From positions 1 through 64,000 of the IMG/VR virus record IMGVR_UViG_3300023278_003531: DNA of 64,000 nucleotides; one strand, written 5' to 3'. Positions 1 to 64,000 of the stretch are shown piece by piece (position 1 is the first letter of the stretch; every line of letters starts with the position of its first letter). The notes below the pieces were generated by a model. It was not told the origin of the DNA. It ran no database searches and was given only the letters and a program-made list of their open reading frames with translations. This DNA comes from a virus. The position numbers were made by a program, and so were the translations under genes.

Positions 1-1334
1 TATAACATTTCTCCCTTAAATACAGGTTTGTTAGCATCAAGAGTGGTCTCAAGGAGAGAACTACTAGATGTACTCACAATCTTGTCGAAGACATCCACCC
101 AGCGAGGGTTTATGTGCTTATCCCAAAGGAGATTATTGGAAACCATTTCGAATGCGGCTTTGGCTCTCTTCTTTCCCTCATCTCTGTTATCGTGAAGAAT
201 AATCAGCTGCTCCACCATCTTGTGAAGATGTCCGGTGGGACGAGGAACCTCATTGTCGTGAGGAAGAACAGTAGTGTGATCAATATCTCCACCACTGGGG
301 TAAGGGAAACCGGTCTCTTCGGTAATATATTCTCCTAAACACGTGTTGTTCGGGAAGACTACCGGAGTCATGGTCGCCATGGCCTCAGTCCATGATAATC
401 CCCACCCCTCACCTACTGTAGTGCTAACAATACAATCACTTGCATTGTAGATCATATTGACTACTTCCAATGGGAAACCATTGGAGGGAGTAAAATTCTG
501 GGGTAGGATCACATCTTCTTTTATATCCAGACCGTGTGATTTGATAACCTCAGGTAAATTCCACCCCTGATCAACCGCCGCCATGTGGAGATACAGGACA
601 GAATTTGGACGCAGCTTCTTGAAATCCTGGAAAGCTCGGATTGTGGCAGGGATATCCTTACGTTGCTGATTCCTATTCACATTGGTAATGATGAACTTGT
701 CAGCCTGTGGGCCAAAAAACTGTTTGCGGAAATTAAGTGTGTCTTGCTCGGAAAGCGGAAAGAAGACATCTGGATTAACACCGTGAGGCATAACCTGGAG
801 CCTATTAGCAATCTCAGGTACCAGTCTAACAGACTGTTCCCGAGCGAATTGGGAATAGGTTACGGGAAAATCTACTGAGTTGGCAGCCCGAATCCACTCC
901 TCCTTAGGAATACCATCTACCGGATAGTAAAAGACACTCTTGAAACGCTTACCGGACTTCTTCAAATTGTCTAACAAACCGGGGACAAAATCAAGAATGA
1001 ACGTGTCCTGTAGAAAGAACAAGATGTCATAGTCTAGATTGGGGTCAAGTAGGTGCTGCTGCAGGCGCTGCCGTCCATAAGGATCGCGCTGCTGATTGAC
1101 AGCCATGGGCCAAATATTGAAAGGATACTCATGAGGATCTCCCCAATAATTAATGCCTAAGATATCAACTTCGTAGCGTCCGGAATTGTACAGAGCGGGA
1201 AGGATGTTACGCGACACCTGCCCAAATCCCGTGGCACATGTAGGTGAATCTCCGTAGAAAATAATCTTAGACTTCTTCTTCTTTTTCTTACCGATATTTG
1301 GATCCATTCTATCTAAAAATTTCGGCTCGGCCAT
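1..1334 (-). CDS. GT4-family glycosyltransferase (3' end beyond window)
   Basis: Reading from the ATG at 1334, 444 codons stay open to the window edge, so the C-terminus is missing. After a lysine-rich stretch (about residues 16-23) comes a Rossmann-like start with YGDSPTCATGFGQ. The C-terminal half has VGEGWGLSWTEAMA, the E-x7-E nucleotide-sugar-binding signature of GT-B fold, GT4 family glycosyltransferases, and HGVNPDVFFP is also typical of the family. Such enzymes move a sugar from an activated donor to an acceptor. In phages they modify DNA bases, virion proteins or host surface sugars; nothing here decides which. It is the last gene visible of the replication operon and starts 7 bp after the Hfq-like gene. 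Family assignment is firm, substrate unknown. Confidence 0.88.
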   Translation of the reverse strand, partial: MAEPKFLDRMDPNIGKKKKKKSKIIFYGDSPTCATGFGQVSRNILPALYNSGRYEVDILGINYWGDPHEYPFNIWPMAVNQQRDPYGRQRLQQHLLDPNLDYDILFFLQDTFILDFVPGLLDNLKKSGKRFKSVFYYPVDGIPKEEWIRAANSVDFPVTYSQFAREQSVRLVPEIANRLQVMPHGVNPDVFFPLSEQDTLNFRKQFFGPQADKFIITNVNRNQQRKDIPATIRAFQDFKKLRPNSVLYLHMAAVDQGWNLPEVIKSHGLDIKEDVILPQNFTPSNGFPLEVVNMIYNASDCIVSTTVGEGWGLSWTEAMATMTPVVFPNNTCLGEYITEETGFPYPSGGDIDHTTVLPHDNEVPRPTGHLHKMVEQLIILHDNRDEGKKRAKAAFEMVSNNLLWDKHINPRWVDVFDKIVSTSSSSLLETTLDANKPVFKGEML

Positions 1335-1341
1335 CTTAAAT

Positions 1342-1551
1342 CTAACCTCCAGTCAAGAGCAACAACGCTCTCTTAATTATACGACGTGGGACGTCGATTG
1401 TGTCTTTATTTTTATCTTCAAGGTAAATTTTATACTGAGTGAATTTAACCACATACCCAAATAACTTAGACCCGTCAGCACATTCTATACCCATGAACGG
1501 ATGATCTAACTCCTCAAGCTGCGCTTGCGTTCTCGTTATCTGAGACATCAT
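1342..1551 (-). CDS. Hfq/Sm-like small RNA-binding protein
   Basis: A 69-aa protein with an Hfq-like core. Residues about 26-45 read DGSKLFGYVVKFTQYKIYLE, which lines up with the Sm1 motif of bacterial Hfq (G-x-K-L-x-G-x-[IV]-x2-F-x-Q-[FY]-x-I-x-L). A second strand and an IIKRA segment follow where Hfq has its Sm2 YKHA motif; the lysine is kept and the histidine is arginine. The helix before the core also fits. Hfq hexamers bind RNA and pair small RNAs with mRNAs; that this protein does so is inference. The gene overlaps the end of the RecB-like nuclease gene by 38 bp. Two adjacent ATGs (1551 and 1548) follow an AAGGTGG stretch. An alternative is another Sm-fold or SH3-like phage protein. Confidence 0.62.
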   Translation of the reverse strand: MMSQITRTQAQLEELDHPFMGIECADGSKLFGYVVKFTQYKIYLEDKNKDTIDVPRRIIKRALLLLTGG

Positions 1552-2683
1552 CCACCTTATGCTCCCTCACTTTAAAGACAGGAGCATTATAACTGACCTT
1601 GGCTACCTTAGAGAGCGGATCTTTGAGCTCCGGCCTGTCTTTAACAAAGCGATCCAGTTTGGCTTTATTTACTACCAAAACGTTGAAAAGATCTGCTTCG
1701 GGAATGATATTTATGACATCCTCAAGATCGTAATTAGTTCGTCCTGCTTGAGTACTGTAAAGTTCCCGCTGGGCGGTGGCAATGGTCTCACCTAGAACTG
1801 CCTTCTCGGAAGCCATCATCTTCATCTCACGCTGACGGTTCTCCAGGATACTCTTCTGACCTGCGACATGCTGCCAGTGCTCCAAGAATCCGGCAGGATC
1901 CATATCGGTAATAGAAGTAAGAACCCTACGACTATCTGCGACAGTGTCGGCATATTCAGGGCAATACACGCTATAATCGCACCACCCACATAGATTATTG
2001 ATCCGACCTTTTTGCTCCGCATCAACGATCTCATTCATGTGCTTCCAAGTACTTACCAAAAACCTACGGAACGTATCCTGCTGGGCGGCTGTCCTGTAGG
2101 AAGACACACTCTTATTGATTCGAGGATACTCCAAGGTAAGAATCCTATTGGAATACTGCGGCCAAACAATACTCGCTGCTAAATCATACATGGAGAGCTG
2201 GATATCATCCTTCAGCTGCCATGTAGAAAGAGCAGTACGTGAGGTCTTATAATCCACAACCTCAATAGTATCTTCATTGATGATTCTAACCTTATCAATT
2301 GCACCTACAATTGGGATGTCATCGGGAGTATTGATCTTGAAGAAATGCTCAACTTCTAAGACCTGCTCTGCGGGATCCCACCTGTCGATCCACTCAGTAA
2401 TCATGGTCTTCCCGTCTTCATAGAACTCCATGTTAGCCAGACCGATGTCTGTCGCCTTATCCATGAATACGGTGACGGCGAACTCATAATCTGACGGAGC
2501 CGGAAAGCTCTTCTTTTCCATCATACGACGTGTAAATTGCTCAAGTGCCTCATGGACAGCAATACCCACACGTGCATGGTCATTCATTACTCTCGGAATT
2601 TCACGGTCGTATCGGAACACCGTCTTCAATTTACACTGAAGAAAGTCCTTAATTCCCGTGGCAGATAATCCTCTAATATCCAT
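1514..2683 (-). CDS. RecB/Cas4-like Fe-S PD-(D/E)XK exonuclease
   Basis: 389 aa with all motifs of the PDDEXK_1 (RecB C-terminal/Cas4-like) nuclease family in order: H44 in GIAVHEALE, D130 in VGAIDKV, D144 and K146 in VVDYKTSR, and the Q162-x3-Y166 motif. C17 near the N-terminus and C232, C235 and C241 (C-x2-C-x5-C) form the four-cysteine set that holds a 4Fe-4S cluster in Cas4 and AddB. The enzyme probably resects or trims DNA ends during phage recombination or host DNA breakdown. The ATG at 2683 follows AGGAGATAACAG, 3 bp after the RuvC-like gene, supporting co-translation. No helicase domain is fused to it. A Cas4-type role is unlikely because no CRISPR genes or arrays are present. Confidence 0.88.
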   Translation of the reverse strand: MDIRGLSATGIKDFLQCKLKTVFRYDREIPRVMNDHARVGIAVHEALEQFTRRMMEKKSFPAPSDYEFAVTVFMDKATDIGLANMEFYEDGKTMITEWIDRWDPAEQVLEVEHFFKINTPDDIPIVGAIDKVRIINEDTIEVVDYKTSRTALSTWQLKDDIQLSMYDLAASIVWPQYSNRILTLEYPRINKSVSSYRTAAQQDTFRRFLVSTWKHMNEIVDAEQKGRINNLCGWCDYSVYCPEYADTVADSRRVLTSITDMDPAGFLEHWQHVAGQKSILENRQREMKMMASEKAVLGETIATAQRELYSTQAGRTNYDLEDVINIIPEADLFNVLVVNKAKLDRFVKDRPELKDPLSKVAKVSYNAPVFKVREHKVDDVSDNENASAA

Positions 2684-2686
2684 CTG

Positions 2687-3202
2687 TTATCTCCTATTTT
2701 TCTTACGCGTCTTCTTTTTGGTGGGTTCCGGCCCGGCCTTGATTAGCCCTCGGTATCCCCACAATAACGCCATTGCGTCTGTGATGTCATTCATCTTGTT
2801 GAATGTCCAATCGTCCAAATCATATTTGGTCTTGAAAAATTCAAAGACCTCTTCCTTCTTGAACTTACCTTCTTGCTCACCACAACAATGCTTCCTAGCA
2901 GTAGTAGCGGTAATTATCTCCACCTGAATACCTTTACTTGTACACAACTCTTGTGCCACACCTGCAAACTTAACTAAAGCCTTGAGGGTGTGGATGCTAC
3001 CAAAACCAGGTCGGTAGTACGCGTCCTCCACGACCACAAGGTCTGGTTTGTATTTGTCTAAAATCTCTTCCAACTCGATTCGAAAAACCACCAGCTTGTC
3101 ATTGAATGATAACTTAGGGTTAGGAGCAATTATACCACAGGAGCGTTTAGCTATGAACCATCCAGTACTTTTAGTAGAGACATCCAATCCTAATATTTTC
3201 AT
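2687..3202 (-). CDS. RuvC-like Holliday junction resolvase
   Basis: 171 aa, close to the usual RuvC length. The RNase H-fold acidic residues are in place: D7 in GLDVSTKSTGW, E59 in LVVVED, and D139/D142 in NDITDAMAL. RuvC-family enzymes cut four-way DNA junctions symmetrically. In a phage this resolves recombination intermediates and branched replicating DNA before packaging. The C-terminus is a lysine/arginine-rich tail (residues about 160-171) that probably binds DNA. The start codon overlaps the stop of dnaJ by four bases (ATGA), so translation is likely coupled. No RuvA or RuvB partners are present, as is usual for phage resolvases. Confidence 0.85.
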   Translation of the reverse strand: MKILGLDVSTKSTGWFIAKRSCGIIAPNPKLSFNDKLVVFRIELEEILDKYKPDLVVVEDAYYRPGFGSIHTLKALVKFAGVAQELCTSKGIQVEIITATTARKHCCGEQEGKFKKEEVFEFFKTKYDLDDWTFNKMNDITDAMALLWGYRGLIKAGPEPTKKKTRKKNRR

Positions 3203-3981
3203 TTGCTAAATAGCTGACGCAGCTTCTCCTTTTCTTCATCTGCGATACCCGACACGTCAGGGTAATTAATTTGAACCACTACCATTACATCTCCCCGAGG
3301 GCCTCCATTGAATCCCGCCCCTCCCTGGCCTGCCAATCGCATAGTATTTCCATGTTTTACTCCGGACGGAACTACCAAATTAAGTATCTTCTGCTCAGGG
3401 ACAACACCCTTTCCATTACAGGGGGTACAGGGAGTCTTTATTGATTGTCCTTGCGCCTCACATTTATCACAGCCCTGCTGGATGAACATACTGCCATGCT
3501 GCTGTTGAATAAACCCACCGCCCTTACACTGATCGCACATCTCAAACTCTGTCCCACCCCTACCAGAACAGGCAGAACACCCAGAAGTTAGATTATAATC
3601 CAATGACATCTCTGCGCCGAACAGCGCGTCAAACACGGTAATCTCCAAAGGAATCTGAATACTCTGACCCTTCATGGGTGGGTTCTTTTGGGGAGGGCCG
3701 AATGGAGAACGTCCTCCAAAGAACATACCAAAAGGATCACCTGTAGTTCTGAAACCTCCAGAAGAACCATTAGGAGAGCCGGTCATGTCATAAGACTGTC
3801 TCTTCTCAGGATCAGACAGCACCGAGTAGGCTTCGGAGATCTCTTTGAACTTCTCCTCCGCCCCCTCGGCGCTGTTCTTATCGGGGTGCCACTCCTGGGC
3901 CAATGTACGATATGCTTTTTTCAAAGCATCGGGCGCAACGTCCCTGGAAACCCCAAGTGTGTTATAATAATCCTTAACCAT
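3199..3981 (-). CDS. dnaJ: DnaJ-type (Hsp40) co-chaperone
   Basis: About 260 aa with a J domain at the start (YYNTLGVS, then the HPD motif in EWHPDKN), a Gly/Phe-rich linker, and a zinc domain of four Cys repeats (CSACSGRG, CDQCKGGG, CDKCEAQG, CTPCNGKG), followed by the C-terminal substrate domain. It is therefore a type I Hsp40. It is somewhat short, lacking part of the usual C-terminal region (E. coli DnaJ is 376 aa). I place the start at the ATG at 3981, because it gives the standard J-domain N-terminus and overlaps the upstream zinc-ribbon stop by 8 bases; an in-frame ATG at 4011 would add 10 residues. No DnaK or GrpE is in the window, so it probably recruits host Hsp70, perhaps for replisome loading as with lambda replication. 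Confidence 0.9.
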   Translation of the reverse strand: MVKDYYNTLGVSRDVAPDALKKAYRTLAQEWHPDKNSAEGAEEKFKEISEAYSVLSDPEKRQSYDMTGSPNGSSGGFRTTGDPFGMFFGGRSPFGPPQKNPPMKGQSIQIPLEITVFDALFGAEMSLDYNLTSGCSACSGRGGTEFEMCDQCKGGGFIQQQHGSMFIQQGCDKCEAQGQSIKTPCTPCNGKGVVPEQKILNLVVPSGVKHGNTMRLAGQGGAGFNGGPRGDVMVVVQINYPDVSGIADEEKEKLRQLFSK

Positions 3982-4126
3982 TGGGCGTTCCGGCAGCTTC
4001 AATGTGTACAACTACGGTGTTACCACAAGCCCCACAATTGTAGACAATCTGCTCACCTTCACGGCCGACTGACCACTTACTAGAACTGTCGCAATAGATA
4101 CAAATCGGATAATCTGCCTGTCCCAT
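3974..4126 (-). CDS. 50-aa zinc-ribbon protein
   Basis: A short ORF from the ATG at 4126 to the TAA at 3974-3976 encodes 50 aa with two CxxC knuckles (C9/C12 and C31/C34) separated by 18 residues, the layout of a minimal zinc ribbon. It fills the gap between the 109-aa gene and dnaJ, ends in an 8-base overlap with the dnaJ start, and follows GGAGAATAATT as ribosome binding site. Context and the intact knuckles make it a real gene rather than chance. Function is not known; small zinc ribbons often bind nucleic acid or proteins. Confidence 0.8.
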   Translation of the reverse strand: MGQADYPICIYCDSSSKWSVGREGEQIVYNCGACGNTVVVHIEAAGTPNG

Positions 4127-4128
4127 AA

Positions 4129-4458
4129 TTATTCTCCTGCGGATTTGATGATCTCACCGTGAACGATAACTTTATCGTCATTATGTTCTAGTCCGGCGAT
4201 GCTGAAACACTCATCATCTTTCAATGACGGATACTGCGAGGTAGCGAAAAGAACCCTATTCAACTCGTACATCAGAAATACATTGTCTTCATAAATTGAA
4301 AACTCATCAGGTCCTGGAACCTCAGACGTCGGCGCGCCTGGAAGCTCGCTGATCTTACCTCTCAGAGGTACCTCAATCTCATGTCTTCCTCCCAACTCCC
4401 AATCATAATCCTTAGCTGGGAGCAGAACGGGACCAGAAACTCCTTTTACATTACCCAT
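4129..4458 (-). CDS. Hypothetical protein, 109 aa
   Basis: I do not recognise this protein. It is mostly polar and acidic, with an N-terminal segment that could be beta structure (VPLRGKISELPG) and a short hydrophobic segment (NVFLMYELNRVLFA) in the middle. It has no transmembrane helix, signal peptide or obvious motif. The ATG at 4458 lies 2 bp after the SSB stop and has GGAGCATAGT upstream, so it is part of the replication operon. Position between SSB and the zinc ribbon suggests a replication accessory role, but nothing in the sequence shows it. Confidence 0.75.
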   Translation of the reverse strand: MGNVKGVSGPVLLPAKDYDWELGGRHEIEVPLRGKISELPGAPTSEVPGPDEFSIYEDNVFLMYELNRVLFATSQYPSLKDDECFSIAGLEHNDDKVIVHGEIIKSAGE

Positions 4459-4459
4459 A

Positions 4460-5104
4460 CTATGCTCCTACTTCACCGGCGGTGAAATTGGTAACAACCG
4501 CATCAGTAAAGAAACGCGTCTGTCCGTCCGGCGCGTTCCACTTTCGCTCCTGAACATGGCCGGAAACCTTAACAGCCCCCTGCTCACCTATCTGATCCAA
4601 CTGCTCAGCAAGCTCATCCCATGCAGTAATTCTAACATAGGAATGTCGTAGTGTTTCTGGATCATCGGCGCGGTAATAGGGCACCTTAACCTTAGCGTGA
4701 AATAGAGAAGTATCCTTACTCGGACCAACCTTCTTCAGCTCAGGCCACTGCAAAGTACCTTCCAAAACAAAGAGGTTTACTCCTTCGTTGGAATTTTCCA
4801 CGACCTCAGCAGAATCCACTACGAGATCCGTAACATTTCGCTTCTTGCCCTCATGAACATAACTTCGCTCATTGATTCGGGTGTTTGCCTTGATAATAGT
4901 ACCCTCAGGCAAACTTCCCAACCACTCTGCCCAATCTTCCCACGCAGTGATGCGAAGAACAGACTCCCGGGCATCGCCGGAACGCTGATCGGTAGTGGGG
5001 ATACCAATCTTACACTTAAACAGAGACTTCCCACCACTGGTTTGTTTAAGTTCGGGCCACTTAATTGCCCCTTGAATTACTGCACTGTTTGTTCCTACTG
5101 TCAT
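4460..5104 (-). CDS. ssb: Single-stranded DNA-binding protein with two tandem OB folds
   Basis: 214 aa made of two similar halves, residues about 8-101 and 113-208. Both contain a WPELK turn, an RITAW strand (EDWAEWL in the first, DELAEQL in the second) and a final NER/QER strand, matching the SSB pattern 'W..lAE...kG..v.v.G.l..r'. The halves are clearly homologous, so one chain carries two OB domains, as in Deinococcus-type SSB. The protein should coat ssDNA at the fork and in recombination. The acidic C-terminal DDIPF-like tip of E. coli SSB is absent; the chain ends GEVGA. Start: the ATG at 5104 has GGAGG at ideal spacing and follows the primase stop by 1 bp; an in-frame ATG at 5179 inside primase is less likely. 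Confidence 0.85.
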   Translation of the reverse strand: MTVGTNSAVIQGAIKWPELKQTSGGKSLFKCKIGIPTTDQRSGDARESVLRITAWEDWAEWLGSLPEGTIIKANTRINERSYVHEGKKRNVTDLVVDSAEVVENSNEGVNLFVLEGTLQWPELKKVGPSKDTSLFHAKVKVPYYRADDPETLRHSYVRITAWDELAEQLDQIGEQGAVKVSGHVQERKWNAPDGQTRFFTDAVVTNFTAGEVGA

Positions 5105-5105
5105 T

Positions 5106-6116
5106 TTATCCTCCAAGATGTTCTCTGACATCGTTATAAGTAAAGTCCTTAGGATCTTTACCATCTGGTAAGCCAACAACTATCGTGCTGACAAAAGGTT
5201 CGAGCATTTTATTCACACGCTTCGCACCTTCTCTTCCTGCCTTATCTGCGTCCAACATGATGGTCACATTTTCCGCATACTTAGAGAGAAGACCTCTCTG
5301 TATTGGTGTAATGTCTATTCCCATAGCAGCAACAACATTATACACGCCCTGCATTGCCAATCCCCAAACATCTACAAATCCTTCTACCAATATTAAAGTT
5401 CTATCCTCGCCTTGTAGAACATCACCGACATACCATTTGGCAACATCCAGATTATATAAAGTAGTTCCTTTGTTTATGTTCTTCATCAGAAGATATTTGG
5501 GATCTTCGTTGGAATCTGTTCTACGACCACTAATGGTAAGTAGATCGCCATTTTCGTCCCGAATAGGTATAGTTTCTCTGTGAATTCCCTTACCATCAGT
5601 ATAACCTCCTATCTCATAGAAGTCTAGGAGTTCTGCAGGGAAACCACGATCTTCAAAATAACTGGAACGATTTGATTTCAAATCTTCTAAGACCAACTCT
5701 GGAAAAAACCGGGTAGTTGAGGAGACGGGGGTACTTGCTTTGATTTCCCTTTGTACCTCCCGCTGTTGTTTCATTTCTAAATACTTGTCAGACAGAGTTT
5801 CTTGATTGTTTAGATCAATACCGGCTATATCCGCTAAGAACCTAACAGCATCGACAAAAGTTACTCCCGATGCCTTCATCACCAACCCCACTAAATCCCT
5901 GTCACCCTCCCCCTCACAATGTCGGGTGTAACAGCACCACGTTCTGGTCTCTAAATTGAACCGGAAACCTGTGATGTTATCTCCTCCGTGAATTTTACAC
6001 GGGCCTCGGAGTTCCCGACCACTCCGCTTGACTATATTAAAACCAAGGTGGTTAAGAACACTCTCAGGATCAACCGAGAGCTTAACATTAACAATAGTTT
6101 CAGGCTGGATCTTCAC
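5106..6116 (-). CDS. DnaG-type DNA primase (zinc finger plus TOPRIM)
   Basis: 336 aa. The N-terminal CHC2-type zinc site uses C40, H43, C61 or C62 and C67. The central region reads as the DnaG catalytic core, with TOPRIM motifs LILVEGFVDVWGL (E245) and MLDADKAGREG (D289, D291). At 336 aa it is much shorter than bacterial DnaG (about 580) and lacks the C-terminal helicase-binding domain. It synthesises RNA primers for the lagging strand and should act with the DnaB-like helicase encoded two genes upstream. The 5' end overlaps the membrane-protein gene by 17 bp, a sign of coupled translation. Confidence 0.92.
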   Translation of the reverse strand: MKIQPETIVNVKLSVDPESVLNHLGFNIVKRSGRELRGPCKIHGGDNITGFRFNLETRTWCCYTRHCEGEGDRDLVGLVMKASGVTFVDAVRFLADIAGIDLNNQETLSDKYLEMKQQREVQREIKASTPVSSTTRFFPELVLEDLKSNRSSYFEDRGFPAELLDFYEIGGYTDGKGIHRETIPIRDENGDLLTISGRRTDSNEDPKYLLMKNINKGTTLYNLDVAKWYVGDVLQGEDRTLILVEGFVDVWGLAMQGVYNVVAAMGIDITPIQRGLLSKYAENVTIMLDADKAGREGAKRVNKMLEPFVSTIVVGLPDGKDPKDFTYNDVREHLGG

Positions 6117-6537
6117 TTGATGCTCTCACAATCTGTTCAAAAACTACCCTAACATTGGTTCTAAGTGACTCATCACTGATATTAGGCACGCCGCGGACAC
6201 CCGCGTCTCGGTACCTCTTAAGTTCTATGGACAAGAACTCAAAAACATCATCCTCCACCTCTTCGAAGCTGGTGTTAGTAGAATCTGCTAAAGTGTCTCT
6301 AAAAAAGTCAGCAAGTCGGGCAGATACTTTCAACGCATCTGCGGTATCGAACTCACTCGGATCGTCCTCAACCTTGGATGCTGCCATATTAAGAAGAGTA
6401 GATAGCGGTATGGATTTTAAGATACGATCTACCCACATCTTAACTTTGGGATTCTTAAAGTAAAAGAAAAAAAGTAATCCAAGTCCCGCTGTCGCTGCTA
6501 CCGTACCCACCAGATCTAGAATTTCTCTAATATCCAT
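6100..6537 (-). CDS. Single-pass membrane protein between helicase and primase genes
   Basis: 145 aa from the ATG at 6537, chosen because AGGAGG lies 6 bases upstream; ATGs at 6543 and 6564 are less well placed. Residues about 5-26 (LDLVGTVAATAGLGLLFFFYF) form one hydrophobic transmembrane helix followed by positive residues (KNPKVK), predicting an N-terminal anchor with a cytoplasmic helical domain of about 115 residues. The gene overlaps dnaB by 11 bp and primase by 17 bp. I recognise no family. The placement suggests a membrane tether for the replisome or its regulation; that is inference from context alone. Confidence 0.8.
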   Translation of the reverse strand: MDIREILDLVGTVAATAGLGLLFFFYFKNPKVKMWVDRILKSIPLSTLLNMAASKVEDDPSEFDTADALKVSARLADFFRDTLADSTNTSFEEVEDDVFEFLSIELKRYRDAGVRGVPNISDESLRTNVRVVFEQIVRASSEDPA

Positions 6538-7969
6538 TTCCATCCTCCTCCCCGTCCCCACCACTAGACATCAAGTCTCTGAGCTGGACACGAGATTCCT
6601 GCATAGTCAATATTTTTTTGCGGAAATTCATATCAATTCCGCTGAAATTAGTTCCACCTGCACGGGTATCCAGGATCTGAAGACGATGCGTTCCCATACC
6701 AAGTGCATTATCTCTACCGTACTCCTCCTCCAACTTCTTCATTTCCTCGTGTGTCTTAGGAGCCAATCCTAAGAGGGTGTTTGCATACCTGAGGATACGA
6801 TCTGAATCTGCGAAGTCAGTCGCAGTGACGCGTCCCTTGTTGGCCCCCTCCCTGCCAATCTGGGCTGCAGTCAAAACTGGTATCTCCAATTGCCCTGCTA
6901 GATTCTTGAGCGCCACACACAAATAACCAAGGGCCTGATATTCTTTCACCTTTCCCATCTGCTGGAGATCCGCATCTGGGAGTTTAATGTAATCAAAGAT
7001 TATACAGCCAATACCGTGCTGATGCTTATATTTTCGTGTGAGAGCACTCACCCCCTCAGCTGTGAAGTCGGGGTAGTACTTGTGTAATATCTTGCCTCTC
7101 TGAGCAATGTCGAGCGCCTCATCCACCGCCTTGTCCCATTCGGGGTTAGATGTATAAGTTCCGTTCTTGATCTCCTTCTCATAAACACTAGACAAAATAG
7201 ACAACAAACGAAATTGCTGCTCTTTGGTGCTCATCTCAGTATCCAAATACAGGACTGGGATGTTCTCCACATATGCCAAATGCTGAGCGATATTCATAAG
7301 AGTGGCTGACTTTCCCGCCTTCGGGCGGGCTCCCAGAACCGTCAGAGTCCCGGGCTCCAGGCCGTTGATGGCGGTATCGAGGAGTTCGAATCCGGTGGAT
7401 AGTCCTCTAACGCTGGTAGGATCTGACTTCGCCTCCTCAACAAGCTCGGCCAGTCCCTCTGATATATTTACCGCATCGGTTCCTTTATTACTCTCAACCG
7501 AGATCTGGAGGAACTGCTCCTGGGCATGACCTACTATATCCTCGGCAGCCAGGGAATCTCCTGTAAGGACCCGGTTCTGATCGGTCATCTCGTGGATCTC
7601 TGCGGACGCTTTTATGATCTTGAATTTAGTGCTGGCATCCAAAACTCTCTTAATGTAGAACTCTATATTGTTAGGCTCCACTCTCTTATCGAAGAGGGCA
7701 TTAACGTAATCATATCCGTAGATCTTCTCCTCAAGGCCCATGGTGCCCGCCTGAGTTAGAATAGCGGCAGCATCTAAGGTAGCAAGATCCTCCCGCATCA
7801 GACCTTTTATGATAGTCCAAAGAGCACGATTGTGGGAAGTTAGAAAATCACCATCACTTAGTTTAGCCTCGACTTCGAAATAATTTGTAGGATCTTTGAG
7901 AACACACGCTATAATCGTCGCCTCATTACCGGCATGTGAGAACTTAACTTTAGTTTGTTCCAAATCCAT
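6527..7969 (-). CDS. dnaB: Replicative DNA helicase, DnaB family
   Basis: 480 aa, the normal DnaB length. The N-terminal domain (about 1-160) has the DnaB-type opening with NEATIIACVLKD. The RecA-like C-terminal domain has Walker A GARPKAGKS (213-221), the conserved YLDTEM glutamate (E245), Walker B CIIFDYIKLPD (D326), and TAAQIGR near 368. It unwinds DNA as a hexameric ring on the lagging strand. No separate helicase loader is recognisable, although the 161- and 180-aa unknowns are nearby. Its start shares one base with the stop of the 161-aa gene (TAATG). Confidence 0.93.
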   Translation of the reverse strand: MDLEQTKVKFSHAGNEATIIACVLKDPTNYFEVEAKLSDGDFLTSHNRALWTIIKGLMREDLATLDAAAILTQAGTMGLEEKIYGYDYVNALFDKRVEPNNIEFYIKRVLDASTKFKIIKASAEIHEMTDQNRVLTGDSLAAEDIVGHAQEQFLQISVESNKGTDAVNISEGLAELVEEAKSDPTSVRGLSTGFELLDTAINGLEPGTLTVLGARPKAGKSATLMNIAQHLAYVENIPVLYLDTEMSTKEQQFRLLSILSSVYEKEIKNGTYTSNPEWDKAVDEALDIAQRGKILHKYYPDFTAEGVSALTRKYKHQHGIGCIIFDYIKLPDADLQQMGKVKEYQALGYLCVALKNLAGQLEIPVLTAAQIGREGANKGRVTATDFADSDRILRYANTLLGLAPKTHEEMKKLEEEYGRDNALGMGTHRLQILDTRAGGTNFSGIDMNFRKKILTMQESRVQLRDLMSSGGDGEEDGNGY

Positions 7970-8454
7970 TAAGAGCGTTCCCTAGAAACAATAGTGCGTT
8001 CATCCCGGCGTCTATTATTTTCAGCCTTGATCGCATTCATAAGTTCGATAATGGGCTTATCCACACCATCGAGGAGATCCCTTTCCGCAGTGGCTATAGT
8101 AAGTTCTAACTCCAGTGCGCTCAATTCCCCAGAAGAAGCAATCGCATTGGCTTCTCTCTCTTTAAGAGTACCACCGGGTATGTTACCTGATTGGATAAGG
8201 GATTTGACTCTTCGATCCAACACCTTCTTCTTTGTACTCGACTCAACCCTCGCAACATTGGATCTATACTGAAGAGTAATAAGGTACTGCCCCAACATGA
8301 CTACATACTGGGACAAAACCTGGGAGGAGTATGCCTCCATGTCCCGCGCGTTGAAGTTAAACACCTCTTCGATCTGAGAAGGAGGTGCGGCGGCATGAAG
8401 GGACAAATCATTCGACACCTGCTTCAATCTGTCTCTGACCGACTCATCCATCAT
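7969..8454 (-). CDS. Hypothetical helical protein, 161 aa
   Basis: Predominantly helical and charged, with a heptad-like stretch around residues 95-150 (ELSALELELTIATAERDLLDG) suggestive of coiled coil. I recognise no family motif. It lies between the nuclease gene (11-bp overlap) and dnaB (1-base overlap). Size, helical character and place next to recA and dnaB make a recombination mediator (UvsY-like) or a helicase loader possible, but I see no diagnostic sequence for either. Two adjacent ATGs (8454, 8451) could start it. Confidence 0.75.
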   Translation of the reverse strand: MMDESVRDRLKQVSNDLSLHAAAPPSQIEEVFNFNARDMEAYSSQVLSQYVVMLGQYLITLQYRSNVARVESSTKKKVLDRRVKSLIQSGNIPGGTLKEREANAIASSGELSALELELTIATAERDLLDGVDKPIIELMNAIKAENNRRRDERTIVSRERS

Positions 8455-8794
8455 TCTGCGCCTCTTCTATTTTGATTAGAATATCTTCTGTAGTGATCGG
8501 AATTTCGTCAAAGTTTATACGAAGAAGAGTATTGTCATGTAAATCACACCACTCCTTCTTCATCTTATCTCGTTTCTTCTGACCTTTAAAAGCCATAGCG
8601 TCTTTGTGAAAATGTTTATTGAACGAAGTGTGTTGTTGTCCCTGCACTTCCACATAGAGATTGAGTGTGGGTAGATAGAAATCAAAAAACAACCGCTGTC
8701 CTTGGAACTCCACGTACTCCTCGTGCTTGATGAGGAGATTAGGCAGCGCTTTTTGAAGACTTTCTAGTACGCTTTTTGCTAGATGGCTTGTCAT
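8444..8794 (-). CDS. PD-(D/E)XK endonuclease-like protein (Vsr/DUF559-like fold)
   Basis: 116 aa. The core FFDFYLPTLNLYVEVQGQQH gives D38, then E49-V-Q51, the pattern of small PD-(D/E)XK nucleases where Q replaces the motif lysine; H55 follows. It continues with RDKMKKEWC and a strand LLRINFDEI, matching the usual order of the Vsr/DUF559 type. It could nick mismatched, branched or foreign DNA. The gene begins inside the 3' end of recA with a 56-bp overlap and continues in a different frame. No HTH or NUMOD is visible, so it may be a repair enzyme rather than a homing endonuclease. Substrate unknown. Confidence 0.72.
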   Translation of the reverse strand: MTSHLAKSVLESLQKALPNLLIKHEEYVEFQGQRLFFDFYLPTLNLYVEVQGQQHTSFNKHFHKDAMAFKGQKKRDKMKKEWCDLHDNTLLRINFDEIPITTEDILIKIEEAQNDG

Positions 8795-9851
8795 CTACTT
8801 GCTCCCCCACAATCTCTTTTTCTGGCTCGTCAGGAACATCAACTACCCCACCTGTAATTATAAGACGTAATTGCGCTTCCAGGGAAATTTTCAGAGAAAT
8901 ATCTTTCTGTAGTTCCAATTTAGCTCTATCTTTACCCTGCCACTTATGCTCTCCATAAGTTAGCCACGAACCGCCCTTCTCAATAAGACCCATATCCACA
9001 CCCATCTCTATCAACTCGCCATCAGTATCATAGCCCATACCGTAGATCAAATCTACTTCGGCTGTTCGCCAAGGGGCTGCTCTTTTATTCTTCACCACCT
9101 TGAAGGTGGTTCGGTGACCATACACCTCACCTGTACCCGCATCCAGAAGCTTGCTGGCCTTAGACTGCCCTCCTCTAACATCTATCCTGTAAGCGGCATA
9201 GAAGGGAAGGGCCCTACCTCCGGTAGTGGTTTCTGGATTACCATAGGTTCCGATCTTATTTCGGATTTGATTGATGAAAATTAAGAGCGTGTTAGTTCTC
9301 TTGACTATAGGTAAGATCTTCTGAATTCCAGCACTTAGGAGACGGGCATGTTGTCCTATAGACTGCTGGTCAAAATCGGCTTCCATACGTGCTTCCGGAA
9401 CCAGGGCAGCAACGCTATCTATCATAACAATAGCAAACTCGCCTGTCTCCATGAGCTTCTGGGCTATACTTAAATTGGCTTCCCCGGTAGGCGCACCGTC
9501 TACAACCATGACTTGGTTTTCCGGAAGGCCGAGTCTTACCAGAAGTTCGGTATCTAAAGAATTCTCGGCATCTATGATGGCGCATTTATGACCACGGGCA
9601 CAGGCCTGCAACATGGTGGCGTAACCGAGAAAACTCTTCCCCACACCTTCTGGTCCGAAGATCTCAAGAAGAAGTCCCCGTTCAAAACCACCGCGACCTA
9701 CGGCGTTATCCAAACCCAAACATCCGGTAGAAAGATACTCACGTTCCTCCTTCGCAGCTTCTCCCAGCCACTTAATTACATGGCCGTATTCCTTTTCAAT
9801 CGCTTTAGTGGTGACGTTAATTACCTGATTATTATCAGTCGGTGTTATCAT
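8739..9851 (-). CDS. recA: RecA-family recombinase
   Basis: 370 aa with Walker A GPEGVGKS (66-73), IIDAEN with the catalytic glutamate at 96, Walker B IVMIDSVAAL (D145), and the strongly conserved loop INQIRNKIG and GNPETTTGGRALPFYA. It catalyses homologous strand pairing with ssDNA in phage recombination and recombination-dependent replication. It resembles bacterial RecA more than T4 UvsX. The C-terminal 30 residues are lysine-rich (KKRTRKSSKSA) and overlap the next gene by 56 bp. The 5' end overlaps the 180-aa gene by 17 bp. Confidence 0.94.
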   Translation of the reverse strand: MITPTDNNQVINVTTKAIEKEYGHVIKWLGEAAKEEREYLSTGCLGLDNAVGRGGFERGLLLEIFGPEGVGKSFLGYATMLQACARGHKCAIIDAENSLDTELLVRLGLPENQVMVVDGAPTGEANLSIAQKLMETGEFAIVMIDSVAALVPEARMEADFDQQSIGQHARLLSAGIQKILPIVKRTNTLLIFINQIRNKIGTYGNPETTTGGRALPFYAAYRIDVRGGQSKASKLLDAGTGEVYGHRTTFKVVKNKRAAPWRTAEVDLIYGMGYDTDGELIEMGVDMGLIEKGGSWLTYGEHKWQGKDRAKLELQKDISLKISLEAQLRLIITGGVVDVPDEPEKEIVGEQVDDKPSSKKRTRKSSKSAA

Positions 9852-10377
9852 TTAGTTTCTCCAAAATCTTCTTTCTTTTCTTTGCCGCATTCTCGAAATC
9901 CTCCTGGGAATTTTCACGATCCAAGACTTCGTTTATCTTCTCAATGTACTCATTAGTTTTTAACTCCTCCACCTCACTCACATCACCATTGACGAAATTA
10001 CAAACTCTATCCATGATAGAACGGGAGGTTAGAATAGTCAAATGATTTATCGGCTCGCGAAGTTTCAAAAACTCCTCATACTTAAACAAAGCATCTACCA
10101 ACTCGGCTGACTCTCTAACAGCATTTTTCCTGCTGAGCCCTAACTTCTGACGTGAACGAACTAAATCGGCCGCGTATAGGTTATCCTTACCCCAGTCTAT
10201 AGATGCGGGGAATTTACGATCTTCATTGTAGTAGAACCGGCGAGCATAGAAATACTCTACCAACCTCTTAACACTGGTTACCGACTCAGTGCTAGGAAAT
10301 TTTACCTTAATGACTCGATAACCCCGATCTTGAAGAGACTTGACGGCATCTTCCTCATCAAAGTATAATCCAGACAC
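9835..10377 (-). CDS. Hypothetical protein between clamp and recA, 180 aa
   Basis: I do not recognise a family. The N-terminal third looks alpha/beta (GYRVIKVKFP), the middle is helical (SAELVDALFKYEEFLKL), and the last 45 residues are highly charged and probably coiled coil. The start is GTG at 10377, which shares one base with the dnaN stop (TAGTG). The 3' end overlaps recA by 17 bp. The position between sliding clamp and RecA argues for a replication or repair role, such as a clamp-associated factor; this is inference only. Confidence 0.75.
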   Translation of the reverse strand: MSGLYFDEEDAVKSLQDRGYRVIKVKFPSTESVTSVKRLVEYFYARRFYYNEDRKFPASIDWGKDNLYAADLVRSRQKLGLSRKNAVRESAELVDALFKYEEFLKLREPINHLTILTSRSIMDRVCNFVNGDVSEVEELKTNEYIEKINEVLDRENSQEDFENAAKKRKKILEKLNDNTD

Positions 10378-11534
10378 TAATCAACCTTTTTAAGGGTACA
10401 AACAAAAGCCTTGAAAGCGTCATCCTCAGGCTCTTTCAACAGAACACCACGAGCATCCGAAGTAAAGTAAAACTCAAACTCCGCACCCCTCAACTGGCGC
10501 AAGGAATTCTGAAGCAACATGGAATCGAAGTGTAGTATGAAATCAGCAGGAGTGGAAACCTCAAGATCGGAACTCTCCGCCTCACCCGTCACGCTGGAAG
10601 TTGAGAGGCTGGCGGTTCCTTTCTCGGCAGCATCCACTACCAGGCGATGACTCTTAGCATCCACAGATGGCTGCATTCCCTGGAGAACAGACATAAATGC
10701 TTCTCGGGGGAAAGTTGCCAGTTCTAAACCGGAAGTAACCATATAGTCAGTATAGTCTGGAAACTTAGTACTAATTAAAGTACCCACCAAAGTAGTACCA
10801 CCGCTCTTCAAGAAAAACTGGTCATCCTCAACATACATATTCACAACATCGAATGAAGGATTGACCAATTTAGATGCGACGGTTGCAAACTTAAGCCCCA
10901 AAATGAAAGAGCCGCGAAGGCCATTGACCTCCGCGTCTCGTCTAAACTCTGCAATTTGAATGCCGTCTGTTGCGGCGAAGACAACTTCATCCTCGGTGAG
11001 GGTGAGTTGGATACAATTAAAGTGCAATTTGGAAACATCTTTGGATGCGGCATGTCCTACCTTGGACAGGCCGTCCATGAACTGAAAGGCTGGAAACTCA
11101 GTGGCCAAAGAATCATTGAACTCGGGGGCCTCAATGAAGAAACCAGAATTCAGCAGTGGGAAGTTCCGCACATGCTTTAGAGTATGCTCTTCAGACACAC
11201 GATTACCACCAGAAACCTTGAGAGTACTCTTGGAAGTGGTCGCGAGAATAACATTATTTGGTTCGTTATCAAAACCAAAGTCCTCAAAGGTAGCAGTAAC
11301 GGAGGTCGCTACCGCACCTGCCTTAACTAGGGCCTCCCCCTCTTCCTTAACAATTGCGGGTACTTGTACCCTAACACCTAAATTATCGTCAGAGGAAGTA
11401 AAAACCGCAGTGGATCCTTCTGCGCGAACAAGGACACCGGTCTTCTCCTCTGCGACGGCAGAACTAGCGGGTGCAATTTCGTTGCACGTGTTCAGCGCCC
11501 GCTTTAAATCTTGCGCAGCAATCTCAATCTTCAT
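10377..11534 (-). CDS. dnaN: DNA polymerase sliding clamp (DnaN beta-like)
   Basis: 385 aa, the length of bacterial beta clamps. It begins MKIEIAAQDLKRALN, as DnaN does, and contains VVFAATDGIQIAEFRR, equivalent to the conserved 'l.lvATDghRLA' segment of domain II. The end RGVLLKEPEDDAFKAFVCTLKKV matches the DnaN C-terminus 'P.ll.....e...ylimPvr' in layout. Dimers would encircle DNA as a processivity ring for a polymerase not in this window. It is the first gene of the replication operon, with GGAGAGG 5 bases before the ATG and a near-perfect sigma70 promoter about 50 bp upstream. Confidence 0.87.
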   Translation of the reverse strand: MKIEIAAQDLKRALNTCNEIAPASSAVAEEKTGVLVRAEGSTAVFTSSDDNLGVRVQVPAIVKEEGEALVKAGAVATSVTATFEDFGFDNEPNNVILATTSKSTLKVSGGNRVSEEHTLKHVRNFPLLNSGFFIEAPEFNDSLATEFPAFQFMDGLSKVGHAASKDVSKLHFNCIQLTLTEDEVVFAATDGIQIAEFRRDAEVNGLRGSFILGLKFATVASKLVNPSFDVVNMYVEDDQFFLKSGGTTLVGTLISTKFPDYTDYMVTSGLELATFPREAFMSVLQGMQPSVDAKSHRLVVDAAEKGTASLSTSSVTGEAESSDLEVSTPADFILHFDSMLLQNSLRQLRGAEFEFYFTSDARGVLLKEPEDDAFKAFVCTLKKVD

Positions 11535-11557
11535 ATGTACCTCTCCATAAGTATTAA

Positions 11558-11574
11558 GACAGGAGTCTCCTGTC
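11558..11574. promoter_or_regulatory. 17-bp perfect palindrome in dnaN leader (operator or hairpin)
   Basis: GACAGGAG-A-CTCCTGTC on the minus strand is a perfect inverted repeat with 8-base arms and a 1-base centre. It falls about 5-20 nt after the predicted transcription start and about 25 nt before the dnaN start. As DNA it looks like an operator for a dimeric repressor. As RNA it could form a short stem, though with no loop to speak of. It is followed by TTAATACTTA, not a strong U-run, so a terminator is unlikely. Confidence 0.7.
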
Positions 11575-11585
11575 GCTACAAATCA

Positions 11586-11614
11586 ACTATACGACATAGT
11601 CCCCTCAATGTCAA
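11586..11614 (-). promoter_or_regulatory. Sigma70-type promoter for the replication operon
   Basis: On the minus strand, TTGACA (11614-11609), a 17-bp spacer, then TATAGT (11591-11586). The -35 is consensus, the -10 is one mismatch from consensus and the spacing is optimal. The predicted start is near 11579, 45 nt before the dnaN ATG. It lies in the gap after the 666-aa tail gene, where one operon ends and the replication operon begins. Confidence 0.85.
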
Positions 11615-11636
11615 GTATTTAATTTCGCGGATTGAA

Positions 11637-13637
11637 TTACGGATCACCTGTAATAGTGGCGCTTAGATCTACTGGGAATACTCTATTGGCTAGAGCATTC
11701 ATATCGAAGAAGTCCCGGACAGCGGAGACTTCTGCGGGGAGGGAAACTGTTCCACCAGAACCCGTAATAATTGCTGACATGTCGAACTCTCCTTGAAGTC
11801 CAATTACGGAGGCAATGCAATTTCGTACCGCCTCATCTAATGTAGCGAAAGAAGTAAGGTTTCCTAAGCGACTTACCCGACCGGCTGCGAAATCTCCAAA
11901 CAATCCGGAGGTGATTTCACGAAAGGATCTAACATTGATCTTCCAATTCTCTGTACTGTCACCGATGAACGCATCCTGAGTACCATTGACGTAGAAGTAA
12001 TCTAGGAGCTGTCCTTCTAGTTGTATTCGAATCTCCTGAATATCTAATTCTCTGCCCCCTCTGAGCTCCGCTGCGGTTATCGAATTGCGAGCAGGTGACA
12101 CACGTGGGAGTCTACGTAAAGCTTTGATACGTGCAGGGAGATCTACATTTGGGGCACCTGCTGAAATAGCCGCACCTAAATTCAGACCACGGAAAGGCGA
12201 GAAAACAACACTAATAGTATCTGTTGTCAGGAATGTGGGTAGTTGCGGAAGCATAGGAGTGAATCTAACTAAAATAGAATCCATTGTATAGAATATTTCT
12301 TTCTGGTTTATAGTAGCGCCGAGATCGGCGTCTATAAAAGACAATATGTTAGCACCCAGATCACCTACATGTTGTGCGGTCGCAGTTGCGGAAAGGGTTA
12401 GGTTTGCGGAACCTCCTGCACAAGTGGGGCTACCTATGGTGGCGCGGATGTCAGACGCATTGAGGGTACTGATAGTTAGAATAGCAGTAACGAAAGTCTC
12501 CGAGGCCCGGAGAAATGCAGAAAGATCTGCGGTGTCACGAAGAGATTCGATGGTCGCGGGCAGGTTGTGAAGATTAGAGTTGGAAGAAATAGAAGCAAGA
12601 AGATTACTGGGGTGGAAAGGCTCTAAGGTGGCTGCCAAAAACCTATCGTGCTCACCCAAAAGCCAAGCGCTTGTGGTGGCTGCGAGAGTCTTAGAGGAAA
12701 GGAAAGTAATGGTGGCTGGGAGATCCGCTTCAACTTCTATCTCCAGACCGATTGTGGCCTTTAGATCAGCAGGGACGAGACCCAACAGCGACACAGGTAG
12801 ATCTATCAAATCCTTACTGGAACTTAGGAACGCCGAAAGATCCGACTCATCAAGGGGATCTCCTGTAATGGTGGCTGTTAGGAAATCCTCCATGCGGGAA
12901 GAAAGGGTTGCTGGTATATTTAGTTGGGCCGCTGAAAAACCTGTAACATATGCGAATAGCTTAGGGGCCGCGAGACCAAGCATTGTTCCGGGCATATCCC
13001 TATACTGAAAGGCAAAAATGTCGGCGGGAACATCAAATTTCTGAACTGATTGGATAAGGCCTGGAAGATCGTGGGGAGCCCAGATAATAGCACCCAAGTT
13101 GGTTCCGTGTTGGGAGAACACAGTTGCTGCCAGATCAGGAGCTGCTATCCCTAGGATTATTCCTCCCAAATCTTTTTGGGTAATCTGTAAACGAGCACCG
13201 AGATCAAGTTGTGCTAGAACACCTGTGATAGAAGCAGGCAAATCTGAAGAAAACAGTCCGAAGATTACAGCCTGAAGTTCTGGTAGGAATGCTACTGGAA
13301 AAACACACGCGGGAAGATCAAATGCTTCCTGAGCCCTAATAAACAAAGCCAGATCTTCCGTACCTGTCTGTACGGCACGCATAACTGCGCGAAGATCTGG
13401 AAAGTTATATGCAATAGGGGGCTTGCGAACGATACCTTCGATAATGGTAAAGTCTGAAATAAAAGAAATACCAGACTGAGTTTGATCTGAGGCTGGAGTA
13501 GGGGTACTTCCCAACACGGCCTGGATATGAGGGCCGGTATGGGCAGATATAATAGAGCGTATCAACGCCCCCGCGTCTTCACGACCGGCATTATATAGGG
13601 CACTATTATATGTATTCCTATTATAAGTACCTGCCAA
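11637..13637 (-). CDS. 666-aa D-L-x-A-x-I solenoid repeat protein (tail fibre or tip)
   Basis: About 30 copies of a short unit with consensus D-L-[PGSA]-A-x-[IVL] recur at roughly 12-13-residue spacing, best seen from residue 120 to 375 (SDLPASI, LDLGARL, KDLGGII, PDLAATV, ADLKATI, ADLPATI, HNLPATI, GDLGANI). A tight, regular period of this kind predicts a beta-solenoid or similar stack. Residues about 510-610 break the pattern and may be a globular domain, and the last copy VDLSATITGDP ends the chain. The start is TTG at 13637, with AGGAG 6 bases upstream. It is the last structural gene. I know no family name for the repeat. A host-recognition or fibre role is inferred from context. Confidence 0.72.
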   Translation of the reverse strand: MAGTYNRNTYNSALYNAGREDAGALIRSIISAHTGPHIQAVLGSTPTPASDQTQSGISFISDFTIIEGIVRKPPIAYNFPDLRAVMRAVQTGTEDLALFIRAQEAFDLPACVFPVAFLPELQAVIFGLFSSDLPASITGVLAQLDLGARLQITQKDLGGIILGIAAPDLAATVFSQHGTNLGAIIWAPHDLPGLIQSVQKFDVPADIFAFQYRDMPGTMLGLAAPKLFAYVTGFSAAQLNIPATLSSRMEDFLTATITGDPLDESDLSAFLSSSKDLIDLPVSLLGLVPADLKATIGLEIEVEADLPATITFLSSKTLAATTSAWLLGEHDRFLAATLEPFHPSNLLASISSNSNLHNLPATIESLRDTADLSAFLRASETFVTAILTISTLNASDIRATIGSPTCAGGSANLTLSATATAQHVGDLGANILSFIDADLGATINQKEIFYTMDSILVRFTPMLPQLPTFLTTDTISVVFSPFRGLNLGAAISAGAPNVDLPARIKALRRLPRVSPARNSITAAELRGGRELDIQEIRIQLEGQLLDYFYVNGTQDAFIGDSTENWKINVRSFREITSGLFGDFAAGRVSRLGNLTSFATLDEAVRNCIASVIGLQGEFDMSAIITGSGGTVSLPAEVSAVRDFFDMNALANRVFPVDLSATITGDP

Positions 13638-13683
13638 TTTTATCTCCTACAATTATTCTATTTTATATGACCCCTCTCAGTTA

Positions 13684-16600
13684 TTAGTCGGGAGTAACCT
13701 TCAATGTGTGGCCTGCTGAAATATCCACCCAAACATCCCCAGCATTCAAAGAACCCGACGACGTAGGCAATCCTGGCAAGTTCAAGTTTTGAGTGAAGGT
13801 ACCGCTGATAGAAGAAATGTCATTAGGCGTGGAAGCTACCGGATCTATAACCTCAAGACTAAAGTGAATAAACGTATCAGGGGAGGCACTAGAACCAAGA
13901 GTGAGGGTAGTACCCTGTGTGTGTAAAACACCGGGAGTAAATATATCACCCTCTACGACGTCAAGAACAGGAGTGATTGCCTGTTGCCTCAAATCAGATG
14001 TAAGATTAGGAGCGCCTCTCCAAGAACCCACGGTGGCACCGTTCTTACTAATAAAGAATGTTCGATCGCCGGTCGAGCCTGTAGGGAAAGACCCTCCATA
14101 ACTCACCCTTACTTTATTAATTCCTGCGGGTATGACAAATCTTCCCTCCTGCGCAGTGTCAAAAAAACCATCCGTATCAAAATGTACAGTATCAAAAGAA
14201 AGTGTGCCATCGCCGTTAAACGCGATGGCGCCGGAGTCAACGTCGATCCCACTAGAGCTGGCTACCTTCGCTCCCCTGAAACCTGCGGAAGAGCCGGGGC
14301 TAAGGGGAATACCTTGAAGAGTTATGGTGTCTGAAAATATACCAGATGCAGTGATAATAGATTTATCATCGATTGCCGTACTTGCGGTACCTATTGTGAT
14401 ACCATCGGTAAAGGTACCTGTTACTGCAGTAAGTTCTCCAGTACCATCTAACTCAAGAGGCTTGCCGCCCGCTGTCGTTATAGTCCCATCCCCGCTGTCA
14501 TAAGCGTCTTGAAGAGTTCCACCCCCGCCCCCTCCGCCCCCGGTAGTAATCGTTACCTGACCGCCGCCGTCATCTGTTAAAGTACCAGTAGTAACTACAA
14601 TGGTATTTACATTAGATACAGTAGGAACACCGTCAGTTTCTTTGACAGTCAAAGCGGCGCCGCCACTTGTACCTGTAGAAACAGGAGTTCCTGAGATTGT
14701 CAGAGAGTCTGAATATATACCCGAAGACAAGACGAGGGGGTCAGACACACTCGCTTGCTCGCCACTGACCGTCATGATCTGTCCATCTTCTGTTATGGTT
14801 ACTGAACCTGCACCTGCTGCAGTAACCGAACCGGTGATGGAATTGATTTCAGTAACTCCAGAGTCTGTAGAAACAGGAATACCCGAAACAGTCAGGCTGT
14901 CGGACACCGCACCGCTAGTGGTTGTAAAATGAACGGCATCTAGATTCTCTACAGTTGCGGTACCTGTAACTGTAATATCAGTAAATACGAGAGAATCGGA
15001 GAGTTCGGTCATAACCGGAATACCCGAAACCGTTGCTGACTGGCTGATCTCTACAATATCTGCATCAAGCTGGTGAGTAGTAATGTTATCACTATTGATG
15101 GTAGTAAATGACACATCCGGCGATCCGGGGGGAGGCGACATGCCCCAAATAATCAATGAGCCATCCGTATTAGTAATGGTACCCCCGTTTGTTCTTCGCG
15201 CATATAAATCGAAATCCTTGAAGGTAAGAACATTATCTAAAGTGCGGAACATCATAGTAGGTCGATATAAAACATCATCAAAAACAGATCCCTCATTAAA
15301 GGGGTGCTGTCCTGAATCTACACTATAATCTTCTCCATCTGTAACATTTTTTATCTTGTATCCAGCGGCAGTGGTATCCGTAGTCGTAGTAAAACCAGCA
15401 ATTCCAATAACTAACAACTGTTCTCGTTGGCGAGGAGTATACGTCTGAGAATATGCATTAAGTTTAGCGGACGTGGAAGATGAAATAGATTGATCCGCGG
15501 CGTCCCTAACTCCCTGAATCTGATCAAACGCTGACGTATTGACTACAAAAAATCTAGCTCTCTGTGAAGCTGAAGTTGAAGAAAATGCAATATTAGTGCT
15601 CTGCTCCATCTTCAAAATATGAGAACCCGCTGTTAGGGTTTCAATAACTGCGCCTGGGCAGGGGGATTTAAAATTGTTACCTGACTCTGCCTGAGTCATC
15701 AGCTCGGCACCGTCCAATAAGAATCTATTTCGACCTTCAAGTCCCGCACTAAGCTCACTCCCAAATAGTATGAGGTATTCTCCAGTTTCGGGGGCGGTAA
15801 AATTAAGCGATGAGAAAAATTTACCTGTGTTATCAAAATCTTCAAAGGCGGACTGGTCGTGTGTTTGTCCTGTATCACTTCCATTAGTAAACCAATAGTC
15901 AGTCCCCGACACAAGACTCATCTGCTCAAGAGGAACAGAAACAATACCCATTGCGCCGTATTGACCGGTATTAGCACCGGAACCTAACTTAACTTGAATC
16001 GTAGCGGCAGAAACAGCGTCACCTGTAATGACCTTAAATCCCGCAACCTCAGCACCGCCCGTATGCCCAATTTTTACAGAAGACTGGGCGGCGCCTTCAG
16101 CCATGACAGACGTACCAAACCGGGCACGTATGTCCAAACTACCCGTGCTGGCGCTCGAAGTATCAAAACCAATATTACCTCTATAAAAAACAAGAGACTC
16201 GCCTGCTGAAATAGGGGCCGTCGAATGAACTGTCGTAAATGCAGCTGAGCTCATAGTGCCGGTAGAGTCATCAAAACTACCAAGAGCTGATGGAAAACTA
16301 CTAACAGGTATTTCTCCAAAAGTTGCAATACCTGAAACAGTCACGTCTTCCTTGAAATCGGCCGGGCCAGAAACTACCAATGACCCCGATGCTGTAATCC
16401 AACCCGCCTCGATTAGATTATCTACGGTGAGAGTACCTGAGATATTAACATTACCAAACTCATCTTTTGGAACAAACTCTGGCGAACCTGAGATACCTAC
16501 AAAAGTTTCTAACGCAATGATGGCATCCTTAAGTTCGTTGTGGTGCTCCGCCATGACAGTGAAATCCACATTATCATTTTGGTTATGTGCGACTGCGGTC

Positions 16601-16854
16601 GTGCCTCCGGCCCCGCGCTCAGCCCCACTGAACGTGGTCTCCGAGAACCCGTCGTAACGAATAGCCTCCGCCAAAGTTATGTCGGAAGGATCTGAAAGAA
16701 TAGTAATGAATCCCGCAGTCGGATAGCCAGTCGTAGTAACAACGGGTATCGTAAGCGTAGTATTGTCAATAGAGGACGTTAGTTGGGTACGTCCGTTATT
16801 GATCGCTAAGAATAACGAATCATTATCATCTTTAGAATTTGGAAAATTAGGCAT
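13684..16854 (-). CDS. Tail fibre-like protein with repeated 'VSGIPVS' modules and C1q-like end
   Basis: 1056 aa. The first 120 residues (GAERGAGGT, AHNQNDNVDF, HHNELKDAIIALE) resemble the N-terminal attachment region common in long phage fibres. Then come several short beta units, each with a variant of SLTVSGIPVST (DVTVSGIAT, ATVSGIPVM, SLTISGTPVST, TITLQGIPLSP), as in trimeric fibre shafts. A run of eight glycines (DNA about 14518-14545) forms a hinge just before LQDAYDSGDGTI. The C-terminal 170 residues have the layout of a C1q/TNF-like jelly roll (LSFDTVHFDTDGFFD, then FVIPAGINKVRVSYGG). Such ends commonly bind receptors or trimerise fibres. GGAGAACCTTA precedes the ATG. Function as fibre is probable. 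Confidence 0.78.
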   Translation of the reverse strand: MPNFPNSKDDNDSLFLAINNGRTQLTSSIDNTTLTIPVVTTTGYPTAGFITILSDPSDITLAEAIRYDGFSETTFSGAERGAGGTTAVAHNQNDNVDFTVMAEHHNELKDAIIALETFVGISGSPEFVPKDEFGNVNISGTLTVDNLIEAGWITASGSLVVSGPADFKEDVTVSGIATFGEIPVSSFPSALGSFDDSTGTMSSAAFTTVHSTAPISAGESLVFYRGNIGFDTSSASTGSLDIRARFGTSVMAEGAAQSSVKIGHTGGAEVAGFKVITGDAVSAATIQVKLGSGANTGQYGAMGIVSVPLEQMSLVSGTDYWFTNGSDTGQTHDQSAFEDFDNTGKFFSSLNFTAPETGEYLILFGSELSAGLEGRNRFLLDGAELMTQAESGNNFKSPCPGAVIETLTAGSHILKMEQSTNIAFSSTSASQRARFFVVNTSAFDQIQGVRDAADQSISSSTSAKLNAYSQTYTPRQREQLLVIGIAGFTTTTDTTAAGYKIKNVTDGEDYSVDSGQHPFNEGSVFDDVLYRPTMMFRTLDNVLTFKDFDLYARRTNGGTITNTDGSLIIWGMSPPPGSPDVSFTTINSDNITTHQLDADIVEISQSATVSGIPVMTELSDSLVFTDITVTGTATVENLDAVHFTTTSGAVSDSLTVSGIPVSTDSGVTEINSITGSVTAAGAGSVTITEDGQIMTVSGEQASVSDPLVLSSGIYSDSLTISGTPVSTGTSGGAALTVKETDGVPTVSNVNTIVVTTGTLTDDGGGQVTITTGGGGGGGGTLQDAYDSGDGTITTAGGKPLELDGTGELTAVTGTFTDGITIGTASTAIDDKSIITASGIFSDTITLQGIPLSPGSSAGFRGAKVASSSGIDVDSGAIAFNGDGTLSFDTVHFDTDGFFDTAQEGRFVIPAGINKVRVSYGGSFPTGSTGDRTFFISKNGATVGSWRGAPNLTSDLRQQAITPVLDVVEGDIFTPGVLHTQGTTLTLGSSASPDTFIHFSLEVIDPVASTPNDISSISGTFTQNLNLPGLPTSSGSLNAGDVWVDISAGHTLKVTPD

Positions 16855-16872
16855 TAAGGTTCTCCAAGAGGA

Positions 16873-17850
16873 TCAAGGAAGTTCTGGCCATACATCTATA
16901 TCCACCGCACGAATGACATTCGAGATACCCGTAACCGTAGTGATACTTCGCGTGCCTGATTCTGAGGTATGTATGGCTGAAACATTATTTTCGGACATAT
17001 CAAATACTAAAACAGCACCACTGGTGGCAGTGTATAAACTACCACTTGTGTAATAGGAACCTAAACTGAAATCCACACTGACGGTAGGATCAGTAGTTAG
17101 AACGGTATTATTAGCAGAGGATTCACTGCCCTGGTCTTCTTCAAATACAAAAGTGCCCCCCGAGGTAGCTACCCCAATTGCAGGGAGCTGCCCGGATACT
17201 TCGGAAAGGGTTATGTCAAAGGGAGGTTCCGCAGGAAGTGCGGGAGATGAGGTATTACTATACTCAAAATCTACATCAATTATATTTGTTCCGGTCGTAG
17301 AAAGCAAGTCGTAATTGGTCTCCACAGAGCCTTCATGTATTCCAGACGCAGTAGTCCAATATCCTCCCGCAGCGGTCAATCTTACAGAGTCGGATCCGCT
17401 GACCACAGTACGAGTGGCATATTCTGATTCATCTGTAATGAAATCGACCCCCGACGCGGTGCCAATTAGAAGGCGTCCTGGGCTCGCATCTAAGTCCTTT
17501 ATGTGGTTATCCGACACTGGAGGACTAGTTAGAGTAGTAAAACGCTGTACAAACTGATCTGAGAAGTCTGAGCCCGGTGTACGGATGCGTATGTATTCCA
17601 TATCGAAGATACCACTAGCCACAGTGCCTACATACAATTTACCCCGCAAGGGGTATGCACGCCAATCTACCGCAGCAGTAATGGGCTCTGAGGGAAGGGT
17701 GCCGGAAGAGATCACGTACCCCTTGAAAAGATCCACCACGTCAATGCCGCCGGAGGTAACGACGACCGCGTAGCGTTCCTCCACAATAAAGACATCGCGA
17801 GTGGCTGTCCCCGCTCCCGTGATCAAAGGCGTAGTGATCACAGTTCCCAT
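16873..17850 (-). CDS. Beta-propeller-like tail protein, 325 aa
   Basis: Repeating strands of the type 'YAVVVTSGGIDVVDL', 'LYVGTVASGIFDM', 'LLIGTASGVDFI', 'GYWTTASGIHEG', 'IGVATSGGTFVF' and 'YTATSGAVLVFDM' recur every 40-50 residues. This six- to seven-fold pattern, with T-x-S-G at the turn before the inner strand, suggests a beta-propeller. Such domains in tail proteins usually bind sugars or proteins. The start overlaps the stop of the 1200-aa gene by one base (TAATG), so the two are probably made together. No named family is certain. Confidence 0.7.
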   Translation of the reverse strand: MGTVITTPLITGAGTATRDVFIVEERYAVVVTSGGIDVVDLFKGYVISSGTLPSEPITAAVDWRAYPLRGKLYVGTVASGIFDMEYIRIRTPGSDFSDQFVQRFTTLTSPPVSDNHIKDLDASPGRLLIGTASGVDFITDESEYATRTVVSGSDSVRLTAAGGYWTTASGIHEGSVETNYDLLSTTGTNIIDVDFEYSNTSSPALPAEPPFDITLSEVSGQLPAIGVATSGGTFVFEEDQGSESSANNTVLTTDPTVSVDFSLGSYYTSGSLYTATSGAVLVFDMSENNVSAIHTSESGTRSITTVTGISNVIRAVDIDVWPELP

Positions 17851-20800
17851 TAGTTCGGCAACTCCCAGAAAACTTTCAGATTACCCGTCTGATCGCCCAA
17901 AGACTGACCCTCGGGGATATCAGTGCGAAGATAAAGATCTGTGGTTCCAGAGGCGGGGATAAGTCCGACCCGCAATCCCTGATCCAATTGGGAAGTCACG
18001 AGTTGAGGGCTAGTAGTGTGGTCAGGGCTAGAAGTCAGAGTGTATTGAACCTGTGCGTATCTTCCGGTAGGGAATAAAACACTTCCCTCCTGAAGAGAAT
18101 CGTAAGCCAAAGTTCCAGAGAGGGCACCCCATACCGGATCTATTCCGCGCGGAGTTACTGGCGTGATTGCGTATTCCAGATCGGGGCCTGCGGAGCACGA
18201 GTACATAAACTGAATGGTCTTGTGGTCATAACGCCTATTGTTGTTAATCCTATCACCAATCTGTATGTCATAGTCTTCTGAGAATTGTGCCTCTCTACAT
18301 TGGAGCAGATTAAAAGATTCTCTCTCGGAGTCATAGGTACTAGCTGCTAGGAAAAGCAACTGGCGGTCGGAGAGCAACTCCGTAGCATCCGATCCCGCCG
18401 CGGAGGTGCCCGAGAATCCGGAGCGTCTCATTCCTAATTCTGCCAAACTGACACCATTGCGCACCGACACGCCTCTCGGATCTACCAAATCTACCTTGGT
18501 AACAGAGACGAGGGTACCCGCAACCAGCACAACTCTCAGTGCGTACATTTCGGGACGTCGGTTTGCGGAATTATTGACACTGTTAAGGGGGTTTCCAAAA
18601 AAAAGATATAACAAACCATCTATTGGATTATAAACACATTGCATAGCATTGGGATTACCATCTGCCTCTGACATACCAGGAATGGTAGATAAATCTATAA
18701 CCACTGACTCTGATACCAGTGTGTTGTCTTCCGTTACTAAATCCCCTCTCTGGATAACCATCAAAAGATCACCAGAGGAACTATCCACAGTATCGCTAGT
18801 AAGTGCGTAAAAATAAGTACCATCGAAAGTTAGGCAACTCATGTTATTCCAGCGCGTTGAGGAGCCCCCTATAGAATCTTCTCGCCAACTACTACGAAGG
18901 AAGTTACCCTGAGTATCCATTGTAATTGCATAATAGATAACGGTGTTTACGAAGAAATAGGGCTGTCTCTGTACTATATGAATCTCATCGAATGCGGCAT
19001 CCCAAATCATACCCACAGGTTCGAATGTTTCGGTCGCAGTGACGGCGGCTTCATAACTATAATTTATCTGGCCTTGGAGATGATCTGTTCTCATATACTC
19101 AAATGAATTGGGATCATAGACATCCCAGATAGGACGTAAATCACTAGGGGCTGTACCGCTCAGCAACACATTGAGCACCCACAACTCATCATTGTCTGGG
19201 TGATACATCATGGCCCCACCTAAATTCTTAATTGTGTTGGTACCGGCGACTTCTCTACTGGTAACAAATCCATTGTTTTGGTTTATGATCCAATCATTTC
19301 CGCCGGAAGCATATTCCTCCTCATTAAGCCACTTGGCTGTTGGATAAACCCCAAGAGCAGTTGAGAGTTGATTGGTAGGATAAGTACTATCTGATCCCCA
19401 ATTAGATCTAATCAATTCCTGACCTATTACAGGTGAGGAAATGGGCGGAGTATCGCTTGCTCTGGCTCTGATAGTCTTGAATGCTGACGCGGTGTCACTA
19501 TCTATAGACGACTCTCGGGTCTCAATGGACGTAAAAGAAGAAGACACAAGTGAAGGCTGGGAACCGCCATCAAAAACAGGAGTCGTGTAGGTACCTGTAG
19601 CCAGGTAATCCCCAATGGGGATAGACTCAAACCAAATATTTGTCAAGTGGGTAGCCTCAGAAACCCAAGTCGATGCGAAATTAAGATCCTCTTGACACGT
19701 AGCCGCATCATTGAGAAGTATCGATCCGTTTCCCGGGTCACTTGCATCGGCTCTCCAGGTCAAAGCACCTGGCGACTGGGGACTATACCAAACATCTGCA
19801 TTATTTTCTTCGCTGGAGTACCCAATAAAATCGCCGGGGGCTGCCTTCCAAAATACAAACGCCTCCTGGGATACTGGATTTTGGCCTCCGATCTGTTGGT
19901 ATTGTGCAGTATTCTTGACTATGAAATTAGTACCAGAGGCTGAAGGAAAGTTAAATTGAGGATTATCCTCATCAAACCTGAACAAGAAACAGCCCGTTCT
20001 GGTAGTATTAGCCAACGATGCTATAGACATTATCTTAGTAATAATACAAGGTTCTTTTATCCGAGTATTGAGAGATAAAGTCACACCCTCCTGACGATGA
20101 AAAGAAGTACCATCATTTACCATCGAGGGACGTATCCCCGACGCAACCGTGCGACGTTCTAAAACAACACGATCTGCTCCAGAACTATGAAAAGCCTCGA
20201 TCTCGAAGAAATCGACATCAATGGCGGTACCAGTAACCGCAGTAAAGGGCTGGACACTAAGGCCTCTGACCGTGTGAAATGGAGCACCTGACCACGTGGT
20301 CACTGAGCCTACATCAAATATGAAATCCTGGATCTCCCCACTTAGATTATTATAAGGGAACTGACTAAGTACGGAATTTTCTACAGGGTAAGGATCTCCC
20401 CCAGCATCCTCCACCCATCTCCAGCGGAGACGAGGGCCCTCAGACACATCATTAACTCCAAGAGGCCCCCCACGCATGCGGACGCGGACGCGGTCATAAA
20501 GATCGGTATCTATCAGGACATGATTGTTATGGGGACCAAGAATATTACCAATGCCCGCAGGCTCTGACATCAATAAGGCTTCGCCGTCAGTATAATCACC
20601 CACGTTAATAAAGCTGGGGCCGAGACCTGTGCTGGTATACCCAGCAGCACCATCGAGAGTAAATTCTCTAAACGATAGAGCACTCAATCCCCAACCAACG
20701 ACATCCTGAGAATCTGACCATCTATGGTAAAATCCACTAGAAGTCACCGTGCGTGTGCCTTGCAAAGTACCGGCTGCCCAGGAAGTAACTGCGGGCTGGG

Positions 20801-21452
20801 AACTCTCAAGAACCTGACGGCCGAACCAGGGGCCGTTAGTACTGGTGGAGATCTCAAAAAGTTCATCCGCGTCTGTACCAGTGTCATCAATAAAGACAAA
20901 CGCAGACCCCTTCTTGGGAAAACGATTGAAAAGTTTGAGAATCTGTACGTTATCAGAGGGCCTGCCCACGGGAGCATCTTCTATCTCTACCTCTGTTTGG
21001 TTACCATCAGCTCCGAAATCTACAAGAGTATCGTCATTGATGGCTTTCCATTCAAATGTATCGACATCTCCGGATGGTGCATGTGTGTATCTAATATATC
21101 TTGGGGCTCCTGAAATTGTAGAATCAGCAATATCTCCAACGTACAAATTAGGGGAGCCAGTTAGTGTAACAGGGAAGTATGCAATATCATCATCGCTTAT
21201 GGCCATCTCAGCGGTTGAGGCGTCTTCGGTGTAAAGCTCAATGCGATTCAGCTTCCAACGCGCTCCGAGATCCGCAGTCAGTACAATACTCTCAGTGGCG
21301 GAAACGGTGACTGCTGGAACAGAAATAGCCCCGTCCGCCATAACAGTCATCTGCTGTTCGTCTAAGAGCTGACTACCAGAGAATGTAGGATCAGTGGGAG
21401 AATTAGCTGTGTTTCTAATAAACCCTTCCCGAATCATATTTCGTTCTACCAT
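17850..21452 (-). CDS. Giant tail/adhesin protein, 1200 aa, discoidin-like start
   Basis: After a short leader, residues about 40-125 (LTADLGARWKLNRIELYTED, then RYIRYTHA) follow the F5/8 type C (discoidin) layout. The middle (about 330-430) looks like a second beta-sandwich carbohydrate-binding domain (VRVRMRGGP, WRWVEDAGG). The region 720-1050 reads as long-stranded, propeller-like beta structure (FDEIHIVQRQPYFF, LTFDGTYFYALTSD). The last 60 residues (TTDLYLRTDIPEG, LKVFWELP) match the C-terminus of the neighbouring 2631-aa protein. It is probably a receptor-facing tail component. No enzymatic motif was seen. ATG at 21452 follows AAAAGGATGAT. Confidence 0.72.
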   Translation of the reverse strand: MVERNMIREGFIRNTANSPTDPTFSGSQLLDEQQMTVMADGAISVPAVTVSATESIVLTADLGARWKLNRIELYTEDASTAEMAISDDDIAYFPVTLTGSPNLYVGDIADSTISGAPRYIRYTHAPSGDVDTFEWKAINDDTLVDFGADGNQTEVEIEDAPVGRPSDNVQILKLFNRFPKKGSAFVFIDDTGTDADELFEISTSTNGPWFGRQVLESSQPAVTSWAAGTLQGTRTVTSSGFYHRWSDSQDVVGWGLSALSFREFTLDGAAGYTSTGLGPSFINVGDYTDGEALLMSEPAGIGNILGPHNNHVLIDTDLYDRVRVRMRGGPLGVNDVSEGPRLRWRWVEDAGGDPYPVENSVLSQFPYNNLSGEIQDFIFDVGSVTTWSGAPFHTVRGLSVQPFTAVTGTAIDVDFFEIEAFHSSGADRVVLERRTVASGIRPSMVNDGTSFHRQEGVTLSLNTRIKEPCIITKIMSIASLANTTRTGCFLFRFDEDNPQFNFPSASGTNFIVKNTAQYQQIGGQNPVSQEAFVFWKAAPGDFIGYSSEENNADVWYSPQSPGALTWRADASDPGNGSILLNDAATCQEDLNFASTWVSEATHLTNIWFESIPIGDYLATGTYTTPVFDGGSQPSLVSSSFTSIETRESSIDSDTASAFKTIRARASDTPPISSPVIGQELIRSNWGSDSTYPTNQLSTALGVYPTAKWLNEEEYASGGNDWIINQNNGFVTSREVAGTNTIKNLGGAMMYHPDNDELWVLNVLLSGTAPSDLRPIWDVYDPNSFEYMRTDHLQGQINYSYEAAVTATETFEPVGMIWDAAFDEIHIVQRQPYFFVNTVIYYAITMDTQGNFLRSSWREDSIGGSSTRWNNMSCLTFDGTYFYALTSDTVDSSSGDLLMVIQRGDLVTEDNTLVSESVVIDLSTIPGMSEADGNPNAMQCVYNPIDGLLYLFFGNPLNSVNNSANRRPEMYALRVVLVAGTLVSVTKVDLVDPRGVSVRNGVSLAELGMRRSGFSGTSAAGSDATELLSDRQLLFLAASTYDSERESFNLLQCREAQFSEDYDIQIGDRINNNRRYDHKTIQFMYSCSAGPDLEYAITPVTPRGIDPVWGALSGTLAYDSLQEGSVLFPTGRYAQVQYTLTSSPDHTTSPQLVTSQLDQGLRVGLIPASGTTDLYLRTDIPEGQSLGDQTGNLKVFWELPN

Positions 21453-21464
21453 ATCATCCTTTTC

Positions 21465-24400
21465 CTAATCACAATTTACGAGCGGGGTCTTCCACCTAAC
21501 CAAAAGGGAAGCGTCACGATTCTCGTTACCTGTTATATCCTTGGGTATGTTGCTTCTAATATATATAGTAGCCTCTTCCCCGTCTTCTACTCCCAACGAA
21601 ACCAGAGGCAAGTCGTCAGAGCCTGAGCTGTGGAAATTAACATTGTCCAGAGAAATCTCAATCATATCAGAGGGCTTTAGTAACTGACTACGTAATAGAT
21701 CTCTATCAAACCTGTCGCTGAAGTCTGTCTTAGCATAATTATAAATCTTAATGTTCTCTAAAAGTGCCCAAGTGGATGCAGTATTTGTAGCAGGTTGGGT
21801 AGGAACTGGCGTGAAAGTTGTCGCTGTTTCGTTTTGAGGGGCTGCGGCAATTGCCTGCCCGACCTCACCCCCAAACATAACAGACGCGCCTCCCTCCCTC
21901 ACACCTTCCCAGGAACGATTACTACCATAGACTATCTCCCCATCAACGACTATCTGGACAGTAGAGTTAAGTGGCCCAATACTCCCATTGACATCCCACA
22001 CCAAAGCAACGTGCATTGTCTGATACTTCGCGAACGTGTAATTCTCTATCTTAGATTGGAACTGATACAACCTTTCCAAGTCATTTATGATCACAATAAA
22101 ACCAATTCCAGGTCGGAAAAAGAAAGTCATGAACTTACCATCAGGTCGTGTTATTTTGAAGATACTGGGAAGTACATCCGTGAATTGATTAACTCTACCA
22201 GTCTCTCCCCAATCAGGCTGGAACCAGAACTCAACAGTACCTATGGAAATATCCAGACCTTCCTGATAAATAGTAAAGGTCTCGCTGTTATTCAAATAAA
22301 GGGATGGGGTGAAGTTACAAACGTCGTCGAAGTTATTGCGAACAAATTGCATATCATCCAAGATTAATTCTAGATTCCTGGAACTACCAACGCCCCGGAA
22401 CTCTAACTCAAAGTATCGTATTCCTGGGGCATCAAAGACATTCCTTGTGTAGTTACCATCCACCGAGGAGGTTATCACAAAGTCCGCAGTTACGAAATCT
22501 ACCTGACTCTCCCCTGTATTTAAATCATAACTCGCCCCGGGCTGAAAAGGAATCTCAGATCGGTCAGCCGCTGATTTAAATTGAAGTTTGATCTCATTCC
22601 AACCAGATTGCAATGATAGTTCTTTCATATTCCACACATAGGAAATATCGCGATCGTTTCCTAGGCGTATAGTTCCGAAATTAGTATCAAGAAGTGCTAT
22701 ATCATTTATCTTCATCCAAAAAACAAAGAAATCTCGCTCGGAGAAATCAGCATCGTTGTTAGCATCTATACCATCCAGGGACACAGCTGCGACTGCGACC
22801 GAATCAACAGCGTATGTTATCTTAGTGCCTCTTTGATTAGTACTGTTAGGATGTACCTCTGGAACATCAGCCATTTCTACCAAAGGAGTCAATTGAATCT
22901 CCGACTCCAGCAAACGAAATTCATGAATAACTATAGAATTGGCATCCTCACCCTGACCTTGTACTGAATCCACCTCTAAAGTCCAGGTATCTGCAGTTAT
23001 TGGAGGATTCAACGTACCGCTGAAAGTCAACCCGACGAAATCCTCCTCGGTCAGGACAACCTGCTCGACAGAACCAGGGTTAGCTTTGAGGGTAAAAGTA
23101 GCGGGCGCGTTAGTACGTAAGCCCGTGCCTACCTGCTTGGCATAGCTCTCGTCCATCTCCCATTCAAATCTGTTTACGGTTTTAGGCTCAGCAAGAGTAA
23201 CAGTAAGGGTATCTGTAAATCCGGTAGCTTGCCAGAAAGTCCCATTATCGCCATCCACCATATAAGACGCCTGGTGTTCGGGGACAAAGGTTAGAGACGA
23301 TGCCGTAGAACCCCAGGCATGGTTGGTCTCGATGAGTCCCTGTATATTAGCGGAAGACACGGTCTCTTCAAACAACTGAATAGACACAACACGTGTCTGG
23401 GGACCACGACCAATACCAAACTGATTGGATTGTCCTACTTCATTGGGCTCATTGAGAACAGACTCATCGGGATAAACACTGTCTTCTACATAAACACGCA
23501 TTCCTGAGGTCTCTATGGTATTGATAAAAATATGTGTAAAGCCAATACCCTCATTATAACTATCCACTCCTGTAAAAGACGCCTGATCGATGTCTAACCA
23601 GCTGGCATCAAGTGTGGGATCTGATTCTGAATTGGTCAAAGTTTGGATCTTGAAGTCTGTGGGGTAAAATTCTGTGTCGTACCCCAATACAGTAATGGCT
23701 TTAATCTCTTTGGTAATCACGTCACCTCTGTACGCGTCATGGAAAACTCTCCAAACATAGTGGGGAAATTCACTGCCCGGTACCACAAGATCAGTCAATG
23801 TGTTCTTAGTAAAGACACCCCAATAATCATCTTCGGATATCTCATCGAACTTACCATCCCAAAGGAAGAAGGGGTCACCTATAGTATTGACATCAGAAGA
23901 GTTATGGCTAGCTCCATAATCCACACCCTCCAGCAGACTATAAAGATTGCCTTGAGTATTATTAAAGGTGGAGACATCCTGTAATCCTGCACGGGTAGTA
24001 CTAAACCAATTAGAGTTCTCCGTGAATATCTCTGGTTGGGCCGGAGCAAAATTAACACCAAACAAAGTACCACCCTGCGTGTTAAAGTTATACTGCTTAG
24101 GCTGGGAGGCTAAATCCGACTGCAAGAGATTACTATCACCACGTACGGCCACCCATCTAATTGCGGTAGAGGGAGTAGCAGTACCCCAATCGGAATACTC
24201 TACATTCTCAGGGCTGCCCACTCCAATAAATGACTTATTGGAATACGTAAAATTGCTATCATCATCTACATCCCAATAGCCTTTATCGTCTGTTGCGGGT
24301 TTAGCTCCCGGTGTCAGTAAGTCTCGTCTAAGTTCGGTGGCTGCGGAAAACGTACTGAGTCTGTAGGGCCTATTTAAATCAAAGCATATTACGGGATAGT

Positions 24401-27400
24401 CTGAGTAATTGATGGAGGTGGTGTTTCTGTTGTCCGTAAGCACATCTCCCAAAGGATCCCAAAAATGGTTTGGTCCTTGATGGGGTATGGCTGCCTGAGT
24501 TATCCGAGGATATATCCTCGCTTGGTATAAAATGGCCTGGGGAAAATTATCTATCTGGTAAGGAGACTTACCCTCCGTGGTGGAGCCCCCAGTACTTCCC
24601 TGGACGTTAAGCTCAAATTCGGCGGCGGCTGAAGATTCAAATCGAATCCAACGGGCAAAGGAAGAAGAACCTGCCCAATCAACTAGGTTGGGATCAGAGA
24701 CGTCATCCCCACTAAATAGCGCTGTGTTGGGCCAAGGGGTCTGATTTAGAGTTTCGGAAATTAATTCAAAAACACGGGAAGCCGTGTCGATATTAAAGTG
24801 TCTTCCCAGATCGACTGCAACATGAATGACACCACCCACTCCCCCACACTCCGCTACGCCGGGAGTATATTCCCTATCAACGGTGTTGTCTACGGGCAGT
24901 GTATTCCTCCCCACCGACTCCAACGCCATGAACATACTTGCCCGAATGCCTGTATTGGATTTAAAATCAGTGTCGATGGTGGAGTTATCTGGACAATCTA
25001 AGGCTGCACTAAATGCGGGATATCCCGAAGGCCCCAAAGGAAACAAAGAACGTTCGAAGGTATCACAGTTCCTGAGATATACAATTCTAATTCCCTCAGT
25101 AGTAACAGGCGTTAGAAATATAAAAGTGTTTATCTTGGACTTAGTACCCCCAAAAGTAGACGTAGCCAGCTGAAGCTGTTGGGGCTCGTCATCCCTTAGA
25201 AGTGCCCTAACCTGACGGACAGTCTTCCAATGGCTGTTCTCATTTACGTCGGGGGGAATACCTCCCAACTCTGCTTGTGTTTTTAGGGCCTCGATATCCC
25301 AATAACGGGGATAGTGATCTGCAGAAGTACAATCAAGCGTAGAGTCTCTAAAATCAGTATGTGCTATTCTAATACCGCCAATTACTTTCTCACCGCCCCA
25401 CTGCATTCCCAAAATACCAGGATTGGTGGCGGTCATACGGGAAAATGACTGAACCCCACTATTTCTATCCTGATTGAACGCATTAGTAAATCCAAGACTC
25501 TGGGACCCATCGGGGGTATCTATGTCTAATTGACGGGCAGGTTGGTACCAATGACTACTTCCTGTAACAGTAGTTAGCAGTCCAGTATCTACCGGAACAT
25601 ACTGAGCGTCAGTAAAATCTTTCACGCCCGTGAGATAACTCTTATACCAGTTGGCGATCGTAACCGCAGGTGCATTAAGAACCGCCCCATACGCATCCAT
25701 ATGCCATATCTCTCGTCCAAGCGTGGCGGAAGTATCGGCACCGGTTTTATCCACCTCAATGAGCATTCTTACGAAACGGGTACCAGATTTCAATAGTGTC
25801 TGTCCATTGAAAGTGATGTTACCTGTGCTTGCATCAGCAAGTCCGGTGGACTCCCTGCCCGCAAATATAGAAAGCTGATTGCTCCCATAATCACCCACTA
25901 CGTGTCCGGGATCTTCCAGGACTCCCGACAAGGTAGGACTACCTAAAAGGCGGAAGCGGGGAGCGCCGCCGGTTCCATAATCCGCATAACGAAAAGACCA
26001 CTCCAAGGTCGCAGCGCCCTGATCCAGACTAGCAGCATACTCAGTGAGATCTGTCGTCTGTGATAAATCAAAAGTAACCTGAGTAAATTGCCCCTCGTGA
26101 GAAGGATCCTCCAGATCGATGTTAAAACCAAAAGAGCGACTACCTCCCTGAATAGCTCCCGAACTATACTCAGAGAAATCAGCGACCCTTGGAATCTGGA
26201 AAGGCAAAGATCCGGAATTAACAACTACAAGATCCCACCCAGTGAGATCTCCCGTCTCAAAGGCACCATTAGTAGCGAGATTACCTGTCTTAAAGGACTC
26301 CGTACCGCTCACTAAACTAATCAAACCATACGCCTGCGCACTCAACGTAACGCTAGACTCCTCCTTCAAAACCTTATCCTCTGTGAAATCGATTCGGGCA
26401 GGAGGGCCAATTTGAGGGCTTTGTATGTCTGCCAAAGAGTTCAACTGATTGAAGTAGAGAAGCTGCCTGGCAGATTCGATATCCTCAGGAACATCTACTA
26501 TTAGATCCGCCTTCTGCCCTAAGGTATTTATCACCTTGAGGGGCACACTGGCTCCTACAGAACCGACCCTAGCATCTGTCAGATGTATCGAATTCTCTAT
26601 TCTACCTTCCTCTCCAAAACAAACCTGGTCTTCTTCGAAGCGCACCTTAACATCGCTGATGGATGTTTGGAGAGTGGGTCTGATAATTAAACGGATGAAT
26701 TGAGGAGAATTGCCTACCTTAAACTCAGCCTCCTTCTCATTAGCATTTAACAATTCTCCGGATGAGAAAAGCTGTCCATCTTCGGAAAAGAATATCTGAA
26801 CATTATCCGCCAAGGACTCATCAGATTGAGAAACACCATAGATTTCCATCTCAGAAATCTTAGTACTCCAATGTAGATCACTCTGCCACCTAATGGCAGT
26901 AGTTCGGACAGGATCAAAGACCCATTCAAATCGATTCCACTGCATGTTGGAAAATGCAGACTGCTCTCGAAAATTAATGCCTCCCAGCTCCGCAACACTC
27001 TTAACGTAATCTACACCCTGAACAGGATTGATAGTACCATCCGCAGCAATGACGTCCAACCTGGAAGGATTGGAAAGTAACAAATCCATTCCTATGTCTT
27101 TGAGGGTAGAACCTGGTGGATAGTTTATAATCTTCTGCTGATCTATCTTGACATGTTGGATAGAATCCTCAGGTATAACAGAGAACCCCGACTTAGAACC
27201 ATCCCCACCTTTCCCCCCATCCGAAGGTGCGTAGTCTAACTGCCAGGCACGTTGGTTCTTTTTATCCTTGAAATACATCACAATCTTACCAACAGACTTA
27301 CTAGGACGAGGAGTCTGGCTACTAAAAAAACAATCTATACCCACAGCATCTCTTTCAAAATCATAGGAATCCGGAGACTGATTTACAAACTCGAAGGTCT

Positions 27401-29360
27401 CAAAGAATTCCCCATCCCCATTGGTGTAGAAATAGGTAGCGCCGGCAGAGGTGGCTCCCCCCGCACCAGTAGGTCCTGGATCTCCAAATGCAGACACCCC
27501 ATTCTCCGCCAAACGAACACCATCGTTGAGTGCCTGTATATTGAAGCTCTCGTTCTGGCGCTCAACACAAACTCGGGTATCGGGGGCGGGGTTATAGCAG
27601 ATGGTATGGGAACCACTAACATCAGATTGATAAACAGCGGAGGTGGCTATTCCTAGGTTGTATTCTAGATTAGTCTGATCTTCTTCACCAGTAATAAACA
27701 ACTTGTCGATATTCAAACGTCTCTGCAAATCAATATCAATGACTGCTCGATTTTTAGTTTGAAGACCGTGCGCATAAACAGAAATCCCCGTCTCACCCGC
27801 ACCTTCAGGAGAGGGCGGGGTAAATGTACCAACAGCATCTCCAGAAACTTGGTAATATAAAGCATCTGGTTTTAGAGTAGTCCCCGCACCTGCGTGGAGA
27901 TCCGTATTGTAAATTCCGAGGAGATCGCCTCGGCGAACAAAGATTTCGGAAGTAGTCACATCCGCAACGAAAACGGACGGAGCGGGACTCCCCACTAGAC
28001 CCCCGTTAGGATCATCTGTAAAGTCCTTCAGACCAATAACCCCCTCGGAGACTAACGTAAGTTTGCCATCCAAAGAGGGTCGAAATATTTTCCACTTACT
28101 GGAACCGCCAGTGTCGGGAGAACCATTCATGAATATACGATCCACCTGACCCTCATCACTGAAGGGATGGTTTAGATCTATAAAAGTGAGTCCTACACCT
28201 GGGAAAAATCCATCCTGTTCAAACTTAGCACCCTGAAGTCCTGTGTTTCTTCCCTCAAAAACAGGCTCCTGGGTGATCTTCTGATTCACTACATCGAAAT
28301 GGACGTTACCTCCCTGGACAATATATTGTTGGGGAGCCAAACTAAATGCTGGAAGAGAATCATCATTGTCAAACAGTGCTAGAATCTCTAACGTCAGGGG
28401 CCTATATGCAGACAGGGGGACATAACTAGAAGACGGGTCGGTGCCTGTTCCCGTAGTACCTACAAAAAGTCCAGCCGCTGTTGTGAGCCCCAAAACAAAC
28501 GCTGCAGAATTAGAGCCATATTCTATAGTGGCTGAGGAATCAGACGCTCTAGTTCCAGATTCGATTCTAAGAAGTTGAGAATCTGTAAGGAATGCTTCAG
28601 CCCTAGGATATCCCCCGATAGCAACCTTACCTAACTGCAAAGAGATGTCGCGAGCAATGAGGAAAGCCGTAGATTCTTGAGGAGTTAGAGTTATCTGAAC
28701 ATCACCGTATCCATCTAAATTAACAATTAGCTTATCGTTGACGTCCTTCTCGATAAGCACGGAACCTAGTATGGGACTACCTCCCTGAACAAAACCAGCA
28801 GACCCGGCGTCTTCAGAGTCGAAAGAGAATTCGAAAGCGTTAGTTCCTATTTCAAAAAAGCCCAAAAAGAATTCATCATTAAACGCGCCGTCTTCACAGG
28901 GATGAAAACGTACTCTAGTAATCTCACCTATCCAATCGAAACTCTCACCCATATTGATCTCGTAAAGATGCCACTTACCATCTGCATTGATGTCGAAGGT
29001 GAGGGATTTAGTCTCATTGAATATTGGATCGGATGAGGTAACCCACGCTATCTTACCAAAAGATGTCGGTGCTGTGCTGAGAGGACTCTGGTCGTATTTC
29101 ATTCGGAAAAAGACACGATCATTTACTAACGCATCGACTGCCGCAAAATCACTAGACGGGCCAATGTATCCACCAGATTCAGATCTCTTTGTACCGAATA
29201 GGAAACCTCCCCACGCACCGATGACATCCAATTCAAAAAAGGTATTCCAGCCTTTCAGGTCTCGGTTTTCATCCCAGACTACCTGATACTGAGTCGAGTC
29301 CGACTTAAGCGGCGCGACCGAATGTCGCACACGTGCTTCGGAGAGAATAGAATATACCAT
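21465..29360 (-). CDS. Giant multidomain tail adhesin, 2631 aa
   Basis: One uninterrupted 7.9-kb frame. Visible parts: an N-terminal beta-sandwich (1-170); a module around 225-310 ending LRIESGT and FVLGL that is shared with the 318-aa protein; several discoidin-like (F5/8C) sandwiches, such as near 830-900 (WSTKISEMEIYG) and 2090-2200; CBM-like segments (NLATNGAFETGDLTGWDLVV near 1060); and a LamG/concanavalin-like domain near 2380-2560 (GTVEFWFQPDW, MHVALVWDVNG, VQIVVDGEIVYG). It ends TIYIRSNIPKD and LLVRWKTP, a terminal domain also in the 1200-aa protein. This is a sugar- or surface-binding adhesin pattern. No hydrolase site was recognised. It shares one base with the 124-aa gene. Confidence 0.75.
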   Translation of the reverse strand: MVYSILSEARVRHSVAPLKSDSTQYQVVWDENRDLKGWNTFFELDVIGAWGGFLFGTKRSESGGYIGPSSDFAAVDALVNDRVFFRMKYDQSPLSTAPTSFGKIAWVTSSDPIFNETKSLTFDINADGKWHLYEINMGESFDWIGEITRVRFHPCEDGAFNDEFFLGFFEIGTNAFEFSFDSEDAGSAGFVQGGSPILGSVLIEKDVNDKLIVNLDGYGDVQITLTPQESTAFLIARDISLQLGKVAIGGYPRAEAFLTDSQLLRIESGTRASDSSATIEYGSNSAAFVLGLTTAAGLFVGTTGTGTDPSSSYVPLSAYRPLTLEILALFDNDDSLPAFSLAPQQYIVQGGNVHFDVVNQKITQEPVFEGRNTGLQGAKFEQDGFFPGVGLTFIDLNHPFSDEGQVDRIFMNGSPDTGGSSKWKIFRPSLDGKLTLVSEGVIGLKDFTDDPNGGLVGSPAPSVFVADVTTSEIFVRRGDLLGIYNTDLHAGAGTTLKPDALYYQVSGDAVGTFTPPSPEGAGETGISVYAHGLQTKNRAVIDIDLQRRLNIDKLFITGEEDQTNLEYNLGIATSAVYQSDVSGSHTICYNPAPDTRVCVERQNESFNIQALNDGVRLAENGVSAFGDPGPTGAGGATSAGATYFYTNGDGEFFETFEFVNQSPDSYDFERDAVGIDCFFSSQTPRPSKSVGKIVMYFKDKKNQRAWQLDYAPSDGGKGGDGSKSGFSVIPEDSIQHVKIDQQKIINYPPGSTLKDIGMDLLLSNPSRLDVIAADGTINPVQGVDYVKSVAELGGINFREQSAFSNMQWNRFEWVFDPVRTTAIRWQSDLHWSTKISEMEIYGVSQSDESLADNVQIFFSEDGQLFSSGELLNANEKEAEFKVGNSPQFIRLIIRPTLQTSISDVKVRFEEDQVCFGEEGRIENSIHLTDARVGSVGASVPLKVINTLGQKADLIVDVPEDIESARQLLYFNQLNSLADIQSPQIGPPARIDFTEDKVLKEESSVTLSAQAYGLISLVSGTESFKTGNLATNGAFETGDLTGWDLVVVNSGSLPFQIPRVADFSEYSSGAIQGGSRSFGFNIDLEDPSHEGQFTQVTFDLSQTTDLTEYAASLDQGAATLEWSFRYADYGTGGAPRFRLLGSPTLSGVLEDPGHVVGDYGSNQLSIFAGRESTGLADASTGNITFNGQTLLKSGTRFVRMLIEVDKTGADTSATLGREIWHMDAYGAVLNAPAVTIANWYKSYLTGVKDFTDAQYVPVDTGLLTTVTGSSHWYQPARQLDIDTPDGSQSLGFTNAFNQDRNSGVQSFSRMTATNPGILGMQWGGEKVIGGIRIAHTDFRDSTLDCTSADHYPRYWDIEALKTQAELGGIPPDVNENSHWKTVRQVRALLRDDEPQQLQLATSTFGGTKSKINTFIFLTPVTTEGIRIVYLRNCDTFERSLFPLGPSGYPAFSAALDCPDNSTIDTDFKSNTGIRASMFMALESVGRNTLPVDNTVDREYTPGVAECGGVGGVIHVAVDLGRHFNIDTASRVFELISETLNQTPWPNTALFSGDDVSDPNLVDWAGSSSFARWIRFESSAAAEFELNVQGSTGGSTTEGKSPYQIDNFPQAILYQARIYPRITQAAIPHQGPNHFWDPLGDVLTDNRNTTSINYSDYPVICFDLNRPYRLSTFSAATELRRDLLTPGAKPATDDKGYWDVDDDSNFTYSNKSFIGVGSPENVEYSDWGTATPSTAIRWVAVRGDSNLLQSDLASQPKQYNFNTQGGTLFGVNFAPAQPEIFTENSNWFSTTRAGLQDVSTFNNTQGNLYSLLEGVDYGASHNSSDVNTIGDPFFLWDGKFDEISEDDYWGVFTKNTLTDLVVPGSEFPHYVWRVFHDAYRGDVITKEIKAITVLGYDTEFYPTDFKIQTLTNSESDPTLDASWLDIDQASFTGVDSYNEGIGFTHIFINTIETSGMRVYVEDSVYPDESVLNEPNEVGQSNQFGIGRGPQTRVVSIQLFEETVSSANIQGLIETNHAWGSTASSLTFVPEHQASYMVDGDNGTFWQATGFTDTLTVTLAEPKTVNRFEWEMDESYAKQVGTGLRTNAPATFTLKANPGSVEQVVLTEEDFVGLTFSGTLNPPITADTWTLEVDSVQGQGEDANSIVIHEFRLLESEIQLTPLVEMADVPEVHPNSTNQRGTKITYAVDSVAVAAVSLDGIDANNDADFSERDFFVFWMKINDIALLDTNFGTIRLGNDRDISYVWNMKELSLQSGWNEIKLQFKSAADRSEIPFQPGASYDLNTGESQVDFVTADFVITSSVDGNYTRNVFDAPGIRYFELEFRGVGSSRNLELILDDMQFVRNNFDDVCNFTPSLYLNNSETFTIYQEGLDISIGTVEFWFQPDWGETGRVNQFTDVLPSIFKITRPDGKFMTFFFRPGIGFIVIINDLERLYQFQSKIENYTFAKYQTMHVALVWDVNGSIGPLNSTVQIVVDGEIVYGSNRSWEGVREGGASVMFGGEVGQAIAAAPQNETATTFTPVPTQPATNTASTWALLENIKIYNYAKTDFSDRFDRDLLRSQLLKPSDMIEISLDNVNFHSSGSDDLPLVSLGVEDGEEATIYIRSNIPKDITGNENRDASLLVRWKTPLVNCD

Positions 29361-29734
29361 TATTTTTTCGTATATATCCTGTCTAAACGTTTAGATGTTT
29401 GTTTCCTAAGAGCAGTAGGATCGGGTTCTGAAATGATACGGCCCATCTCATCAAAATCTATATAATCCAACTTGTCAAAATACTCTCTTAGCCTCTCAGA
29501 TTGTTCGCTAAAATGCGCCCTTACTTTTTTCTCTATGTTACGGAAAGTGAGACGCTCAAAAGTACCACACCTATAGCAAGCGTAGACTAGGTAATCCCAG
29601 ACTATAGTAGCTTGATTTATGAAATTATCCTTGTCTCGACGACCATCCTTATGATATTCCCGAATCGTGGCGCCGTGATCGACGTCTAAACTATCCCCAC
29701 ACTTATCACACCTTACAAAATCTAAATAAGGCAT
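29360..29734 (-). CDS. Zinc-ribbon protein, 124 aa, between two giant tail genes
   Basis: C9-x2-C12 and C53-x2-C56 form a two-knuckle zinc ribbon, with a charged spacer containing H20 and H28. After it comes a helical, charged region (KKVRAHFSEQSERLREYFDKL) and a basic C-terminal tail (RKQTSKRLDRIYTKK). The gene has GGAGGAGCA just before the ATG and overlaps the next gene by one base (TAATG), so it is co-translated with the 2631-aa protein. It could be an assembly chaperone or small structural protein; the sequence does not decide. Confidence 0.72.
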   Translation of the reverse strand: MPYLDFVRCDKCGDSLDVDHGATIREYHKDGRRDKDNFINQATIVWDYLVYACYRCGTFERLTFRNIEKKVRAHFSEQSERLREYFDKLDYIDFDEMGRIISEPDPTALRKQTSKRLDRIYTKK

Positions 29735-29745
29735 TGCTCCTCCTA

Positions 29746-32700
29746 TTATGTTAGTAGTGTGTCTGAAGTATATCCAGTCAAGATTAAGTTGCCCGCTTTA
29801 TCCCTTCGCATCCCACTGGCGTTAAGAACCTCAGCCGAGATTGGATCTCCATTTTGGTCGAAAAGCTCCCTCTCCCGCATCTGTCTAACGTCGGGAGTTG
29901 CTTGGGCCGAGGGCAATACGGAAGACGCCCCTCCCTGACCCGAAGAGAAGTCAGACCAAAACCCTGTCGTTTCTATCGGATCAAGGTCGTCGTGTAAATG
30001 TGCATACTTATACTCTACCAATTGGGAATGTCCGCACCCATCGCAGCATTCATTATAATTCTCATTTAGATCATGAAGCCAGGCGTGTCCGGGCGGGTGG
30101 AAGACACTTCTGGACGGCACCTCCCCATAAAGAGACACATCAGTCTCATAGGTGGTAACATCCTCGATGTTATTAACAGTCACTGATACCGTGGTTGTCC
30201 ACGAAGGCAAACTACCTCCCAGAAAAGTTAGCCATCTCTGCTCGTCTAAAGGGGTGAAACTGACAAAGTCAAACCTGTAAGGAGACGACATTAGATTCCT
30301 GGCTTTCCCATATTCCGCAGCTTGTAAATTCTCCAGCGTGGTCACATCCCCTCCTATAGTAGGCTGACCTCCCCCCTGACCGGTAGAAGATTCATTCGTT
30401 ATCTTCGCGGACCACGCATACGCACGGTGCCTATTACCTCCCCGATCGGGGGCGGTGGAGGTGGATCTCCAGTACGCAGTACAGCTATCCATTCCCGCGA
30501 GGTTTTCTTCTGGATTTTTACCGGGCGGAGAAAAACTATTAGTATAATACCTACGCTCAGGTATAAATATAGTCTCCGTTAGAGACGTATTGGATGTAAG
30601 AATATCAGAAGTAAACTGTATGGAATGAATACCCATGGAAAGTGTATTGCTTCTTCTACCAAAGACAAGATGAAATTCTTGATAAAATTTATCCCAAAAC
30701 ACCACATCAGTGAGATTAGGAACGATAGTGATGGAAAACAAAACCTCACCTGCCTGGATGTCGGCAGAATTAAAACTACCGGGGACGGAGGTGTCGATGG
30801 AAACGGTTTCGGACTGGCCAAGGAGTCTTCCACTCCGTGTTGTAACAAAATCACCTGTTCTGGCTGCGGTAGGAATACCATATAGAAAGAATTTGGGAAC
30901 CTCCATTCCCTTTCCAGCTAAGAAATGTACGGTAACAGATTTGACAGCGACAAAGGTATCGAATGTCCAATCCAAAGTTATGGTCTCCGACTGTCCTTGG
31001 GACTCCTTATCTTCACTTACAGGCACCCCACCCAGCAGTTTAGGATCATCATCTTTAAGCGGGCCGGGAACCAAAATACCAATACTATTATCAGATAGAA
31101 CCTTGGCAGCTTCAGTAGGTGACGGCCAGAACGCAGTAACTAAGGTACGATCTAATCGAACAGCTCCTGTCTGTGGTCTTCTCCGGAGCACCCCACCCCC
31201 ATTACTCTTCAAAGCTATATAATCCTGTGCCCTATTTTCCTGACCCGAAAAAATACCATCTATTGCCAAGTTAGAACCAATACCGTGAGGTACCCTACTC
31301 CAGGTGTATTCTATATCGGTGAAAGTGGTAAGTGCGGGGTCTACATTGATCGTTAAAGGTAGAAATGTAGAACTAAGTCTAAAGTGAATCTGCTCCAGGA
31401 AATAATTACACATACAGCAGGGGTCTGAAAGATCCGTGCGGGTGATGTCTGTGGGAAATGCAGGCCCCATTTCATCACTAACATAAAGAGCCACAAAATC
31501 TCCAGGGGCGAGCGAATCTCCGTGTATAAAAATAGCAGGGAGTTCATTGCCTGACGTATCATCCTTATTACCCTCACAACTACACAGATTGGCCAGTTGA
31601 AGGTTACTGGACGCCCTGGACTCACAGGGCAGGGCATCGTCTCCTAGTACCTGGGAGGTGTCATATACCGTACCGGGCATTAACGCGGGTCCAAATTGTC
31701 TGTTGATAAAATCTATAAGTATCTCACGCGGCGGACCCGTACCTAACCGCATCTCCGCATTCTGCGAGATTGTACCATCTTTATTATACGAAGGCGCTGT
31801 ATATGCCACTACGTACTCACCCTCAGCAGGCCTCAACCTAACTTCCATACGACGGTTATCTAGAAAATAATCGGGCGGTAGAAAAGACATCCCGATCAAC
31901 GCATCGGAACCCGACTGAGCTCTCTTAATGGGCTTGTCCTGTTCTCGCCAAGCCCATGAGGTAGTAATTGCCCCCACAGGCACTGGGGCTCCGGGCGCAA
32001 TTCCCTGGGCTTCAGGCTCAATTCCTAACAAAGCATCTGGTAGGAATGTAGGATAATAAGGAACATAAGGATAATCAATTCCGCCGGCAGGCCTATTAGT
32101 AATCAAAGACGTGTGTGTATAGCGATCACTAGATTCATTAGGAGTATCCTCCGAAAGACCCCCCAACGGACAAGAGGTGGCTACTAGTCGAAGAGTAGCA
32201 GGCTCAAGCGACTCACCAAATAAACCCGCACCCGCGCCCATATCTTCACGTTCTGGAAACACGGGCATCCAACGAAAAGCTACCGATTCGGGACTAGGTG
32301 AATAATCACCTCTCTTTGTAGCAACCTCACACATGAGCATGTTGCGCCCAAAGTTTCCAAATGGAGGAAATGCCCATCCCATAACATCAAACCAGAAGGT
32401 GTCTACCTCCCCCCTCTTACGAGCATATCCCGAAAAGGAAGCCCCTCCTACCAAAACTGTATTACCATAGGTATATCCAGAAAGACACGCACGAAGGGTG
32501 GGATGAATATCTAGAATACGAGCAGTGACTTCATCATACGCGTGGTGTGTCTCCGACGATTGTTCCGCAAGAGGTCCCTGGACCCCCGCACCTGCCGAGA
32601 AAGTACCCGCACCAAATTCTCCGCTTGTTGCCCCCGAATTTGAGGTCGTTATGTTAATCAATTCAGTAGTGTCTGTCTGAGCCTTACCCATCATTGTCTT

Positions 32701-35700
32701 ATTGTACCGAGGTTTTTCACAGGTAATATATGGATACCACAAAGTTCCACGTTTTAACTGCCAGACCGACTCTGGAGGGTGTGTAAACGCAATATCAACG
32801 CCCGCCAACGATTGGCCCGCTGAGGGGTAAAATGCCTTTTGAGAAACAGGATCACCGGGGTCGGATCCTCCGATATTGCCCACCACTTCAAACTCTTTAC
32901 GGGTCTTTGCCAGTCTAAGAACCTCATGATCCCCACAATTGGGAATATTAGTACACGGTCCGCTTCCTACCAAATTTTTAGCCCTGTGTCCCAGGGTCAG
33001 GTCACTGGAGTCTATGGTCGCGCGTAGATCACTTTCCTTACGTCCATTTGATCCCCCCGTAGCTAGGAACAGGTCGGGTATAAGTCCATAAGTGGAACAA
33101 GTACTGCTCCAGGCATAGAAGATCTCCACATTTATACACGCTAGATTATAATAGGTCACCAGAAAACGTACATTTTTCTTACCAATAGGCCTATCTGTAG
33201 AATCTTTGAATACAAAAACATAATCTTGTTGGTCTTGTGTGATTGCAACGGGGCGATTACCCCCCGCCACCAACCCCGTGTCCGAAAACGTAACATCGTG
33301 ATTGTGCGTTCTAAGACGATCACCATAAAAGTTATTACTAACAACCTCTCCCGCACCTTCCGGCTCGGTGGCCACCTCGCCAGCACCCTCTTTTTTGTGC
33401 GTTTGAGACCTAAGATAAGTATACGTAATAGTTAGAGTATCTTGGCTGGGGTCGGGTCGTCCAAATAAATTCTCATCGCCGGGGGCCGGACCATAAATAC
33501 CATAGTTAGCGGGGAGGCCGACTCCATCTTCGTTTCGATAGAGAAGAACCATATCCTTATCTTCACCACCAATGTTAAGGACAACACTTTCCGGAGCCCA
33601 CGGAGCAACAATACTACCAGTAGCACCGTTGTTTACTAGAACAGGGGAGAGTGCCTGAAACTCACCTCTCTGATTAGGTAAAGGCATAACCCTATTGACT
33701 TCCGGATCTGCTATCTCAGCCATGATAATACCACAATCATTGATCAAATACCAATTATCTATCGTCTCCTCTGCTCGGTATTGCACAACTCTGTAAGATA
33801 CATTAGTAATAAAAGCAGAAGCATCAGACTCGGTAACGAATGCCGTGTTATCGCCACTTACAGAATCCTCAGGAACTAGGTCACTACCCGCATTTAAAGT
33901 GCTAAATCTAAGATTTCTGTCTTTGAAACGCCAAGCATAATAACCATGATCTATAAAGACAGGCTCCTCTCCCAACACCTGATGCATGGAAGCAACTATT
34001 CTGGCATTTGCGACCTGATTTCGAATCGCTATACCCAACTTAGTATCATTGGTTCCCAAGTCGTTGATCGTAAAATCCCGAGAAGTAAAAGAGTCCTGAC
34101 CAACTACTGCGTGAAGCACGCGGTAATCTACCTCCACACTATCAAATATGAAGGTACCAGGTCCTGTAAATATGAATACGAATATCTTGTTTATTTCATT
34201 ATGCACCAGATCTACCTGATTTATAGAATCCCAAAAACCTGTCCTACTAGAAGAAACTTTATCAAATCCTAAAACGGCAGCAGATTGATTGGTTGCTTTC
34301 TCAGATTCTAAATTGATGAATATCTGAAGAAGCTGCTCAGGCGCAATCCCGTTAAAATCGCTGGCTGCTCCAGGAAGACCTACGGCAATTTCAAACAAAT
34401 CCTTACTATCGTAAAACTCATGATACCTTGCACGCTCTCTAAGCGCAGTATCATTGACAATATAGATAACCTGCTCGGGGGACGCCGAACCAAATAAAGA
34501 AATTCTATTGGTGAATTCCGGAGTCCATGCTCTATAAACGAAAGGAGCATTTAGATTGTTAGGAGGATGTGCTATTCTAAGACGGGTATTAGCAGGCACA
34601 TCGAACGAACCAATTTTACTAGCATAAGTGGTACTCCTATCCAAATCCAGAGTCTCAGAACCTGGCTGTATTCTACTGGTAGCCTTCTCAAACGCCAGTG
34701 ACTCAAAGTTGCTTATGGACACTTTCTCCACAAGCATAGTCTCCCAGTTCTCCTCATCTAAGGTGTCTGGATTATCTGGCGGAGCTTCCTCATTAGTAGG
34801 CTCGCGCGCGAACATTGTTTTCGGCCGATATAATATCATATCAGCTACGTCGGGGACACCGCCCGCGTCTACAAAATCTTTCAGGGCCCAAATAAAGGAG
34901 GTAGTAAATCTCTCCCTAAACTCCTCCTCGGGGTCACTGTAGCGCGTCCAATCATCAGAAAAATACCTAAGCTCCTGGATGGCCTCCGCAGTAACCTTCT
35001 GACCTATCTCCAACTTATCCGTAGTAGCAAATTCCCACGTAGGTCCTGTATAGAATTTACAATCCGAACGCATACCATTACAGGGGAGAGAACCATCAAT
35101 TGGGGAGTTCCATGCCTGAGCGGGGTTTCCATCAGTAAATGCTAAATTACATTTGGTAGAGCCCCCGCGTCCTGCGAATCGGAGCGACTGAGACAGGGCG
35201 CGGATCTGGCGGGATTGCCCCGCTGCGGTCTCCGCCGCAGGCTCACCACCGCAATTCACATTAGCCACGTCGAGCTGGTCGGCAACGTCATCCAGAGCGT
35301 CCGCACACGCCGCTGCTGAACTATTTACTGCATCTTGGGTGGTAGCTACGATTAGATCCTGGGCTTCGTCAAAAGCGATTACAGACGCTGCTGTAGCATC
35401 CACCTTGGCGGTTGCGATTACATTCACTGCCTCGCCGGCAGCCACGGTCCTATCAAATGCTTCTTGTTTCTGCTCGGCGGTAGCGCTGGATGTTCTTATA
35501 TTGTTAAAGTAATCGGCCTCCGCATTGGCATTTTGCTGGGCCTGAAAACCACAATAATTTATAGCGTCCAGCGCGCGTGTGAGTGCCGCGCCTACTCCAT
35601 TAGCAATGATTTTGGCCTGAGCATTAACCGTCTCAGAGTTCTCTGTAGATTTGAAAACAACACCCTCTCCGGGCGTTACAAGTCCTGTACGTGGTTCCAA

Positions 35701-36372
35701 ATAGAAAGAAGGCGCATCCGACCACCCCGCAACAACAACCGTGCCTACGGGGAAGAAAGAACCACCTTCTGGATTTGTATCTGGATTCCCCACATCGTCT
35801 GGGAAAACATCATTTTTAATACGGATACCTTTCACGGTCGTGACTTTACCGTCCGCATCTGTTAGTTCGATTGTATCAGGCCCGTCAATAATTGTAGTAA
35901 GGAGAAATTGGGTAGAGGATCCATTACCCTCACTCCACCTGCAACACTTAGCAATCTCGGCCTGGATGTTACGAATTATTATATGGAAAGGTAGCTGCGT
36001 CTGATCTATACCCGTCACAGCCAGCCCACCAGCTCGAATTTGGGGAGACCTCAGATCCTCATCAGAGAAGCCCTTAGAGAACTCTCGAAAAAAGTCCATA
36101 GGCGGAGAATGACTGATCCCCATGCGCGCGCCTTCCCCATACCTATACTTAGTACAGGGCAGACATTTCCCCTCCCCATTACATCTACCGTCGTTAAAAC
36201 AACTAATATCCAACGGGCTGAAATAATGATTAGCAATACACCTACCAGAGGTATCCTGAGAAATCAAAGGGGTGAAACTTTCATCTGGATTAGTTTCCTG
36301 TGTAGTGCTCCAATAAGCACAAACGGGTATCTTTTCACCATCATAAGATGTACCGGTCAAAAATTTAACCAC
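29746..36372 (-). CDS. Giant cysteine-rich tail protein, 2208 aa
   Basis: A single 6.6-kb frame with a GTG start at 36372. The N-terminus is cysteine-rich (C18, C45, C58, C64, C70, C73, with RCNGEGKCLPC), suggesting a metal site or disulphide knot. Residues about 240-400 are alanine-rich and helical (AEADYF, AFDRTVAAGEAVNV, ACADALDDVADQLD), a likely coiled coil. The rest is mostly beta structure with further Cys groups (DLSDPCCMCNYF around 1620; ECCDGCGHSQL near 2125). HNHDV occurs near 1040, a motif frequent in fibre proteins. No enzymatic motif was recognised. It is probably a baseplate, spike or fibre-core component; the coiled coil suggests trimerisation. Confidence 0.7.
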   Translation of the reverse strand: MVKFLTGTSYDGEKIPVCAYWSTTQETNPDESFTPLISQDTSGRCIANHYFSPLDISCFNDGRCNGEGKCLPCTKYRYGEGARMGISHSPPMDFFREFSKGFSDEDLRSPQIRAGGLAVTGIDQTQLPFHIIIRNIQAEIAKCCRWSEGNGSSTQFLLTTIIDGPDTIELTDADGKVTTVKGIRIKNDVFPDDVGNPDTNPEGGSFFPVGTVVVAGWSDAPSFYLEPRTGLVTPGEGVVFKSTENSETVNAQAKIIANGVGAALTRALDAINYCGFQAQQNANAEADYFNNIRTSSATAEQKQEAFDRTVAAGEAVNVIATAKVDATAASVIAFDEAQDLIVATTQDAVNSSAAACADALDDVADQLDVANVNCGGEPAAETAAGQSRQIRALSQSLRFAGRGGSTKCNLAFTDGNPAQAWNSPIDGSLPCNGMRSDCKFYTGPTWEFATTDKLEIGQKVTAEAIQELRYFSDDWTRYSDPEEEFRERFTTSFIWALKDFVDAGGVPDVADMILYRPKTMFAREPTNEEAPPDNPDTLDEENWETMLVEKVSISNFESLAFEKATSRIQPGSETLDLDRSTTYASKIGSFDVPANTRLRIAHPPNNLNAPFVYRAWTPEFTNRISLFGSASPEQVIYIVNDTALRERARYHEFYDSKDLFEIAVGLPGAASDFNGIAPEQLLQIFINLESEKATNQSAAVLGFDKVSSSRTGFWDSINQVDLVHNEINKIFVFIFTGPGTFIFDSVEVDYRVLHAVVGQDSFTSRDFTINDLGTNDTKLGIAIRNQVANARIVASMHQVLGEEPVFIDHGYYAWRFKDRNLRFSTLNAGSDLVPEDSVSGDNTAFVTESDASAFITNVSYRVVQYRAEETIDNWYLINDCGIIMAEIADPEVNRVMPLPNQRGEFQALSPVLVNNGATGSIVAPWAPESVVLNIGGEDKDMVLLYRNEDGVGLPANYGIYGPAPGDENLFGRPDPSQDTLTITYTYLRSQTHKKEGAGEVATEPEGAGEVVSNNFYGDRLRTHNHDVTFSDTGLVAGGNRPVAITQDQQDYVFVFKDSTDRPIGKKNVRFLVTYYNLACINVEIFYAWSSTCSTYGLIPDLFLATGGSNGRKESDLRATIDSSDLTLGHRAKNLVGSGPCTNIPNCGDHEVLRLAKTRKEFEVVGNIGGSDPGDPVSQKAFYPSAGQSLAGVDIAFTHPPESVWQLKRGTLWYPYITCEKPRYNKTMMGKAQTDTTELINITTSNSGATSGEFGAGTFSAGAGVQGPLAEQSSETHHAYDEVTARILDIHPTLRACLSGYTYGNTVLVGGASFSGYARKRGEVDTFWFDVMGWAFPPFGNFGRNMLMCEVATKRGDYSPSPESVAFRWMPVFPEREDMGAGAGLFGESLEPATLRLVATSCPLGGLSEDTPNESSDRYTHTSLITNRPAGGIDYPYVPYYPTFLPDALLGIEPEAQGIAPGAPVPVGAITTSWAWREQDKPIKRAQSGSDALIGMSFLPPDYFLDNRRMEVRLRPAEGEYVVAYTAPSYNKDGTISQNAEMRLGTGPPREILIDFINRQFGPALMPGTVYDTSQVLGDDALPCESRASSNLQLANLCSCEGNKDDTSGNELPAIFIHGDSLAPGDFVALYVSDEMGPAFPTDITRTDLSDPCCMCNYFLEQIHFRLSSTFLPLTINVDPALTTFTDIEYTWSRVPHGIGSNLAIDGIFSGQENRAQDYIALKSNGGGVLRRRPQTGAVRLDRTLVTAFWPSPTEAAKVLSDNSIGILVPGPLKDDDPKLLGGVPVSEDKESQGQSETITLDWTFDTFVAVKSVTVHFLAGKGMEVPKFFLYGIPTAARTGDFVTTRSGRLLGQSETVSIDTSVPGSFNSADIQAGEVLFSITIVPNLTDVVFWDKFYQEFHLVFGRRSNTLSMGIHSIQFTSDILTSNTSLTETIFIPERRYYTNSFSPPGKNPEENLAGMDSCTAYWRSTSTAPDRGGNRHRAYAWSAKITNESSTGQGGGQPTIGGDVTTLENLQAAEYGKARNLMSSPYRFDFVSFTPLDEQRWLTFLGGSLPSWTTTVSVTVNNIEDVTTYETDVSLYGEVPSRSVFHPPGHAWLHDLNENYNECCDGCGHSQLVEYKYAHLHDDLDPIETTGFWSDFSSGQGGASSVLPSAQATPDVRQMRERELFDQNGDPISAEVLNASGMRRDKAGNLILTGYTSDTLLT

Positions 36373-36392
36373 CTGTCACCTTCTCCTTTTCC

Positions 36393-36740
36393 TTAGTTAA
36401 ACGGTTCTAGGTCATAGTTCATTTGGCCTGTAGCCTCATCGACACGTATAATAACCTTACACTTCTCCTCCATATCATAATATCCAATGGTACGGGAGTG
36501 AATCCCTTGCGAGGTCCCTCCCGTACTAACATCCACATATCCTTTTTTCTTTGGTACGATGTAGTGCTCTTTGTCGCAAAGATCCCAGATACGATCTTCC
36601 CATTTCAAAATCATCCGTTGGATGTTCTTCTTCTTGGGAACTTTTATCCACTGCATCTGGTCTTCGGTTATCACAGTGCCGTCATGAAACTGGACTATCC
36701 ATCCACGCTTCATACGGACATCAACATCCCCGACCCTCAT
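36393..36740 (-). CDS. Hypothetical small beta-rich protein, 115 aa
   Basis: The sequence has short beta strands (GWIVQFHDGTVI, KCKVIIRVD, SRTIGYYD) and a KVPKKKNIQRM segment, with a central WEDRIWDL helix or strand. It has a KEHYIVPKK stretch and no transmembrane segment. I recognise no named family. GGAGTTATATT lies before the ATG. It follows the HEPN-like gene by 10 bp and precedes the 2208-aa gene, so it could belong either to the small cassette or to the tail operon. Confidence 0.7.
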   Translation of the reverse strand: MRVGDVDVRMKRGWIVQFHDGTVITEDQMQWIKVPKKKNIQRMILKWEDRIWDLCDKEHYIVPKKKGYVDVSTGGTSQGIHSRTIGYYDMEEKCKVIIRVDEATGQMNYDLEPFN

Positions 36741-36750
36741 AATATAACTC

Positions 36751-37119
36751 CTAATACTTTGATTTTAACATACCACACAGGCGCCTATGTAATTTCCGGG
36801 ACGACTCAAAGGATGTATCGGTATGTTTATATTCTGGATCATATCTGATCTGCTCACTCAAACCCTTCAGCCGTTTATAGTCAGGAATAAATTTTGAACA
36901 CTTACTCCTATATCCAAGCTCCGGACAATTACTTAATGATTCTCGCCGGGCATCGTGGTTCCCGGAACGAGGCAATCCTTTATGTTCCACCAGATAACCC
37001 TCTAACAAAAGAACAACTGATTGATAAAACCAAAAAATAGCTTCGTCTTTGTCGCCCCTGACTATAGCACGGTTTGCTTTTTCTTCATGTACCACAGAAC
37101 GTTCTTTGTAAATACTCAC
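36751..37119 (-). CDS. HEPN-domain-like protein, 122 aa
   Basis: Helical throughout. The central part AIFWFYQSVVLLLEGYLVEH and the later LSEQIRYDPEYKH fit the HEPN pattern of a long hydrophobic helix, then a conserved R-Y before the last helix. R92-Y93...H99 gives an R-x6-H, within the R-x4-6-H range of HEPN ribonucleases. The start is GTG at 37119. It follows a 105-aa gene with a nucleotidyltransferase-like outline, the usual partner of HEPN in MNT-HEPN toxin-antitoxin pairs. Whether it has RNase activity is unknown. It lies inside the tail region and behind the promoter at 38.3 kb. Confidence 0.5.
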   Translation of the reverse strand: MSIYKERSVVHEEKANRAIVRGDKDEAIFWFYQSVVLLLEGYLVEHKGLPRSGNHDARRESLSNCPELGYRSKCSKFIPDYKRLKGLSEQIRYDPEYKHTDTSFESSRKLHRRLCGMLKSKY

Positions 37120-37131
37120 AAAAATTCCCCA

Positions 37132-37449
37132 CTATCGCACAAAATAACTGTTAAAATAATCTGCTGGAGACTCGCTATAATCTCTGCCCTGGTGCGCCCA
37201 TGACACGACACAACCTTTAGGATATTTCTGGCGAATACTATATTCAAATTCTTCTAACTGCTCGTACGCTTCCTCTGTGTGTTCTTGAATCCACACAAAC
37301 AAATCTAATCTGTCCCCGCTCCCTACTTTACCAAAAACCGCATCAATACAATACAAGCGCTTTACCAAATCTTTGATAGATTCGCGCAGACCTCCAGTGT
37401 CCTCTCTTTGCATAGACATGGCACCTCCCGACCTCTCCATTTGTTCCAT
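37132..37449 (-). CDS. Small alpha/beta protein, degenerate nucleotidyltransferase-like
   Basis: 105 aa from ATG 37449, or 95 or 93 aa from ATGs at 37419 or 37413. The 37419 ATG has GGGAGG only 4 bases upstream and may be preferred. The layout is helix (LRESIKDLVKRLYC), strand (IDAVFGK), a turn with GSGDR, strand LDLFVWIQ, a long helix, and strand CVVSWAHQG. This resembles the MNT minimal nucleotidyltransferase (GS ... DxD), but the second Asp of the DxD is not at the right spacing, so it would be inactive or another fold. Adjacency to the HEPN-like gene is the main support. Confidence 0.45.
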   Translation of the reverse strand: MEQMERSGGAMSMQREDTGGLRESIKDLVKRLYCIDAVFGKVGSGDRLDLFVWIQEHTEEAYEQLEEFEYSIRQKYPKGCVVSWAHQGRDYSESPADYFNSYFVR

Positions 37450-37463
37450 CTCTTTGATCCTTT

Positions 37464-38240
37464 CTATCCTATTATAACCTTACCAGATGTGTCTATAATA
37501 CCCAATCGTATTAGATCATCGCGGTAAAGAACTATCAAATTATCTATCTGTGCTTTTATTGAATTAAGTTTGGACCTACCTTCCTCATCACAGAATCCTT
37601 TAATCTCCACAAGACAGGGGATCTTGGATAGGAACCCCTGGGGTAGATAAAAATCTGAGACATAGGTTCTGGTTTTACCATTGTGTATGTATTTAAATCT
37701 ATACTTCTCATACTCCCAAACAATTCCTAGGGAATCTAAATAAACCGCAAAACCATATTCCCATTTGGAACGGAAAACCTCACCTTTATAATCCACCCTT
37801 GTTCCGTAGGGATTGCGGCTGGAAACAGATAGGTTCTTTTTACCGTTGAAAACCACATCCGACATGAGATTTTTTGTTTCTTCCGAATGACCTACACCGT
37901 AAATAGGATTCAATTCTTTGATCCGAGCTTCGGATTTAGTACGTAAAGGTATGCCAAACTCTCTCATCTTCTTGGTCACTGTGTTTTTATGCGCCCCTAG
38001 TATTTTACCAATCTCCACAGGGTGCATCTTCTTATCCCAGTACATTTCTTTGAGTACGTGTTTATCAATATGAACCTCTTTGCGGGCATTACAGCCCCGC
38101 ATTTTGACTCCTGCGGACGCTAGTCGCGTCTGTACGAGACTTACTGAGCACCCCAGCTGCTCTGCTACCTCTTTTCCAAGAAGGCCGCCCTCATACAATC
38201 CTATGATATCTTCTGTATTGATATCTTTTCTTTGAACCAT
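37464..38240 (-). CDS. Homing endonuclease, HTH + NUMOD3 + PD-(D/E)XK
   Basis: 258 aa. Two helix-turn-helix units (about 9-45: LYEGGLLGKEVAEQLGCS; 60-100: VEIGKILGAHKNTV) are followed by a NUMOD3-like segment (NPIYGVGHSEETKNLMS). The C-terminal nuclease has E161 (FRSKWEYGFAVYL), D196 (YVSDFYLP) and E212-x-K214 (LVEIKG), the PD-(D/E)XK site of free-standing phage homing endonucleases. It should cut phage DNA at an intergenic site and spread by repair. GGAGGAGGGG precedes the ATG, and a sigma70-type promoter lies 43-71 bp upstream. No intron is evident. Confidence 0.85.
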   Translation of the reverse strand: MVQRKDINTEDIIGLYEGGLLGKEVAEQLGCSVSLVQTRLASAGVKMRGCNARKEVHIDKHVLKEMYWDKKMHPVEIGKILGAHKNTVTKKMREFGIPLRTKSEARIKELNPIYGVGHSEETKNLMSDVVFNGKKNLSVSSRNPYGTRVDYKGEVFRSKWEYGFAVYLDSLGIVWEYEKYRFKYIHNGKTRTYVSDFYLPQGFLSKIPCLVEIKGFCDEEGRSKLNSIKAQIDNLIVLYRDDLIRLGIIDTSGKVIIG

Positions 38241-38282
38241 CTAACCCCTCCTCCAAAGAATCTTCCGATCCTCCGTTGAAGA

Positions 38283-38311
38283 ATAATAGGATATCAAATA
38301 GAGTTTGTCAA
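38283..38311 (-). promoter_or_regulatory. Sigma70-type promoter before the homing endonuclease
   Basis: On the minus strand, TTGACA (38311-38306), a 17-bp spacer, then TATTAT (38288-38283). The -35 is consensus, the -10 one mismatch off, spacing optimal. It lies in the gap after the 544-aa gene and would drive the homing endonuclease and the small cassette behind it. Confidence 0.8.
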
Positions 38312-38332
38312 GTATAGAATGTTCTAAATACT
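38311..38332. repeat. Imperfect inverted repeat next to the -35 box
   Basis: On the minus strand, AGTATTTAGAACATTCTATACT: arms AGTAT and ATACT with inner AGAA and TTCT around a short centre and a one-sided bulge. It abuts the -35 box of the promoter at 38306-38311 and lies just after the stop of the 544-aa gene. It may be an operator; no U-run follows, so a strong terminator is not supported. Confidence 0.35.
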
Positions 38333-38349
38333 CTAAGTAGTTGATTTAT

Positions 38350-39984
38350 CTAAGAAAAGTCAAAGAACATTCTGTAATTTATAGTGCTATTAGCACCTGT
38401 CTCATCCGCTCCCAATCTAATACCCAACCAGATAATATCGCTCACCAAAGCACCTTGGTAATTACCAATTGCTTCAGCATTATCAGCGGAACTCACCACT
38501 GCAAGATCTGCCTTAGTGGCAAACAAATTGTTCGGAGAAGTATCACTATCAATATCTGTTGCTAGAATGTTTCCGAGGCCATCCCCATCAACAGAGAACT
38601 CTACCTGGTCGTTGGCAGTGGCACCAGAACCTGCTGCGGAATTACCAGCACCTGCATTTCCGAAATAGAACTGAGTGTCGTTATTTCCCTGATCGTGATG
38701 TTGGAAAGTACCGTCACTCTGGAGACTGAACTTAACAGTAGACATGGAGACTGCTCCACCTATAATCTCAAACCAAACAGCATTTACAGGGCTGTTGGTA
38801 GATACGGTAACATTACCGAAGTTCAACTGAGTGACCGGTTCGGTAAGGGGCTGAGGACCTCGACAAATCACCGAGATCATCTCTCCCGCTGCGTGAGTAC
38901 CAGTAGCTTCGAAGCCCATGGTAACTCCCCGAGTACCAACCTGATTAGGAACAACATCAGTAGTCTTAGCGGCGATACCCTTGGCTTTGGAGGAGTCCCC
39001 TAACCACGAATCCCAAATATACTTAGAGGATCCCGGAGAAGTACTTGCAATCGCGGCTCCCGAAGCAACAACATCGTACGAATCGCTACTTCCAAATACT
39101 GCGTCTGCCCATTTAACACGGGCTCCTAGAAGTCCCAAATCATACCAAGAATCTGCATATAGAAGCTCCACCGGCCCGCCATTGTCTGACACGGGGCTGG
39201 CAGTCCAACTCATCTGGGGAACATTCAAAGAACCCGCTCCCATAGAAGAACCATTAGTAGTGTCGATTGTGATTGTATAGGTAGTATCGGTTTGGCTAGT
39301 ATGGTGATAAAGACCACCTGTTGTAAGATTACTTACATTGTAAGTTGGAGAACCAACGGCGGTAGCGTCCATGATCACTTCATTATCAGAAAGTTCTAAG
39401 GTGTAGTAATCATCAAATTGGCCACCATAAGATCCCGAAACTGTGGAATCTCCGGTAAAAGAACTGGCTGCGAAAAGGGTTGCGAAATCCGCGCCGGCGG
39501 AATCGGTAGGAGCATCAAATCCCAAAGTGGCTCGTGCATCTCTGGAACCTAATGGAGTAAATACAGGCTCGTTGCTACCTGAATTACTTCCCAACTTACC
39601 TGTGTATATGATGAAATTATTGGTAGTGTTGGTACCTACAGGAACAAGTCCTTGACTACCATTTCGCCAATTACATTGGGCGAACTTCCAACTGTCATTA
39701 GACGGCTGGGCCTCATGGAGACGAAATTCAATATCCCTCGCTACAAAACGAGGATCTAAATCAACTCCTGAGGTAAGAGTGATGGTGGAAGTACTACCTC
39801 CATTTATAGCGATCTGCAACTGATCATTGGAGTTGGTGGTGATTGTAAACGTATCAACACCCGCACCGAGATTGGAACCACGACTAAAACCTCGGGATCC
39901 CTTAGACGCTTCGTCATCAGAAGTACCTGTGGCGAATGTCTGTGCAGTCACTGAAAATTCTACGAATCTGCTTACAGCAACCAT
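38350..39984 (-). CDS. Structural protein with strong ribosome binding site, 544 aa
   Basis: A predominantly beta, Ser/Thr/Gly/Asn-rich virion-type protein with no cysteine clusters, transmembrane helix or enzyme motif. Two similar parts may exist, since strands such as TYTITIDTT and VEFSVDGDG recur, but repeats are not clear. The ribosome binding site AAGGAGG is the strongest of the structural genes I examined, with AAGGAGGTCAGCCAATATG, suggesting high copy number. It is the last gene before the promoter cassette at 38.3 kb and follows the 1110-aa fibre-like gene. It could be a fibre tip or decoration protein. Contractile sheath is unlikely, as no sheath motif is seen. Confidence 0.65.
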   Translation of the reverse strand: MVAVSRFVEFSVTAQTFATGTSDDEASKGSRGFSRGSNLGAGVDTFTITTNSNDQLQIAINGGSTSTITLTSGVDLDPRFVARDIEFRLHEAQPSNDSWKFAQCNWRNGSQGLVPVGTNTTNNFIIYTGKLGSNSGSNEPVFTPLGSRDARATLGFDAPTDSAGADFATLFAASSFTGDSTVSGSYGGQFDDYYTLELSDNEVIMDATAVGSPTYNVSNLTTGGLYHHTSQTDTTYTITIDTTNGSSMGAGSLNVPQMSWTASPVSDNGGPVELLYADSWYDLGLLGARVKWADAVFGSSDSYDVVASGAAIASTSPGSSKYIWDSWLGDSSKAKGIAAKTTDVVPNQVGTRGVTMGFEATGTHAAGEMISVICRGPQPLTEPVTQLNFGNVTVSTNSPVNAVWFEIIGGAVSMSTVKFSLQSDGTFQHHDQGNNDTQFYFGNAGAGNSAAGSGATANDQVEFSVDGDGLGNILATDIDSDTSPNNLFATKADLAVVSSADNAEAIGNYQGALVSDIIWLGIRLGADETGANSTINYRMFFDFS

Positions 39985-40004
39985 ATTGGCTGACCTCCTT
40001 AAAT

Positions 40005-43000
40005 TTACTTATCTTGTATGATAAATGTATGTGTAAAGCTGAGTCTATTACCTTCATTGTCGAAGACTTCAACTTCTATGTCTATAGTCTTGCCGTACTC
40101 AAAGTGTGTGCTCTGTGGATCTAGACTTGCGGGGAGATCCGCAATCTGGATATTGGATATGATAGATGCACCGAGATCCACATGTTGTAGACTCTCGGTG
40201 AGGAAATCATAGAATAAACTTGCCTCATTGAACTTCTTTCCGAAGTTCTTAACTTCAGACAAAACCTGAATGTTTGAGATGAATGGGAACACTTCCTCCG
40301 CGCCAGATCCCGTTCCTGTTGATCTGTTAGGCCAATCAACATCGTATCCTGCGTGTAGTAAGAAAGTCTGTTCCTTGATTACGGGGAATGGGCCTGGGAA
40401 ATTATTCTCCGCATGAACAAATACAGAAACATCGAGGCGGTCCGTCATGACATTTTCGGAGGGGACGCTGTAAATCACCCTGTCTGGACCTAAACCGCTC
40501 GTAGTAATAACTAATCCTGAGGGAACTACCCCATCAACCAAGAAATCAGTACCACTAGTACTAACTCCATAAACAAGATCTTCAACGGCGACGGAAATTT
40601 CAGTACCCGTAGTAACCAAGATAGAAGAGCCCTGGTCGATAAAGAAATCGGTGATGGAGAGGGTGTCTGCAGGAGTTATTGTAAATTCATAATCTGTGCT
40701 TGTGGAATTACCCACGTTATCCGAAGCCTCTATGGTACCAGTCACCGTCTCGCCGAAAGTGAAAGGAGCGGCTGTGGTATATACGTAATCAAAGCCCCTG
40801 CCCGCATTAACTACCTTGCTAAATGAACCCGCTGTCGCTGCATCATTGACTATCTTCACCGAACCATTGATAAGGAGTCTAACAGAAACTGGATCCACAC
40901 CCGAGGCATCGTCGGTAAGATTCCAGGACAGGGTCGTGTCTGGGGAAACCTGCGTGTCCAGATCCTCAGGATAAACAAGAGACAAGACCGGGGGATCGCC
41001 GTCGGCGGCTCCAGATATAGTAGCACTCAAAACACCCGATCCCAGGACGGAAAACTGGTATGTAGTAATGGACTGATTACTTACAGGGTCTGCAAGATCG
41101 GTCAGCTCACCACTAACCGTGACAATGGACTGCTGGGGATAATCCTCATTACGTGTAAAGTCATATTGAATATCCCGTGGAGAAATAACAGTCCTATCAC
41201 CTGAAGGCCACGTGGTACTAGTCTGCACCGTACTTGCATTTACTATCTGGACATCATCCACCCAAACATCTACATTGGATGTATCCAGACTAGAGTGCGT
41301 ATCCTTGACATGGAAACTGAGAACGCCATCAGGAACATTATAGGTAGTTCCGGACACAGGCGCTGTCTCGTCAAAGAAAGGCGGAGTCTGGTCAATAGAA
41401 TTCACTTCATCGAAATTAGTAATCGTGAATGGAATTCCACTGGTTACTGGAGCATTAGTATTGACATGTGCAAAACTACTGGTCTGTAGTAAATGACTTG
41501 GGTCAATCGACACAGTAAGCGCAAACGCATCCACGACTGACGTAACGTCAAGGAAGTCCGAAGAAACTATGTGCCAAATATCTACATTGTTGAATGTAAA
41601 AAAAGAATTCTCCGTATCCTGCTTCAGGTCACGGGTGTATGCGGTTATTACATCTGCCGTACTACTAAGTCCTATACTCGCGGCAGGCCCCAGTGTTGTA
41701 AATCCTGAAGGATCTACAGGAGCACCTCCCGATCCATTATAGGTATATTGTAGATGATAAACATCTTCCCCATCATTACTGAAAACTAGGTTAGTGGAGT
41801 ATTGCCTATCCCCCGAAAGGAAACTTGGCATATGGTGCCAAAAGAACACATCTAGAATTGTAGATTCATAGTTTTGGGGCAAGACCACAGTCTGTCTAAT
41901 ATATTGCGATACGGTATCATCTGTATCAGGAGCAGCAACGTATGCAAAATAACTTCCCTCTTGGGGAAGTATCCCATCAGGGACAGACGCGAATGGAATA
42001 TCAGTACTAGTAGTTACCACGTCTGTCAAAGTACCTGTACTTACTACCCACCCAGTAAAGTCACCAAGCTCAAAGCCTCCATTGATAACCTGATCGGAGG
42101 GAGCGAATGTGGCGTCTGCTATCTCCGGCCCCTTGACAGCGGTCAATGGCGCTGTACGTTCAGTAGATCTCCAATTCTCAAAAGTGCTGAGAAACGCATG
42201 ACTGGATAGGTAGAAGGGTGTTACATCATGACGATCCCGTTCGGTATTGGGGTCTAATTCCGTTGGGGTAAAGAAGAAAGGAGACCTGTCAAAATCTCTT
42301 TCGTAGGTTTCCAAAGTACCGATAACAGCAGAGAAGTTTCTTGAGCGCTGCTGCGACACAGTACTAATTGCATGTAGTGGTTCAGAGATACTTGTGGGAA
42401 ACAACTCTAGTTGAGGCTGCCCGGTAGTAATAACAAACCAATCCCAAAGAGTGTCGAATGTGGTCGGGAAGAGGGTATCTTCCATATCTGTAACTATCCA
42501 CAACCTAATCTGGGTATATGAAAATGTAGATGCAACATCGGTAAGGAGAAGCCTAGTAAAGGTTTGGAACTCGTCCGCACCGATCTGGGTAAGCCCAACT
42601 ACCTTGTTGATGGTGGGAAATCCTGGCGGTCGTTTGGGAAGCTCACCCTCTGTAAAGTTATAGGCTATGGTATAAAAAGTAAGACCCGTATTGATAAACT
42701 CCACGGCCACCATGCCGTGCCTAGCTGCGGGACTACCAAAAAATGCAAAAGCGCTGTCAGATGCCACTGAAAACTGGAGGATGCCTAGTAACGAAGTGTG
42801 AGAAAACTCTTCAATGGTCTGAGACAGAGCTAGTGTTCCCGTCTCCCCATCCTTAAACATATGGAGCATGCGCTCACCATTAGGAACTGCAAGATCGGCC
42901 GGATCGCCATTGTCAAAACCCACCCCTTTGGGGAACTCAGAAACAACATTCACACCGTGTCTTTGTCCAGAAACTGTTGCATCTACGTGAAGCGTCCATC

Positions 43001-43337
43001 GGGAAGAGCCGCTCTCGAAACTCGGGTTCTGGACAACATTACTATAAACCAAAGGAACAAGTTGATTTTCGGAACCCTCAAGTTTGGCAACAATAATATC
43101 ACCCTTGTTACCTGCCCCCTGGAACGCATGGAATGGCTCAGCGGTGGTATTGATATCGCCGGACTGAAGACCATCATTCTCTACAGTAAAACCCGTATAA
43201 GGCGTGGTGTGGGTGGCTCCGGTAACTATACCCGACTGATTCTGATCGTTGGACGCTACGATACCAGAGCCAGCTACAACCGTTGTAGTCTGTGTTACGA
43301 CAACTGGGGGAAAATCAAAGCCGGGAATGGAGGGCAA
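40005..43337 (-). CDS. Large fibre/adhesin with CBM-like and Ig-like domains, 1110 aa
   Basis: The start is TTG at 43337, with AGGAGGGACTAAC upstream. The N-terminal half has two carbohydrate-binding-type modules (VVQNPSFESGSSRWTLHV near 100; NGGFELGDFTGWVVSTG near 420). The region about 640-900 has Ig-like repeats, including LSWNLTDDASGVDPVSVRL (near 780), and the type is shared with the 442-aa protein. The C-terminal 90 residues carry HVDLGASIISNIQIADLPASL, two copies of the D-L-x-A-x-I unit 13 residues apart, as in the 666-aa protein. The domain mix points to a receptor- or sugar-binding tail fibre. No enzyme site was seen. Confidence 0.75.
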   Translation of the reverse strand: MPSIPGFDFPPVVVTQTTTVVAGSGIVASNDQNQSGIVTGATHTTPYTGFTVENDGLQSGDINTTAEPFHAFQGAGNKGDIIVAKLEGSENQLVPLVYSNVVQNPSFESGSSRWTLHVDATVSGQRHGVNVVSEFPKGVGFDNGDPADLAVPNGERMLHMFKDGETGTLALSQTIEEFSHTSLLGILQFSVASDSAFAFFGSPAARHGMVAVEFINTGLTFYTIAYNFTEGELPKRPPGFPTINKVVGLTQIGADEFQTFTRLLLTDVASTFSYTQIRLWIVTDMEDTLFPTTFDTLWDWFVITTGQPQLELFPTSISEPLHAISTVSQQRSRNFSAVIGTLETYERDFDRSPFFFTPTELDPNTERDRHDVTPFYLSSHAFLSTFENWRSTERTAPLTAVKGPEIADATFAPSDQVINGGFELGDFTGWVVSTGTLTDVVTTSTDIPFASVPDGILPQEGSYFAYVAAPDTDDTVSQYIRQTVVLPQNYESTILDVFFWHHMPSFLSGDRQYSTNLVFSNDGEDVYHLQYTYNGSGGAPVDPSGFTTLGPAASIGLSSTADVITAYTRDLKQDTENSFFTFNNVDIWHIVSSDFLDVTSVVDAFALTVSIDPSHLLQTSSFAHVNTNAPVTSGIPFTITNFDEVNSIDQTPPFFDETAPVSGTTYNVPDGVLSFHVKDTHSSLDTSNVDVWVDDVQIVNASTVQTSTTWPSGDRTVISPRDIQYDFTRNEDYPQQSIVTVSGELTDLADPVSNQSITTYQFSVLGSGVLSATISGAADGDPPVLSLVYPEDLDTQVSPDTTLSWNLTDDASGVDPVSVRLLINGSVKIVNDAATAGSFSKVVNAGRGFDYVYTTAAPFTFGETVTGTIEASDNVGNSTSTDYEFTITPADTLSITDFFIDQGSSILVTTGTEISVAVEDLVYGVSTSGTDFLVDGVVPSGLVITTSGLGPDRVIYSVPSENVMTDRLDVSVFVHAENNFPGPFPVIKEQTFLLHAGYDVDWPNRSTGTGSGAEEVFPFISNIQVLSEVKNFGKKFNEASLFYDFLTESLQHVDLGASIISNIQIADLPASLDPQSTHFEYGKTIDIEVEVFDNEGNRLSFTHTFIIQDK

Positions 43338-43349
43338 GTTAGTCCCTCC

Positions 43350-45776
43350 TTATGTTTCCGTAACCGTGGCGGTGACGGTCGAGACGCCAACAGTGGCACC
43401 GACTGTGAATTGTGTGGTTGCGCGTCCTCCTGATATGGTAGTGTCTGTAGAAGGAGTAACCGCACCGTCTCCTGCAGTAACCTGGAAAGTGACATCCTTT
43501 CCATCCAAAGCCTCACCCCAAGCATTAATGACGTCCGCATTTACCAGCGTGCTCTGCGCAGTGCCAGCTGGAAGGGTAGTGTCGTCAGCATTCACTGCCA
43601 TGAACGCAGAGATTCTATCATCAAAATTAAATGCTCTAAGATTGGTACCGTTATCGACGTAATACAGAGTATCAAAATCATTCTGGTCGTAGAACGTAGT
43701 ATATGTGTTGGTCGAGTAATCAGAGATGTCTAGAAGAATCTCTTTATCGTCCGTCGTATTTAACAAAGTATCGTTATTTATAGTCTTGGTGTGGAGAATA
43801 TCTAAACCAGATTCATACTCAAGGTAAGTCAAGAAAGGAGCGCCCCCGATGCTGGAGGTCTTAGTCCACGCAAAACTACTAGTACCGTCCTGAGGTATCT
43901 GATCTATTGTCGGAGAAATTACAGAGTTAGTACCAGATTCCGTAGAAAGAGCTACGTTATTAGCATACTTATAAAGAGTGCTATTGACCTTGATATAAAC
44001 AAAACCTCCTCCTAATCCAGAGGCAGTGGTTGCTATCTGTACTCTCCCGTCCAGGAAGTCATTGTAGGTTTTACTCGGATCCCCAATAACATCAAATGAC
44101 TCAATTAGGGGAACGCCCAGAACATCACCTTCACCATCTGTCTTCTCAACTGTCAATACAGCGATCTGAGGGAAAGTTTCAGTACCACTTACTACAAAAT
44201 CATCCGCCTCTAACGTAATGGGACCATCGGCGTAACCGAAGATCTCTATGTTACACGCGTCTGTTACCACTGTAGGAGGTGAGCCTGGGCCTACCACCCC
44301 CTGCAACCCACTCCATGTAGTAGATATTCTCTCAATACCGATATCACCTACGGCCGGGGGCTCCTTGTGCCCGCTAGCAGTTACCAAATCAAAAGTAAAT
44401 TGCTCGCCTGAATTAGGAGTAGAGGTAGTAGCAATTAGAAACTCTATAGGAGTATTAGGATCAACACCCTCATCGTAAAGAACACCGGTCTGTGCGTCTG
44501 TCAGAGCGCCTGTTAAAGTTCCAGAAACTTGCCAAGCAGAACCGGAAAACGCAACAGTAAATGCATCAGTACCTATCTGAGTATTGTGCCACAGAGGACG
44601 TCCTTCTCTCAAATCACCAGAAGAACTGTTATCCGTCAGATTAGACATATAAGAAGCGAAGTACACGCCTGTGGTGGTGGGTGAAGTTTCTATACCTACC
44701 CCCTCACTCATGATTGTATTGTTATCCGAATCAAGAGCGCGGATAGCAAACCATCTTTTCTTATTTGTGAGCGAGACAGGATTGACATTAATCTCTGCTC
44801 TAAAATCTCCAGCCATTGTATAGGTAGTTTCTAACTGTCCGTTCCCAACAGATACATTATGTGATATTAATTCAGATCCCTGATCTCTTAGGAACTGAGG
44901 GTTTGCTGTACTCTCAACCCAACGTGCGGGGTTGAAATTATTAGATCCTGCGGCGGAGCCGGCCTCGGCATCAGAGAAATCATCACCCAAATTAGTTTCC
45001 GTAGATCCCACATTATCTTCGTTGAATCGGATAGTATAAAATCTATCATTGGGAGTATCAAAACATGCGTCTAGAATATTAGACTTTTCAAACTCAAATG
45101 CACCAGCGGCTGCACCGTCGGTGTCAAAAAAGGAAAGAACGGACACAAACGGTTGAAGCTCATCCTCACTATTAGTAATAACCTTGTCCTTCAGTGCCAC
45201 TTCAGAAACGAATGCGAATGCGGCAGAATCATCATGCAGGATTCTCCAGTAGGGCATTCCGTTTCCTGTCGCATTGATGGGGGGTGCGCTGAAATCGAGG
45301 AGGTATCGAAACTGATTACCTGCAGGAGTAGATATGACAGCCTCTCCGACTGTTGAGATAGTTGCTATGAAGTTGGTGGCGACGAATTCTGAATCTAGAT
45401 TATTCAAACTTGTAGACACATGCCATTTACCAGTAGTCGTGTCTATAGCTGCGGTGGAAAATATTATTATCTGGGTAGTGGATACCAATCGGCCGCCAAA
45501 ATATACAATCATCATATCCGCAGGGGAAATCGGACCGATAGTAGTATAAAGACCATCACGCCAACCCGGGACCTCTACTTGAGTATCAGGAGTCGAGGTC
45601 GCTGCGCCGAAAACGGCAGTAGCTTGAGGATTTTGGAGAACTAGCCTTACAAATTGAGTACCATTATGTAGAGATCGATCGACATCGTCTATACTAGACA
45701 CCACAGTATCACTGTAGTAACTCTCCATATTCTTAGTTGTATCGGTAGAACCTAGCCTACCTTGTTGAACAGTCAC
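43350..45776 (-). CDS. Tail-associated protein with C-terminal Big-1-like Ig domain, 808 aa
   Basis: GTG start at 45776 after GGAGGAAGGCCCT. The protein is mostly beta: the N-terminal 300 residues have long paired strands (ADMMIVYFGGRLVSTTQII, KWHVSTSLNNL), with possible LamG-like parts. The last ~90 residues (TAQSTLVNADVINAWGEAL, DVTFQVTAGDGAVTP, GRATTQFTVGATVGVSTVTA) form a Big-1 (invasin-like) Ig fold, a domain also at the C-ends of the 444- and 448-aa proteins. It is one of three neighbours ending this way. Its role is likely host surface contact or fibre building. Confidence 0.72.
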   Translation of the reverse strand: MTVQQGRLGSTDTTKNMESYYSDTVVSSIDDVDRSLHNGTQFVRLVLQNPQATAVFGAATSTPDTQVEVPGWRDGLYTTIGPISPADMMIVYFGGRLVSTTQIIIFSTAAIDTTTGKWHVSTSLNNLDSEFVATNFIATISTVGEAVISTPAGNQFRYLLDFSAPPINATGNGMPYWRILHDDSAAFAFVSEVALKDKVITNSEDELQPFVSVLSFFDTDGAAAGAFEFEKSNILDACFDTPNDRFYTIRFNEDNVGSTETNLGDDFSDAEAGSAAGSNNFNPARWVESTANPQFLRDQGSELISHNVSVGNGQLETTYTMAGDFRAEINVNPVSLTNKKRWFAIRALDSDNNTIMSEGVGIETSPTTTGVYFASYMSNLTDNSSSGDLREGRPLWHNTQIGTDAFTVAFSGSAWQVSGTLTGALTDAQTGVLYDEGVDPNTPIEFLIATTSTPNSGEQFTFDLVTASGHKEPPAVGDIGIERISTTWSGLQGVVGPGSPPTVVTDACNIEIFGYADGPITLEADDFVVSGTETFPQIAVLTVEKTDGEGDVLGVPLIESFDVIGDPSKTYNDFLDGRVQIATTASGLGGGFVYIKVNSTLYKYANNVALSTESGTNSVISPTIDQIPQDGTSSFAWTKTSSIGGAPFLTYLEYESGLDILHTKTINNDTLLNTTDDKEILLDISDYSTNTYTTFYDQNDFDTLYYVDNGTNLRAFNFDDRISAFMAVNADDTTLPAGTAQSTLVNADVINAWGEALDGKDVTFQVTAGDGAVTPSTDTTISGGRATTQFTVGATVGVSTVTATVTET

Positions 45777-45789
45777 AGGGCCTTCCTCC

Positions 45790-47118
45790 TTACGTAGTCC
45801 TTAGTATTCTGGGACGTACAAATACCTTACGAAGCTTGTTATCCACTCTTACTTCTAGGGTAGAGATATCCACACCGTGTTCTACCCCATATACCTCAAA
45901 AGAGAGTCCGGTTCTGTTATCAACAAAAGAATCACAAGGACCGGGCTCCATGTTTATGTATATGGGCTCATTACTTTCCTCCACATCAAACGCACAGACG
46001 AAGAGCGATCGGTTCTGGAGTTCGGAAAGATCCCTTGCCTCCATGGAAAGGGTCACATTAGAATCATAATTCCAAGGAGCATCGGGGTGTGTATAAGTTA
46101 CATGGTATCCAGTAGCGGTAGCGCCTATTGGGACTCCAGAGACAGTAGCAAAGTCCTGGATAGTTATTGCGTCTAAGGTCACACCACTGCAGACAGTGAT
46201 TCCCTCCACCGACAGCCTAATAGAATCCGGATCTACTCCCTCCCCGAAATCTAAAACATCGAAGGAAACAGGAGCAACTACGGATGCTCCCGATGATCCA
46301 CATGAAGGGAGAATATTTCTGTAAAAGGGGGGTCGTACATCTGGAACCGTCTGCCATTCACAATGAATGAAGAAGGTATTTTCCGGCTCGGCGGTGTCGT
46401 CTATGGTAAGTTCTACCACCACCGTGGAGTCGTATAAGAAATTACTAGGGGGATCATAGAACAACTGGAGACCGTTAGGAATACTAGAAATAACGAACGT
46501 AGGACTATCCTGAACCTCGACCCCCTGCACTTTAAATATAAGAGTATCGGCATCTAAAGGCGACCCGAAGTCGCGAATTCTCCAAAGAATGTTAGTATTT
46601 ACTGCATTTTTTACACTCAAGCAGGGGGGAAATACCAACTCCAAAAAATCAAACTGGGTGATCTGAAACGAATTGCTAATCTCGGGCTCTTGTTGAATCG
46701 GCCTGCTTAAGGTACTACCAGCAGTAGTAATACCAAACTGCTCTAAAGGCTGACCATCGTCCTCAAACCCCAGCTGCTGGACAGGGGTTTCGGGCTTGGT
46801 ATCGTGGGTAGAATTAGGATGATTAGCAGTAACTAGAAGATGTTGCTGAATGGCGTGATCGTTCTCAGGATCAGGGAAACCGGCTGCAAATACTAAATCA
46901 CCCAACTGCCGGATCGGCTTAGAATAAGATCCCGTCGGATTGTTGTGCCCGTCGGGCCGAGTACGTACAGTAAGACGCTGTTCAATGGGTTCAGACTGGG
47001 TATTTAATTTGAGAGAGGTCTGAGTTATAGGCCTACTAACATCAGGCGTTATACCTCCAGGATTAGTGGTCAGATCACCTTTCTGAACGCTGATCGCTTC
47101 TAGTACTTGAGAGCCCAT
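45790..47118 (-). CDS. Ig-repeat tail protein, 442 aa
   Basis: The first ~150 residues are polar and low in secondary-structure signal (GITTAGST, many P and Q). Then two full Ig-like repeats (about 165-275 and 275-395) share a 'DFG.[GP].D.D[ST][IL].[LF].V.G' strand pair (DFGSPLDADTLIFKVQG, DFGEGVDPDSIRLSVEG). A third begins at about 405 (GVEHGVDISTLEVRVDN) but ends after roughly 35 residues at the C-terminus, so it is truncated. The module is the same type as in the 1110-aa protein. The start shares one base with the stop of the 444-aa gene. A fibre or adaptor role is inferred. Confidence 0.72.
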   Translation of the reverse strand: MGSQVLEAISVQKGDLTTNPGGITPDVSRPITQTSLKLNTQSEPIEQRLTVRTRPDGHNNPTGSYSKPIRQLGDLVFAAGFPDPENDHAIQQHLLVTANHPNSTHDTKPETPVQQLGFEDDGQPLEQFGITTAGSTLSRPIQQEPEISNSFQITQFDFLELVFPPCLSVKNAVNTNILWRIRDFGSPLDADTLIFKVQGVEVQDSPTFVISSIPNGLQLFYDPPSNFLYDSTVVVELTIDDTAEPENTFFIHCEWQTVPDVRPPFYRNILPSCGSSGASVVAPVSFDVLDFGEGVDPDSIRLSVEGITVCSGVTLDAITIQDFATVSGVPIGATATGYHVTYTHPDAPWNYDSNVTLSMEARDLSELQNRSLFVCAFDVEESNEPIYINMEPGPCDSFVDNRTGLSFEVYGVEHGVDISTLEVRVDNKLRKVFVRPRILRTT

Positions 47119-48452
47119 TAGGGCAGAACCTGCGCTTTGACATCCATCAGTAAGTCTATGGCAGTCACACTAGGAGTGAATTCTGAACTTGCTCTTCCCA
47201 AAATGTCCGTACCGCTAATTGCAGGATCCATAGTACCTGGGATACCGGCGGCTCCTGCATTATTAACTGTAGTCGTGAATTGAATATCCTTTCCCAGAAC
47301 TGGGAAATTATACTGGTCTCTAACTTCTGCGGTCACCGTAAATTTACGAGACTTAGGAGATGATAGAGAGATTGCAAACCTGGTGGGAGAAAAGTTCAGG
47401 GCAATAGATTTTATAAAAGAGAGATTGGTCTCCGTCTGGAAGTTATAATCCGGCGCTCGATTTATTGTAGTATAGGTTCCAGTAGGTATATCCTCAGTCG
47501 TCTCTTTCTGCTGCAACTTGTAATAGAGATTATTATCCAAATCAGAAATGAGATCAAATGCCTCTATCAAGTTAGCTCTATCCGCCGCCATCAAGTTGAT
47601 TGTGATGGAAGACTCTATAGCCCAAACAGGGGCGCCCAAATTAACGGTCAGCAACATCGGGCCTCTAATAAAAGAAAGACGGGTCTGATCAAAGTCTGCC
47701 GCCACCACCGCGTTATACTTTCTACCAGTAGTAGTAGTTAGGGGCGACTTGCTGGGATATTCAAAACTACTTAGAGACCCCTCATCATCCTCACCTCTCC
47801 CAGAAAAGGAATGATCATTGAAGACCCAAATCTTCTTGGTCACACTTACAGGATCGGAGTTATTGTAGTTGCTGGCCAACCCTCCCTGTTTTAGGAACAA
47901 AACAGTATTGTTTAGCTGATTGAGTCCTCCAACAATGAGACTCTCCTCTTGTCCCTCAGACCCTGCAAAAGTACTGGGGCCCAGATATAACTCATCTCCC
48001 AATGCAATTTCAGAGATGTCATTAAGCTGTATGGAGGAACTGCCTTGGGTTGTAGAACCTACAAGCTGTCTGTGATAGTGTTCTATCGCAAACGCTCTAG
48101 ACTCATATACCGTATTTGGCTGATTGAGTAGGGTCAATTCATCTTGCCAACGCAGCTCGGAAGGAGATGCGGTGGGGAACAAATTGGTCTTGTGGGGAAA
48201 AAGTCTCCACTTCTTAATCACTATGCCTAAATCAGAAGGTAATTCTTCCAAAGTCCAAAAGAAAGTACCGTCGTAATGCAACTCAATGACCGGATTTCTT
48301 AGCTGAGAAAGGGTAATGGGAAAAGTATCTACCACATCTCCATCAGCTTCCACTTGGAACAATGCATCTACACTCTTGTTTATCGTGTAGAAAAAACCGG
48401 TCAGCGGGCCGAATGAAAAATTACCATCATTGATGCTTATGTTATCTGGCAT
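47118..48452 (-). CDS. Tail protein with C-terminal Ig-like domain, paralogue of 48467-49813
   Basis: 444 aa. Shares with the upstream 448-aa protein an N-terminal pattern (FFYTINKSVDALFQ vs YFYSFDQATDTMIQ), a middle pattern (YDGTFFWTLEEL vs YDGESWWTMEHL; YLGPST vs FIGPST; IWVFNDHSF vs LWVFNQHYL) and a Big-1-like C-terminal domain (KFTVTAEVRDQYNFPVLGKDI, then ASSEFTPSV). So the two genes arose by duplication. The N-terminal part may be a propeller-like or beta-sandwich receptor domain. It ends with a 1-base overlap into the 442-aa gene. Confidence 0.75.
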   Translation of the reverse strand: MPDNISINDGNFSFGPLTGFFYTINKSVDALFQVEADGDVVDTFPITLSQLRNPVIELHYDGTFFWTLEELPSDLGIVIKKWRLFPHKTNLFPTASPSELRWQDELTLLNQPNTVYESRAFAIEHYHRQLVGSTTQGSSSIQLNDISEIALGDELYLGPSTFAGSEGQEESLIVGGLNQLNNTVLFLKQGGLASNYNNSDPVSVTKKIWVFNDHSFSGRGEDDEGSLSSFEYPSKSPLTTTTGRKYNAVVAADFDQTRLSFIRGPMLLTVNLGAPVWAIESSITINLMAADRANLIEAFDLISDLDNNLYYKLQQKETTEDIPTGTYTTINRAPDYNFQTETNLSFIKSIALNFSPTRFAISLSSPKSRKFTVTAEVRDQYNFPVLGKDIQFTTTVNNAGAAGIPGTMDPAISGTDILGRASSEFTPSVTAIDLLMDVKAQVLP

Positions 48453-48466
48453 GGAGTCCCCGCCCC

Positions 48467-49813
48467 CTAAATGCTAACCACCGCAGATATAGTAACCAGT
48501 CCCGCAGTATCACCTGCGGTATAAGTCACGGTCGCCTGACCGTTCGAGTCTAGGGAAATAGAACCAGTCTCTGAAAGACCAGAACCAGTACCACCCCCAC
48601 TGGTCTGGAAAACAATAGTAGCTGCTGGTGTTTGTAGGTAAGGAAGTGCGTACTGATCGGTAACCGTAGCGGTAATGACCGAAGTAGAAATTTGATCCGC
48701 AGCCAAAATAGCAGGGGCCGAAGACAAAGCAATTGCGGTTGGGAAGGGCTTGAATGTGGCTAACTGGTAGTTGTAGGTAGATTCAGTAGATTCAGTACCA
48801 TCAATGTTAAACTTCTGTTGAAGTCTGAACAGAGTATCTTTTTCCAATGCGAAATCAAAAACGGTATATACTGTATTAGAATCCGGGCTTAGATTATTCT
48901 GAATAGCAGATAATTCCGTAATAAGTTGAGGGTCTAACGCATCTATGAAAAGGAGATTGTTGGTACGTATGAAAATAATATAACTACGCTTATTGAATTG
49001 AGACAACGACCCGTCAAATACTCCTCCCGAAGGATTACTAGGAGTAACACCCGCTTCGATAAGATCAACGAAAGTAGCAGCATCCACATCCTTATAAGCA
49101 CCCCCTGAGGTTCTGGACAGAACAGTACCCTGTTGGATACTAATCTTATACAACGCCCCTGCATCCTGAGACTTCAAGTAATGCTGATTAAATACCCAGA
49201 GATTCTTACTAAATACTACCGTATCGCCCGCATTAAACCCTACGGTTTTGTCCGCAGAGAGCGTAACGACCTTAGTGGCAGGATTAGTTGAGGAAACAGT
49301 AACTCTAAGAGACTGCCCTGTGAAATCAGTAGGAGATGTCTTAGTACTAGGCCCAATGAACATAGTGGTTCCTGCGGTCAGTAATCCAAATATATTGGAA
49401 TCTACAGAGTTATCGAAACTAACCGTTATAGTATCAGTATTCTCAGCACCGCCTGCAAGCACTGTACCTGTGTACATCTCCAGTGAAAATGCATTAGCTT
49501 CGAAATCATCAGTGGCATTGGACGCAAAACTATATGATTGCTGCAATACCATAACAAAGTTGGAAATAACCCACCTCTTGATGATAAAACCATCAGACGC
49601 CGTAGCAGACAGATGCTCCATAGTCCACCAGCTTTCCCCATCGTATGTCATATCAATCACTTCTCGGGAAATAGATGTGTCCAGAGGATAAGCGAAAGCC
49701 AACGTACCATCATCCGTCTTCTGGATCATGGTATCCGTGGCCTGATCGAAGCTGTAAAAATAACCATCTACGCGAGTGACGTTGCCGTTAAGTAGGCGAA
49801 CATTCTGAATCAT
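48467..49813 (-). CDS. Tail protein with C-terminal Ig-like domain, paralogue of 47118-48452
   Basis: 448 aa, the first of the two tandem duplicates. N-terminal propeller-like strands (GYFYSFDQATDTMIQ, YDGESWWTMEHL) lead into a longer beta region, and the last ~90 residues are a Big-1-like Ig domain (STSVITATVTDQYALPYL, GQATVTYTAGDTAGLVTISA). Big-1 domains in bacterial and phage adhesins are structural spacers. GGAGAGATAC lies before the ATG. The role is likely in the tail fibre or baseplate periphery. Confidence 0.75.
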   Translation of the reverse strand: MIQNVRLLNGNVTRVDGYFYSFDQATDTMIQKTDDGTLAFAYPLDTSISREVIDMTYDGESWWTMEHLSATASDGFIIKRWVISNFVMVLQQSYSFASNATDDFEANAFSLEMYTGTVLAGGAENTDTITVSFDNSVDSNIFGLLTAGTTMFIGPSTKTSPTDFTGQSLRVTVSSTNPATKVVTLSADKTVGFNAGDTVVFSKNLWVFNQHYLKSQDAGALYKISIQQGTVLSRTSGGAYKDVDAATFVDLIEAGVTPSNPSGGVFDGSLSQFNKRSYIIFIRTNNLLFIDALDPQLITELSAIQNNLSPDSNTVYTVFDFALEKDTLFRLQQKFNIDGTESTESTYNYQLATFKPFPTAIALSSAPAILAADQISTSVITATVTDQYALPYLQTPAATIVFQTSGGGTGSGLSETGSISLDSNGQATVTYTAGDTAGLVTISAVVSI

Positions 49814-49822
49814 GTATCTCTC

Positions 49823-50437
49823 CTAGTTATAGGATCTTTTGGGCCTGTATATTATCTGAAAATCAAACACATTTCCTCTAAACTCCACGGACTCTCCTGA
49901 CTGCGCCACGCCACTTGTGATTATAGGAAAACCATTCAACGTCATCTGAAGTGTGGATAAATCTAAACCTGAGGAAGGCAAAGGCTCGGTAATGCGATAA
50001 ATAACATTAGACTGGATATGTACATCCGTGTTAGCGTCTAACGCGGGCTCTGCACTTTCGAGTTGGGGAGGTTTGTTATCGGGGAGTAAAGCAGTCCAAG
50101 CCACTCTATCACCAATTCTTCCCATAGCTGCCTGTATTTCTTCGTGGAATGTTTCTTCTGAAATAAGATTAACGAACTCCGGCGGGATAGGTTGTCCTGT
50201 ATCCTTATCCAACTCATCTCGAGGAGGGGCTACCATCAACAACCATATGGAATCACCTTCCGGATCTGTTAGATTAGGAAATTCAATCCCGGACGCGGTC
50301 ACCCCTGAAATAGTGGGGACCTGATCAGGCCTAACCGGGTTCTTAAAGGATTTTACAGGGTCTAGCTGGAGAGATACTGTAAGAGGAACAATTTTATCAT
50401 CGGGAGCCCTACTATTTCGAAGATAAAATACGACCAT
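49823..50437 (-). CDS. Small tail protein ending in partial Ig-like domain, 204 aa
   Basis: The N-terminal half has helical and polar stretches (DPVKSFKNPVRPDQVPT, ETFHEEIQAAMGRIGDRVAWTALLPD). The C-terminal 80 residues (PPQLESAEPALDANTDVHIQ, GLDLSTLQMTLNGFP) match the first half of the Ig-like repeat seen in the 442- and 1110-aa proteins, but the chain stops at FDFQIIYRPKRSYN, where the later strands should follow. The gene lies 3 bp after the 318-aa gene and just before the paralogous pair. Function unknown; structural role likely. Confidence 0.68.
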   Translation of the reverse strand: MVVFYLRNSRAPDDKIVPLTVSLQLDPVKSFKNPVRPDQVPTISGVTASGIEFPNLTDPEGDSIWLLMVAPPRDELDKDTGQPIPPEFVNLISEETFHEEIQAAMGRIGDRVAWTALLPDNKPPQLESAEPALDANTDVHIQSNVIYRITEPLPSSGLDLSTLQMTLNGFPIITSGVAQSGESVEFRGNVFDFQIIYRPKRSYN

Positions 50438-50440
50438 TAA

Positions 50441-51397
50441 TTACGCCGAGAAGTCTATTTGATTTACGATGCTGTCGATCTGGAATCTGTAAAGCGCATC
50501 CAGTGTAGTAATAGCAGATACAGGAGATGCTGTTTCAATCTCGTGATACTTTCGTACCTGAGAACCTCCACTATAGGTCGTTGACAGTCCGGTAGTTATT
50601 CCTGAAGTCGTTACAAATCTAATCTCGGACGCACTCAGCCCTCCGGTCACTCCCGCACCAGAAATGAGAACTATCTGGGAATTAACAGTGTCTCTGACCT
50701 CAAGCGCAGATCCTGCTGAGAAGCCCGCAGTGCTTACAACTTCTAGAAGATCTCCAGAAGAGTAGTCTGATGCTAAAGTGGTCTGGGCGATCTGACGAGC
50801 AGCAAGCAGCTCGCTGGAAACAAACAGGTGGAGTCCCAAAGTCTCTCTAATGTCAGTTCCTGAATCAGGAACATCGATTGCAACAGAACTCCTACCCGAG
50901 CCCGTGAATTTCTCAGTCACTGTTCCAGACTCAATGCTGAATACACCATTAAGGAAACGTACCTGCGCATTGAGATAAGAAAGATTTCCTATCTTTGCGC
51001 CGCCGGCACCGATATCAGCCTCTAATCGAAGTTTATCTTCTATGTCCTGCGCAACGTCGGCCGGGAGAAGATTTGTCCCCACCTCTAGAGTGATATCCAC
51101 TCCGGATCCGATTGCTTCGTCGAGCGCGACCTTTAAACCACTAGACGCTCCGATATCTATTAGTGCGGTTGTGGGTGCCGTACCTCGCAAAAATCCTCTT
51201 ACCATTTCGTTCTTGAATATGTTTTGGATTGCTCCCCCACCAGACGCGGTTGCAGTCGTGGTTGAAGAAGTAACCCAGATTTCGTCACCTTCCGGATTGC
51301 CACCATTAGGAACTACTTGCGCGATATCTAATGTGATGGTCTTTGCTGTTCCGCCCGGGAAATTTACTATATCCTTCACTGTAACATTGATTGCCAT
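50441..51397 (-). CDS. Structural tail protein, 318 aa
   Basis: Beta-rich with an alpha/beta middle. Residues about 105-190 contain VAQDIEDKLRLEADIG and FSIESGTVTEKF, then RETLGLHLF. The same order (IARDISLQL, LRIESGTRASD, FVLGLTT) occurs in the 2631-aa protein, so a shared module of about 90 residues is present. A second repeat with TLASDYSSGDLLEVVSTAGF follows. No enzyme motif or membrane segment was seen. GGAGGAGATTTAA precedes the ATG. A baseplate or tail-fibre adaptor is possible. Confidence 0.68.
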   Translation of the reverse strand: MAINVTVKDIVNFPGGTAKTITLDIAQVVPNGGNPEGDEIWVTSSTTTATASGGGAIQNIFKNEMVRGFLRGTAPTTALIDIGASSGLKVALDEAIGSGVDITLEVGTNLLPADVAQDIEDKLRLEADIGAGGAKIGNLSYLNAQVRFLNGVFSIESGTVTEKFTGSGRSSVAIDVPDSGTDIRETLGLHLFVSSELLAARQIAQTTLASDYSSGDLLEVVSTAGFSAGSALEVRDTVNSQIVLISGAGVTGGLSASEIRFVTTSGITTGLSTTYSGGSQVRKYHEIETASPVSAITTLDALYRFQIDSIVNQIDFSA

Positions 51398-51994
51398 TTA
51401 AATCTCCTCCTTTTCTGCTAGGAATTCCTCAACAGTTTTTGTATGTTTTCTTAGATTACAAAAGGGACAGGACAAACATAGGTTTTTGTCATCATGAAGT
51501 CCTCCCCGGGAAACGGGAACCATGTACTCTAAATGCCATTTATCTAGTTTCTCCTGGCAATAGTAACACATACCATCCTGTTCTTTAGATAATTTTTCAA
51601 TTATGTCTGGGGAAACCACACCCATCTGATCTTTTAGACTTACATAGTATTTATGCTTGTATAGTCTACGTTTATCAGGATTACTATCCCACCATTCTCT
51701 GTGCTTCTTAGATATTTCAGTCTTGTTAAGTTGATACCATTCGGAAAGATATTTCTTTCTACGGTATCTGTTTTCTTCTTCCCAAGCGGCGCGATATTCC
51801 TTAAATCTTTCTCCATTTTCCTTAAGCCATTCTCGTGATTTTCTGTCCTTGTGTTCTTTATTTCTAATATACCAATTTTTAGAAGATTTAGAAATACAAT
51901 ACTTACAATAACTGGTAAGACCATCTTTGTTACGAGAACATTTACTAAACTCATAGTCTCTTTTATCTTCTTTACATTTTCTACAATTCTTCAT
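51398..51994 (-). CDS. HNH homing endonuclease, free-standing
   Basis: 198 aa from the ATG at 51994, which overlaps the 135-aa gene stop by four bases (ATGA); a frame extending to 52186 overlaps the neighbour and codes implausible sequence. The N-terminal Zn finger (C4, C7, C30, C33, CRKCKED...YCKYC) and a long basic helical linker lead to the HNH motif near the C-terminus (MCYYCQEKL, HLEYMVPVSRGGLH, NLCLSCPFCNLRKHTK), with the zinc pairs CxxC and CPFC. It is probably a mobile endonuclease inserted between tail genes. It appears more AT-rich than its neighbours, as seen from the many A/T runs. Confidence 0.87.
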   Translation of the reverse strand: MKNCRKCKEDKRDYEFSKCSRNKDGLTSYCKYCISKSSKNWYIRNKEHKDRKSREWLKENGERFKEYRAAWEEENRYRRKKYLSEWYQLNKTEISKKHREWWDSNPDKRRLYKHKYYVSLKDQMGVVSPDIIEKLSKEQDGMCYYCQEKLDKWHLEYMVPVSRGGLHDDKNLCLSCPFCNLRKHTKTVEEFLAEKEEI

Positions 51995-52398
51995 ATCTGA
52001 TAATACCTTGTGCCCGAAACTATTGTTCTGCCTTGCTCTAAAGCCTCCACCGTCCCAGAAACTGCAGGATCGGAATCGGCACACGCTGTGGAACCTGGAG
52101 TAGGTACAAACCGCCTCCCATGTTGTGTAACTTCTGTCGTTGCGGTACCTATGTAATAAGGGCACCCGTTGTCTGCACAAACCCATCCCAGATAACCTCC
52201 TCCTAGGGAATAGGTGTGCATGCGGCCGCTGGTCTCATGATGATGTACCTTCTCGCCGCCCGGCACTTCAGCATTCTGATTATAGTCTGTTATCTGTGTC
52301 GAGTATGGACAGTATCGCCAAGTCTTAGCACCTCTAACTTTACTTCCCGAAACTACCGGACCCGGCTCAAATATACCCCCCGATGGTAGAATTGTCAT
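51991..52398 (-). CDS. Small His/Cys-rich tail protein, 135 aa
   Basis: Contains EKVHHHETSGRMHTYS (H52-H54, H61) and cysteines C30, C74, C79 (WVCADNGCPYY). Such clusters may bind a metal, as HxH motifs do at the iron-bound tips of some phage spikes. The rest is beta-rich, with GGGYLGWV and a C-terminal VEALEQGRTIVSGTRYYQI. No membrane segment. Its ATG follows the stop of the 137-aa gene directly. The tip role is inference from the HxH motif and position in the distal tail gene run. Confidence 0.6.
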   Translation of the reverse strand: MTILPSGGIFEPGPVVSGSKVRGAKTWRYCPYSTQITDYNQNAEVPGGEKVHHHETSGRMHTYSLGGGYLGWVCADNGCPYYIGTATTEVTQHGRRFVPTPGSTACADSDPAVSGTVEALEQGRTIVSGTRYYQI

Positions 52399-52812
52399 CT
52401 AGTACTTCCTCTCCCCTTCCTTCTTATGGACTTCACTCCAGTAAACTAAAAGGTATGGATGCTTAGATTCTTCATGCTCTTTGCAATCAATCAGGATCCA
52501 ATCATCATTCTCTAGTCTTTCTAAAACATTTACGTACTTACCTTGTACCCACACCTCTTTCAAAAAAACTTTGTCATCCCTGTAATTTACCCCTTTCCAC
52601 TTCAGAACAGCCTGGTAATAGTCATCCATTGCCGCCAAAATAACGTGCTGCTTAGTCATATCCAACATAAGCTGATCGTCGTCATTGATCTGGGCGGCAT
52701 CACTAAGAACAGGTCCTGTAAAATAAGCACCCTTGAGTACTGCCTTGTCGTCCTGGGGATACTCTACCGAATCCCAGTGTAGTTCCAAACGATATTTCTT
52801 CAAAACATCCAT
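52399..52812 (-). CDS. Hypothetical tail-region protein, 137 aa
   Basis: Alternating short strands and helices (RLELHWDSVEYP, VILAAMDDYYQAVLKWKGV, KVFLKEVWVQGKYVNVLERL), with an aromatic-rich C-terminal half and no cysteine pair. I recognise no family. The stop abuts the start of the 135-aa gene, and it lies 13 bp after the 229-aa gene, so it belongs to the tail operon. A tail assembly or baseplate role is plausible but not shown. Confidence 0.65.
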   Translation of the reverse strand: MDVLKKYRLELHWDSVEYPQDDKAVLKGAYFTGPVLSDAAQINDDDQLMLDMTKQHVILAAMDDYYQAVLKWKGVNYRDDKVFLKEVWVQGKYVNVLERLENDDWILIDCKEHEESKHPYLLVYWSEVHKKEGERKY

Positions 52813-52825
52813 ACTAAAACTCCGA

Positions 52826-53515
52826 TTAAAAGAAGATCAACTGGTGGGGAATGCTGGCGGAAGAAGTTCCTCGCTTTCCGTCCTCCTTACCCACACCGCC
52901 ACCAATCTGGGTAGCCTTACCAAAATCCTGGTCGTCGTCCTGACCTAAACCAGGAGAACCTGCACTCACGTTTATGTTCCTTCCCGTGGCATCAACTAAT
53001 CCTGGGGTACCTGTTGTACTATCTACCAGAACCAGACCATCGTTAGAAACAATATCCGTTCCTGTAATTCTATTACCTTCAGAGAATCCCTGAATGTAAG
53101 CAATGTTACCCGTAAAGCCTGCAATCTGAGGCTTACCCGACAAGCTCCAACTCTCCTGTCCATATCCCTGGAAATCCTTTGAGTAGGAGAATCCAGTGAT
53201 AAACAGCGCATTACTTCCTGTACGTGTAATGGGAACGACTGAACCCGTGCAGGGGGCGGGAGTTATTGTGACATCCATCTTAGCAGTTGAATCTGCACAA
53301 GAGGTAGAGGGTGTAAGGGTAACAGGAGTCGAAGCTCCACCATAGCTAGAAATGCTGGAACTTTCCTGGGTAGTGACATTAGTGTCGAAAGCGTCGAAGC
53401 TCCCCAACTGAAACAAGCGTTCTACCTGAGGGGCTATGGTGAAACTAACAGACACAAATCCACTAGATATTTTATCAGATGTAACTGTGGTTCCCGCGCC
53501 GATTATAACCGCCAT
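52826..53515 (-). CDS. Beta-rich tail protein, 229 aa
   Basis: Opening strands (KISSGFVSVSFTIAPQVERLFQLG), then FITGFSYSKDFQGYGQESWSL in the middle and a glycine/aspartate-rich C-terminal stretch (GSPGLGQDDDQDFGKATQIGGG) ending IPHQLIFF. The overall pattern suits a tail-tube or distal-tail protein, although I cannot name the family. The gene abuts the 70-aa gene's stop codon side with no gap. It is one of several small structural genes between the hub genes and the large fibres. Confidence 0.62.
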   Translation of the reverse strand: MAVIIGAGTTVTSDKISSGFVSVSFTIAPQVERLFQLGSFDAFDTNVTTQESSSISSYGGASTPVTLTPSTSCADSTAKMDVTITPAPCTGSVVPITRTGSNALFITGFSYSKDFQGYGQESWSLSGKPQIAGFTGNIAYIQGFSEGNRITGTDIVSNDGLVLVDSTTGTPGLVDATGRNINVSAGSPGLGQDDDQDFGKATQIGGGVGKEDGKRGTSSASIPHQLIFF

Positions 53516-53728
53516 CTATTCCTGTTCCTCCTTTTTGGGCTTGGGGTTCCCACAAATGGAACAAGGATCACCCATGGTCAGCGCATCGCAGGAAGTACAT
53601 TTACCAATCTTACCAACAATCTCATCCGCCTTTGCGCGCTGGGCTGAAGAAAGATACGCATACTTCTGATAATATCCCGCAGCGCCGTCTTTATTCACCC
53701 TATTGTCTGGTCTTCCGCAGCAGCCCAT
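53516..53728 (-). CDS. Small cysteine-rich protein, 70 aa
   Basis: The ATG at 53728 is chosen because AAGGAGATATAAT lies just upstream; an in-frame ATG at 53764 overlaps the previous gene. The protein has MGCCGR at the start, then C-x2-C twice (KCTSCDALT, DPCSICGNPK), which fits a small zinc-binding or treble-clef fold. A helical stretch (SSAQRAKADEIVGKIG) lies before it. It is beside tail genes and could be structural or a small assembly factor. No known name. Confidence 0.65.
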   Translation of the reverse strand: MGCCGRPDNRVNKDGAAGYYQKYAYLSSAQRAKADEIVGKIGKCTSCDALTMGDPCSICGNPKPKKEEQE

Positions 53729-53739
53729 ATTATATCTCC

Positions 53740-54030
53740 TTAGGGGGTAGTTCCGCGAGGACAATCATCCGCGCAACCCGTCGCTATTAGTGTTATTTTA
53801 TGTTCAAATACCGTAGGGATTGACGCTGGAATTACTCCAGAACCTACCTCTGTAATATATCCTTTGAAATCCACGCCGCCAAAAGTTAATTCCGTGTAGT
53901 TGCGAGGGGGAGTGACCCCAGGCACCTGTTCTGTAGATACCACCGTAAAAGAAACTGTGGCTAATCCATTAGCCTGATACGTAATTGAAATCGTGGGACA
54001 ATCTATAAACTCGAAAACCTCCGTAGCCAT
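53740..54030 (-). CDS. Small beta-rich tail protein, 96 aa
   Basis: Strand-rich with two cysteines at the C-terminal end (GCADDCPRG). FIDCPTISITYQANGLATVSF and TELTFGGVDFKGYITEV resemble the first beta-barrel domain of hub-like tail proteins. The start shares one base with the stop of the GIY-YIG gene (TAATG). It lies between the GIY-YIG endonuclease and the 70-aa Cys protein. Function is not firmly known; a baseplate role is likely from context. Confidence 0.62.
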   Translation of the reverse strand: MATEVFEFIDCPTISITYQANGLATVSFTVVSTEQVPGVTPPRNYTELTFGGVDFKGYITEVGSGVIPASIPTVFEHKITLIATGCADDCPRGTTP

Positions 54031-54824
54031 TAGAGTGCCTTCTTCCGTAACCTAGCTGCCGCAGAGTTTATTCGTAGGCAACTACGACACTGTCTTTGAT
54101 TGGCTTTACCTGGAGGTACATACGTATTTTCCTTGCTCATCTTATGTCCATGTTTGCAAGTTTCACGAAGTATTCCTCTTTTTACTCTCTCCTGTGCGGA
54201 CCTGGACATTTTTAACAGAGTCTCCTCACTATAAGTTCTACCCAACATAGATTGTCGTATCTTATCTCTGATCTTCGTGGAAACTTGATGTCCTTTAGAA
54301 GACTCACTCATTTTTTGCTTACTCTTTTCTGCGTGTTTACGCCCCAACCAAAACTGTCTCATCTTCTCTATAGCAGCGGGCGACATCTTCTTACCTAAAT
54401 TAATCCGCCTTAGTTTTTCTTTGGTTTCTTCAGAAGTTTTCCTACCTAAATTTACCTGACGCATATACTCTATTTGTTCTGGTGTTCTTTTTCTTCCTTT
54501 GTGGGCCATACCTATTTTTATTTTAGTCTCTTCGGCACAAGGTCCCCCACCCTCACCTCCTTCTTTTATATTATATCCAAGAGGCGTGCGAGAAGAAAGA
54601 ATTTTAATCCAATATTTCTCCTTTTCATCCATTTCCTTTTGACTAAAACATCTATCTATAACAGAGAAACTAAAATTAAACTGCCCGTGTTTGTTTATAG
54701 AATTTTGCAGAGCTGTACATCCACATTTACCTCGACGGTGGGCAAGTTCCCGCTTACGTAAATTACGAGCCTGTCCTACATACACTTTATCATTAATTTC
54801 ATTCTTCATTAAATAAATAAACAT
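54030..54824 (-). CDS. GIY-YIG homing endonuclease with NUMOD3 repeats
   Basis: 264 aa. The N-terminal GIY-YIG domain has IYLMKN, KVYVGQARNLRKRE and a downstream EKYWIKIL. Residues about 99-200 hold a string of NUMOD3-like units (GRKTSEETKEKLR, GKKMSPAAIEKMR, GRKHAEKSKQKMS, GRTYSEETLLKMS), a DNA-binding array found in phage homing endonucleases. The C-terminal CKHGHKMSKENTY and QCRSCLRINSAA form a zinc-finger tail of the kind usually seen in phage HNH proteins. It is a free-standing endonuclease inserted between tail genes. It is AT-rich and has no clear Shine-Dalgarno directly before its ATG. Confidence 0.9.
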   Translation of the reverse strand: MFIYLMKNEINDKVYVGQARNLRKRELAHRRGKCGCTALQNSINKHGQFNFSFSVIDRCFSQKEMDEKEKYWIKILSSRTPLGYNIKEGGEGGGPCAEETKIKIGMAHKGRKRTPEQIEYMRQVNLGRKTSEETKEKLRRINLGKKMSPAAIEKMRQFWLGRKHAEKSKQKMSESSKGHQVSTKIRDKIRQSMLGRTYSEETLLKMSRSAQERVKRGILRETCKHGHKMSKENTYVPPGKANQRQCRSCLRINSAAARLRKKAL

Positions 54825-54826
54825 AA

Positions 54827-55165
54827 TTAAATCAAAGACGCTCCCGGTACATCATCCTCGTTAATAATTACTCTATCGTAAGTCTCGGTGGCGGTAAAGA
54901 CAATGCCTCCAGTGTCTGGATCCAGAAATCTTTGAGCAGAATAACTCGCAGAGACATAGTTTCCTCCCAGGCCAATCATATCCGTAGAACACAGGAGCTG
55001 AGCCTTATCCTCACAGGTATCTGTAATAATCGACTCCGCTTTGAAGGTTTGCAGAACGAAACCTGAAATAGTCCCAGGAGTAGATGCTATGGAGGCACCG
55101 CAAGTATCAGACCGCGCCTGGGGACCGCTAGATCGCAATTTATAAGAGGTACTCCGCGTGACCAT
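54827..55165 (-). CDS. Small tail protein, 112 aa
   Basis: Beta-rich, with cysteines in DTCGAS, DTCED and LLCSTD and strand patterns (GTISGFVLQTFKAESI, GNYVSASYSAQRF). The start overlaps the 213-aa gene stop by one base (TAATG) and the stop lies 2 bp before the GIY-YIG gene. I recognise no family. It is probably part of the distal tail structure, judging from co-translation with neighbouring tail genes. Confidence 0.65.
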   Translation of the reverse strand: MVTRSTSYKLRSSGPQARSDTCGASIASTPGTISGFVLQTFKAESIITDTCEDKAQLLCSTDMIGLGGNYVSASYSAQRFLDPDTGGIVFTATETYDRVIINEDDVPGASLI

Positions 55166-55806
55166 TATAGAAGATCTCCTTCACATGAGGGAATTGAGTA
55201 TTGAAAAGTATAACTATTAGTCGCGGCGGAAGGGGTAGTAACGGAGATGTTGAAACCAGTAAGTTTCACATCCAATCCCAAGATATTGAAATCCAGAGTA
55301 TCCGCATCTGTAGTGTCGAATGTGAAGGGAGGTCCAGTCCAGATGAGATCTGAACCTAGGAACTTCTCAGTATCCACTACCCTGCTGGAAGGCCCCGACT
55401 GGGCATTAGCATTCACCGTACGGAAAGAACAAAACTCATCCAAGAGCGTAATCCCGTCTATAGGGTCTCCCTCCCTAGATGCCTCTCCTGTTTTGGTTCT
55501 AATTATGCGGGTGATGTTATTTTCACAGTCGAAACGGTTCTGGGTGGGGAGGCTGACGCTCGCCTGAGAGGGACAGGATGTCCCCAGGAGCTTGTTTGTG
55601 GAACCTTGGAGGAAAGCATACGCGTTTATACTCATCGTCCCTGTGGAGGGACCCTTGAGACGCTTACGGACATCGGTAAATACATTTGGAGCAGCATCGC
55701 ATTGGCTCAGAATGTCAAGAAACTCTGAGGAACCAGTGAGACTGACAGAAACGATCCCGGTAAATCCTACCTCAAAAAGTCCCGCGACGACACATTCGCA
55801 AGCCAT
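55165..55806 (-). CDS. Tail protein, 213 aa
   Basis: Begins MACECVVAGLFEVGF, with cysteines at 3 and 5, then beta strands (GIVSVSLTGSSEF, STGTMSINAYAFLQG) and a C-terminal FQYSIPSCEGDLL. The strand pattern in the last third (DADTLDFNILGLDVKLTGFN) resembles tail-tube or distal-tail proteins, but no named match is certain. AGGAGG lies 13 bases before the ATG, farther than usual. A possible promoter lies just upstream. Confidence 0.65.
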   Translation of the reverse strand: MACECVVAGLFEVGFTGIVSVSLTGSSEFLDILSQCDAAPNVFTDVRKRLKGPSTGTMSINAYAFLQGSTNKLLGTSCPSQASVSLPTQNRFDCENNITRIIRTKTGEASREGDPIDGITLLDEFCSFRTVNANAQSGPSSRVVDTEKFLGSDLIWTGPPFTFDTTDADTLDFNILGLDVKLTGFNISVTTPSAATNSYTFQYSIPSCEGDLL

Positions 55807-55826
55807 GTATAATTTTTATCCTCCTA

Positions 55827-55855
55827 ATTATACGCTATTGTCATTATAAATGCAA
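55827..55855 (-). promoter_or_regulatory. Weak sigma70-like promoter candidate before the 213-aa gene
   Basis: On the minus strand, TTGCAT (55855-55850), a 17-bp spacer, then TATAAT (55832-55827). The -10 is perfect but the -35 matches only half of consensus. The predicted start would fall almost on the AGGAGG ribosome site, so a functional promoter here would make a very short leader. It may be chance in the AT-rich gap. Confidence 0.35.
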
Positions 55856-55856
55856 C

Positions 55857-56762
55857 CTACTCAGACCCATAAACCCCAAAGGCTGGCCCGCCTTGACCCA
55901 AGCTACTATGGTCATGAATCGGTGTACCAACCGCAGTAGCGGTACCTGCATTACCTGCACTGTTATCCGTAAAAGTAATGACATTCTCTCCGAGGGCTAT
56001 GTGGGTGTAGATTGCGGTTCCGTCTTGTCGATCAATAATAGTACCAATTGTTGGGTCTGAGACCGTCCAGGAATCCCCCGCCGCGTAAGTGGCATTCACG
56101 ACCAGGAATCTAACAGAACTACCTACCGGGATTGCGATTGCTGCCGGGCGGATTCCTAAAACATTAGCGGTGCTTCCGCCAATATCTCTCTCGTCTTCCA
56201 CCTCTTCTGGAAGTTTGGCATTTCTAAGAGGTGCCCAATGAGGTCTCTCCGTACTAACCAACTTGGAATTCTCTCTGAGGTCGGTGTCGGAGGCATGAAC
56301 GGTGGCAGAACCACCCTGCCCTCCAATTTTCTTGTCATAAGAAATACCCTTCTGAGGCTTCTTGGTGACCTGGGTGATTGCCGCAAACGTCTGGGCGGCT
56401 CTAGTTCTTTGCCGGCGCGAAATATTCTTACCCTCTAATTCCTGAAACTTGTCTGCGCCTGAGAGATTAACAACAAAGGACGAAGCCTTCTCAAATGCAG
56501 GATTGACTGTTACCGATCTTACAGATCCAGTAAATATAGTTTGTTCATTTCCTTCGGTCCCGGCTCTTATTACTACCTGTTCTCCAGTAGCAAATTTCTG
56601 AGTCAGGGGCACTTCTACAGACACACTGAATGTAGATGCCAACTGAGATCGGGAACGGGTCACGTTGAAGGATTTTATATCCGGCGTAACAAAAGTTTTA
56701 TCACCAATTGTAATTTCCGCCCGGATCTTTTCAATTGTAATGTTTGCGCAGGACGGAGACAT
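55857..56762 (-). CDS. Baseplate hub-like protein with C-terminal Ig-like domain, 301 aa
   Basis: Residues 12-120 (RAEITIGDKTFVTPDI, FNVTRSRSQLASTFSVSVEV, IFTGSVRSVTVN, NLSGADKFQELEGKNISRRQ) follow the gp27/VgrG/XkdQ hub N-domain layout, with conserved R/K at the end. Residues about 205-280 form an Ig-like domain (VGSSVRFLVVNATYAAGDSW, ALGENVITFTDN). The end has an IHDHSSLGQGG segment with an H-x-H that could bind metal. It is shorter than full hubs; other hub parts may be in the 736-aa neighbour. It ends shortly before the 213-aa gene. Confidence 0.68.
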   Translation of the reverse strand: MSPSCANITIEKIRAEITIGDKTFVTPDIKSFNVTRSRSQLASTFSVSVEVPLTQKFATGEQVVIRAGTEGNEQTIFTGSVRSVTVNPAFEKASSFVVNLSGADKFQELEGKNISRRQRTRAAQTFAAITQVTKKPQKGISYDKKIGGQGGSATVHASDTDLRENSKLVSTERPHWAPLRNAKLPEEVEDERDIGGSTANVLGIRPAAIAIPVGSSVRFLVVNATYAAGDSWTVSDPTIGTIIDRQDGTAIYTHIALGENVITFTDNSAGNAGTATAVGTPIHDHSSLGQGGPAFGVYGSE

Positions 56763-57037
56763 TAAACCTCCCCCGAAACCATAGCTAGGTACTTATCGCT
56801 AAATACATACTCGCATTTCTTTGTTTTACCATGACATTTATTACATAACGTAATTACATTACTCTCTTCCATTATACCATCCTTCAAATAATCAGATCTT
56901 TTTCTAATCTCTATTCCATATCTCTTTAGCCAAGTTCTGACTGTGGGTGCCGAACAACCTGCCTCTTTGGCAATAGCGTAAGAACTCAAACCACACTCCA
57001 CGTATTTAGTGTGTAGCCAGGTTTCATCTTTATACAT
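56762..57037 (-). pseudogene. Homing endonuclease remnant: HTH fused to HNH tail
   Basis: 91 aa. The first half is a helix-turn-helix of the kind found in homing endonucleases (SSYAIAKEAGCSAPTVRTWLKRYGI, split here as SSYAIAKEAGCS then APTVRTWL). The second half jumps to the last part of an HNH domain (NVITLCNKCHGKTK: N60, C65, C68, H69). The catalytic His-Asn centre and first zinc pair of the HNH are missing. The frame is intact and has GGAGAAG before the ATG, so an internal deletion without frameshift is the simplest explanation. It may still bind DNA. It overlaps the 301-aa gene by one base (TAATG). Confidence 0.65.
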
Positions 57038-57039
57038 GG

Positions 57040-59250
57040 TTATATCTTCTCCACTGGGTGATTGAATATCCTAACCTGACATTTATCTCCCACCGAGATA
57101 TCTTCCAGAACAAAACTTAGAGCAACTAACTCGTCTCCTCCCTGCACCCTAACTACATAAGACGCACCGTCGCCTCTGTCCTGAACAATTATACCTTCCT
57201 TGGTAACTTCCTCGGTCTGGAGCTGGTATGTAGAACTATTGAAACTACCCGCAGTCAAATACTTAGGACCCGTAGTCACGTTGATCAGATACTGACTAGC
57301 GTCTGCATATGAATAGTTGATCTCATTTATGATGGAAGTATTACCATTGGAATCAGTAAATACATCTCCTAAACGCGGAGTCGAATCAGGACCAAGAACC
57401 ACCGATGTGGATGTAACTACTTCATTTTGCTGCGCTAGAAAATTCTGGGCCATTTCCAAACACTCAATATCGTCAAGAAAGGGAAGTGTGATATCAATGG
57501 TACTTCCATTAGTATTGTCTTGTAAAATAGACATCTCACTCTCATCAAAGTCCTGAGTAGTGGAGGGGTCATTGTCTCTAATACCGTCGGTCTGGTCTAT
57601 AATACCAAAAGCATTTAAGGTTTTACCCCCACCCCCTGTAGATTCATCTATACTCTGCAAAGAACTAGTAGATGCGTACGCTATGGGGGGTGGAAAATCT
57701 ACCAAAACGATGGGAGTGTAGGTTATACTAATACTGGCAGCGACACCCATCGCAGCACCTCGGGGGTCAAATATATCGATGCTGGGACGTCGTCGTTCAA
57801 CAACAATACACATCTCGCCGCTAGCAACCTTATAACCAAGCGCGTCTCCAATAGAACAAATATAATCTCTAAACTGATTAGTAGATACAGTAAAGGTATT
57901 AGGTGTATCTTTAGTGGCCTCTCGGTATTCGAAACCGGCGGGTGGGGATGTGAAAGGATCATAAAATCTACAAATAGTTGATGCATACTCACTGTCTATG
58001 ATACTAAATAGATCTATCTCTAGGTTTTCGTCAGCGTCTTGGGTCCATGTCCAGTTGCGACCATGCTGAAGACTTATCAATTCCTTGTGAGGATTAAGAA
58101 TAGTTTTAGCAAATCCCGAGAAACCCCCTCCTCCTCCAAATTCTTGAAGCTGAAATACTTTCTGGCCAGAAAATACAATATCCGTGATCGAAAGAAAATC
58201 AGATTCCAACTGGCCAAACTTATTCAACCTCTTAAAACGATCTGCACCTATTGTGATTCGAGAACCCACTAAGGTCGTATTGGTTACAGTACATTCGCCT
58301 GTCTGCTCATTAACAGTGGTTATTGTGGCGGGAACTCCCGCTCCAAAACTACCGCCCGCGGATGCGCCCAATGCACGGCCCGCACCCAATTGCTGACTTA
58401 CATCCTGAGCGCCTCTAAAGTTAGGTAAAATTATACTACCATCTATCTTACTAACTTTAAAAAGTTCGGAATCAAAACGGATATATTCTTTCGTTGAATC
58501 TCCAAAAGATATTCTAAGACCGGGAACAGACTCACTGTCCGCGGACACATCGAAATCTATAATGTAACCTAATAAACTCTCAAACGCGCCTATCTCATAA
58601 GAGTTAATAATGTCATCGTTGTAAGCCTGATCCAGTGCGGGGTCATCATAGGAAATAGTTGCATATTTTGCATTATGATCCTGCTCACAGGTATCGACAG
58701 CACAGTCGTCGTAAGCCATAAATTCTTTATTCTTAAGTCCGTCAAAGGATTCTCGGAGCTCACGCGTGATAGGAGGATCATACCCCCTAACGATAACCAA
58801 ACTTGCTTCATTGGTAACCTGGCCAGTGGGAATACAATACCGGACATCTAAATTACTTGCGGTAGCAGACCCTACTATATAGAAACGGGCGATACCATCT
58901 GCGTCTATTTCTACCTCGGCAAAACCGCCCAAACCCGAGCGGCCCGATCCCTGCGGCGCGGAGTTCAAAAGCTCAGTAGATAATGCCAAACGTAACATCC
59001 CCGTAGCGTCTTGGTTACGGATGTCATATCCAGGCAGTGTCCCTCCCATCACAGGCTGGCTGAAAGGAATATTGTAGGTCTCTAATACCAATTGAGAAAC
59101 AGGACGAGTGGGATCGGGATCTAATACCGAGTTTTGAGGAACAGTATTGCCGATGACCACACTTTGGTAATCCGGATTGTCATTTGGTATGATCGTATCT
59201 ACCGCAGTTCCGGGATTAACTCCAAAGCCTGGGAAGTTAATAGCTGCCAT
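57040..59250 (-). CDS. Tail/baseplate hub protein downstream of tape measure, 736 aa
   Basis: Immediately follows the tape-measure candidate, the place of distal-tail and hub proteins. Strand-rich regions alternate with stretches such as GRNWTWTQDADENLEIDLF and FRDYICSIGDALGYKVASG. The end (GDGASYVVRVQGGDELVALSF, VGDKCQVRIFNHPVEKI) looks like a small OB-like barrel, as at the C-ends of some hub proteins. It has a poly-glycine stretch GGGGGFSGF near residue 378. No lysozyme or peptidase motif was seen. GGAGACTTGA precedes the ATG at 59250. Confidence 0.68.
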   Translation of the reverse strand: MAAINFPGFGVNPGTAVDTIIPNDNPDYQSVVIGNTVPQNSVLDPDPTRPVSQLVLETYNIPFSQPVMGGTLPGYDIRNQDATGMLRLALSTELLNSAPQGSGRSGLGGFAEVEIDADGIARFYIVGSATASNLDVRYCIPTGQVTNEASLVIVRGYDPPITRELRESFDGLKNKEFMAYDDCAVDTCEQDHNAKYATISYDDPALDQAYNDDIINSYEIGAFESLLGYIIDFDVSADSESVPGLRISFGDSTKEYIRFDSELFKVSKIDGSIILPNFRGAQDVSQQLGAGRALGASAGGSFGAGVPATITTVNEQTGECTVTNTTLVGSRITIGADRFKRLNKFGQLESDFLSITDIVFSGQKVFQLQEFGGGGGFSGFAKTILNPHKELISLQHGRNWTWTQDADENLEIDLFSIIDSEYASTICRFYDPFTSPPAGFEYREATKDTPNTFTVSTNQFRDYICSIGDALGYKVASGEMCIVVERRRPSIDIFDPRGAAMGVAASISITYTPIVLVDFPPPIAYASTSSLQSIDESTGGGGKTLNAFGIIDQTDGIRDNDPSTTQDFDESEMSILQDNTNGSTIDITLPFLDDIECLEMAQNFLAQQNEVVTSTSVVLGPDSTPRLGDVFTDSNGNTSIINEINYSYADASQYLINVTTGPKYLTAGSFNSSTYQLQTEEVTKEGIIVQDRGDGASYVVRVQGGDELVALSFVLEDISVGDKCQVRIFNHPVEKI

Positions 59251-59265
59251 TCAAGTCTCCTTTTC

Positions 59266-62200
59266 CTAGTTTCCTCTGCCTGCCTGTGCGAGGGAGAGAG
59301 CCTGTGATGCCTGGGTAAGTGCAGTAGATGCTCTCTGACCGATCTCGCCCAGAAGCTGTTTATCTGACTTACGTGCGGTTTCTGCTGTTGTAATCTCTGT
59401 GTTAATCTGTCGGACTTCGGCCTCAATACCTTGCTTATTGTCCCCGACGGCAGTCGAGAGGTCGGTGATCTGCTCGGCAAGGACAGAGACATTTTCAGTT
59501 GCCGCGGTGGCTACGGTTGTAGCGGTAGCTGCGGCAGATGTCGCGGATGATGATGCCTCCGTGGCAAGAGTGGCGCTCTCGCTGGCAGCCTGGGAGGTCG
59601 TAGTTGCGAGTTCTATTGTCGTACTGAACGTAGAAACCTCGAGCGTGAGAGCGTCTAGATTACTAGTCGTAAGGGTTTGTTTTGATTCCAGTGTGGATAC
59701 GTCCTCCTCCAAAGCTAGAATTGATTCATTGAGTGGTCCAGAAGTATCGGTCAGCCCCTCGACCGCATCCACCCTAACACCCAAAGCGGTAATGTCAGCC
59801 CCCGCAGCTCCTGTCGCAGCCTCAGTGGCAGCTACAGCCAGTTCATCGATGTTAGAAACTGTAACTGCAGGCTCGCCATCAATGGTGACTGTGAGGGTCT
59901 CACCCAAAGCTTCGGTAATATCAGAACCTATGGATGCGATATCGGAACTGAAGGATTCAGGAAGGGTCACGCCCTGGCTTGCCAACCCACCTATAACCTC
60001 ATTGAGCGACGCTATGGAGTCATTCAGAGCACTTAGTGCCTCCGAGGAACCCCCATCGCCCGTACCACCCCTAGTAACTCTGTCTGCTGGATCATCTCTA
60101 GTACCCGGCGCAGAGCCATCTTCCTTTCTAATAACATTGGAGGGACTAGCAGCGTCATCACCAAACCTGGCGCTAGCATTCGCCTCAGCAGCCAGGTTAT
60201 TATTCGTAAGTCCTACCATGGGATTTATTCGGCGCATGCCTGCATTTAGATTTACGGTGCCGGTTCCTGCAAGCTCTGTGCTGGAGAGAACACCACTTTC
60301 CCTGCCTCGATAAACATGCTCGCCGCTATCGATACCCTTTTGAATAATCCTCATGGCACTTATCTGCTTTTCACCGGCAGTTAGTTCGGATCCGCGATCT
60401 GCTGCCTTTAACTGACCTGTGTAAGTACTTTCGCCAGGCCTGCCACCAGCGAGCTGTGCAAATGTTCCAGCGGTTGGGGGTTTTGTGCCGAAACCGCCCT
60501 GCATAGATAATCCTAAAGTCGGTCCAGTAGATTTGGTACCAGGACCTGCTACCATAGCCGCCAACTCTTGCTCATTCCACTTGTTTTTGATAGTCTCAGG
60601 ACCTGAGGTTGCAACTCCTCCGGGCGCGGGAATCGCGGACGCGCCCATTCTTATACCGGAGGTGGGATCCGCAGCCTTGTTAGTTAGCGTCTCAAGTGCG
60701 GATAATTGTTCTCTTTGTAATCCCACAGAGGTGGTTAGGATTGCATTCGTAGGGATCATCCCAGTAGCCATATCCTCTACTCCCGCCTGGCGCGCTGCCT
60801 TCTTTGACAGGTCTTGCGCTTCTTGAGTAATGGAACCTGCAAACTTGGAGAGACCTTCCAGAGAAGGAAGTCCCTTGAAGAAAAGTTTATCATCGCGACC
60901 CTTCTTCGTCGCCTGTTCGGAGGTTGCCAATTCCTCACCAAGGATATCAAAATACTTCTGAGCTTTAGCCTTCAAGTCATCACTCTGTCCCGGATCAAAC
61001 ATTACATCTGCAAGGGTTGATCGGACACGCTCCGCTTTCTGTTGCTGACTTCGTAGAGCCGTAGTTTCTATGCTCTGCTTCTGCTGAATGACAGCTTCCT
61101 TCTCATCAAAGTCAACGTCTTTCAGTGCTTGCTTCTTGGCGCGCATATCGGCCAACGTCGTTCGTCCACCACTACCAAATTGTTTCTCTATATCTCGTCT
61201 CTTGTTTTCGAAAGAAGTTCGGAAACCAGCTTGACCCACTCGGGCCATTGGACCATCCAAATCAGAATCTATCTTATTAATGATTTGAGAATCTGCTTTT
61301 TCGAAATCCCTAACCATGTCATTTAGAGTGGTAGCGAAGTTTATAGCAGCGTCCGCCAATCTAATAGCGGGAATATCTGCCTGCAACTTATTATTGCTGT
61401 CCTCTAGGGCCTTGATAGCCTTAGCTTGAGCTTCAAGATGGGATGCCCGTACTGAGTTCTCCCACTGAATGGACTTGGCCTTCGCCGCGTCAAGATCCTT
61501 GGAAGCCTTTAGCTGCTTCGCTGCTTTGGCCTTCGACATATCTTGGGGGCTGGATGATTTAATCATCTCCGTGGTAAGACCGGAGGCGGCCTTGCCATCA
61601 TTCTCGAAGACCTCCGCCATTCTGTCCGCTAGATTTGACTGTAAATCCTTCTGACTCCAGAACTGCTGGGTAGGTTGACCATCGGCGGTGTCGGACAGAG
61701 GTACGTCTATCATTCCTCTACCCTCAAACTGCTGCATACCATTCATAAGTGCTACTATATTCTTCATCTGGGGATGGGAAGGAGCGTTAGCACCCGCTCT
61801 TAAATTACCATCGGCATCTGGAATTATGTTAAGAACCTTCTTGAAGACATCGTTCATCGCGCCGCCCCCAAGTACTTCTCCAAACGCGCTGGTCTTCTCT
61901 TTAAAGGACTTCTTGGACATAACGGAGGCAAAGGCTTCGGCCCTATCACCTTCCGGCAAGGACTGGATGTAGGTAAGTTCGTGCAGGGCTTCGAGCATGG
62001 AGTTTTGGACACTCAGCTGGCGACCCCCAATATCGGTAAAGTCGTCAGCTAATTTATTCATACCCCTAATCATCTCAAGTTGGCCTGCTGAGGTTTTCTC
62101 TCCAGAGCCAGCTAGACGCTTCTTTTGCTCGGAGGTCATGGAGTCCCCGGCTTTGGCCATGTCCGTAACTGAAGTTTCGAAGTCAGACATCTGCTTCTCT

Positions 62201-64000
62201 ATCTTATTGAGTGTGTCCAGATCTCGATTTCTTTTATCTGAGGTTCCTGCAGTCCCTCGAAGAAGTTTAGCAAACTCAGGCACTGCGACAGCTAGCTTCT
62301 CCAAACCACTGAGTTCTTTAAAGGACTTGCCGAGATCTATGCTGGGGACAGCGCCCATACCCTTCATCGCGCCGCCAGAGCCTGTTATAAATTTGTTCTT
62401 GTTAGCTTCGGCCCGTTCGTAGTCGGCAGCGGCCGTAGCTGCGTCTTTTAAGGTAATGTTAAGCTTCTCTTGCATCTTCTGGTAATTACCCAGAACAGAG
62501 AGGAAGAAACCCTCCTTCTGTAGTGTCGTTGCAAGCTGCAGAACTTCCTGAGTAACTACCTTTAGTGCCTTCCCGGAAGATGCTTGTCTCTTGTAAGTAC
62601 CCTCAACATCCGTAAGTAGGTCTTCTCCGTACTCCTTGGTGAGGGCATTGAATTCGGACTGAATGTCTGCCAACCTCTGCATGTCCTCTGGAAGAGAACG
62701 CATTACTCTCTGCTCCACAGACAGTTCTTTCTCACTGGCGGGTCCCAAGTTAGGCATCCCTCCCGTAGGAATACGAACTCCCGCCATAGCACCCGAGTAC
62801 TGCATGGTCATAATCTTCTTAGTGTGTGCCTCAGCGGCATCCACTTCCTTCTTGGTCCAGGTCATGAAGTGGTGTGCGACATCTGCCTTTTCCAACTCCT
62901 TGACGACACCCTCCAATTCGGTGCCCATAACACTGGAGAGAGCCCCGGTGCTGGTTCTAAATTGCCAAATAGCCTTCTCGGTGCCTTCTTCAAGCGAGGA
63001 GAAAAGTGTCGTGACTCCTCCCGTTTTCAGGTCTGCAGCTGCTTGGGAAATAACGGCCATCTGACCCGCCTTAACTGGTGCTCCAGCACTGCCCGTTACC
63101 GCGCCTGAGCCGCTTGTAGCACCTATTCCTCTAGACAGGAATGCATTTGCTATAAGTCCAGAAGACTGAGTGTTCTGATAATCCAGAACCCCACCCAGGC
63201 CGGACTGCTTACCCATGAACTGGGTCATTACTGAACTACCAGTTGCCCCTCGACCGAAGGCACCCGCTTCCGCGGCATCGTTAATTTGACTTTGGAGTTG
63301 TGGGGTAATACTCCCCATAGCACTTTCCAAATCACCGAACTCAGGAATAGATTCAAAAACCCGTTTCATCTCATTGGCGGTGGCCAGAACTGCCTCGCGC
63401 TCAGCGCCTTCCTGCGCCACCAATTCATTCATTCTGGACTGGTTAACAAGGCTGTACTCACCAGACTTAGCCTGTTCGTTCATTATCTTCGAAAGTTTTT
63501 GAATTTCCTTTCTTGTGTCACGAAGCTTACCCATACCGCTTTGATCTTCGTTCGCGCCAGCCATGCCTCCAGTTGCGAAATTTGCAAACTTAGCGAAGCC
63601 CTGCTTCATGTTATCCAGTATTCCCTCCGCAGTGGTTAGCTCCTCTGCGAATTTAGATATAACATCTACCTTGAAGGCAGTGGTTATAGCGTTCTGGGCA
63701 TCTAATGCTGATACAGTAAGGGATTTGAAATTAGAATCTATTCCCAGAATGTAGTCGCCAGAATCTGAAATACCCTGGACCTTGGTAGGGTCTAGTGAAG
63801 CCATGCTATTACCTATGTCAGCCATCATGTTGTTGTACGTCTGGGCCGCGGTGGCGGCTCCCTTGAAGCGACCTTCACCTAATGCTGTACTCATAGCGGC
63901 ATCGTCCGCCATGGCTTCCTGAGCTTTCCCTACCTTAATAAAGGACAAAGCTAAACGATCAGCATTAACAGATTGGCTTCTTAGAGTCGACGCGGCGTCC
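59266..64000 (-). CDS. Tape measure protein candidate (5' end beyond window)
   Basis: The frame is open through the right edge (1577 codons visible; a TTG at 63948 in the frame is internal, not the start). The sequence is almost all helical, with long amphipathic stretches (KLRDTRKEIQKLSKIMNE, AEALDALT-type coiled segments near the C-end such as LEEDVSTLESKQTLT) and hydrophobic Gly/Ala segments, the normal look of a tape measure. Its C-terminal 250 residues are a long Ala/Ser/Thr-rich coiled coil (ATEASSSATSAAATATTVAT). It is followed by hub-like genes, the usual order. Tape measures set tail length. No lytic domain is visible in this part. The total length cannot be read here. Confidence 0.78.
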   Translation of the reverse strand, partial: DAASTLRSQSVNADRLALSFIKVGKAQEAMADDAAMSTALGEGRFKGAATAAQTYNNMMADIGNSMASLDPTKVQGISDSGDYILGIDSNFKSLTVSALDAQNAITTAFKVDVISKFAEELTTAEGILDNMKQGFAKFANFATGGMAGANEDQSGMGKLRDTRKEIQKLSKIMNEQAKSGEYSLVNQSRMNELVAQEGAEREAVLATANEMKRVFESIPEFGDLESAMGSITPQLQSQINDAAEAGAFGRGATGSSVMTQFMGKQSGLGGVLDYQNTQSSGLIANAFLSRGIGATSGSGAVTGSAGAPVKAGQMAVISQAAADLKTGGVTTLFSSLEEGTEKAIWQFRTSTGALSSVMGTELEGVVKELEKADVAHHFMTWTKKEVDAAEAHTKKIMTMQYSGAMAGVRIPTGGMPNLGPASEKELSVEQRVMRSLPEDMQRLADIQSEFNALTKEYGEDLLTDVEGTYKRQASSGKALKVVTQEVLQLATTLQKEGFFLSVLGNYQKMQEKLNITLKDAATAAADYERAEANKNKFITGSGGAMKGMGAVPSIDLGKSFKELSGLEKLAVAVPEFAKLLRGTAGTSDKRNRDLDTLNKIEKQMSDFETSVTDMAKAGDSMTSEQKKRLAGSGEKTSAGQLEMIRGMNKLADDFTDIGGRQLSVQNSMLEALHELTYIQSLPEGDRAEAFASVMSKKSFKEKTSAFGEVLGGGAMNDVFKKVLNIIPDADGNLRAGANAPSHPQMKNIVALMNGMQQFEGRGMIDVPLSDTADGQPTQQFWSQKDLQSNLADRMAEVFENDGKAASGLTTEMIKSSSPQDMSKAKAAKQLKASKDLDAAKAKSIQWENSVRASHLEAQAKAIKALEDSNNKLQADIPAIRLADAAINFATTLNDMVRDFEKADSQIINKIDSDLDGPMARVGQAGFRTSFENKRRDIEKQFGSGGRTTLADMRAKKQALKDVDFDEKEAVIQQKQSIETTALRSQQQKAERVRSTLADVMFDPGQSDDLKAKAQKYFDILGEELATSEQATKKGRDDKLFFKGLPSLEGLSKFAGSITQEAQDLSKKAARQAGVEDMATGMIPTNAILTTSVGLQREQLSALETLTNKAADPTSGIRMGASAIPAPGGVATSGPETIKNKWNEQELAAMVAGPGTKSTGPTLGLSMQGGFGTKPPTAGTFAQLAGGRPGESTYTGQLKAADRGSELTAGEKQISAMRIIQKGIDSGEHVYRGRESGVLSSTELAGTGTVNLNAGMRRINPMVGLTNNNLAAEANASARFGDDAASPSNVIRKEDGSAPGTRDDPADRVTRGGTGDGGSSEALSALNDSIASLNEVIGGLASQGVTLPESFSSDIASIGSDITEALGETLTVTIDGEPAVTVSNIDELAVAATEAATGAAGADITALGVRVDAVEGLTDTSGPLNESILALEEDVSTLESKQTLTTSNLDALTLEVSTFSTTIELATTTSQAASESATLATEASSSATSAAATATTVATAATENVSVLAEQITDLSTAVGDNKQGIEAEVRQINTEITTAETARKSDKQLLGEIGQRASTALTQASQALSLAQAGRGN

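Follow-up and report, generated by a model that had tools for sequence, protein, structure and literature searches.

Two questions are raised by this locus: whether a protein of the Hfq type is encoded among the replication genes of a virus, and if so, whether that protein would act on host RNAs or in the replication cycle of the virus itself. The stretch of DNA that was analysed, hereafter the window, is 64,000 nucleotides long and comes from a record of 196,567 bases for a large uncultured bacterial virus. A preliminary description made from the letters of the window had placed a 69-aa Hfq/Sm-like product at 1342-1551, and an ATG-initiated ORF of that length indeed lies there, on the minus strand, which the description had not given (Table 1). 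As had also been described, this ORF (hereafter the Sm gene) overlaps the nuclease ORF, by exactly 38 nt with the stop codon included; the gap between its stop codon and the glycosyltransferase ORF is 7 nt. An identical protein is encoded on an IMG/VR contig of 297,725 bases, and across the 19 copies that were measured the protein is 64-94 aa long. We calculated dN/dS for ten pairs of copies of our own choosing, over residues 19-66 only, which lie outside the overlap. The ratio was 0.031-0.159 in eight pairs; for the remaining pairs, both with saturated dS, pN/pS stayed below 0.15. The Sm ORF is thus protein-coding and under purifying selection.

Table 1. Position of the Sm gene, its motifs and the surrounding replication genes in the window.
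Feature	Position	Strand	Basis and remarks
Glycosyltransferase after Sm gene	3..1334	minus	PHROG 2170 8.6e-53; ORF runs off the low end of the window
Hfq-like Sm-fold protein, 69 aa	1342..1551	minus	ORF, AlphaFold2 topology, dN/dS; ATG start, stop codon 1342-1344
Sm2-like segment D53-V54-P-R56-R57-I-I-x-R61	1369..1395	minus	D53, V54, R56 and R61 invariant in 17/17
Sm1 motif, residues 27-43	1423..1473	minus	G27, K29, F31, G32, F37 and Y43 invariant in 17/17; spanned by the profile match to Hfq
PD-(D/E)XK (RecB/Cas4-like) exonuclease, 389 aa	1514..2683	minus	PF12705 2.6e-22; PHROG 69 exonuclease 2e-30; 3' end overlaps Sm gene
Possible ribosome-binding sequence AAGGTGG	1552..1558	minus	Inferred from sequence; abuts the ATG, within the nuclease gene
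RuvC-like Holliday junction resolvase	2687..3202	minus	PF02075 5.8e-05; PHROG 159 7.3e-18
DnaJ with CXXCXGXG domain	3199..4011	minus	PF00226 4.1e-26; start codon uncertain
109-aa protein of the module	4129..4458	minus	No Pfam or PHROG match; position kept in 18/22 copies, unmatched in L032-L035
Single-stranded DNA-binding protein (SSB)	4460..5179	minus	PF00436 3.5e-12
DnaG-like primase, Toprim domain	5106..6116	minus	PF13155 1.1e-14
DnaB-like replicative helicase	6527..7969	minus	PF03796 1.2e-35
UvsX-like recombinase	8739..9851	minus	PHROG 97 8.7e-63; upstream in the same cluster
DNA polymerase processivity factor (sliding clamp)	10377..11534	minus	PHROG 947 7.3e-28; upstream in the same cluster

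The placement of the gene in a replication operon, which had been claimed as well, was borne out, as the Sm ORF comes after the genes for DnaB, primase, SSB, DnaJ, the RuvC-like resolvase and the nuclease, and the glycosyltransferase gene then follows. We compared this module in 22 of the 24 contigs that bear the Sm gene (all but L019 and L036), together with three loci that lack it. The order DnaB, primase, SSB, 109-aa protein, DnaJ, RuvC-like resolvase, nuclease, Sm protein and glycosyltransferase was constant in the 22 copies as far as the contigs or loci reach, with exceptions in a distant group, L032-L035. These four contigs carry one identical Sm sequence, 38% identical to that of the window; their DnaB, primase, DnaJ, RuvC and nuclease proteins are 34-43% and their glycosyltransferases 45-46% identical to those of the window, and their SSB and 109-aa proteins found no match at 1e-3. 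The glycosyltransferase gene follows the Sm gene in 21 of the 22 copies, the remaining contig (L025) ending just past the Sm gene; in L032 a GIY-YIG gene stands between the two. Of the 19 copies of the Sm gene measured, 18 overlap the nuclease gene by 23-53 nt, and the remaining one, L032, is separated from it by a gap of 2 nt. Rfam and tRNA scans of the window returned nothing, and since no Rfam family was found there, the window offers no candidate RNA partner. Between positions 1 and 9000, promoter-like sites were about as frequent as expected (16 against 13.6, sd 4.0) and terminator-like sites somewhat more so (11 against 6.5, sd 2.7).

To what fold the protein belongs was judged from two AlphaFold2 models, both of them template-free monomers. 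Model 1, built from six sequences (pLDDT 83.8, pTM 0.65), has one helix and five strands in the Sm order, and model 2, built from 17 sequences (pLDDT 85.8, pTM 0.68), has the same elements. With model 1 as the query, all 50 PDB matches listed by Foldseek were Hfq, the best being 3hfo_A (E 7.2e-05), and 12 chains stood at an E value of 0.001 or lower. VIA, by which 963 of Foldseek's 1000 best chains were aligned, likewise gave Hfq for all 50 matches listed, with Z of 8.8-10.0 and rmsd of 1.6-3.0 A. The fit of model 2 to Hfq was looser (Z 7.7-8.6, rmsd 3.1-5.0), and its 50 listed matches comprised 47 of Hfq and three of a diheme cytochrome. As a Z under 8 may, by VIA's own note, reflect only a common arrangement, it is model 1 with its unanimous list that carries the weight. 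In BFVD the matches were mostly uncharacterised small viral proteins at modest scores, one of them named 'RNA-binding protein'. An Sm fold was therefore what the prediction returned, and the top matches listed were Hfq and not a non-RNA-binding SH3-like protein, so that a Hfq/Sm-like fold is well supported by the predicted structure.

The relation to Hfq was much fainter at the level of sequence. The protein of the window scored 12.7 bits (E 0.1) with the Pfam Hfq model, for which the cut-off is 27, and 13.7 bits with NCBIfam TIGR02383, for which it is 61.7; within the 196-kb record the Sm ORF was, at E <= 10, the sole match reported to the Hfq model (E 0.043). A phmmer search of PDB chains with the same protein gave one chance match, which was not to Hfq. 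For the family we aligned 17 of the 20 listed copies, the window row representing L001, and omitted L006 and L026, which are near-copies of L005 and L027, and the truncated L019. Six of the 17 members matched the Pfam Hfq model, the best of them being the distant member L032 (2.7e-04), and two NCBIfam Hfq models were each matched by four members (best 0.00046); in the outputs examined no member reached the Pfam or NCBIfam Hfq cut-offs, the highest Pfam score among them being 20.9 bits. When the 17-row profile was run against PDB sequences, Hfq chains came first (E 0.0056) and ribosomal S1 was the first protein other than Hfq, its chains extending over E 0.02-0.8, with an LSm1 chain only at E 1.4. 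A 5-row profile put ribosomal S1 marginally before Hfq (0.051 against 0.064); no chain of S1, whose domain is of the OB type, stood among the fold matches listed for either model. By hhalign the family aligned with seven Hfq sequences at P 67% (E 5e-05) over 39 columns, which cover the end of the helix and the Sm1 half only, and the best of 100 column-shuffled controls reached P 24.6%. The family HMM matched four of the seven Hfq loci in the comparison alignment (E 0.005-0.057) and missed three (L066, L067 and L069); as unrelated ORFs scored level with those matches (0.053-0.095), it scores true Hfqs at chance level. The LSM model PF01423 was not among the six Pfam families matched by any of the 17 members at E <= 10, in a scan where the HMMER filters discard most matches above 0.1. 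In PHROGs all matches were to families without an assigned function (best E 0.0065, obtained with a member), and a query with E. coli Hfq matched no PHROG family named Hfq. Taken by itself the sequence support for a relation to Hfq is weak but consistent, and it would not settle the matter.

The first Sm motif could be judged directly. The spacing G-x-K-L-x-G-x-[IV]-x2-F-x-Q-[FY]-x-I-x-L, the form of Sm1 used for Hfq, had been read in this product; the motif is genuine and present, the string occurring a single time across all six reading frames of the window and never in 20 residue shuffles. In its exact form it is found in only one of the 17 aligned members, the core that the family shares being G-x-K-x-F-G-x-[VI]-x-x-F-[TSD]-x-[YH]-x-[IVL]-Y. 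For the second motif the register had to be taken from the models. VIA paired all 64 residues (4-67) of the E. coli Hfq chain 4jrk_A with residues 1-67 of the model, which has three extra residues and arrives at an offset of 0 at the C-terminal end; other E. coli Hfq chains end at an offset of 0 or +1, and with model 2 it is mostly 0. In the Sm1 part the register relative to Hfq is +2 by hhalign, and the phage family has about two residues more than Hfq between Sm1 and the place of Sm2. Because of the C-terminal offset of 0, and of the short turn, at residues 56-58 in both models, that links strands 4 and 5, we set R56-R57 at K56-H57 of Hfq. Thus P-R-R-I probably occupies the place of YKHA in the modelled structure, with R56-R57 on or beside K56-H57 and an error of one residue possible. 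The preliminary description had instead put IIKRA at the YKHA position, which would require a shift of four residues in the opposite direction; in our models IIKRA falls in strand 5, and it is R56-R57 and not K60-R61 that comes to lie on or next to K56-H57. K60 is moreover variable (K in 7 of 17 members), and R61 is invariant.

Read in this register, the residues by which Hfq holds RNA are kept in part. In Hfq, Q41, F42, K56 and H57 form the proximal uridine pocket, Y25 belongs to the distal A-rich site, and R16 and R17 make up the arginine patch of the rim. All 17 members keep G27, K29, G32 and F37 of Sm1; the equivalents of Hfq K31 and F39 are accordingly invariant, and the place of F42 is taken by Y or H throughout. 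At the place of Hfq residue 56 there is R in 17/17, and residue 57 is R or K in 15/17, the YKHA place reading P/S-R-[RKND]-[ILH] in every member, so that the [YF]-K-H-A of Sm2 is not present. The place of Q41 holds Q in 8/17, and that of the distal-site Y25 holds E in nine members and Q in eight. At the place of R16/R17 hhalign sets E13 and E14; positions 13-15 show no conserved R or K, and the fit of the helix differs between the two models. We know of no Hfq counterpart for the invariant F31, Y43, D53-V54 and R61. The plain reading is that the basic, aromatic side of the pore is kept and the distal A-rich side is changed; as Q41 and Y25 of Hfq are not retained, nucleic-acid binding may be changed or lost. 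Compared with bacterial Hfq (PF17209, TIGR02383), the phage family therefore shares the predicted fold of a helix and five strands, a similar size, the equivalents of G29, K31, G34 and F39, Y or H at F42 and a basic residue at K56; it differs in scoring below the cut-offs, in lacking YKHA, in not conserving Y25, Q41 or, apparently, the rim arginines, and in having its gene inside a phage replication module. The earlier Hfq/Sm-like claim thus stands as to fold, well by predicted structure and modestly by sequence, and is not supported as to Hfq identity, given the scores under the cut-offs and the want of the Sm2 KH, of Y25 and apparently of the rim arginines. We call the protein Hfq-like, not Hfq.

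In IMG/VR the Sm gene was found in 24 different contigs, always adjoining the same nuclease gene. Scans with the neighbouring families gave 26 nuclease loci and 19 glycosyltransferase loci, and by the Sm HMM the gene is present at 21 of the former, at the nuclease end, and at 18 of the latter. At two of the five nuclease loci without it (L024 and L031) the contig ends inside the nuclease gene, and the other three (L038-L040) have nucleases of 25-26% identity; the one glycosyltransferase locus without it (L058) is distant, at 38% identity. A scan of viral contigs with the Sm family only gave 78 pattern stretches that resolved to 19 loci, all in contigs already known through the neighbours. It recovered 19 of the 24 known contigs and missed the L032 group and L054, and because of these five misses absence elsewhere holds only for fairly close relatives. 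The whole records of six module-bearing phage contigs gave one Sm match each; in records G001 and G006 the listed match spans run past the stop of the ORF, and the ORFs are intact. A scan with the L032 nuclease added two loci with weak matches, L084 (24%) and, over a short stretch only, L085. The family HMM, which misses some true Hfqs, was also applied around related nuclease genes, and it found no Sm ORF there in Gordonia phage Demosthenes, in Bacillus phage vB_BpsS-140 or in L038-L040; in L038 one ORF (7037-7273) that overlaps the end of the nuclease was inspected by eye alone. Among annotated phage records there was no credible relative of the window protein (six Phocaeicola phage matches at E 6) and none of the distant member L032, and two pattern scans of host genomes, one per species for 84,980 species, gave 37 and 19 stretches, none of which was confirmed. 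Relatives of the glycosyltransferase in Tetrasphaera phage TJE1 and Synechococcus phage S-CBS4 lie among terminase, portal and sugar genes, outside such a module. E. coli Hfq as a query matched nine phage records. Two are Salmonella contigs of 500 kb, two are records of Acinetobacter phages in which an hfq is annotated, with 85% identity to that of E. coli, and two lack annotation, one a fecal contig and the other a fragment of 1.5 kb; in the last three the match was to a capsid gene, at E 6. None of the nine was accepted as a precedent.

Several known systems invite comparison. A Sm-like protein of putative cyanophage origin is PDB entry 3BY7; it resembles the phage Sm protein, by description, in being Sm-like and presumably from a tailed phage, and its gene context differs. 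In PMC2530865, 3BY7 is the solved GOS homologue of a hypothetical gene, and a figure legend draws the related gene with terminase and tail-sheath homologues. PMC3543421 describes, on Thermococcus and Methanocaldococcus plasmids (pCIR10, pP12-1, pIRI48 and pMETVU01), Hfq-like genes immediately downstream of helicase genes, with which a shared transcript is thought likely; a role in replication is only speculated there, and the proteins carry a zinc finger, except pIRI48 gp2. As described in that text, the plasmid proteins and ours alike are encoded on a mobile element downstream of a replication gene, the neighbour being a helicase in the plasmids and a PD-(D/E)XK nuclease in the phage family. 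For an archaeal virus, Pyrobaculum spherical virus, the same text cites a Hfq-like protein (PMC3543421), by its description also a virus-encoded Hfq-like fold; an uncharacterised protein of that virus, which may or may not be the one cited, stood at rank 41 in BFVD (E 0.02). In the B. subtilis plasmid CP120602.1 (34016-34744; 12017-12745 of locus L070) an annotated hfq follows a Dna2/Cas4 gene by 15 nt, so that there as in the phages a gene of the Hfq type comes after a Cas4-like/RecB-like nuclease gene, although the plasmid protein is an annotated Hfq with YKHA and the nuclease is a different one of 162 aa. That plasmid cluster also has helicase, toprim and thermonuclease genes. The available portions of PMC2518516 and PMC10989914 hold nothing directly bearing on Hfq-like phage genes, and in a literature search that covered few subscription papers no mention was found of a protein of this type among the replication genes of a tailed phage. 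On archaeal plasmids, Hfq-like genes next to genes for replication have already been described; with its constant position in the module and its changed RNA-contact surface, the tailed-phage family makes the question of a replication role testable.

We consider it probable that the Sm gene encodes a phage-specific Hfq-like Sm-fold protein of a conserved replication-recombination module, which forms a ring, binds single-stranded RNA and has nucleic acids of the phage itself as its targets. This reading starts from the ORF, its selection, its synteny and its overlap with the nuclease gene, together with the predicted fold. With its start codon located within the nuclease gene, the protein would be made along with the nuclease by translational coupling, and it would assemble into a small ring, a hexamer if Hfq is a guide. 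The ring would probably bind single-stranded RNA at a basic pore lined by R56/R57 and the aromatic residue at position 40, and would act while the phage replicates. The simplest form of this is that it regulates the mRNA of the module by binding to RNA; a close alternative is that it handles RNA or single-stranded DNA at replication intermediates. We place the protein in the replication cycle of the phage itself because even in the L032 group the gene is still found with the helicase and primase genes. Host-takeover genes tend to be gained and lost among related phages; this one is a fixed part of one module and was found nowhere else in scans that reach fairly close relatives, for which reason a phage-internal job fits better than the hijacking of host small RNAs. 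As several of the residues that hold RNA in Hfq differ, the protein is also likelier to serve the virus in its replication than to be a copy of the host Hfq. More tentatively, the ring might be a standing part of the replication machine that binds phage RNA or single-stranded DNA at intermediates, such as RNA primers or R-loops processed by the nuclease and the RuvC-like resolvase; we know of no such role for Hfq in bacteria or tailed phages.

A possible, though minority, reading is that the ring serves as an accessory of the nuclease or of recombination, binding single-stranded DNA or RNA-DNA intermediates and feeding or protecting ends with no regulation of mRNA. In 18 of 19 copies the start codon of the Sm gene lies within the nuclease gene, and the two genes are constantly adjacent, in a cluster that contains RuvC, SSB, UvsX and the clamp; the plasmid hfq directly beside a Dna2/Cas4 gene agrees with this, as does the Hfq structure solved with double-stranded DNA (5uk7). 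But the overlap would equally serve simple translational coupling, the plasmid is a single example with another nuclease, and the failure of the family HMM to find a Sm ORF at the Demosthenes and vB_BpsS-140 nuclease homologues counts against it, weakly, since true Hfqs are missed as well. That the protein is a true, functional Hfq, capturing small RNAs or mRNAs of the host and redirecting host regulation in the infected cell, as the preliminary description had suggested for small RNAs, we regard as unlikely. The Hfq fold and the Sm1 motif agree with it, but Y25, the Sm2 KH and apparently R16/R17 are not kept, the scores lie under the family cut-offs, and the gene is fixed in the replication module and was not found elsewhere by our scans; nothing positive was found for redirection of host small RNAs. 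The two pattern scans of host genomes gave no close relative, which also disfavours a recent capture from a host. Very unlikely, in our estimate, is a small SH3-like barrel that binds only protein, for example to hold the nuclease or the glycosyltransferase, and has no nucleic-acid function: the many uncharacterised viral proteins in BFVD, the partial loss of Hfq RNA-contact residues, the conserved D53-V54 and F31, which are compatible with some other surface, and the cytochromes among the Hfq matches of model 2 would suit it, but the PDB matches listed were all Hfq for model 1 and nearly all for model 2, and the basic R56 and R61 are invariant. A spurious frame, to which the shortness of the ORF and its overlap with the nuclease gene might point, can hardly be maintained against dN/dS of 0.03-0.16 outside the overlap in eight of ten pairs and the recurrence of the ORF in 24 contigs at a length of 64-94 aa across the 19 copies measured.

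Some further features of these loci were noted. DnaJ with a zinc domain is present in the replication module of all 22 Sm-bearing copies compared (3199-4011 in the window), and just upstream of it lie small zinc-ribbon-like ORFs with two CxxC pairs (window 3974-4126, with a sub-threshold Pfam match only; L032 3644-3832). Between the DnaB and primase genes, a 154-aa ORF (window 6100-6564) has an N-terminal stretch that appears membrane-like by eye and no Pfam or PHROG match; similarly placed ORFs occur in L006 (604-1056) and L032 (1505-1915). The GIY-YIG homing-endonuclease-like genes of L032 stand before DnaJ (3839-4675) and directly after the Sm gene (7376-8122). Two giant ORFs of 2631 and 2125 codons lie on the minus strand of the window (21465-29360 and 29746-36123). 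A second glycosyltransferase gene in L006 (7535-9712) has a long insertion, absent in L012 (6540-7673), with C at its start, N at its end before SGYAEA and a LAGLIDADG match of 24.5 bits (cut-off 22.5), and this insertion looks like an intein.
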